In this document: positions 1-27,182 of the stretch, piece by piece
Numbering within the stretch: the stretch's first letter is position 1
How the letters are laid out: every line of letters begins with the position of its first letter
Translations under genes and position numbers: made by a program
Notes under the pieces: generated by a model
What the model was told of the DNA's origin: nothing
Databases searched by the model: none
The model's input: the letters and a program-made list of their open reading frames with translations, nothing else
Virus record (IMG/VR): IMGVR_UViG_3300034160_000084
Coordinates: 1 to 27,182 of that record
Strand: one strand, 5' to 3'
Origin: a virus
DNA: 27,182 nt

Positions 1-2
1 GC

Positions 3-389
3 GTGCCGGGCGGGCTGGTGTCGTGGCCGACGGCGCAGCGCCTCTTCGACCCGCTGGCGCTCGCGCTGTCCATTGTGGAGAGCGCGCCGCTCGCCGGGCT
101 GGCCTACGCGCTGGCCAGCCTCCTGCATCGGCTGGCCGAGCAGCCCGACGCAGCGTCCGCGCCGGTCTGGGGTGGCTCCACGGTGGTCTACGCGGCCCGC
201 GAGCAGGAGGTATACCCGGCGCCGGTGGCCGTAACGCTAGGGGCACGCTCAGAGGCAGCGCAAGCCAGCCCAGAGGCTTACAAGGCACCGCGCGCCTATG
301 CCTGCCCACACTGTGGCGAGACGCTTACGGCGGGCCAGTACGGGGCCGCCAAGAAGCATGGCCACTGCCGTAGCTGCAAGCCCAGCTAG
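3..389 (+). CDS. Zinc-ribbon protein, 5' end probably outside window
   Basis: The frame is open from the window edge, so the apparent GTG start at base 3 may be internal and the gene may begin upstream. The visible 128 residues have an alanine- and leucine-rich first half with no recognisable domain. The C-terminal tail carries a CPHC pair (Cys101, Cys104) and a CRSC pair (Cys122, Cys125) about 17 residues apart, the layout of a zinc ribbon. Such a tail usually contacts nucleic acid or protein. The gene is on the opposite strand to the phage late genes and is followed 35 nt later by a hairpin terminator. I do not recognise the family. It could be a phage accessory protein or a host gene. Confidence 0.6.
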   Translation: MPGGLVSWPTAQRLFDPLALALSIVESAPLAGLAYALASLLHRLAEQPDAASAPVWGGSTVVYAAREQEVYPAPVAVTLGARSEAAQASPEAYKAPRAYACPHCGETLTAGQYGAAKKHGHCRSCKPS

Positions 390-423
390 CCCCGCCCCTC
401 GCCTTCGGCGGGATGGATGGATG

Positions 424-464
424 GGCCGCCCCTGGTCTCACACGAGGCCGGGGGCGGCCTTTTT
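424..464 (+). terminator. Rho-independent terminator after zinc-ribbon gene
   Basis: A stem of about 15 bp starting GGCCGCCCC and closing GGGGGCGGCC, with a short CACACG-type loop, is followed by TTTTT at 460-464. Two positions are G-T wobbles here and Watson-Crick pairs in the second copy at 1839-1879, so the stem is conserved. Confidence 0.85.
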
Positions 465-579
465 GCGTTGCGCCAGCACTGCGCGCTACGTCGCCGTGGC
501 CGTGCCCCCGCCGGGCGCCACGGCCGAGCCCGCCGCGTGGGGCAGCATTGGCGGCGGCGGCGGGAGCTGGGGACCGTAG
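463..579 (+). CDS. Putative 38-aa micro-ORF in the duplicated module (copy 1)
   Basis: A TTG codon just after the terminator stem opens a 38-codon frame ending in a glycine run and GGSWGP. The same frame is intact in the second copy (1878-1994). The differences there include Tyr to Phe, Val to Ile and several silent changes, which resembles coding constraint. The only candidate ribosome binding site is the G-rich descending arm of the terminator stem, so translation is doubtful. It could instead be the C-terminal remnant of a longer protein. Confidence 0.3.
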   Translation: MRCASTARYVAVAVPPPGATAEPAAWGSIGGGGGSWGP

Positions 580-587
580 GAAGAGCG

Positions 588-632
588 AAGCCGCCCCCGA
601 TCCTCGACGAGGATCGGGGGCGGCTTTTTTTT
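588..632 (+). terminator. Strong hairpin terminator
   Basis: A 17-bp perfect stem (588-604 with 610-626) with a CGACG loop runs into eight T residues at 625-632. The GATCCT-CGACG-AGGATC centre is identical to that of the terminator at 1737-1776. Confidence 0.9.
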
Positions 633-663
633 GTGCGTCTCTAAACTCGCCTAAAATTGATTG

Positions 664-691
664 TTGACTTTTTCAAATTAGGGTGTACATT
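664..691 (+). promoter_or_regulatory. Sigma-70-like promoter of the moron-type cassette
   Basis: TTGACT (664-669) and TACATT (686-691) are separated by 16 nt in an AT-rich island (about 640-730) that contrasts sharply with the rest of the window. The first gene starts 43 nt downstream of the -10 box. ATTGATT (656-662) and its inverse AATCAAT (704-710) flank the promoter, and GAAATCA is repeated at 692-698 and 702-708, 10 nt apart. These are possible repressor sites. Confidence 0.65.
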
Positions 692-733
692 GAAATCAGA
701 CGAAATCAATCTTAGCTCACAGGAGACACGACA

Positions 734-1051
734 ATGCGGCGCAAGGAAACAACGAACCTCGCGGGAATGCCAGAGATCCGAGTGCAGTTCCACGCCCCGG
801 CCGTGAACGAATACCGCAACCTGACGGTGTGGCTGGTGGACGCGGACGACGCGGAGGCGTGGGGCCTGGCCGAGGGCGCGTGGGCCTACGCATGGAAGGG
901 CCGTGATGCAAGCGGTGGCTACGCAAGCGCCGAGGCCGCCGAGGCTGCGGGCGTGGCTGAGGGGGCGCAGCGCTGGCCGGGCCTGCGGCCGGCGACCGGC
1001 GATGAAGGGGCCTACGCATCGGTGAACGTCATTGACGAGTCGGGGAGGTAG
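734..1051 (+). CDS. Hypothetical 105-aa accessory protein, first gene of plus-strand cassette
   Basis: The ATG follows an AGGAGA ribosome binding site at good spacing, and a promoter lies at 664-691. The protein is small and acidic and shows no signal peptide or membrane segment. Residues from about 12 (PEIRVQFHAPAV) suggest a beta-rich start, and the middle is alanine- and glycine-rich. I do not recognise the family. Its TAG stop is separated by one base from the ATG of the next gene, so the two are probably co-transcribed. The position, on the strand opposite the late genes with its own promoter, suggests a lysogeny-expressed or accessory ('moron') role. That is inference from layout only. 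Confidence 0.75.
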   Translation: MRRKETTNLAGMPEIRVQFHAPAVNEYRNLTVWLVDADDAEAWGLAEGAWAYAWKGRDASGGYASAEAAEAAGVAEGAQRWPGLRPATGDEGAYASVNVIDESGR

Positions 1052-1052
1052 T

Positions 1053-1481
1053 ATGGCGCGAGACAGCGACGGTCGGGCGTCCAACGGCGGCGCCCGGCCG
1101 GGGGCCGGAAGGCTTCCGACATCGATCCCGATCTCCGGCCCTGGCATCATCTACCTGCGCGAGCTGACCCGCTCGCGGCTGGGGCGGCAGGAAGTCACCC
1201 GCAACGAGATGGGCGCGACGATGGAAGAGCTGTTGGGCAGCGAAGACAAGGAGACGACGGCGATGAGCACTGAACAACTTTTCAGGGTGGAGTGGAACTG
1301 CTGGAGATACGGGGAGAGCGAAGAGAGTGGCCACGATCCAAAACTTCGGAGCGGGGAGATTGTGACGGAGGTCGGCCCGAGGTCGGGCGACTCAACGTAC
1401 GTTAAAACACGGGACGGCGCGATCGAGTCCGTTCTTATCTCGTTTCTCGTCCGGCTGCGGACGAAAGTAACCGACGCCTAA
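1053..1481 (+). CDS. Hypothetical 142-aa protein with GGARPGAGR N-terminus
   Basis: I start this gene at the ATG at 1053, because GGGAGG lies directly upstream and overlaps the previous stop. An in-frame start 21 nt earlier would overlap the upstream gene. The N-terminus contains GGARPGAGR, a basic glycine-rich motif found at the start of many phage-encoded proteins, including small terminase subunits and DNA-binding proteins. It is followed by a helical stretch (YLRELTRSRLGRQEVTRNEM) and a C-terminal half with predicted beta strands ending SVLISFLVRLR. The exact family is not recognised. Binding to nucleic acid is plausible but unproven. Confidence 0.75.
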   Translation: MARDSDGRASNGGARPGAGRLPTSIPISGPGIIYLRELTRSRLGRQEVTRNEMGATMEELLGSEDKETTAMSTEQLFRVEWNCWRYGESEESGHDPKLRSGEIVTEVGPRSGDSTYVKTRDGAIESVLISFLVRLRTKVTDA

Positions 1482-1510
1482 GCACTTGAGTAAGCAAAGG
1501 AGAGACAGAG

Positions 1511-1705
1511 ATGACAGAGCAGGAAGTCCAGGCCCTGTACGCGAAGTACGGGGTAACGCCCCCGTCGCAGTTCACGATCGCCCAGCTCGCCGCGTGGGGC
1601 GAAGAGCGCCTACGGGCGAACGCCCATGAGCGGGCCTTGCGGGAGAATCCGGGGTACCGTGCCTCCGATGAGGCGCGGCGATATCTGAAGATGCGCCGCG
1701 CCTAG
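1511..1705 (+). CDS. Hypothetical 64-aa protein, last gene of plus-strand cassette
   Basis: AAAGGAG lies 8 nt before the ATG. The 64-residue product looks helical and charged (TEQEVQALYAKYGV near the start, EARRYLKMRR at the end) and has no cysteines or membrane segment. It lies 29 nt after the preceding gene and is followed by a strong bidirectional terminator, so it closes the transcription unit that starts at 664. Small helical proteins of this kind in temperate phages are often regulators or inhibitors, but there is no specific motif here. Confidence 0.7.
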   Translation: MTEQEVQALYAKYGVTPPSQFTIAQLAAWGEERLRANAHERALRENPGYRASDEARRYLKMRRA

Positions 1706-1731
1706 TCCCCGCCCGCCCCTGACGCGCACAC

Positions 1732-1776
1732 AAAAACGCCCCCCGATCCTCGACGAGGATCGGGGGGCGTTTTTTT
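1732..1776 (+). terminator. Bidirectional terminator closing the cassette
   Basis: A 14-bp perfect stem (1737-1750 with 1756-1769) with a CGACG loop is flanked by AAAAA at 1732-1736 and a T run at 1770-1776, so it can stop transcription from both strands. An outer CGCACAC/GTGTGCG pair (1726-1732 and 1776-1783) extends the symmetry. Confidence 0.9.
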
Positions 1777-1838
1777 GTGTGCGCGCTACACGTCGGCGCG
1801 CATCCAGTCGAGCGCCGCGTAGGCGGGATGGATGGATG

Positions 1839-1879
1839 GGCCGCCCCTGGCCTCACACGAGGCCAGGGGCGGCCTTTTT
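1839..1879 (+). terminator. Terminator hairpin inside module copy 2
   Basis: A perfect stem of about 15 bp beginning GGCCGCCCCTGGCCT, with a short CACACG-type loop and TTTTT at its end. It is the Watson-Crick counterpart of the hairpin at 424-464. Confidence 0.85.
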
Positions 1880-1994
1880 GCGTTGCGCCAGCACTGCGCG
1901 CTTCATCGCCGTCGCCGTGTCCCCGCCGGGCGCCACGGCCGAGCCCGAGCACTGGGGCGCGATCGGCGGCGGCGGGGGCAGCTGGGGACCGTAG
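1878..1994 (+). CDS. Putative 38-aa micro-ORF in the duplicated module (copy 2)
   Basis: This is the counterpart of 463-579, with the same TTG start position, length and GGSWGP C-terminus. It is preceded by a terminator and followed by another terminator at 2013-2051. Conservation of the frame is the main argument for coding, and the lack of a clear ribosome binding site is the main argument against it. Confidence 0.3.
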   Translation: MRCASTARFIAVAVSPPGATAEPEHWGAIGGGGGSWGP

Positions 1995-2012
1995 ACCGAT
2001 GTGTGCGCGCAC

Positions 2013-2051
2013 ACGCCCCCCGATCAGCAGTGCCGGTCGGGGGGCGTTTTT
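2013..2051 (+). terminator. Terminator facing the end of the minus-strand operon
   Basis: ACGCCCCCCGATC (2013-2025) pairs with GGTCGGGGGGCGT (2035-2047), with one wobble, and is followed by TTTTT. The T run is on the plus side only, so it ends plus-strand transcription before the convergent minus-strand gene that stops at 2056. Confidence 0.8.
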
Positions 2052-2055
2052 GTGC

Positions 2056-2427
2056 TCAGCGCGCGAGCGCGGGTAGCCAGACTACCGGCCCACGCACCTG
2101 GGCCACGCCCGCGCCGGCGACAGCCCCGCTCAGCGCGTAGACTCTGACCTCCACCGTCTCGCCCTGGCGCACGACCGCGTGGATGTCAACCGATCCCGGC
2201 CCCTGCTGGTAGCTCGCCTCCCAGGCGTGGCGGGTACAGCCCAGCAGGCGATCGGGCGCGCGGGCGGACACGCAGGCGAATGCCTGGCCGACGGGGGCGG
2301 GCCAGGTGACGACCAGCGCGCCGCCGCTGAGCTCGGCCGCCACCGCGAGCGGGGATGATGGGGCGGGCTGGGCGGTGGTCGAGGCCGGAGCCGCCACGAG
2401 CAGGAGGGCGAGGAGTAAACGCTTCAT
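2056..2427 (-). CDS. Secreted protein with signal peptide, last gene of late operon
   Basis: The 123-aa product begins with a classical signal peptide: MKR, a leucine/alanine-rich core, and a cleavage-type APASTTAQ near residues 14-20. The remainder is beta-rich, with strands such as ALVVTWPAPVG and VEVRVYALSGAV that resemble a single fibronectin-III/Ig-like sandwich. Two cysteines, about 16 residues apart (FACV and LGCT), could form a disulphide. Its ATG overlaps the stop of the preceding gene (ATGA), so it belongs to the late operon even though an exported product is unusual in a tail gene cluster. It may act in the envelope of the lysogen or in lysis. The family is not recognised. Confidence 0.75.
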   Translation of the reverse strand: MKRLLLALLLVAAPASTTAQPAPSSPLAVAAELSGGALVVTWPAPVGQAFACVSARAPDRLLGCTRHAWEASYQQGPGSVDIHAVVRQGETVEVRVYALSGAVAGAGVAQVRGPVVWLPALAR

Positions 2428-2777
2428 GATATTCCTATGATGCTCTCGACGACGAATCGCACCTGCTCGGTATAGGGGCTGTCGGCCCCGAGCAGACTAT
2501 CGCCATAGGTGCCGGTGAGGGCCAGCAGGCGCGGCACGTAGCGCCGGCCGCTTTCGCGCGAGAGGACTTGCAGATCATCGCCGTGCAGCACGATCAGCAT
2601 CGACTCTGCGAGCGGGCTGACGGCCGCGGCCGACCGGCCGTTGATCACCGTTCCGTCCTCAGCCGTCAGGGTATAGGTGAGCGCGGTGGGCGTGACGGCC
2701 ACCCCGGCGCTGTCGGTGATCACCACGGTGATCCCCGCCGATCCGCGCTCTTTGGCCTGGCCTGCCAGGGTGATCAT
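2424..2777 (-). CDS. Small beta-sandwich phage tail-region protein
   Basis: The 117-aa product starts behind GAGGAGG. Residues 15-80 read as alternating strands (GITVVITDSAGVAVTP, ALTYTLTAEDGTVIN, MLIVLHGDDLQVL) of the Ig-like type common in phage accessory structural proteins. The C-terminal half (RYVPRLLALTGTYG, QVRFVVESIIGI) continues the beta pattern. It sits between the large repeat/LamG protein and the secreted protein, overlapping the latter by 4 nt. It is likely a tail-tip or fibre-associated component, and the specific role is unknown. Confidence 0.7.
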   Translation of the reverse strand: MITLAGQAKERGSAGITVVITDSAGVAVTPTALTYTLTAEDGTVINGRSAAAVSPLAESMLIVLHGDDLQVLSRESGRRYVPRLLALTGTYGDSLLGADSPYTEQVRFVVESIIGIS

Positions 2778-2787
2778 AGACGCCTCC

Positions 2788-4521
2788 TCATGCGGGCAGC
2801 TCCAGGGCTGCGGTGGTGCGAGGGGTGACGAGGTCGGCCGCGGCCGATGGGCCGATCAGGGCGGCCGATAGGGCGAGCGGGCCGACGAAGAAGATCGCGC
2901 CGCCCACGACGGTTGGGCCGCGAGCGATGAGCACGACGACCGCCGCGCCCGGGCTAACGCCTAGGCTTCCGGCCACCACGCTCAGCCCCTGGCCCGAGAG
3001 CGTCGCCAGCGCGGCCCCAGGGGCGAGCCCCAGGCCGCCCAGGATGATCGCTGTCGGCCCCTGCGCGGTGAGCGCGGCCACCCCCGCCCCGGCTGTGAGC
3101 GTGACGCCGCCCCCGAGCACTGTCAGGCCCTGGGGCGACAGGGCGGCTGTGACCGCGCCGACAGCCAGCGCGAGCGACCCGGCGACGGTCGTCAGCCCCT
3201 GCCCGCTCAGACTTGCCGAGGCCGCCCCAGGCGCGAGCGCGAGGCTACCCGCGATCACGTTCGGCCCCTGGCCGCTCAGGGCCGCCAGCGACGCGCCGGG
3301 GCTGATGCTCAGGGCGCCGAGTACCGCCGCCGATCCCTGTCCCGACAGGGCCGCAAGCGCGGCGCCCAGGTCGATCGCCACGTCGCCGCCCGCCTGCACC
3401 GTCGGCCCCTGCCCCGAGAGCGCGGCCCCCGCCTGGCCAGGGCTGACGCTCAGACTGCCCAGGACGACCGTCGACCCCTGGCCGCTCAGTGCGGCGCTCG
3501 CGGCCCCAGGCGACGGTGTGAGGCTGCCCAGGACCACAGCGAGCCCCTGCCCGCTCAGGGCCGCCGCTGCGTGGCTCAGGGCCAGCGTGAGGCTCCCCAG
3601 GAGCGTGGCCGGCCCCTGGCCACTGAGGCTGGCCAGGGCGGCGCCTGGCGCGATGCTCAGGCCACCCAGGATGACCGCAGTCGGCCCCTGGCCGCTGAGC
3701 GCGGCCTGCGCCTGGCCGGGGCTCAGGCTGAGCGACCCGGCGATCACCGCCGTCGGACCCTGTCCCGACAGGGCCGCGAGCGATGCGCCGGGGCTGATCG
3801 TGAGGCTGCCCAGGACGATCGCCGTTGGCCCCTGGCCTGACAGGGTGGCGGTTGTGCTGCCGGGGGTGACGGTAATGTCACCCCCGGCCGCCGGGATGAT
3901 CGGGATGACCACCCCGCGCGCCCAGCGCAGCGGCGGCCCGTCCTCGTCCGTCAGCGTCCCGCCCGCGGTCAGCGGCCGGTTGTTGCCGCTGTGATCGTGC
4001 AGCCGCTCGGTCCCAGGCAGCAGCGGGTACCAGGCGTTGAGGTTCGCCCAGCGCGCCGGGCGGGCGCTGCGCATCTCGCGGGCGATCTCGGCCGCGGTGA
4101 GCGCGACATCCCAGATCTTAACGGCTGCGATGCAGCCGTTGAGCCAGTCCGCATCAACGGTCGTGCCGAGATAGATGACCGCGGCGGGCGTGGCATTGTA
4201 GGTGCCCGTGATGTCGAGCACCGCGTCCTTATAGGCCAGGACGCTCGTACCGTTTGAAACGAGCGCCAGATGGTACCAGCGCCCGACCACGAGCGCAGAG
4301 CCTGAAGTGTCGGCGCTGTTATCGTACAGTGACAGCGTCGTGCCGTCGCTGCCCGTCTGGAGCACGTTCGACCCACCCGCGTTGCCGTAGGTAAAAAACG
4401 TCGAGAAGGCATTCCGATCGGTCGTGATCTTGACCCAGCCCGCGATCGTGTAGCTCGTGGCCGGGGGGAGGCCAGTCGTTCGGGAGAGCGCATCGGCGCT
4501 GGCATCGAGCCTGACGGCCAT
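2788..4521 (-). CDS. Tail fibre/adhesin with LamG-like domain and 23-residue repeats
   Basis: The protein is 577 aa. Residues about 25-150 have the LamG/concanavalin jellyroll pattern: YTIAGWVKI, RWYHLALVSNG, then NGCIAAVKIWDVALTAAEI near the end. This is a carbohydrate- or ligand-binding fold often found in phage tail fibres. Residues about 217-541 are roughly 14 degenerate repeats of 23 residues with the core SPGAAxAALSGQGPTxxxG. A 36-residue tail ends the protein. The repeats should form a regular elongated, beta-rich shaft. The location at the distal end of the tail genes fits a receptor-binding or host-surface adhesin. The LamG call is fairly secure, and the fibre role is inferred from context and architecture. 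Confidence 0.8.
   Translation of the reverse strand: MAVRLDASADALSRTTGLPPATSYTIAGWVKITTDRNAFSTFFTYGNAGGSNVLQTGSDGTTLSLYDNSADTSGSALVVGRWYHLALVSNGTSVLAYKDAVLDITGTYNATPAAVIYLGTTVDADWLNGCIAAVKIWDVALTAAEIAREMRSARPARWANLNAWYPLLPGTERLHDHSGNNRPLTAGGTLTDEDGPPLRWARGVVIPIIPAAGGDITVTPGSTTATLSGQGPTAIVLGSLTISPGASLAALSGQGPTAVIAGSLSLSPGQAQAALSGQGPTAVILGGLSIAPGAALASLSGQGPATLLGSLTLALSHAAAALSGQGLAVVLGSLTPSPGAASAALSGQGSTVVLGSLSVSPGQAGAALSGQGPTVQAGGDVAIDLGAALAALSGQGSAAVLGALSISPGASLAALSGQGPNVIAGSLALAPGAASASLSGQGLTTVAGSLALAVGAVTAALSPQGLTVLGGGVTLTAGAGVAALTAQGPTAIILGGLGLAPGAALATLSGQGLSVVAGSLGVSPGAAVVVLIARGPTVVGGAIFFVGPLALSAALIGPSAAADLVTPRTTAALELPA
2899..3873 (-). repeat. About 14 tandem 69-bp coding repeats in the fibre gene
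   Basis: The repeats encode the 23-residue unit with the LSGQGP core. Unit length varies by a residue, and the last units (nearest 2899) are the most diverged, with LSGQG becoming LSPQG, LTAQG and LIARG. The array is prone to expansion or contraction by slippage. Confidence 0.8.
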
Positions 4522-4530
4522 AGCGATTTC

Positions 4531-5007
4531 CTACGCCTGGAGGCGGATCGGGAGAATCTTCAGCACGTTGCTCGACGACGCGAACGCGACGGCCGCCCGG
4601 TTGACGATGAGAAGCTTCAGCTTGCTGGGCGGCATGCGAATGAGTGGTTCCGCGCTGCCGTAGCCGCCCGCGCCGAGGATGAGGCGCTGCGCTGTCGTCT
4701 GGGCGCGAGCCACCACAAACGAGCCGACCAGCGTGGCGCTGCCCTGGGTGGCGGCGCTGGCGCCGGTCGTGCCCTCCGCATAGTTGGTGCCGTCCATGGC
4801 GGTCAGCAGGTGCACGTCGACCAAGGCGCCGACGGCGGGATTACTGGCGAACCCGACGAGCAGCTCCAGGCTGCCCCAGAGGTAGAGCGCGGTTGAGCCG
4901 CTGTTGTCGAACTCATCGCTCAGCGCGCCGGCGTTGGCGGCCAGGCTGTTGAGCGCGGTGGTGGCGATGCTGGTGAGCGTGCCTGCTTCGAGCTTTTGAC
5001 TGGCCAT
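4531..5007 (-). CDS. Phage tail-region structural protein (unassigned)
   Basis: The 158-aa product has a threonine/alanine-rich N-terminus, then ALYLWGSLELLVGFASNPAVG and VDVHLLTAMDGTNYAEG. This reads as a jellyroll-like beta protein of the kind found next to tail fibre genes. It ends with hydrophobic strands (KLKLLIVNRAAVAF, NVLKILPIRL). The start lies 3 nt after the upstream stop, and the gene precedes the LamG/repeat protein by 9 nt, so the two are likely translated together. A baseplate, collar or fibre-associated role is inferred from position. Confidence 0.7.
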   Translation of the reverse strand: MASQKLEAGTLTSIATTALNSLAANAGALSDEFDNSGSTALYLWGSLELLVGFASNPAVGALVDVHLLTAMDGTNYAEGTTGASAATQGSATLVGSFVVARAQTTAQRLILGAGGYGSAEPLIRMPPSKLKLLIVNRAAVAFASSSNVLKILPIRLQA

Positions 5008-5010
5008 GTC

Positions 5011-5448
5011 TTACCCCGTCTTCCAGTCTTTGCTGCCCAGGATCTTCACGTTCATCGGCGCGTAGCCCTGGGCAAGATGTAGCAGCTCGATGCACCAGCC
5101 GCGCACGATCTCCAATGCCTCTTTGCGTACGGCGAGCAGCTCGGCGTCGGCCGGGTCGTTGGGGTTGAAGGCCGTGTAGGCCCGCTGGGCAATCTCCCAG
5201 ATATCCCGCTCGGCGCTGCCCGCTGCGGCGATGAGCGCACCTGCTTTGTCGACATACATCGTGAGGCTGGGCGGGTGCCCCTGGCCGTTGAGCACAGCCT
5301 GGATGTGGGCGATGGCCGCCGGGTAGGCGGCGTCGGCGTCGACCGCGTAGCCGGGCACCGGCGCGGCGTCACCCTCGGCGCTCATACCCAACGCGTCGAG
5401 GCCGCGGCCCTGGAAGTCGTAGGGGGTGACATACTGCATGATCTGCAT
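5011..5448 (-). CDS. Hypothetical 145-aa protein in tail-tip cluster
   Basis: The start is preceded by AAGGATCACGCA. The first 60 residues are mixed, and the C-terminal half is helical (DPADAELLAVRKEALEIVRGWCIELLHLAQGY). No motif or membrane segment was found. The gene sits between two beta-rich tail proteins in one operon. It could be a chaperone or assembly factor for the neighbouring fibre, but there is no sequence proof. Confidence 0.65.
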   Translation of the reverse strand: MQIMQYVTPYDFQGRGLDALGMSAEGDAAPVPGYAVDADAAYPAAIAHIQAVLNGQGHPPSLTMYVDKAGALIAAAGSAERDIWEIAQRAYTAFNPNDPADAELLAVRKEALEIVRGWCIELLHLAQGYAPMNVKILGSKDWKTG

Positions 5449-5479
5449 TGCGTGATCCTTCTTGCGTGTCTCGGCGGCG

Positions 5480-5935
5480 TCAGGTGAGCCGCGCTTCGGC
5501 GTTCTGGAGGGTGAGTGTTTGGCCTACGCTCACCGTGCGGGCGCTGGTGAGGTCCCAGCCGATCTCAACCTGACGGCTGCCCACCGTGCCCTCATTGGTC
5601 GTGAGCACCGCCCAGGAGGCGCCGCTGCCCGAGCCCGGCAGCGAGCCGCCCGAGGCAGTCCACACCAGATCGCGCAGCTGCACAAACGCATAATCGTTCG
5701 TATCGTCCTCGGTATACACGTCCATATCGGTGGCGCCTGGCGTCAGGCTGATCCCGCCGGAGGTGTAGCCGTTGCCTGCGGCGATCTCGGTGAGCTCGCT
5801 CAGGGTGTTCGTGTCCGCCGTGGGGGCGGCGGCGGCGGTGCAGAGCGCAACATAGTAGGCGGCCGGGGCGCTCACCCCGCGATAGCTGCGGCCGAGCGTG
5901 TTGTACTTCCCGCGGTTGGTGGCGACATTGGCCAT
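5480..5935 (-). CDS. Phage tail protein of the GKY-RG-SAPxAYYVAL family
   Basis: The 151-aa product opens with RGKYNTLGRSYRGVSAPAAYYVALCTA and continues TADTNTLSELTEIAAGNGYTSGGI. This is a pattern I associate with a widespread small phage virion protein encoded near tail fibres. The rest is beta-rich (VGQTLTLQNAEARL at the end). AAGGAG lies upstream, overlapping the hub gene's stop. It probably forms part of the tail tip or attaches a fibre, with moderate confidence. Confidence 0.7.
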   Translation of the reverse strand: MANVATNRGKYNTLGRSYRGVSAPAAYYVALCTAAAAPTADTNTLSELTEIAAGNGYTSGGISLTPGATDMDVYTEDDTNDYAFVQLRDLVWTASGGSLPGSGSGASWAVLTTNEGTVGSRQVEIGWDLTSARTVSVGQTLTLQNAEARLT

Positions 5936-5946
5936 GGCAGGGCTCC

Positions 5947-7713
5947 TTAGCTGGGGATGAGGCCCTGCGCGATCAGCACGTCGAGCAGGGGCAGCGGGGT
6001 CTCTGGCACGACCGACGCGCGGCCGGTCATGCCGTCGTAGGTCATCTCCGAGACGGTAAACGAGCGGATGCGGTCCACGAACGTCCCGGCGCTCAGAGCT
6101 GGCAGGTTGCGGATGACGATCGTGTCGCCGGGCCGCACCCGGTCGCCGGACACGATCGCCCCGTTGGCGGTTTCGATCTGGCGGATGCCGATGCTGGCCG
6201 CCGGCTGCGGGTCAGCCCGGTCAGACAGCGCCAGGTCGCGGATGCGCGCAGCCAGCGTCGCATTGGAGGTCTTCGCCGCCACCGTGCCAACCCGGATCAG
6301 GCCGTAGTCGGCCTGGCTGAGCGGGTCGTTGGCCACGGCGGTGCGCCGGGCGCGCTCGCTGGCCGGGTCGTCGTAGGTGGCGTACACGCGGTTTTCGACC
6401 GCTGAGATCGGTCGCTCCAGCTCCATATTCTCCAGGCGCACGTACCAGGTGCGGGCCGCGCTGCCCTTCGGCCGGAAAAACAGCCGCCGAAACTCATCCA
6501 CCCCGGTCTCGATCTGCCCGCCCGCCCCGTCGCCGCGCGCGGCCAGGTCGTCGAGCACGTCGGCCGGCAGCGCGTCTTCATAGACGGCGTCGGTGAGATC
6601 CATGGTAGTGGGTGCGATCGGGGTGAGGTCGTCGACGATCGTCCCGCTGTTGAGTGCCACCGCCTCGGCGCGGAGGGCGGTGGCGATGGTCGAGCCAAGC
6701 AGGCGGTGGCCCTGCACGGCCAGGCCGCTGAGCTTGTTCCAGGTGAGGTCGGCGATCACCAGGTGGGTGGCGTCGGTGATGCTGACGACCGTCACCATCT
6801 GGCTGTCGACGTTGCCACTGTCGATGACGAGCTGCTGGCCGACGTACATCCCCGCCGTGCTGCCCACGGTGAGCGTGACGTTGGTTCCACCGACCGCGTT
6901 GGCGGTGAGGGTGGTATTGATCCGGTTGGTCGTGTCGCTGACCACGCGCAGGTCGCTCACGCGGATGTTTCCCACGCCATCCTCTGCGCTGTTGGTGATG
7001 GGGCTTCCGCTGCTGTTATAGAGATAGAACTCCAGCTTCTGCGCGCTGGCAAACGTGAGGTGGTAGGCGCGCGTCCCGCCGGTCGCCCCGGGGACGTACG
7101 AAACAATGGCGGTTGCGCTGCCCCACGCGGCATCGAGCGTGATGAAGCCGAGCTCGAACCCCGCCGGCAGGGCGTAGGTCAGGGTGAACTGGGCCCCCGT
7201 GGCGCCCCGGCTGCCCTGATCGGGCAACTCCAGCACGAGCGAGCCGATGCGCGCCGACGTGGGGTAGGTGATGCCCTTCTTCAGGCCGATGAACAGCCGA
7301 TTGTTCGTATCGGTGATCCAGGCCGTGCTATCCCGGATGGCGATGTCCTGCGGCGTGGTCGGTCGCCAGGTGTCATAGCGCGTTGAGCTCCACAGGGCCG
7401 TGTGTCGCCCGTCGCGCAGCGCCTGCCAGTTGCCGAGTGCCCGCACGGTGAGCTGCGTGCCGCTGCCGTCCATGCGGATGCTTGCCGTATCCAGGCGGCC
7501 AGACCAGAGGACCTGGCCGCCGCGCAGGGCGACGACGAAGGGCGCGCGGCGGGCGCGGTAGAGCGCGAAGATCGCGGCGGCCCGGCGCGGCGCGCTGATG
7601 GTGAGCGCGCGCGCGCCGTGGGGGCCATAGTCCCAGCTCGCCTCCGTGGCGATGTCGCCGAGCATGGCGGCGATCGACCCGCCGTCCACAATGGCCAGGG
7701 TGATCGGCTGCAT
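5947..7713 (-). CDS. Tail hub / baseplate-type minor tail protein
   Basis: I place the start at the ATG at 7713 (MQPITLAIVDGG), 2 nt after the upstream stop with a CTGGAG site in front. An upstream in-frame extension would run back through the preceding gene. The product is 588 aa. Residues 1-100 (ISAPRRAAAIFALYRARRAPFVVALRGGQVLWSGRLDTA) match the hub pattern of siphovirus tail proteins that form the ring under the distal tail protein. The central part contains beta modules (TVGSTAGMYVGQQLVIDSG). The C-terminus (RIRSFTVSEMTYDGMTGRASV) is typical of hub/tail-endopeptidase-like proteins. The order, directly after the distal tail protein, supports this. No peptidase or lysozyme motif was seen. 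Confidence 0.75.
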   Translation of the reverse strand: MQPITLAIVDGGSIAAMLGDIATEASWDYGPHGARALTISAPRRAAAIFALYRARRAPFVVALRGGQVLWSGRLDTASIRMDGSGTQLTVRALGNWQALRDGRHTALWSSTRYDTWRPTTPQDIAIRDSTAWITDTNNRLFIGLKKGITYPTSARIGSLVLELPDQGSRGATGAQFTLTYALPAGFELGFITLDAAWGSATAIVSYVPGATGGTRAYHLTFASAQKLEFYLYNSSGSPITNSAEDGVGNIRVSDLRVVSDTTNRINTTLTANAVGGTNVTLTVGSTAGMYVGQQLVIDSGNVDSQMVTVVSITDATHLVIADLTWNKLSGLAVQGHRLLGSTIATALRAEAVALNSGTIVDDLTPIAPTTMDLTDAVYEDALPADVLDDLAARGDGAGGQIETGVDEFRRLFFRPKGSAARTWYVRLENMELERPISAVENRVYATYDDPASERARRTAVANDPLSQADYGLIRVGTVAAKTSNATLAARIRDLALSDRADPQPAASIGIRQIETANGAIVSGDRVRPGDTIVIRNLPALSAGTFVDRIRSFTVSEMTYDGMTGRASVVPETPLPLLDVLIAQGLIPS

Positions 7714-7715
7714 GG

Positions 7716-9143
7716 TTACTCCAGGGAGAGGTAGGCTTTGTAGCGCCGGGCCGTGGCGGTGATGTTCACGGCGCTCCCGCCCGACTGCGGGCGCCAGCTG
7801 GGCGGGCTGCCCGTCGGGCCGCCGAGGAAGAAAGGCAGCACCGCGATCGTGGCCCCCTTCATCTGGAGATAGCCGTCGGCGGGCAGGATCGGGTCGTCGC
7901 CCAGCGTGCCGTTGCTGCGGTAGAGGAAGGGCGCCAGGTCGCCCCATGGCGCGCTGTAGTCGGGCCGCCCCACGATCGGCGACGGGTAGGCGAGCGGCTC
8001 GTTGCGCACAGTGAGCGGGCCGGCGATCCCCGCGCTGCCGCCGGCGCCCTGGCCCGCCCCGTAGGGCAGGTAGATCGCCGCGCTGGCCGGCCCCTCGTCG
8101 GCGTGCACGACCACCGTGTCGATGCGCAGCTGGTTTGAGGCGTGGGTCGCCCCGGTCGTCAGGCGAAGGAAGAGCTTATCCATCGCCGTAATCCCGCCGT
8201 CGAAGCGACCCAGGTAGACCACGTCGCGCCGCCCGGCCTTGATCGTCACCGTCTCGCCATTCACGAACACGCTGGTGGTGCTGCTCGTGCTGATATCCTT
8301 GCGCAGCCGGGCCTGGATAAAGAAGTCCTGGCCCTTCGCCTCCACCATCGCGTACACGTCGACGGCGCGAGCCGGGTTGGTGATCGTCAGGTCCGAGGTG
8401 TCGGTAAGCTGGGTCGTCGCCGGCAAGTAGCGCAGGTAGGCGCCGTTCAGCGCTGGCGTATCGGCCACGCTGGACAGGTCGAATCCGGTGCAGGTATCCA
8501 CGTTGAGGATGCTGAACGCCGTAGCCGCCGCGCCGACGAGCACGAACCCGCGCGGCACACCCGCGCTGGAGCCGGCCGCGAAGGACAGCGTCAGCCCGTA
8601 GGGGCTCCACGTCGGGTGCGCAGTGGCGAACGTAACGGTCAGCACCGACGACCCCGTGCCCGCGCTGCTGGCCGCCTGCTCATACGTCGGGTTGAGCCAG
8701 GCCCCGCGGCGCGCGATGGTGAGGTCGAAGGGCGGGACGCCGCCGGCCCCCAGGAGGCGCGTGAACTGCGCGCCAACCTTGGGCAGCGCCCCGCCGAGCA
8801 CGGCCGCCTCCAGGATCACGCCCTCGGCCAGCCGCGAGTCGGCGATGCGCGCGCGCAGGCGCACGGCCGTCGCCGAGGGGTCGCCGAGCGCCCAGCGGCG
8901 GGCCTGCTCCAGCAGGCCGCGGATCGCGTTGAGCGCCGCGCCCGGGTTATCCGACGGGCCGCAGATCACCGCGATGCTCAGCTCCTCCTCGGTATCCTCC
9001 CATGCGCCGCGTCCGGTCAGTTCGCTGGCCGTCGGGGCGGCCACGGCCGGCGCCCAGCCGTCCTGCTCGATGCGCACCATGCCGGTGAGTAAATCGATCG
9101 TCGTCGTGCCGTCGGTGAGTTGGAGGGTCTGCGGGGTCGCCAT
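7716..9143 (-). CDS. Distal tail (Dit-like) minor tail protein
   Basis: Two ATGs lie in tandem. The second (9143) is 5 nt from AGGAG and is preferred over the first (9146), which is only 2 nt away. The 475-aa product begins with an LQLTDGTTTIDLLTG strand pair and a coiled helical section (DNPGAALNAIRGLLEQARRWALGD), common in distal tail proteins that follow the tape measure. A large beta-rich C-terminal part may carry a carbohydrate-binding-like insertion (residues about 170-400). It lies between the tape measure and the hub, the standard Dit position. The family assignment rests on position and general pattern rather than on a catalytic motif. Confidence 0.75.
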   Translation of the reverse strand: MATPQTLQLTDGTTTIDLLTGMVRIEQDGWAPAVAAPTASELTGRGAWEDTEEELSIAVICGPSDNPGAALNAIRGLLEQARRWALGDPSATAVRLRARIADSRLAEGVILEAAVLGGALPKVGAQFTRLLGAGGVPPFDLTIARRGAWLNPTYEQAASSAGTGSSVLTVTFATAHPTWSPYGLTLSFAAGSSAGVPRGFVLVGAAATAFSILNVDTCTGFDLSSVADTPALNGAYLRYLPATTQLTDTSDLTITNPARAVDVYAMVEAKGQDFFIQARLRKDISTSSTTSVFVNGETVTIKAGRRDVVYLGRFDGGITAMDKLFLRLTTGATHASNQLRIDTVVVHADEGPASAAIYLPYGAGQGAGGSAGIAGPLTVRNEPLAYPSPIVGRPDYSAPWGDLAPFLYRSNGTLGDDPILPADGYLQMKGATIAVLPFFLGGPTGSPPSWRPQSGGSAVNITATARRYKAYLSLE

Positions 9144-9151
9144 CATGTCTC

Positions 9152-11560
9152 CTAGCCCTGGGATCGGGCCTTGGCCATGCGGCCGGTCGTCTGCTGTACG
9201 TCCTGGACCTCGACACGCACCAGGTTGCGCAGCCAGGACTCGGCGCCGGGGGCGTAGCGCACCGTCACATCGGCCGAGGCCTGCGCCGCCGCGCCGCCGC
9301 TGGCCAGGACCGCTCCGCCCGCGTCGAGGCCGCCCAGCGCACCATCGAGCGTTGGGCGGAGCGAGAGGCTCGCGCCATCGATGCCGGCCTGGAAGTTCGC
9401 CACCAGCGCCGCGCCGCGCTTGCCCAGCCCGCGCAGGGGGCTGCTGGGGTCCTTGGGCTCGGAGCCGGGCAGCATATCGGCCAGCTCCTGAAGCTTGTCA
9501 CGGGCCTCATCGATCAGGCCGCCGATCGTGTTCATGATCCCGTCTTTGAGGTTGTTGATCAGGGCCGCGCCGGCGTCGAGGAAGCGCTGCCCCATCCCGG
9601 TGAGCGTGCTGATGATGCCGTCGAGGGCGCCCTGCACCGCGCCGGTGATCCCGTCCCAGGTGTTCTGGGCCGCCGTCCGGAGCCCGGCCAGGTTGTTTGA
9701 CCAGATGGTCATGATTGCGCCGGTGGTGTTGGAGACGATGCCCTGCACCGTGCTGAGCACCGTGGCGACGACGCCCTGGATCGCCGTCCACGCGCCGCTC
9801 CAGTCGCCGCGCAGCACGGCCAGCACCGTGGTGATGATGCCCTGGATGATGGCCAGGGCCCCGCTGATCAGGGTGCGGATGTTGGCCCAGGCTGCGCCGA
9901 GCACGGCCTGGATGTCGGCGCCGTGGGCGGCGATGAAGCCGCCGATCGTGGTCAGGATGGGGATGATCGTCGCCTGAAGGATGGCCAACACCCCGCTCAC
10001 GATCGCGCTGATCTGGTTCCAGGCCTCGGTTGCGGCGGCCTGGATCTCGGCGCCGTGGGCCGCCCAGAAGGCCGAGAGCTGGGCCAGGATCGGCCCGACG
10101 ATGCCCATGATGCCGGCCATCACGCCCTCAACCATGGCGCGCGTCTGCTCGAAGACGGCGCCCCACTGGCCCAGGCTGGCCGTGCCCTCGCCGGCCAGCA
10201 GCCCCGAGATGAAGCTCACCACGCCCTGGATGGCCGGGCCGATGAAGGCCACCACGGCGGCGATCCCGGCCTGGAGCTGCGCGAAGCCGTCGAGCACCAC
10301 GGGCATGGCCACGTTGGCCAGGTCGAGCATTGCCGTGCCGATCGGCATGATGGTCAGCAGCAGCTGGCGCCAGATCGTATCCCAGACGCTCTGGAGGTTG
10401 CCGTACTTGGCGTTGAGGCTGTCGGTGCTGCCCGCCATGTCAGCGAGCGAGGCGGCCGACATATCGATGCCAAGGATCGCCGAGGCGCCCGCGTCCTCCC
10501 ACTGCGTGCCGAAGATGGCCGCGCCGGCCGTGTTCTGGTAGACCGCGTCGTCCATCTGCCCGAGCCCAGCGATGGCGATCTGCTGGGCGTCGGCCACCGA
10601 GAGCGTGCCCGCCTCGATGCCGCCCAGGATGAGCGAGCTGTAGGCGGTCGAGAAGTCGGTCGCGCCCTGCTCAACCCCCAGCGCGAGATCGGCGGGCACC
10701 TGCACCCCGATCTCGGCGGCCTTCTGGCGCAGCAGGTCGAGCGCCTCCACGCCGCGCGTGGCCCCGCCGAACTCCAGCGCCTTCGCTTGGCTGTCCCCGA
10801 TCGCGGCGAAGGCATTCACGACATCGTCGCTCATGCCCATGATGCGCAGGCGGCTTTCCTTAAAGGCGTCCGATATCTTATCGGTGCCCAGCACGCCGCC
10901 CTGAAGCCCCGACTGGAGCACGCTGAAGAACTGCTCGGCATCCGCGCCGCCCTCGCCGAACTGCACACTGTACTCGCCGACGGTGTCGAGGAAGTCGCCC
11001 GAGCTGTCCAACCCGCTCTGGAAGCCCTTGGTGACGAAGTCGAGGGCCTCCTGGCTGGAGAGGCCGAAGGTCTTCATCAGGGTGTTGACCGCGTTGGTGC
11101 TCTCGGCCACGTCCACCCCGAAGGTGTCACGCAGGGCCAGGGCGCCCTCGGTCACGTGGGCCAGGTCCTCGTCGGCCAGGCCCTTCACCTGCTGACGCAC
11201 GGCCACCAGCGAGGCCGTGGCGTCCTCCACGCTGCTGCCCCAGTTGTTGCCAAAGACATCCAGCGCCACGTCGGTGAGCGCCTCGGCCTCCTCGCGGGTC
11301 GTGCCGAGCTGGGCCTGGATGTCGTTGGTCGCCTGGTTGGCCTGCGAGGCCATATCCACGGCCGCCGCGCCGATGCCGACGATCGCGCCGGCGGCCAGCA
11401 CGCCGGCGCCGGCCAGCGCCCCCGAGAGCACGTTGGAGAGGCCGCCGGCAATGTCGGCGGCCTGGCCCTCGGTCTCGCCCTTGGCCGCGTCGAGGCCCTC
11501 GCGCAGCCCGGCGAGATCGACCTCAGTCCCAAGCGAGAGGCTACCCAGCTCGTCGGCCAT
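9152..11560 (-). CDS. Tape measure protein
   Basis: The 802-aa product is the longest in the window. The start has GGAGG 8 nt upstream and directly abuts the T-frame stop. Residues about 30-110 form an alanine/glycine-rich hydrophobic segment (AGAGVLAAGAIVGIGAAAV) followed by a long helical TP901-type core (QLGTTREEAEALTDVALDVFGNNWG). Residues about 400-640 are amphipathic and membrane-like, with two imperfect repeats beginning FWAAHGAEIQ and FIAAHGADIQ and a GDWSGAW signature. The C-terminus (PGSEPKDPSSPLRGLGKRG) is typical of tape measures. At roughly 0.15 nm per residue, the family rule gives a tail of about 120 nm (inference). Confidence 0.95.
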   Translation of the reverse strand: MADELGSLSLGTEVDLAGLREGLDAAKGETEGQAADIAGGLSNVLSGALAGAGVLAAGAIVGIGAAAVDMASQANQATNDIQAQLGTTREEAEALTDVALDVFGNNWGSSVEDATASLVAVRQQVKGLADEDLAHVTEGALALRDTFGVDVAESTNAVNTLMKTFGLSSQEALDFVTKGFQSGLDSSGDFLDTVGEYSVQFGEGGADAEQFFSVLQSGLQGGVLGTDKISDAFKESRLRIMGMSDDVVNAFAAIGDSQAKALEFGGATRGVEALDLLRQKAAEIGVQVPADLALGVEQGATDFSTAYSSLILGGIEAGTLSVADAQQIAIAGLGQMDDAVYQNTAGAAIFGTQWEDAGASAILGIDMSAASLADMAGSTDSLNAKYGNLQSVWDTIWRQLLLTIMPIGTAMLDLANVAMPVVLDGFAQLQAGIAAVVAFIGPAIQGVVSFISGLLAGEGTASLGQWGAVFEQTRAMVEGVMAGIMGIVGPILAQLSAFWAAHGAEIQAAATEAWNQISAIVSGVLAILQATIIPILTTIGGFIAAHGADIQAVLGAAWANIRTLISGALAIIQGIITTVLAVLRGDWSGAWTAIQGVVATVLSTVQGIVSNTTGAIMTIWSNNLAGLRTAAQNTWDGITGAVQGALDGIISTLTGMGQRFLDAGAALINNLKDGIMNTIGGLIDEARDKLQELADMLPGSEPKDPSSPLRGLGKRGAALVANFQAGIDGASLSLRPTLDGALGGLDAGGAVLASGGAAAQASADVTVRYAPGAESWLRNLVRVEVQDVQQTTGRMAKARSQG

Positions 11561-11968
11561 CTAGGGGGCCTCCATTCGCACGACGTGCACGCCCTGGGAC
11601 GCGAACCAGGCGGCCGCGGCCGCGGGGTCGCGGGCGACAAGCGGCGTGGGGACGCGCGGGATGATGCCCTGCGGCTCGGTGGCGGCGCGCAGCTGCTGAA
11701 AGAAGGCGCGGCGGTCACCGTCCTTCAGGTGCGGGGCGACGGCGGCCGTAGCGGTGCGCCGCAGGTCCTCAGCCTCGACGGCCGCGAGCTCGCTCGTGAG
11801 CGCCTCGATCGCCCAGAGCGGGGCCGTGATCACGCCGACCCCGTAGGCGCGGACGAGTCGGGCGAGGGTCTGCTCGGCGGTGTAGGCGCGCCCGCCCCCT
11901 GCACCGCCGCCGTTTCCCCCGGCGGTGGCGCGGGCTGCTGGGCGTTCCACCACTCGATCAGCTTCCAC
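11561..11968 (-). CDS. Tail assembly chaperone T-like reading frame (made as GT by -1 frameshift)
   Basis: This frame is in -1 register relative to the upstream chaperone gene and overlaps its 3' part (11830-11968). It has no good start of its own: the in-frame GTG at 11968 lies inside the upstream ORF without a ribosome binding site. It is therefore probably expressed as the C-terminal half of a fusion. The slip would occur at the GGGGGAA run (11920-11914), where Gly GGG can re-pair one base back and the next codons become GGA AAC. The fusion would have about 241 residues, of which the last 118 come from this frame (GNGGGAGGGRAYTAEQ to VRMEAP). It ends directly at the tape measure start, as in lambda-type G/GT pairs. 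Confidence 0.75.
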   Translation of the reverse strand: MEADRVVERPAARATAGGNGGGAGGGRAYTAEQTLARLVRAYGVGVITAPLWAIEALTSELAAVEAEDLRRTATAAVAPHLKDGDRRAFFQQLRAATEPQGIIPRVPTPLVARDPAAAAAWFASQGVHVVRMEAP

Positions 11969-12285
11969 TTCAGCGTGAAGCCCACGCCCGCCCAGGTGGC
12001 CAGCGGGACGGTGGGGATGAGCAAGAAAAGCAGGGCTTCGAGGGTGCGCTCGGCGTCGGAGGCGCCCTGGGCCAGGGCGGCCAGGCTCTGCTCGCTCTGC
12101 GGGTCGACTCGCTCCATGCCGAGCCGGGCCTGGGCGACCTGGGCGGTGCGCAGCAGATCGGCGGCCCGGACCAGGTCGGGCAGGTCGAGCATGGCCCGTG
12201 TCTTCATGGCGTGGGGGCGTCCCGCATCATCGCGGAAGGTGAGCGGGACAGGGACCAGGCCGACGATGGAGAACTCTGCGCTCAT
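11830..12285 (-). CDS. Tail assembly chaperone G-like protein
   Basis: The start is the ATG at 12285 (MSAEFSIVG), with AGGAG just upstream. The frame upstream of it is only the shadow of the tail tube gene. The 151-aa product is a mixed helical protein with a hydrophobic segment near residues 82-100 (LEALLFLLIPTVPLATWAG) and a proline-rich tail. It lies between the tail tube and tape measure genes, the conserved place of the lambda gpG-type chaperone. The family coats the tape measure during tail assembly. The 3' part carries the probable -1 slip site that links it to the T frame. Confidence 0.8.
   Translation of the reverse strand: MSAEFSIVGLVPVPLTFRDDAGRPHAMKTRAMLDLPDLVRAADLLRTAQVAQARLGMERVDPQSEQSLAALAQGASDAERTLEALLFLLIPTVPLATWAGVGFTLKWKLIEWWNAQQPAPPPGETAAVQGAGAPTPPSRPSPDSSAPTGSA
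11912..11920 (-). promoter_or_regulatory. Probable -1 programmed ribosomal frameshift site
   Basis: On the minus strand the run is GGGGGAAAC, read CCG GGG GAA ACG in the G frame. Slippage of the Gly codon by one base is sequence-neutral. The Glu codon re-pairs poorly, so the site is not a textbook X-XXY-YYZ heptamer in this register, although GGGAAAC is contained in it. The G-rich sequence downstream (CAGGGGGCGGG) could provide a stimulatory structure. Confidence 0.55.
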
Positions 12286-12322
12286 AGGACTCCTGGGGAT
12301 GGACGGATGGGGATGGGGCGGC

Positions 12323-12886
12323 CTAGCTGGTGGCAACGCTCGACCAGCCCAGCTCTTTTCCGCTGGTCTGGGTGTCGTCCTCAAGGGCGACATAGACCAC
12401 ATCGACGGCGTCGCGGGCAGTCTTCGAACGCACGCGGGAGCCCTCACCCTCGAAGACGCCGCGCGGGATGTAGGTCTGGCCCGGGTAGGCGCCGTAGGGG
12501 CTGTCGGCCGCGCCTTTGAAGAGCAGCGCATACTCGTTGAGCGCAAATCCCTTCTTCACGTTAAGTTGCTTGATGCCCGCGCCCGTGGTGACCGCCGAGA
12601 CGGTGGCCTTGATGCGCGCCAGGTTCTCTAAAGTCATATCGACCACACGAAACATGACCTTGACATCCTCCTGCGGGCGCACGCCCTTGACCGGGCCCTG
12701 GTGGCAGTTATCGTAGAAGTAGGTGATCGGCCCGGTCTCCTCGACCGTCTGGTCCTCCTCGGTGCAGCCGAGCTCGACCCAGCTGGCGCCGGGGGTGGTG
12801 CCCACCGCCGGCTCGGCCGTCGAGGCCGCGGCGATGTAGATCGTAACGGTGCCCACGAGCTGGGCGTAGGGCGTATTCGCGGCCAT
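12323..12886 (-). CDS. Major tail tube protein
   Basis: The 187-aa product has AAGGAG 6 nt before its ATG. Its sequence (GTVTIYIAAAS, GASWVELGCTEEDQTVEETG, then DVKVMFRVVDMTLENLARI) fits the tail tube fold, a beta sandwich whose monomers stack as hexameric rings around the tape measure. The position, just upstream of the G/GT chaperones and after the tail terminator, is canonical. There is no C-terminal Ig-like extension, so it is a minimal tube protein. The pair of cysteines (GCTEED and DNCHQ) is unusual but has no assigned role. Confidence 0.85.
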   Translation of the reverse strand: MAANTPYAQLVGTVTIYIAAASTAEPAVGTTPGASWVELGCTEEDQTVEETGPITYFYDNCHQGPVKGVRPQEDVKVMFRVVDMTLENLARIKATVSAVTTGAGIKQLNVKKGFALNEYALLFKGAADSPYGAYPGQTYIPRGVFEGEGSRVRSKTARDAVDVVYVALEDDTQTSGKELGWSSVATS

Positions 12887-12895
12887 AGCGGCTCC

Positions 12896-13378
12896 TTACG
12901 GGGTGAGCGCCGTCCGGGCGACGGCGACGCGGAGAGTCAGGCGCAGGGTGTCGACGCGGGTGTCGGGGTCCTGCTCAGCAAACGGTCCCTCGGCTGGCCA
13001 GAGCCAGAAGACCAGCGCCGTCCGGCCGTCGTCCAGGACGACCGTGGCGCGCGTAAACGAGCGGGCGATGGTGGTGAGCCGGCGCCACACCCGCGAGGCC
13101 TCCAGGGGCGTCTCGCCGTAGCAGCGGGCCGCCAGGCGTACCCGCTCCTGGGCGGCGTCGACGCAGTTGATCGGGTCCGGGTCCCCGTCGGCTCCCTCGT
13201 AGCTCAGGGCCAGGGCCTTGGCCGGCGTCGGCCAGCCGGGCGTGGTGCCGTCGCGGTCGTCGCCCAGGGCGAAGCGGTGCTTGCTGGCGATGCGGTCGCT
13301 CACCAGGTCGGAAAGCGGCACATCGGTGCGCAGATAGGCGATGATCGCCTCAAGCGCGTCTACCGGCTCCTCAACCAT
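12896..13378 (-). CDS. Tail terminator / tail completion protein
   Basis: The 160-aa product starts with ALEAIIAYLRTDVPLSDLVSDRIASKHRFA, the usual opening of phage tail terminators, in which a helix is followed by a region naming the ring interface. The remainder is beta-rich, ending with RVDTLRLTLRVAVART. Its ATG lies 8 nt inside the 3' end of the gp10-like gene and it precedes the tail tube gene, the standard order. Family members cap the tail tube and join it to the connector. Confidence 0.8.
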   Translation of the reverse strand: MVEEPVDALEAIIAYLRTDVPLSDLVSDRIASKHRFALGDDRDGTTPGWPTPAKALALSYEGADGDPDPINCVDAAQERVRLAARCYGETPLEASRVWRRLTTIARSFTRATVVLDDGRTALVFWLWPAEGPFAEQDPDTRVDTLRLTLRVAVARTALTP

Positions 13379-13721
13379 CGCTCAGTGCCTCCCGGATCGC
13401 CCGCCCGATAATATCCAGTCCGCGCGGCTTCACCCGCTCCAGGCCCTTCCGCATATAGCCGTAGCGCCGCTCGATCGGCCGGGCGTAGGGGACGCCCTTC
13501 ACCGCCACCCGCCCGCGCGCCCGCGTGTCGCTGATGGACTGGCCCGGCTCGCCGACGATCGCCCGCTGCAGCGTGCCGGTGAGCTTGCCGTGGCCCGGGT
13601 AGAGCTGCTGCTTGGCCTCGCCCTCGACGCGCAGGTCGAACTCACTCAGCCCCTTGACGGCCCCGCGCATGGCCTTTGCCAGCAGCGCCGGCCCCTGCCA
13701 GGTCAGCTGGTACGTCGGCAT
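13371..13721 (-). CDS. HK97 gp10-like neck/tail-completion protein
   Basis: The 116-aa product has the layout of HK97 gp10: an N-terminal helical region with MRGAVKGLSEFDLRVEGEAKQQLYPGHGKLTGTLQRAI, then GVPYARPIERRYGYMRKGL and a C-terminal helix. Family members sit at the head-tail junction in siphoviruses. The start overlaps the small upstream ORF, and the stop overlaps the tail terminator by 8 nt, so translation is tightly coupled. Confidence 0.8.
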   Translation of the reverse strand: MPTYQLTWQGPALLAKAMRGAVKGLSEFDLRVEGEAKQQLYPGHGKLTGTLQRAIVGEPGQSISDTRARGRVAVKGVPYARPIERRYGYMRKGLERVKPRGLDIIGRAIREALSDG

Positions 13722-13833
13722 CGGCGGCCTCCCGCTCCTTCAGATACTCCAGCAGCGCCTCCAGGTCGACGTACACGCGCCCGCCCACGCTGACGCGCGG
13801 GAGGCTATCCAGATCCTTACGACGCACGGGCAT
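13642..13833 (-). CDS. Small hypothetical protein with strong ribosome binding site, overlapping the gp10-like gene
   Basis: The 63-aa ORF has AAGGAGG 6-7 nt before its ATG, stronger than most in the window. Residues 1-35 (RRKDLDSLPRVSVGGRVYVDLEALLEYLKERE) look like a folded small domain, while the last 28 residues, which overlap the gp10-like gene by 80 nt, are alanine/glycine-rich and less convincing. It fills what would otherwise be a 95-nt gap between two coupled genes. Its role is unknown. Confidence 0.55.
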   Translation of the reverse strand: MPVRRKDLDSLPRVSVGGRVYVDLEALLEYLKEREAADADVPADLAGAGAAGKGHARGRQGAE

Positions 13834-14194
13834 AGGGGCCTCCTTGGCGCTCCAGCTGGTAGCTGCGGTGGCGCACGCTGGCCGCCCGGCGCGGCAGCGC
13901 GCTCTCGATGCGGAACGGGCCGGCGTCGATGATCGCGCCGCCCTGCTCCATCACCGTGTGGATGCGGTCGTCCTGGCGCACGTCGACATCGCCGGGGATG
14001 ATCAGCAGGTAGCTGGTGACGACGGGCCGCTCGGCCAGCGCGCCGTCAGGCACGCGCTGGGTTTTGATCACGAGGCGACAGGGCACGTCGGCCAGGTGTG
14101 GGGCGTAGCACGTCGTGGCGTTCTGGTAGCCGTCGAGGGTGCGCACGGGGCGCTCGACAGTACAGTGGTGGTGGCAGTGCGCCTCGACGCCCAC
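13817..14194 (-). CDS. Head-tail joining / head closure protein
   Basis: I choose the GTG at 14194, which overlaps the stop of the preceding gene by a few bases. The in-frame sequence further upstream is only the shadow of that gene. The 125-aa product contains RLVIKTQRVPDGALAERPVVTSYLLIIPGDVDVRQDDRIH, the stopper-fold pattern of the head-tail joining family, which completes the portal-connector stack. The N-terminus carries HCHHHC, an unusual cysteine/histidine cluster that could bind metal. The ribosome binding site is weak, so translation probably depends on coupling. Confidence 0.7.
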   Translation of the reverse strand: MGVEAHCHHHCTVERPVRTLDGYQNATTCYAPHLADVPCRLVIKTQRVPDGALAERPVVTSYLLIIPGDVDVRQDDRIHTVMEQGGAIIDAGPFRIESALPRRAASVRHRSYQLERQGGPYARAS

Positions 14195-14195
14195 G

Positions 14196-14534
14196 CTAGA
14201 CCCGCACCGCGAACAGGTTGGTGTTGGCCGAGACGGTGACGAGCAACCTCCCCAGCGCATCGTTGTAGATCGCTGGCGGGAAGGGGCCGAACACATACTG
14301 CTTGGCGGCCACCAGGGCGTTCACCAGGTCGGTGATCGACAGGGTGTCGACGGTGCCCGGCGTCTGCACCGTGAGGTTGCCGCCCGCGCCGCAGAGGGCG
14401 ACGAGCACCACCCGCCCGTTGTTGGGGATGTAGTAGTTGTTGCCGCTGACAGCGGCGATCAGATTGTCGGTGTAGTTCGGCGCCGAGGCCACCAGGCGCG
14501 CGGCATCGTATACGGTCATGGTGATGTCGGCCAT
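14196..14534 (-). CDS. Small phage head-region structural protein
   Basis: The 112-aa product has AAGGAG before its ATG. It is beta-rich: RVVLVALCGAGGNLTVQTPG, then ITDLVNALVAAKQYVFGPFPPAIYND and RLLVTVSANTNLFAVRV. This pattern is recurrent among small proteins between the phage adaptor and head-closure genes, where it may form a decoration or neck-fibre subunit. No enzymatic motif was seen. Confidence 0.7.
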   Translation of the reverse strand: MADITMTVYDAARLVASAPNYTDNLIAAVSGNNYYIPNNGRVVLVALCGAGGNLTVQTPGTVDTLSITDLVNALVAAKQYVFGPFPPAIYNDALGRLLVTVSANTNLFAVRV

Positions 14535-14544
14535 ACAGGGCTCC

Positions 14545-15030
14545 TTACACGCTCATAAACATCAGGCGCCGGTAGATGCTGGCCCGGGCCGCCTCCCAGC
14601 TCGTGGGGGCCGTGTAGCTGTACTCGCCGGCCACGCTCTCGGCCTGCATCGCCGTGCGCTGGATGGCGAGCCGCACCAGGTCGATAAGCGCCGCCCGCCG
14701 ATCGTCGCGGTCGTCGGCGGGCACGTAGACCACCGTCACCGCGCCCCAGCGCCCGCCGCAGATGCGGCCCTGATCGGCGTAGAGCGTGGCGCCCAGGCTG
14801 GCCCAGGCCGCCCCGCCCACGCTGACCACGCTCGCGACCGGGCGCGGCAGAAAGAGCTCGCCGCCACACCCGTCGATCGTGGCGGTCACGCTGCTGGCCC
14901 CGTCGCCGTGCGGGCCGAACTTGGCGATCAGCATGGCCTCCTCACGGTCGATCACCGCGCCGAGCTGGGTGTCGTCCAGGTCGGTGGCGATAAGCGCGCG
15001 GGCGGTGGCGACGGGCAGCAGGGTAGACAT
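14545..15030 (-). CDS. Head-tail connector/adaptor protein
   Basis: The 161-aa product fits the gp6-like adaptor that forms the ring under the portal. An N-terminal helix pair (ATARALIATDLDDTQLGAVIDREEAMLIAKFG) is followed by a beta portion (LFLPRPVASVVSVGG, GRWGAVTVVYVPADD) and a helical end (RAALIDLVRLAIQRTAMQ). The ATG follows the upstream stop by 3 nt. Confidence 0.75.
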   Translation of the reverse strand: MSTLLPVATARALIATDLDDTQLGAVIDREEAMLIAKFGPHGDGASSVTATIDGCGGELFLPRPVASVVSVGGAAWASLGATLYADQGRICGGRWGAVTVVYVPADDRDDRRAALIDLVRLAIQRTAMQAESVAGEYSYTAPTSWEAARASIYRRLMFMSV

Positions 15031-15033
15031 GGG

Positions 15034-15321
15034 CTAGTCCTCAGCCGGGGGCGGGGTGGTATCGCTGTCGGGCGCGGGGGCCTTTGTCTCGGCCGGGGCC
15101 TTGACTTTGTTCTTGGGCTGGGGCTTGCTCGCCGGGGGCGGGGCCTCCTCGGCCGGCGCGGGCTCGACGATGAGGCCGAGGGCCTGGGCGCGCTCATAGG
15201 GCAGCGCGCCGCCGGCCGGCACGAGCAGGGTGGCGCGCGTGGGGTCGTCGGCCTCAACGACGGCGCCGGCCTTGTCCAGGTAGAGCCGCCGATCGGCGGT
15301 CCAGATGTTTCGTGGTGCCAT
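15034..15321 (-). CDS. Small protein with disordered Pro/Ala/Lys tail, head region
   Basis: The 95-aa product begins with TADRRLYLDKAGAVVEADDPTRATLLVPAGG, a short beta-rich domain typical of small proteins encoded between capsid and connector genes. The last 45 residues are low complexity (proline, alanine, lysine, acidic) and likely unfolded. A good GGAG site precedes the ATG. The function is unknown. Confidence 0.65.
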   Translation of the reverse strand: MAPRNIWTADRRLYLDKAGAVVEADDPTRATLLVPAGGALPYERAQALGLIVEPAPAEEAPPPASKPQPKNKVKAPAETKAPAPDSDTTPPPAED

Positions 15322-15356
15322 GAGGTTCTCCGGGGGTCATTGCCGTGGCGCATCGC

Positions 15357-15611
15357 CTACGGCGCGACGATGCCAGCGGCGCGCAGGGCCGTCAGGATGG
15401 CGTTGACCTTCGTGGCCAGGTCCTGAAAGTTGTTGTTGAGCGTGGCCTGGCTGAAGGCCGCGCCCACATCGGCAACGGTGTTGTCGGCCGTGCCGCTGGC
15501 CGCAGTCAGGCTGACGATCGCCGTCTGTGGAATGGCGGTCAGCACGGTCTTCAGCTCTGCCATCGCGCTCGCCTCGCGAGCGGCGCCGGCGTTCGTGTTC
15601 TGATAGGGCAT
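15357..15611 (-). CDS. Small head-fibre-like protein
   Basis: The 84-aa product contains the motif NNNFQDLATKVNAILTALRAAGIV, which recurs at the C-terminus of small phage head or tail fibre proteins and is likely a trimeric coiled-coil assembly region. GAAAGGAG lies before the start. The intergenic stretch upstream (15612-15655) holds an 18-bp perfect palindrome. The role is inferred from motif and place. Confidence 0.65.
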   Translation of the reverse strand: MPYQNTNAGAAREASAMAELKTVLTAIPQTAIVSLTAASGTADNTVADVGAAFSQATLNNNFQDLATKVNAILTALRAAGIVAP

Positions 15612-15632
15612 CGGTCAACTCCTTTCGGGCCG

Positions 15633-15650
15633 AGGTGTGCGCGCACACCT
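15633..15650. repeat. 18-bp palindrome AGGTGTGCGCGCACACCT
   Basis: The palindrome is perfect and sits between two small head genes. Together with its left flank (CGGGCCG) it is identical over 25 bp to 25984-26008, inside the integrase gene. The GTGTGCGCGCACAC core also occurs at 2001-2014. Confidence 0.8.
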
Positions 15651-15655
15651 ACAGG

Positions 15656-16021
15656 CTAGGCCTCGGCGGTCCAGGTGCCGGTGTAGTAGTTGGCCTCCCA
15701 TACGCCGGCCTTGACACACTCCAGCTCGACGCCCTCGCCAACGGCGTCGGCGGTGAGGTACTTCCCGGCGGCGCCCTGGGCGCCCGTGCTGGGCAGCGCG
15801 ATCGTCTGCGTGCCGTTGGGGTCGATCCGTAATTCCTGGGCCACCTTGACCTTGAAACGAAACCACTGGCCGACGGTGGCCGCCGGCAGGGCGAACGTGA
15901 TGGCGCCGGCGGCGCCCTCGTTGGTGAAGGTCTTGCCGTTGTCCGTGTCCGCGATTACGGTGTAGTTGGCGGTCTTCGCGTCCACCGTGCGCAGGGCCCG
16001 GCCGTTGAGTGTGCTGCTCAT
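15656..16021 (-). CDS. Head decoration / fibre-type protein
   Basis: The 121-aa product starts behind GAGGAG. It is beta-rich (TANYTVIADTDNGKTFTNEG, AGAITFALPAATVGQWFRFKVKV, LRIDPNGTQTIALP, WEANYYTGTWTAEA), the pattern of phage structural proteins encoded beside the major capsid gene. It may decorate the shell or form a small fibre. Confidence 0.65.
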   Translation of the reverse strand: MSSTLNGRALRTVDAKTANYTVIADTDNGKTFTNEGAAGAITFALPAATVGQWFRFKVKVAQELRIDPNGTQTIALPSTGAQGAAGKYLTADAVGEGVELECVKAGVWEANYYTGTWTAEA

Positions 16022-16039
16022 AGACTCCTCACAGGGGTA

Positions 16040-16071
16040 AAGGGGCGGGCGATCCCGCCCCTTGACTTTTT
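16040..16071. promoter_or_regulatory. Hairpin after the major capsid gene
   Basis: AAGGGGCGGG (16040-16049) pairs perfectly with CCCGCCCCTT (16054-16063) over a CGAT loop. The T run (16067-16071) is on the plus side, so for minus-strand transcripts this is a hairpin without a U tract. It could protect the capsid mRNA end or pause polymerase rather than terminate. Confidence 0.55.
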
Positions 16072-16084
16072 CTCAACGAACCCG

Positions 16085-17383
16085 TTAGGCGGTGAGGTCG
16101 GCCTCGACGAAGGCCGAGGGGCGGATGACGAAGAAGGCAGCCCGCAGCTCGGCGAGCATCGCGATCAGGTTGCGGGTGAAGAAGTCCGAGTGCGAGTCGC
16201 TCATCAGGATCTGGATCAGCTCGCGGTCGAGCAGCACCGCGCGGCGCCAGTCGGCCACGTGGGCATAGCCCTCGGTCTCGCCCTCGCTCTCGACCACCGG
16301 CAGGCCCCAGAGGCGCGGCTGGCCCAGCACCGACGGGCCGCCAAAGAAGTAGCGCCCCTCGTTGTCCTGGAGCAGGTCGATATCCTCCCAGTCGTTGGGG
16401 TGCAGCACGTAGCCGGTCGGCGTGCTGCGGCCCACCGTGCGCACCTTCGTGCGGGCGCGGCGCAGCGTGGTCAGCAGGTCGGTATCCCAGGCCTGCGACT
16501 GGATGCCGGGCGTATTGCGAATGCCGGTGAAGTTATTCCCCGCTCCACTGCCGGTCATCATCTGGTCCTCAAGCTCCTCCTCCACGCCGTAGCGCAGAAA
16601 CGAGTCGGCGTACATGCGCAGCTGGCCGGCGTCGGCCAGGACGCTGCGCGGCACGGCCACCCAGTGGGCGATGGTCTTCACGGTCGTGCTGGCCGGGTCG
16701 AAGTCCAGGCTGCTCTCGGGCTTGCTGCCCGTGCTGCCGCTGCTCGCGGTGGCGTCGGCAACGGGCGCGGCGTTGTTGACCTGGGTGCCCTCGACGACAT
16801 AGTCGATCGCGTTGTTGGTGGTCGTGCCCGTGGTCACCAGGTCGCGGATGGTGAGCGGGCGGCCCGCATAGCCCGTGGCGGGCAGGCCGTAGAACTCGCT
16901 GCCGCCCACGTCGGTCGTCGCCACCAGGGCCTTGAGGCCGCCGGCGAAGGTGACACGGGGGGAGCTGCCGAACTTGGCCGAAGTGAAGCCGCCGCCGTTG
17001 GTATTCCGCTCCAGCCAGGTCTTGAACTCAGGGTCCTCAACGACGCGCTGGCCGGCGCTCTTCGCCCCCCGGCGCTCGTCACGATCGTCGCCCCCGCGCG
17101 GGTTGCCCGCGCCCAGGCCGTTGACGACCTTGCGCTGGTCAGCGTCGCGCTGGCGAAACGACTCGCGGGCCTGGCGCTGCTGATCGCGCTCGTCGCGCAT
17201 CGTCTTGACCTGGCCCTCTAGCTTCTCGATCTCTTTGTTGTGGTCGACCACGGTCTGATACTCGGTCGTGGACAGCGCATCGTCGCCACCCTCGGCCTTC
17301 CGCGCGTCGGCGGCGTCGAAGATGATGCGCACCGCCTCGTGGCGGGTGGTGATGGCGCTCAGTAGCTCCTGCTCGCTGGGCAT
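16085..17383 (-). CDS. Major capsid protein, HK97 fold, with N-terminal delta/scaffold domain
   Basis: The start is the ATG at 17383 (MPSEQELLSA), with AGGAG 7 nt upstream. In-frame sequence upstream lies in the protease gene. The product is 432 aa. Residues about 10-85 are a charged coiled coil (HNKEIEKLEGQVKTMRDERD), the scaffolding-like delta domain that the prohead protease removes. Residues about 115 to the end show HK97-type capsid features (FKTWLERNTNGGG, GYVLHPNDWEDIDLLQDNEGRYFFGG, PRLWGLPVVES). The gene directly follows the protease. Confidence 0.95.
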   Translation of the reverse strand: MPSEQELLSAITTRHEAVRIIFDAADARKAEGGDDALSTTEYQTVVDHNKEIEKLEGQVKTMRDERDQQRQARESFRQRDADQRKVVNGLGAGNPRGGDDRDERRGAKSAGQRVVEDPEFKTWLERNTNGGGFTSAKFGSSPRVTFAGGLKALVATTDVGGSEFYGLPATGYAGRPLTIRDLVTTGTTTNNAIDYVVEGTQVNNAAPVADATASSGSTGSKPESSLDFDPASTTVKTIAHWVAVPRSVLADAGQLRMYADSFLRYGVEEELEDQMMTGSGAGNNFTGIRNTPGIQSQAWDTDLLTTLRRARTKVRTVGRSTPTGYVLHPNDWEDIDLLQDNEGRYFFGGPSVLGQPRLWGLPVVESEGETEGYAHVADWRRAVLLDRELIQILMSDSHSDFFTRNLIAMLAELRAAFFVIRPSAFVEADLTA

Positions 17384-17385
17384 CG

Positions 17386-18183
17386 TTAGACTCCTAGATT
17401 GAGCAGGGCGATCCGCCGCTGCTGCCATTCGAGCCGGGCCGCACGCAGCGCGGCCCCGCTCACCTTCTCGGGCTCCGACGTGGCGATTAGGCCCTTCAGC
17501 CGCCCGGTGGCGGCCTCCAGGGCGGCCACCGCCTCCTCAATCTCCCGCACGCTGTTCGCCGAGAAGCGCCGCCCTTCCTTGACCACGCGCAAGGTGTGCA
17601 GGCCCTCCCAGCGGTCGGCGAGCTTGGCCACGGCAGCACGCACCGCGGCCTGCTCGATGATCAGCGGCTGGCCCTTCGACCCGTCGGCCGAGGTCGCCGG
17701 GTTCATCCCGTAGTTGACATCGCTCGTGTCGAAGAGGTCGGAGGCGTAGAGGTTGCGCAGCGGCATCGGCTGGCCCTCCACCTCCTCGTAGTCCCACTTC
17801 GTCGGCTCGTAGGCGTAGCTCATCTCGTGCAGGGCGCCGGCCTGGAGGCAGGCGAGCACCTCGTTGCCGCGCGGGGTGTCGAGGTAGGTGCGCTGCACGG
17901 CGACGCCGCCGGTGGCGTCGGGGGCGTAGAGCCGCACGGCCGCCGGGAGATCCGCCCGGGCCACCTCGAAGAGGCGGTCGATCTTGGCGATCGGCGGGCT
18001 GCCCGCGTCGTGCTGCCAGAGGTGCACGACCCGCGAGCGCCCGTCGGCGGTGAAGTCGCCGAACAGGCCGGGGTGCGAGCGGTCACCGCCGGCGTCGATA
18101 TTGCCGTGGACAGCGAAGATGCCTGTCACGGTGCGATCCTCGATCCCCATCGTGAAGCTGGGGGCGACCTTGTACTCGCGCAT
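17386..18183 (-). CDS. Prohead protease (HK97 family)
   Basis: The start is the ATG at 18183 (MREYKVAPSF), preceded by CAGGAG. An earlier in-frame ATG at 18201 lies inside the terminator hairpin. The 265-aa product has the family's catalytic pattern: His58 in VVHLWQHD and Ser122 in HEMSYAY. The helical C-terminal half (SVREIEEAVAALEAATGRLKGL) is typical of the assembly region removed on maturation. Family members cleave capsid scaffold residues and then themselves. It ends 2 nt before the major capsid gene. Confidence 0.9.
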   Translation of the reverse strand: MREYKVAPSFTMGIEDRTVTGIFAVHGNIDAGGDRSHPGLFGDFTADGRSRVVHLWQHDAGSPPIAKIDRLFEVARADLPAAVRLYAPDATGGVAVQRTYLDTPRGNEVLACLQAGALHEMSYAYEPTKWDYEEVEGQPMPLRNLYASDLFDTSDVNYGMNPATSADGSKGQPLIIEQAAVRAAVAKLADRWEGLHTLRVVKEGRRFSANSVREIEEAVAALEAATGRLKGLIATSEPEKVSGAALRAARLEWQQRRIALLNLGV

Positions 18184-18201
18184 GTCGGCTCCTGGGCGCA
18201 C

Positions 18202-18227
18202 AAAAAGCCCCGCCTGCCGTAGCGGGG
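18202..18227 (-). terminator. Terminator just before the protease gene
   Basis: CCCCGC and GCGGGG (6 bp, loop of 8) are followed on the minus strand by TTTTT (18206-18202). It follows the small ORF at 18319-18534 and a promoter-like GTGCTATACT. A terminator placed between a promoter and its gene suggests attenuation or antitermination. Confidence 0.6.
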
Positions 18228-18288
18228 TGAGTACCCAGGTACGGGGCGGGGCCGGATCGAACGATCGGGCGTCTCGGTTATGGTCAAC

Positions 18289-18298
18289 AGTATAGCAC
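18289..18298 (-). promoter_or_regulatory. Extended -10 promoter-like element GTGCTATACT
   Basis: On the minus strand TGC precedes TATACT, an extended -10 box, about 106 nt before the protease start. No good -35 box is present. The identical 10-mer lies upstream of the endolysin (25631-25640), and a variant lies upstream of the integrase. Confidence 0.45.
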
Positions 18299-18318
18299 GG
18301 GGGGCAAACCCATACAGG

Positions 18319-18534
18319 TTACGGATTCTTTACGTCCTCTCCCGCTACCACCGCCCGCACCATCCCGCGGGCCTGGTTGAGCGCCTCGGCGTGGGCCGGG
18401 GCCTCGGGGACGGTGCAACGCTGGGCGTGGGCCTCCAGGAGCTGCGCCGCGCGCCGCAGCCGCTCGGCCGTGCGCAGCACGTCGCTGCGCGTCGCTGCGG
18501 CAGGGATGGATGGGATGACGAGGGCGCGGCGCAT
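18319..18534 (-). CDS. Small helical hypothetical protein
   Basis: The 71-aa product starts behind GAGGT. It is alanine- and arginine-rich and helical (RSDVLRTAERLRRAAQLLEAHAQRC). It lies between the MuF-portal gene and the protease, a place where small scaffolding or unknown proteins are common. The family is not recognised. Confidence 0.6.
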   Translation of the reverse strand: MRRALVIPSIPAAATRSDVLRTAERLRRAAQLLEAHAQRCTVPEAPAHAEALNQARGMVRAVVAGEDVKNP

Positions 18535-18538
18535 GGAT

Positions 18539-18730
18539 CTACCTCTTCGATTGAGCGGCGCGGGCTGCCTTCCGCTGGCGACGGGTAAGCCGCCGACGAC
18601 CTAAGCGATCAGCCTTCTCCCAACGGGTGACCATGCGCGGCTCCAGATATGGCGCAACATCGGCCATCTCCGCTAGGAACACGGCACGCTCCTCGTCAGT
18701 CAACGGGCGAGTGACGGCAATCCAGGGCAT
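18539..18730 (-). CDS. Small basic hypothetical protein
   Basis: The start ATG at 18730 lies just after the portal stop. Residues 10-40 are acidic and helical (PLTDEERAVFLAEMADVAPYL), and the C-terminal 25 residues are very basic (RLGRRRLTRRQRKAARAAQSKR), suggesting nucleic-acid contact. The role is unknown. Confidence 0.6.
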   Translation of the reverse strand: MPWIAVTRPLTDEERAVFLAEMADVAPYLEPRMVTRWEKADRLGRRRLTRRQRKAARAAQSKR

Positions 18731-18731
18731 A

Positions 18732-20786
18732 TCAGTCTCCGAAGTGCGGGGCGGCACACCTGACACAGTTCGGGTGCTGGAGCGGGTTGGCCTTGAACCA
18801 GGCCAGGGTCTGGATCGTGCCGTTGAGCTGGTTGCAGGCGTCGTCGCTATCCTCGCTGCCGCCGTCAAGGATCTGCACCTGGTCGACCCCGGCGTCGGTA
18901 TAGCGCTGGTGGGTCGCCACGTTCTGCGCCGTGCCCAGCTCGGTGCGGGCGATGTTCCTGGCCCGCCCGGCGTAGCTCTGGGCCACCGTGGCGCGCAGGC
19001 CGGGCCGGGTGTCGTCGCCGCGCACCAGCTGGTCAACGCTCCAGCCCTGCTCGGCGCCGTACTGGAGCAGCTCGCGCACGGCTGTCAGGGTCGTGTCCGT
19101 GATCCCGCCGATGCGGTCGCCGGCCTGGGCCAGCGCGGCCACCACGGCCGGGTCGCTCTCATCGAAAGCCAGCTCCACATCGATCGCGCCGTTCCAGGTC
19201 TCCCAGGAGGCCTTGAGCACCTCCAGGGTGAACAGGCGGAAGATCCCGCCCAGCTCCAGCCCGTCGGCCGGCAGCAGCAGCTGGGCCGCCAGCGGCAAGC
19301 GCTTCTCGGCCCGCGCCTTGCCCACGTCCTCGGCCCGCGCCACCACCGTCTCGGCCAGGCCCTCGAAGAAGGCGCTGATGCGCGGCTCCATCTTCTTGGC
19401 CGCGGCCGCGCGCACCCGCTGAAGCGCCCGGGCGGTGCGCGCGGCTGCGGCCTTGGCGTCGTGAGCCTTGGCGTCCGGGGCGGGCAGGGCCTTGGGCGGC
19501 GTGGCCTGGCCGTCGATGATCTGGGCTGGCGCAACTAGGACCTGGGCGAAGGGCACGAGGTCGCGCGAGATCTGGACCACGAACAGGTCGCGCGGGTCGG
19601 GGTCGGTCGTGATGCCGAGCTGCGCCCGGCTCTCATAGAAGCCGATCAGGCCACGGTCGTAGCCGCCGTAGATGCGGTTCGCGCGCGCCGCCGCGTCCTC
19701 CTGGAGGGCGGCCACGCGGCCGAGGAAGTGCCGCACGCTCACGCCGTTGCCGAAGTCCGCGGCCAGGCCGCTCTGGATCGCGCTCTCGAAGCGCCGCCAG
19801 AGCGGGACGCGCGTATCGGTGGTGAAGCGGGCGCTGGCCTCCTCGCTGTTGGCGTAGGTCGGGTCCTCGCCCAGCCCGGCCACGGGAGAGGGGACCTTCA
19901 TCACCGCGCAGATGTGCCGCTCGGGCATGTCGTGCAGGGCCGAGAAGTCAAGCTCCGAGGCGCTCAGGCCGAGGCGCTGGATGGTGGCGCCGGCCTCCAG
20001 GATGGCCACGCCGCCGCGGTTGTCGCCACCGTGCATCGTCGCCCACTCGGCCCGCATGCGCTGGCGCTCCGGGCCGGTGAGCGCCTGCTCGGCGCTCTGG
20101 GTGATCACGGTGCGCGGGATCGCGTCGTTGGCCAGCAGCGCCCCAACAAAGCGCGTCGCCTCATTCACCGCGTCGATATCATAGGCCGCCGCGAGGATGG
20201 GCGGCTGCGCCTTCCAGGGCGCGTGCGGGTCGACGCTCGGCCACTGGAAGTGGATCACGTCCGCTTTGTCGACGGGGATCTCCTCCCCGTTGGTCTGGCG
20301 GAACATGTAGTGGCTGACCCACGTTCCCGAGTTGTCGTCGAGGCCGTCGGCGTCGTCGACGGGCACGGCGCGGAACACCCCGTCGTGGTAGGGGCGCAGG
20401 CCAATCACCTGGCGCGAGCGGTTGCGCAGCTTGTAGATGTAGCAGTTGCCGCCGATTGCGGCCCAGGTGATCACCTGGGCCTTGAAGGCCACCTCGTCCT
20501 GATCGACGTTCGGGCGGAGCATCAGCTTGCGGATCGGGTGGTTCGGGATGGGCCGGGCATTGTCGTCCTCGCCGTCCCAGACCCACAGGGGCGGCTCGGG
20601 GAAGGTGAAGGCGTGGGCCTCCACGCAGGCGAAGTACGCCGCGGCGCGCTTGTAGCCCTGGTTCACCAGGCCTTGGAATGCGCCACTGAGCGCGGTGCGG
20701 GCGACCCAGGTCGGCATGTATTGCCACTGCATGCTCTTGCCGAGGAGCACAGCCACGGCGTAGCGGGCGCGCGTAAGGAGGCGCAT
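18732..20786 (-). CDS. Portal protein fused to a Mu F / SPP1 gp7-like domain
   Basis: The 684-aa product has the HK97-type portal sequence in its first 430 residues: an N-terminal clip, then YKLRNRSRQVIGLRPY, ADVIHFQWPS, VGALLANDAIPRTVI and KVPSPVAGLGEDPTYANSEEA. After an alanine/lysine-rich linker, the last 80 or so residues (about 605-684) carry ARNIARTELGTAQN and end in QHPNCVRC, the signature of minor head (MuF) proteins. In most phages these are separate neighbours, so this is a fusion. The portal dodecamer forms the DNA gate, and the fused domain would give 12 copies inside the head. The gene overlaps the upstream stop by one base. Confidence 0.9.
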   Translation of the reverse strand: MRLLTRARYAVAVLLGKSMQWQYMPTWVARTALSGAFQGLVNQGYKRAAAYFACVEAHAFTFPEPPLWVWDGEDDNARPIPNHPIRKLMLRPNVDQDEVAFKAQVITWAAIGGNCYIYKLRNRSRQVIGLRPYHDGVFRAVPVDDADGLDDNSGTWVSHYMFRQTNGEEIPVDKADVIHFQWPSVDPHAPWKAQPPILAAAYDIDAVNEATRFVGALLANDAIPRTVITQSAEQALTGPERQRMRAEWATMHGGDNRGGVAILEAGATIQRLGLSASELDFSALHDMPERHICAVMKVPSPVAGLGEDPTYANSEEASARFTTDTRVPLWRRFESAIQSGLAADFGNGVSVRHFLGRVAALQEDAAARANRIYGGYDRGLIGFYESRAQLGITTDPDPRDLFVVQISRDLVPFAQVLVAPAQIIDGQATPPKALPAPDAKAHDAKAAAARTARALQRVRAAAAKKMEPRISAFFEGLAETVVARAEDVGKARAEKRLPLAAQLLLPADGLELGGIFRLFTLEVLKASWETWNGAIDVELAFDESDPAVVAALAQAGDRIGGITDTTLTAVRELLQYGAEQGWSVDQLVRGDDTRPGLRATVAQSYAGRARNIARTELGTAQNVATHQRYTDAGVDQVQILDGGSEDSDDACNQLNGTIQTLAWFKANPLQHPNCVRCAAPHFGD

Positions 20787-21307
20787 TAGCTTGCCTTTCT
20801 AGCCTGGCTGGCGGCGTGATGCGCGGCAGCCTCCCTGGCCTCTCGCGCCGCCCGATCGGCCGCGTGCTCCAGACAGGTCAGGTCGGCGTCGCGCTGTACC
20901 TCGCGCGGTGCTCCGCTCAGCCACCAGGTGGCCGATGATGGCGTGGCGTTGGGACTCCAGTAGACGCGCCAGCCCGCTGCGCCCGGCGAGGTGTGTGGTG
21001 GCCAGCTCACACAGAGGTAGCCGCGCCGGGTGCTGATGTGGAAGCCGAACGACTGAAACGTAATCTTATGGCCGAAGAGACTCAACGGCGTCAGCGAGTG
21101 CCACACGGCCCAGCGCCGCGAGCGGTGGCCGCGGGCGCACAGGGCGAGGCGCATCGCATAGCGCGGCCGGTAGCGGGTCGTCACGCCCTCAGGCGTCCAG
21201 ATGACCTCTTCCCACCCGCCCATCCACACCAGCCAGCGCAGCATGCGCAGCCAGGGCGGCCGGATGTCATGATACCAGTACTCGCCGTTGTATTCCGTAG
21301 TGCGCAT
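20786..21307 (-). CDS. Tryptophan-rich hypothetical protein
   Basis: The 173-aa product has 13 tryptophans and many aromatic and basic residues (EYWYHDIRPPWLRMLRWLVWMGGWEE, GWRVYWSPN). The C-terminal 40 residues are helical and alanine-rich. GGGGAGGGT lies before the start. It sits between terminase and portal genes, where packaging accessories are found. A recognisable family or membrane segment is lacking, so the function is unknown. Confidence 0.6.
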   Translation of the reverse strand: MRTTEYNGEYWYHDIRPPWLRMLRWLVWMGGWEEVIWTPEGVTTRYRPRYAMRLALCARGHRSRRWAVWHSLTPLSLFGHKITFQSFGFHISTRRGYLCVSWPPHTSPGAAGWRVYWSPNATPSSATWWLSGAPREVQRDADLTCLEHAADRAAREAREAAAHHAASQARKAS

Positions 21308-21309
21308 CC

Positions 21310-22743
21310 CTACCCTCCCCGTCTAATGCGGCTCACGATATAGCGCAGCGCCGCGTGGTGGTGGTACTTCGACTCGTCGGCGATCGTCTCGGTGGGCTCG
21401 CCGTCGGCGTCGACCTGGCGGTGATAGTCCTGCAGGTCCCCGATCAGCCCGACCAGGTCGTCGAAGATAGTCAGCCCGCTCTTCTTGATGGTGGCGTAGA
21501 CGCGGGCGATCTGGATCTCGACCTCCTTCACGTCGGGGCCGTTGACCGGCAGGGCGACCTCCTTGCCCTTCACGGTCCCGCCCTTGCGGAACTCCATGCG
21601 CCACTGCCCTTCGGACTTCGACCCGCCGATGCAGAAGGGCACCTCCGGCTCGCCCTCTAGGATGTAGTAGCTGTGCTCGGCGGCCGTGCGCTCGCCGGCG
21701 TGGTACTCGCGGTAGGCGTAGAGCCGCTCTGACCCTGGCTCCTCGGCGAGCAGGATCGCCGCCGTGTTCACGCCGCCGAAGTCGAGCCCGCAGTAGCGCA
21801 GCCAGCTCGCCGGGATGCGGAAGCGCGGGCAGGTGTGCACCGCCGTATCGAAGCAGTCGTAGATCAGCCCGGCCGGGCGCTCGTAAATGCCGCGGTAGCG
21901 CTGGTTGAACTTCCACACCGGCATCGCCGCCCGCAGGCGGTCGAACTCCTCGGGGCTGAACTCCGGGTTGTCGGTGCTGTCGAACTGGATCACGTCGATC
22001 TCAGGGTGGCGCCGCTCCGCCTTGACCCAGGGGTCGTAGAAGGTGCTCTTGAGCGCGCCCAGGTCGTAGATCGTCGTGGTGATGAGCAGCCGGCCGCGGG
22101 CGACGGCCACACGGGCCTGGGCCTCGTCGAGGATCTCCTGCGTGTAGTTGCGCGCCCCGGCCTCGTCGAGCCAGCCGGCCCGGGCGGTGGCCGAGGCCCA
22201 GCCGGTGGCGCTATCGGCCGAGCGCAGGATGATCCGGCCCCACATCGCGTCGTCGGCCCGCTCGGCCCAGAACTGCCCGGTGGTCGGGTCGCGCAGCTCG
22301 ATGATGCGGTCGCCGCTCCAGTAGCGCCCCCAGCCCAGCCGCCGCTCGAACCAGTCGCGCAGGGCGGGCAGCATCTTCAGCTTGAATAGGTCGAAGGTAG
22401 CCGTGCCGGCGATGTAGTCATTGTTGCCGGCGGGGTCGGCCGTGCGCTCGATCTCCTGGCTCAGCCACATCGGGCCGTAGGAGGTCTTGCCGCCCTGCTT
22501 GCCAGCCAGCACGACCGTGAAGCGCTTCTGGCCAGCATGGGCGGCCCGCTGGCCGGCGTGGGCGCGCAGCAGCAGGCCGCCGGCCTCATCGTGGTCAATA
22601 AGCGGACGGCCGGGGGCGGGCTCGGCCAGGGCGACGACGGGCAGGCCGAAGGCCGCACGATCACGCTCCGTCTGATCGGTCGCCGCCGGGCTGGCCGGCC
22701 AGTCGGTCGCCGAGAGCGAAGGCAGATCGATCGAGGTATTCAC
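21310..22743 (-). CDS. terL: Terminase large subunit
   Basis: I take the GTG at 22743 (MNTSIDLPSL) as start. The longer frame is the shadow of terS, which overlaps by 83 nt. The 477-aa product has a Walker A AGKQGGKT at residues 80-87, a Walker B WLDEAG at 191-196, and the nuclease-domain start GLDFGG with Asp321. The C-terminal motif reads HHHAALRY, where many relatives have an acidic residue (DALRY), so the third metal ligand may be shifted or missing. The enzyme packages and cuts DNA at the portal. Confidence 0.9.
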   Translation of the reverse strand: MNTSIDLPSLSATDWPASPAATDQTERDRAAFGLPVVALAEPAPGRPLIDHDEAGGLLLRAHAGQRAAHAGQKRFTVVLAGKQGGKTSYGPMWLSQEIERTADPAGNNDYIAGTATFDLFKLKMLPALRDWFERRLGWGRYWSGDRIIELRDPTTGQFWAERADDAMWGRIILRSADSATGWASATARAGWLDEAGARNYTQEILDEAQARVAVARGRLLITTTIYDLGALKSTFYDPWVKAERRHPEIDVIQFDSTDNPEFSPEEFDRLRAAMPVWKFNQRYRGIYERPAGLIYDCFDTAVHTCPRFRIPASWLRYCGLDFGGVNTAAILLAEEPGSERLYAYREYHAGERTAAEHSYYILEGEPEVPFCIGGSKSEGQWRMEFRKGGTVKGKEVALPVNGPDVKEVEIQIARVYATIKKSGLTIFDDLVGLIGDLQDYHRQVDADGEPTETIADESKYHHHAALRYIVSRIRRGG

Positions 22744-23104
22744 CCAGGGTTGCCAGGTCGGCGGCTGATTGCCGGTCCAGCCAAGCGGGGTTCTTTGCCG
22801 CCGTGGCGATCGCCTGGGAGGCTTGGAGCTTTGCGCGAAGGAGGTCAAGGATAAGCGCTCCGATCGAGTGCGAGGAGGCCAGCGCCGGAACCGCGACGGG
22901 CAGATCCTCGGGTGCATCCGTGGATGCATAGGGGGGGGCGTCCGGATGCATGCCGGGTGCATCCGCATCCAGGCGCGAGGCCCAGCTCTTGACCGTGTTG
23001 CGGTTGAGTCGGTAGCGCGCGGCCACCTCCGCCGGTGTGTCGCCGTCGAGCAAGTCGGCAAGCGCGGCGGCCTTGATCTCCGGGCTGACGGTGGGGGCTG
23101 GCAT
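22661..23104 (-). CDS. terS: Terminase small subunit
   Basis: The 147-aa product has a helix-turn-helix at residues about 9-45 (IKAAALADLLDGDTPAEVAARYRLNRNTVKSWASR). A low-complexity His/Pro/Asp linker (MHPDAPPYASTDAPEDL) joins it to a helical oligomerisation half (IGALILDLLRAKLQASQAIA). It overlaps terL by 83 nt. The linker is encoded by a cluster of TGCATCC repeats that could be the packaging site. Confidence 0.8.
   Translation of the reverse strand: MPAPTVSPEIKAAALADLLDGDTPAEVAARYRLNRNTVKSWASRLDADAPGMHPDAPPYASTDAPEDLPVAVPALASSHSIGALILDLLRAKLQASQAIATAAKNPAWLDRQSAADLATLGEYLDRSAFALGDRLAGQPGGDRSDGA
22911..22970. repeat. TGCATCC/GGATGCA repeat cluster, possible pac site
   Basis: TGCATCC is at 22913-22919 and 22958-22964, its inverse GGATGCA at 22922-22928 and 22944-22950, and GCATCC at 22965-22970. 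They flank a run of eight G at 22931-22938. They lie inside the small terminase gene, where P22 and SPP1 carry their pac sites. Confidence 0.5.
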
Positions 23105-23163
23105 GGGGGATCATCGGCTCCTCACGGATGGCGCCCGCTGGGGCGGGCGGGATGGATGGCCAG

Positions 23164-23505
23164 CTATCCGGTGTTCAGCGGGTCGTAGAACAGAATACGG
23201 TCGATAATATCCACGCGGGTCTCCAGGCGGGCCACGCGCGGGGCCTCGCCGACGGCGCGGGCCTCCAGGCTATCGAGGCGGGCGGCGAGCTCCCGAAGCT
23301 GCTCCCAGACCAGCGGCATGGCCCCCAGTGTGACCGTGAAGGCCTCGATCTGGGCGCGGCGGAAGAGCACGAGCGCCGCCTGGTAGGCCTCCTGGGCCTC
23401 CTGGGCCTCGCCGGCGGCCATCGCCTGCCCGCGGGCCTGCTCGGCATCCAGGATGGCCCGCCAGGAGGCCTTGAGGCGCGCGGTGATGTCGAGCAAGTCG
23501 CTCAT
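23164..23505 (-). CDS. Helical coiled-coil hypothetical protein
   Basis: The 113-aa product is helical throughout, with EAQEAQEAYQAALVLFRRAQIEAF and QLRELAARLDSLEARAV. There is no signal peptide or clear membrane segment. It overlaps the upstream gene by 4 nt (ATGA) and is the last of the small genes before the terminase. It may act in lysis or packaging. Its function is unknown. Confidence 0.65.
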   Translation of the reverse strand: MSDLLDITARLKASWRAILDAEQARGQAMAAGEAQEAQEAYQAALVLFRRAQIEAFTVTLGAMPLVWEQLRELAARLDSLEARAVGEAPRVARLETRVDIIDRILFYDPLNTG

Positions 23506-23966
23506 CGTATCCTCAGATAGATCATCGCCGCGACGATGATCAGGGCCACGGCGACGGCGGCCAGCGCCCAGAAGATGCGGGACGTGCGGCGGTCGGTCTC
23601 CTGGCGCCGGGCCGCGCGTTCCGCCTGCTCCTCGGCGCGCCGCTCCTTGCGCTCGGCGCGATCCTCGTCGAGCCGGGCCAGGATCGCGGCGTGGGCGCCG
23701 GTCTCCAGGGCGGCCAGCCGCTGCTCGTGGCTGCCCACCTGCACGTCGAGCGCGGCGCGATGCGTGGCGATGCGCGCGTCGGCCATCGAGAGCACGGTGC
23801 TGTCGCCCTCGAAGACCTGGTTGCGCACCTGGGAGATCGCCCCGCTCAGCTGCGTGATCTGGGTCTGGGCGATCTGCTGCAGCTCGACCACCTGGGCGAT
23901 CCGGCGCTCGAGCTGCGCGATCCCGTCGAGGGCGTCGCGCAGGGGGATCAGCGGCTCAGTCGTCAT
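23502..23966 (-). CDS. Membrane-anchored coiled-coil protein, holin-like candidate
   Basis: The start is the ATG at 23966 (MTTEPLIPLRDAL). The 154-aa product is a long coiled coil (residues about 10-120, with ELQQIAQTQITQLS and an arginine/glutamate-rich stretch) followed by one C-terminal membrane helix (IFWALAAVAVALIIVAAMIYL) ending RIR. This topology resembles XhlA-type lysis proteins, and it lies two genes after the endolysin. The holin assignment is inference, and a spanin-like or other membrane role is possible. Confidence 0.65.
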   Translation of the reverse strand: MTTEPLIPLRDALDGIAQLERRIAQVVELQQIAQTQITQLSGAISQVRNQVFEGDSTVLSMADARIATHRAALDVQVGSHEQRLAALETGAHAAILARLDEDRAERKERRAEEQAERAARRQETDRRTSRIFWALAAVAVALIIVAAMIYLRIR

Positions 23967-24276
23967 GGTGCGGCGCCCCCACGTAGACATTCACCGTGAT
24001 CACGTCGCGCCCGGCCACCGGCCCCACGGTCAGATCGCCCAGCTGGGCCTGGCCGAGGTCGAGCACCGCCTGGCGCAGCTCGGGAGTGGCGCTGAGCGCC
24101 GGCCCAGCCGCCTCGGCCGAGAGCACCCCGCCGGCGACCGCGCCGAGGATGCGGTCGAGCAGCGGCGCCCGCGTGTCGAAAGCGGTGGCGACACCGGCGG
24201 CGTTGCGGGCCAGGCTAAGCGTGACCTGGTCGCCGGCCAGGGCCGCCGCGATCAGCAGGCGGTAGGGCTCGCTCAC
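23956..24276 (-). CDS. Hypothetical 106-aa protein, after endolysin
   Basis: The GTG at 24276 overlaps the endolysin stop by 4 nt and has GGGGGAGG upstream. Residues about 4-60 are hydrophobic and alanine-rich (YRLLIAAALAGDQVTLSL, LDRILGAVAGGVLSAEAAGPALS), and the C-terminal part has strands (RDVITVNVYVGA). One weak membrane segment is possible. The longer in-frame extension upstream is the shadow of the endolysin gene. A lysis-related role is inferred from position only. Confidence 0.6.
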   Translation of the reverse strand: MSEPYRLLIAAALAGDQVTLSLARNAAGVATAFDTRAPLLDRILGAVAGGVLSAEAAGPALSATPELRQAVLDLGQAQLGDLTVGPVAGRDVITVNVYVGAPHHDD

Positions 24277-25523
24277 CGGCGTGCCTCCCCCAGCAGCGCG
24301 TTCGCCGTGTCGGCGATGCGCGCGCCATAGTCGTCGCCCGGCACCGCCCAGCCCGCCCAGTCGCGCCGGGCGCGGCCCAGGTTCACGGGGTTGTGGGCGG
24401 CGCCCAGGGCGCGCAGCGTCGCCACGCTGCCCCACAGCTCGCTGGGCAGCGGGCGGCAGGCCTGCGCCCAGCGCGCCAGGGCCTGCTGATCGGGCGTGCC
24501 GCTGATGCCCTGGGTGTAGAGCAGCAGCCGGCCGAGGTGCGCCCGCACGGCATATTCCCAGCTGGGGAAGCTCAGGCCCTCGGCCCAGCGCCCGTCGGGC
24601 CGCTGCGCCCAGGTCCCGATCGCCACGCCGTCGACGACGCGGCCGATGCTGGCCAGCTTCGTCGGCTGCGTGCGCCCGGTCACGCCGAGGCCGGCCGGGT
24701 TGCGCCGGGGCCGCTGCGCCCACCAGGAGCTCAGCGGCCACCAGGAGCCGCCGGGCTGCTGCGCGCTTGTCTCATGCACCGCCTGGGCCCAGGCGAGATC
24801 GGCGTTGAGGCCGACGCTGGCGGCGTAGCGCCAGTAAAACGTGGCGATAGTGCGAAGGTCGTAGAGGATGTAGAGGCTGCCGCGACGGATCACGGCCATG
24901 GCGGCCTGCTCAGCGCTCAGCGCGGCCGACCCGGCCAGGCCGCTGAGCTCGGTGTAGGCCCGGGGCGCGGGCGCCCCGGGCGGCAGGGGCGTGGCCAGCT
25001 GACGGGCGAGCTGGGCGCGCACCCAGGCCATATCGATCGCCCTGCCCGGGCAGCTCTTCGGCGAGAACTCATGGTGGGCGCGCACCGTGCCGGCGTCGGC
25101 CGACAGCGACCGCCAGCGCAGCAGCGCCGCGCCCGCGCCCAGGGCCAGGGCGGCCACCTCGGCGGGCCAGGGGGCGGCGTCGTAGTCGCCGACGATCTCC
25201 AGGCCCCAGCTCCAGCTGTTGGCGCTCCCGGCGTGGACGCCGGGCAGGTTGAGCGGGGTGAGCTGCCAGATGCCGTCATCGGCGGGGTTGGGCGCGCCGG
25301 CGACGATCAGGAGGTGCGGGCCGGCGTCCCAGCCCTTGGCGGCGTAGAACTGCGCGAGGTTGGCCATGCTGGCCTGACCACGCCACTGCGCAGCCGTGGG
25401 GCGCCAGGTATGGTGGTAGACGACGCCGACCGCCCAGCTGGCGATCTGCGGGTCATAGGCCGCGAGGTGGGCCTCGAAGGCGGCGAGGGTGGGCCAGTGG
25501 CGGATGTCGGCGGCGAACGACAT
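24273..25523 (-). CDS. Two-domain endolysin (amidase plus glucosaminidase-like)
   Basis: I take the ATG at 25523 (MSFAADIRHW), behind GGGAG, because it lies after a promoter-like element. The 416-aa product has an N-terminal amidase_2 domain with zinc ligands His37/38 (VYHHT), His150/151 (AHHEF) and Cys158 (KSCPG). This family cuts the N-acetylmuramoyl-L-alanine bond. The second half (residues about 195-415) contains AWAQAVHETSAQQPGG with Glu251 as a likely catalytic acid, as in glucosaminidase-type peptidoglycan hydrolases. No signal peptide was seen, so release through a holin is expected. Confidence 0.85.
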   Translation of the reverse strand: MSFAADIRHWPTLAAFEAHLAAYDPQIASWAVGVVYHHTWRPTAAQWRGQASMANLAQFYAAKGWDAGPHLLIVAGAPNPADDGIWQLTPLNLPGVHAGSANSWSWGLEIVGDYDAAPWPAEVAALALGAGAALLRWRSLSADAGTVRAHHEFSPKSCPGRAIDMAWVRAQLARQLATPLPPGAPAPRAYTELSGLAGSAALSAEQAAMAVIRRGSLYILYDLRTIATFYWRYAASVGLNADLAWAQAVHETSAQQPGGSWWPLSSWWAQRPRRNPAGLGVTGRTQPTKLASIGRVVDGVAIGTWAQRPDGRWAEGLSFPSWEYAVRAHLGRLLLYTQGISGTPDQQALARWAQACRPLPSELWGSVATLRALGAAHNPVNLGRARRDWAGWAVPGDDYGARIADTANALLGEARR

Positions 25524-25560
25524 CGGGGGAGCTCCCGGGGTTGTGGTAGGTAATCGACCT

Positions 25561-25624
25561 GGGGCGCGCGGTGCATGACAAACGACTTCGAGGGCCTTAC
25601 GCTTGCCGCGCGCCCCGAAGTCGT
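25561..25624. repeat. Interlocking inverted repeats upstream of the endolysin
   Basis: GGGGCGCGCGG (25561-25571) pairs with CCGCGCGCCCC (25606-25616). ACGACTTCG (25582-25590), lying in its loop, pairs with CGAAGTCGT (25616-25624). As RNA this gives a pseudoknot-like or mutually competing pair of helices in the endolysin leader. Confidence 0.5.
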
Positions 25625-25630
25625 ACCGAA

Positions 25631-25640
25631 AGTATAGCAC
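25631..25640 (-). promoter_or_regulatory. Extended -10 promoter-like element upstream of the endolysin
   Basis: GTGCTATACT on the minus strand is identical to 18289-18298. No convincing -35 box is present. It lies 108 nt before the endolysin start, in a 168-nt gap. Confidence 0.5.
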
Positions 25641-25691
25641 AGGCGATCTACCGGTGGAGATGACAGATCGATTATCGCCCACCCGCCCCGA

Positions 25692-26684
25692 TCACCACTG
25701 CGCGCCCAGCTTCTCGGCGGCGGCCCGGAGCGCCTCATCGCCGCGCCGATCATAGCGCGCCGTCGTCGCCACGTTGGCGTGGCCGGCCAGGCGCGCGGCC
25801 ATGGCGATATCCACGCCGCGGTCGAGCAGCTGCGAGATGTAGGTGCGCCGCAGGTCATGGGGTGTCGCTGTGGGGATGCCGGCCTCGGCGCAGCGGCGCA
25901 GCAGCACGAAGCGCACCGCCGCCGGCGTGAGGCGTCGGTCGTCGAGCAGGCGGCCGGTGCGCGAGATGGCGACGAAGAGCGCGCGGGCCGAGGTGTGCGC
26001 GCACACCTTCCGCCACACCCGCACCAGCTGGGCGGCAGCGTCGTGCAGGTAGACCACGCGATCCTTGGCGCCCTTGCCGCGGCGCACCTGCACCCGCACC
26101 TGGTCGCCCTCATCGATGAGGTCGCGCCGGTCGAGGGCGCACAGCTCGGCCCGCCGCAGCCCACCGGCGACGCCTACGGCGATGATCGCCGCGTCGCGTC
26201 GGCCGCGCGGGGAGGCATCGGCCGCACAGGCCCGCATGAGCGCGCTGAGCTCGGGCCGCGGGAGCATGCGCCCGCGTGCCGGGGCCTCGCCGCGCACGCG
26301 CGGGATATCGACCAGCTGCGCGTGCTGATCTGAGGTGAGCAGCCCCAGCCGGCGGCAGGCCAGGAACACGCCGCGCAGGGCGGCCAGCATGCGGTTGGCG
26401 GTGGCGGGGGCATAGCGGTCCACCAGGCGCGCCCGCAGCGCCGCCACGTGCGTGTAGTGCAGCTGCGCCCAGGGCAGGCTGAGCGGGTCGCTGTGGCCGA
26501 GGATCGCCGCCAGGGCCTTCAGGGCGGCGCGCTGCGTGGGCTGCGAGCCCTCGGCCAGGCTGGCCAGGTAGACCGCCGCCGGCGACGGGGGCGGCGGGCG
26601 CCGGGCCAGGGGCAGATCTGACCCTTCCGAGAACAAGAGTTCTCGATCCTGTCGCGTCCTGATGCGATCGGCGAGACGGCTCAT
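25692..26684 (-). CDS. int: Tyrosine recombinase / phage integrase
   Basis: I start at the ATG at 26684 (MSRLADRIRT), with GGGAG in front. The longer frame runs back through the dyad at 26712-26742. The 330-aa product has an N-terminal core-binding domain (about 34-130) and a catalytic domain with Arg177 (GGLRRAEL), Lys204 (RRGKGAKDR), His276 and Arg279 (HDLRRT), His302 (GHAN) and Tyr311 (TARYDRR). All six catalytic positions are present, so it should be active. It catalyses site-specific integration and excision. No arm-binding domain is obvious. The gene reads with the late genes. Confidence 0.95.
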   Translation of the reverse strand: MSRLADRIRTRQDRELLFSEGSDLPLARRPPPPSPAAVYLASLAEGSQPTQRAALKALAAILGHSDPLSLPWAQLHYTHVAALRARLVDRYAPATANRMLAALRGVFLACRRLGLLTSDQHAQLVDIPRVRGEAPARGRMLPRPELSALMRACAADASPRGRRDAAIIAVGVAGGLRRAELCALDRRDLIDEGDQVRVQVRRGKGAKDRVVYLHDAAAQLVRVWRKVCAHTSARALFVAISRTGRLLDDRRLTPAAVRFVLLRRCAEAGIPTATPHDLRRTYISQLLDRGVDIAMAARLAGHANVATTARYDRRGDEALRAAAEKLGAQW

Positions 26685-26711
26685 GCGGGGCTCCCGGGGG
26701 GAAGGGGCGAC

Positions 26712-26742
26712 GGGCAAAAGCCAATATTTTTGGAATTTGCCC
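26712..26742. other. AT-rich dyad: attP core or operator candidate
   Basis: The 13-bp arms GGGCAAAAGCCAA and TTGGAATTTGCCC match except at two positions and flank a 5-bp TATTT centre. That is the geometry of a tyrosine-recombinase core with inverted binding sites around a short overlap region. It lies 27 nt upstream of the integrase. No second copy was found in the window. Confidence 0.45.
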
Positions 26743-26755
26743 CTGCTGATCGCCA

Positions 26756-26782
26756 CGGCCCCCACTGATGCAGTGGGGGCCG
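26756..26782. repeat. Perfect 12-bp hairpin CGGCCCCCACTG upstream of the integrase
   Basis: CGGCCCCCACTG (26756-26767) pairs perfectly with CAGTGGGGGCCG (26771-26782) over a 3-nt loop. There is no T run on either side, so it is not an ordinary terminator. A protein-binding operator or att arm is possible. Confidence 0.6.
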
Positions 26783-26814
26783 CTGACACAGGGCTATGGT
26801 AGCACGGGGGTCAA

Positions 26815-26825
26815 GGGGGGGGGGG
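26815..26825. repeat. Run of 11 G
   Basis: A homopolymer lies in the intergenic gap right of the integrase. The rest of 26826-26978 holds a hairpin (26915-26937) and no convincing gene. Confidence 0.6.
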
Positions 26826-26914
26826 ACGCGCCGACGGCCCGAGCTTTCGCCCGAGCCGCCTGCGCACCACGCAACCTCGTCTCTGTTTGCGGTGCTCCTT
26901 CGCGTGTAGATATA

Positions 26915-26937
26915 GGCCGGGGGACACTCCCCCGGCC
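26915..26937. terminator. Hairpin downstream of the partial right-end gene
   Basis: GGCCGGGGGA (26915-26924) and TCCCCCGGCC (26928-26937) pair over a CAC loop. It lies 42 nt after the stop of the minus-strand gene at the right edge, followed there by an AT-rich TATATCTA. The T run is poor, so terminator function is moderate. Confidence 0.5.
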
Positions 26938-26978
26938 TGCCTCCCGCCGCAGGACGGCGAGGGGCGCGGCGGGCGATG

Positions 26979-27182
26979 CTAGGCGTCGGGCTTGCGGCGC
27001 TGCCGATCCCTGACGATGAGGGCGACGGCGAACGAGCTGGCGATATCGGCTATGGTATCGGCTATGGTTGCCGTGTCGTCGCGCTGGGCGGGCGTAGAGG
27101 CGCCCTTGAGCGCGGCCAAGACCTCAGCGATGGCTCGCCGCTCCGGGGCGAAGAGCGCGAACAGGGCGCTGTGCTGGTCGCC
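26979..27182 (-). CDS. Unknown protein, C-terminal 67 residues only
   Basis: The frame is open from the right edge to a TAG at 26979-26981 and has no start in the window. The 67 residues are helical, with APERRAIAEVLAALKG, then IADTIADIASSFAVALIVRDRQRR and a basic end. The two IAD units come from a 12-bp TATCGGCTATGG tandem duplication at about 27044-27067. I do not recognise the family. If the dyad at 26712-26742 is an attachment site in a prophage, this could be host sequence. Confidence 0.5.
   Translation of the reverse strand, partial: GDQHSALFALFAPERRAIAEVLAALKGASTPAQRDDTATIADTIADIASSFAVALIVRDRQRRKPDA

Follow-up and report, generated by a model that had tools for sequence, protein, structure and literature searches.

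The term moron originally denoted an entire transcription unit that a phage genome had gained, and morons have since been described as accessory transcription units for SPP1 and lambdoid phages (PMC6316719). The ESAS/SAS repeats of cluster K mycobacteriophages, on the other hand, contain promoters and are found upstream of gene starts (PMC11373665). Here we describe a phage locus that resembles each of them in part. Like phage morons, it holds a unit of short, homologue-less genes with a promoter-like site and bracketing terminators, and this unit has a lower GC content and sits at an operon boundary; the likeness is read from sequence, with expression and independent acquisition of the unit being putative. 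Unlike the terminators of morons, those that bracket this unit lie in a duplicated 173-nt segment with a conserved spacer. Like ESAS/SAS (PMC11373665), the segment (hereafter the block) is a repeated intergenic phage sequence with a 17-bp inverted repeat. Unlike ESAS, it is a terminator with a T-tract at operon ends, and no promoter-like site of the kind that marks ESAS was found inside either copy. Lastly, it shares with tandem intrinsic (Rho-independent) terminators a GC-rich stem of at least 17 pairs with a T-tract behind it, and the placing of two or three such hairpins in a row at operon ends, whereas the conserved 92-nt spacer with its open frame is an addition to that arrangement. We favour, with a probability of roughly 0.55, reading the block as an intergenic segment for transcription termination that has been duplicated and brackets an insulated, moron-like accessory unit.

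The window, by which we mean the whole stretch of DNA analysed, is an entire IMG/VR virus record of 27,182 bp that is classed as linear. Its leftward genes span about 2056-26789. At the other end a rightward gene finishes at 389, upstream of the first copy of the block, and the following features lie between the two.

407..579, plus strand: block copy 1, 90.2% identical to 1822-1994, gap-free, with sharp ends
423..464, plus strand: T1, terminator-like hairpin of 17 pairs with a 4-nt loop and a T-tract, inside copy 1
463..579, plus strand: open frame of 38 codons with a TTG start, inside copy 1, LRCASTARYVAVAVPPPGATAEPAAWGSIGGGGGSWGP, coding doubtful
587..631, plus strand: T2, terminator-like hairpin 3′ of copy 1, with a core common to T3
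640..733, plus strand: AT-rich leader (36% GC) with a sigma-70-like promoter sequence, TTGACT-16-TACATT, at 664-691
734..1051, plus strand: ORF of 105 aa in the accessory unit, no family match
1062..1481, plus strand: ORF of 139 aa in the accessory unit, no family match
1511..1705, plus strand: ORF of 64 aa in the accessory unit, no family match above the cut-off
1729..1780, no single strand: T3, palindromic and terminator-like on either strand, with the same core as T2
1822..1994, plus strand: block copy 2, the pair of copy 1
1838..1879, plus strand: T4, terminator-like hairpin and T-tract, inside copy 2
1878..1994, plus strand: open frame of 38 codons with a TTG start, inside copy 2, LRCASTARFIAVAVSPPGATAEPEHWGAIGGGGGSWGP, coding doubtful
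about 2013..2054, plus strand: T5, terminator-like hairpin 3′ of copy 2, a diverged relative of T2 and T3

An earlier note on this DNA had reported two blocks of equal length and about 90% identity, with 17 substitutions and no indels, and alignment bears out each of these figures. The copies, of 173 nt each, are 90.2% identical (E = 4e-65 by BLAST within the record) and are separated by 1,242 nt. Outside both ends identity is at background level within the first 10 nt. Both copies open with GGCGGGATGGATGGATGG, continue with the 17-pair stem, its CACA loop and the T-tract, and terminate on a TAG at which the homology stops exactly. Substitutions are skewed along the block, with 2 in the 5′ 81 nt against 15 in the 3′ 92 nt (Fisher p = 0.002), so that most differences fall where a peptide would be encoded. 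Moreover, the 27 nt 3′ of the hairpin are 100% conserved between the copies. The better-conserved part of the block is thus the terminator together with these 27 nt, and not the C-terminal codons of the frame. Two types of repeat known from elsewhere were set aside: those of diversity-generating retroelements, as the differences are not confined to A positions, and a tRNA-linked attachment site, as there is no tRNA.

The copies lie 1,415 bp apart and have exact stretches of 29 to 43 nt in common. Since the window is a metagenomic contig and stretches of this size suffice for k-mer joins, we considered whether the assembly had fused two related loci into a chimera at near-identical stretches of 37 nt or 29 nt. 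Both copies have distinct and complete flanks, they differ by 10%, and GC content and gene layout are consistent on either side; we regard an artefact of this kind as very improbable.

In both copies the stem of the block (T1 and T4) comprises 17 pairs, 13-14 of them G-C, and is followed by a T-tract of five, as in a Rho-independent terminator. This reading of the hairpin is well supported, with termination itself being predicted. Two substitutions fall inside the stem and both leave it paired (T-G versus T-A, and T-G versus C-G), which agrees with the earlier claim that the stem is kept by wobble/Watson-Crick exchange; under random placement, the chance of at least two stem substitutions of which none breaks a pair is 0.013. 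A further terminator after each copy had also been claimed, and was recovered as T2 and T5, which begin about 10-20 nt past the TAG of their respective copies. The 27-nt hairpin core of T2 recurs unchanged in T3 (1740-1766), and the corresponding stem arms of T5 differ by one mismatch, hence the duplication of the border extends past 173 nt. Almost all of the strong terminator-like hairpins of the window sit at its repeat-bearing end: there are 10 terminator-like matches in 1-2600 (1.5 expected from shuffles), 8 in 2600-22500 (4.8 expected, mostly short stems) and 0 in 22500-27182. A search with a covariance model built from the 5′ 81 nt of the block recovered, within the window, only hairpins of the T1-T5 type, and relatives gave no significant match. 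We also observed that the halves of the GTGTGCGC/GCGCACAC palindrome flank T3 (1724-1784), forming a 30-bp near-perfect inverted repeat around the terminator.

The invariant 27 nt after the hairpin and the end of homology on a TAG exceed what a plain terminator needs. One reading of that invariant stretch, and of the hairpins that delimit each segment, is a structured regulatory RNA (antitermination or small RNA) lying between the two hairpins, and the whole segments do give fold z-scores of -7.4 and -5.6 against shuffles. However, the 120 nt between the hairpins fold like shuffles (z -0.55 and -0.30), with neither strand better, so the signal of the whole segment is due to the terminator hairpins. 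As there is moreover no match in Rfam, we regard a structured RNA as very improbable.

Between the copies, the leader spans 94 nt and has 36% GC, compared with 71% in the rest. Its promoter-like site at 664-691 agrees with the consensus at 9 of 12 positions, a consensus match alone, and is the sole such site in 1-2600. The unit as a whole (640-1735) has 63% GC versus 71% in 2056-27182, and differs from the phage in base composition. Past its last ORF it is followed by T3, T4 and T5, as judged by sequence criteria, and on the right it adjoins the convergent late operon, the first gene of which ends at 2056. None of the three ORFs has a meaningful match in Pfam, PHROGs or NCBIfam; in single searches, no relatives were found for the 105-aa ORF among viral contigs and phages, nor for the 139-aa ORF among phages and Chloroflexia genomes. 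Lower GC, ORFs on the plus strand and the lack of a homologue in these searches are as expected for an accessory insert.

Insulation of this unit is favoured by the arrangement itself: two copies of the block, each led by a hairpin and accompanied by a second one, bracket a rightward three-ORF unit that has its own leader. Duplication, arrangement and composition are direct observations, upon which we place hairpin termination and promoter function as predictions from the sequence. We propose that T1 and T2 would stop transcription from the rightward gene ending at 389 before it reaches the unit, and that transcription of the unit would start from the promoter-like site at about 664-691. T3, T4 and T5 would then end the transcripts of the unit before they collide with the late genes, while T3, acting on the minus strand, may stop leftward late transcripts. 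The shared terminator border may have been copied when the unit was acquired, or later. Moreover, homologous recombination between the direct repeats (29 to 43 nt exact, 1,415 bp apart) could delete or amplify the unit. The locus was found in no other phage, and so no "empty site" was seen that would prove insertion of the unit. If the proposal is right, the locus would be a clean example of a phage accessory unit with a duplicated terminator segment on both borders, and would suggest a route by which accessory units gain transcriptional insulation.

Against a duplicated terminator stands the observation that, of six frames, the one of the putative peptide has the best codon score in both copies (0.09 and 0.14; GC3 0.89/0.92). 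The block might then be a duplicated micro-protein gene of 38 codons (from the TTG after the hairpin) or 52 codons (from ATG 421/1836), for which the downstream hairpin would serve as terminator. Its zero indels, the homology that stops on the stop codon, the terminator past each stop codon and the multi-base differences in neighbouring codons (GCCGCG/GAGCAC) that leave the frame intact all fit such a gene. So do the exchanges of Tyr/Phe and Val/Ile; these, and the four silent changes that had been noted with them, are present as described, among 10 changed codons in total. The suggestion drawn from them, that a peptide is being conserved, is weakly supported. All three forward frames are free of stops in both copies, and the probability that a random 38-codon stretch is open at the composition of the window is about 0.72; because GC-rich DNA leaves frames open by chance, an open frame is weak evidence for a peptide. 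The codon score is borderline, at about the 5th percentile for genes of this phage (0.134) and the 95th for wrong frames (0.092). A dN/dS comparison, which had been suggested as a check, gave 0.58 (Nei-Gojobori) on the two copies; with about 6 synonymous against 9 non-synonymous changes, there is no significant synonymous excess (Fisher p about 0.23). There is no Shine-Dalgarno-like sequence upstream of the TTG, and the 52-codon version begins within the 17-bp hairpin. The N-terminal codons, which lie in the hairpin half of the DNA, hold two differences and the C-terminal codons hold most changes.

The suggested homologue search for the 38-aa frame likewise found none, be it by peptide patterns, by the DNA motif of the C-terminus or by tblastn in phages and plasmids, and a peptide profile run over 400 Chloroflexota genomes returned noise-level matches only (E 3e-4 or weaker per genome). 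The block may, as was also proposed, be the C-terminal remnant of a duplicated gene, although no parent gene was found among the proteins of the window or its relatives. A gene on the minus strand was ruled out by a stop in the only plausible reverse frame of copy 1. Taken together, we consider a micro-protein gene unlikely, and the more specific proposal that both copies encode a new Gly-rich, Trp-ending peptide (~38 residues, ...GGGGGSWGP) of a Chloroflexota phage, made from a terminator-bracketed mini-transcript, decidedly unlikely. Most probably, GC-rich spacer DNA between the tandem terminators has left the 38-codon frame open as a by-product. If so, the locus would caution that, in very GC-rich DNA, the conservation of an open frame is weak evidence for a micro-protein.

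A fixed length, sharp borders, a hairpin and two copies in intergenic DNA would also suit a small non-autonomous mobile element (MITE/REP-like) that had inserted twice, and a mobile regulatory cassette had been suggested previously. The searches give that suggestion no support. No third copy was found in the contig, in its relatives, or in 158 Chloroflexia and 249 other class-mate genomes, and no relatives of the block were found among viral contigs, phages, plasmids and several hundred Chloroflexota genomes. An exact 23-mer of the block had no match in genome contigs. The exact core CCTTTTTGCGTTGCGCCA occurs in viral contigs as a single match, in L050, where it lies within an unrelated HNH-type ORF and was rejected as chance. 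These searches used exact short patterns or BLAST over limited genome sets. The count of two copies, as opposed to the many of MITE/REP-like elements, refers to the sequences scanned. Furthermore, inspection by eye showed no terminal inverted repeats or target-site duplications in the flanks of the blocks. Overall, a mobile element appears highly unlikely. Repeats of the same kind were also sought in prophages of Herpetosiphon, Anaerolineales and a groundwater Chloroflexi MAG with none found, the one candidate, in L051, being an unrelated coding repeat.

The window is a fragment of a tailed phage that is kin to Chloroflexota prophages, including those of Herpetosiphon. The genes that place it are as follows.

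18732..20786, minus strand: portal protein
21310..23061, minus strand: large terminase
24273..25682, minus strand: endolysin with an N-terminal Amidase_2 domain
25692..26789, minus strand: tyrosine integrase

Most relatives of the terminase, which are 41-48% identical to it, belong to Chloroflexota (Herpetosiphon species, Caldilineaceae, Anaerolineae and other Chloroflexi MAGs). The order of terminase, portal, head-tail connector and tail genes is common to the window, the Herpetosiphon loci L013-L015 and the Anaerolineales MAG locus L021. The closest relatives at the DNA level are the viral contigs L005 (83-88% over aligned stretches) and L006 (72-77%), contigs of 5.6-6.1 kb that stop short of the repeat-bearing end; the more distant prophages are not alignable there. 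Searches with the ORFs at 734-1051, 2424-2777 and 4531-5007 and with the integrase found no relatives in viral contigs, and no close host genome was found. From the terminase relatives and the shared gene order, the host is probably a Chloroflexota bacterium.

Several further observations were made along the window. The prophage-like regions L013, L014 and L015 (Herpetosiphon species) and L021/L051 (Anaerolineales MAG) are syntenic with the phage in head and connector genes. The endolysin (24273-25682, minus strand) has a weak C-terminal glucosaminidase-like match and is possibly a two-enzyme lysin. A tail-end protein (2788-4521, minus strand) with no family match carries about a dozen repeats of 23-24 residues, of the type SLxxxPGAAxAALSGQGPTVVLG. 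Lastly, a perfect 14-bp palindrome, GTGTGCGCGCACAC, occurs in 3 copies, at 2001-2014, 15635-15648 and 25993-26006 (0.43 expected, even with two mismatches allowed); one copy lies directly past block copy 2 and another between two late genes. A palindrome of the same type is present once in the related contig L005, near position 301. It may serve as a binding site, or be a palindrome that is frequent in this particular host.
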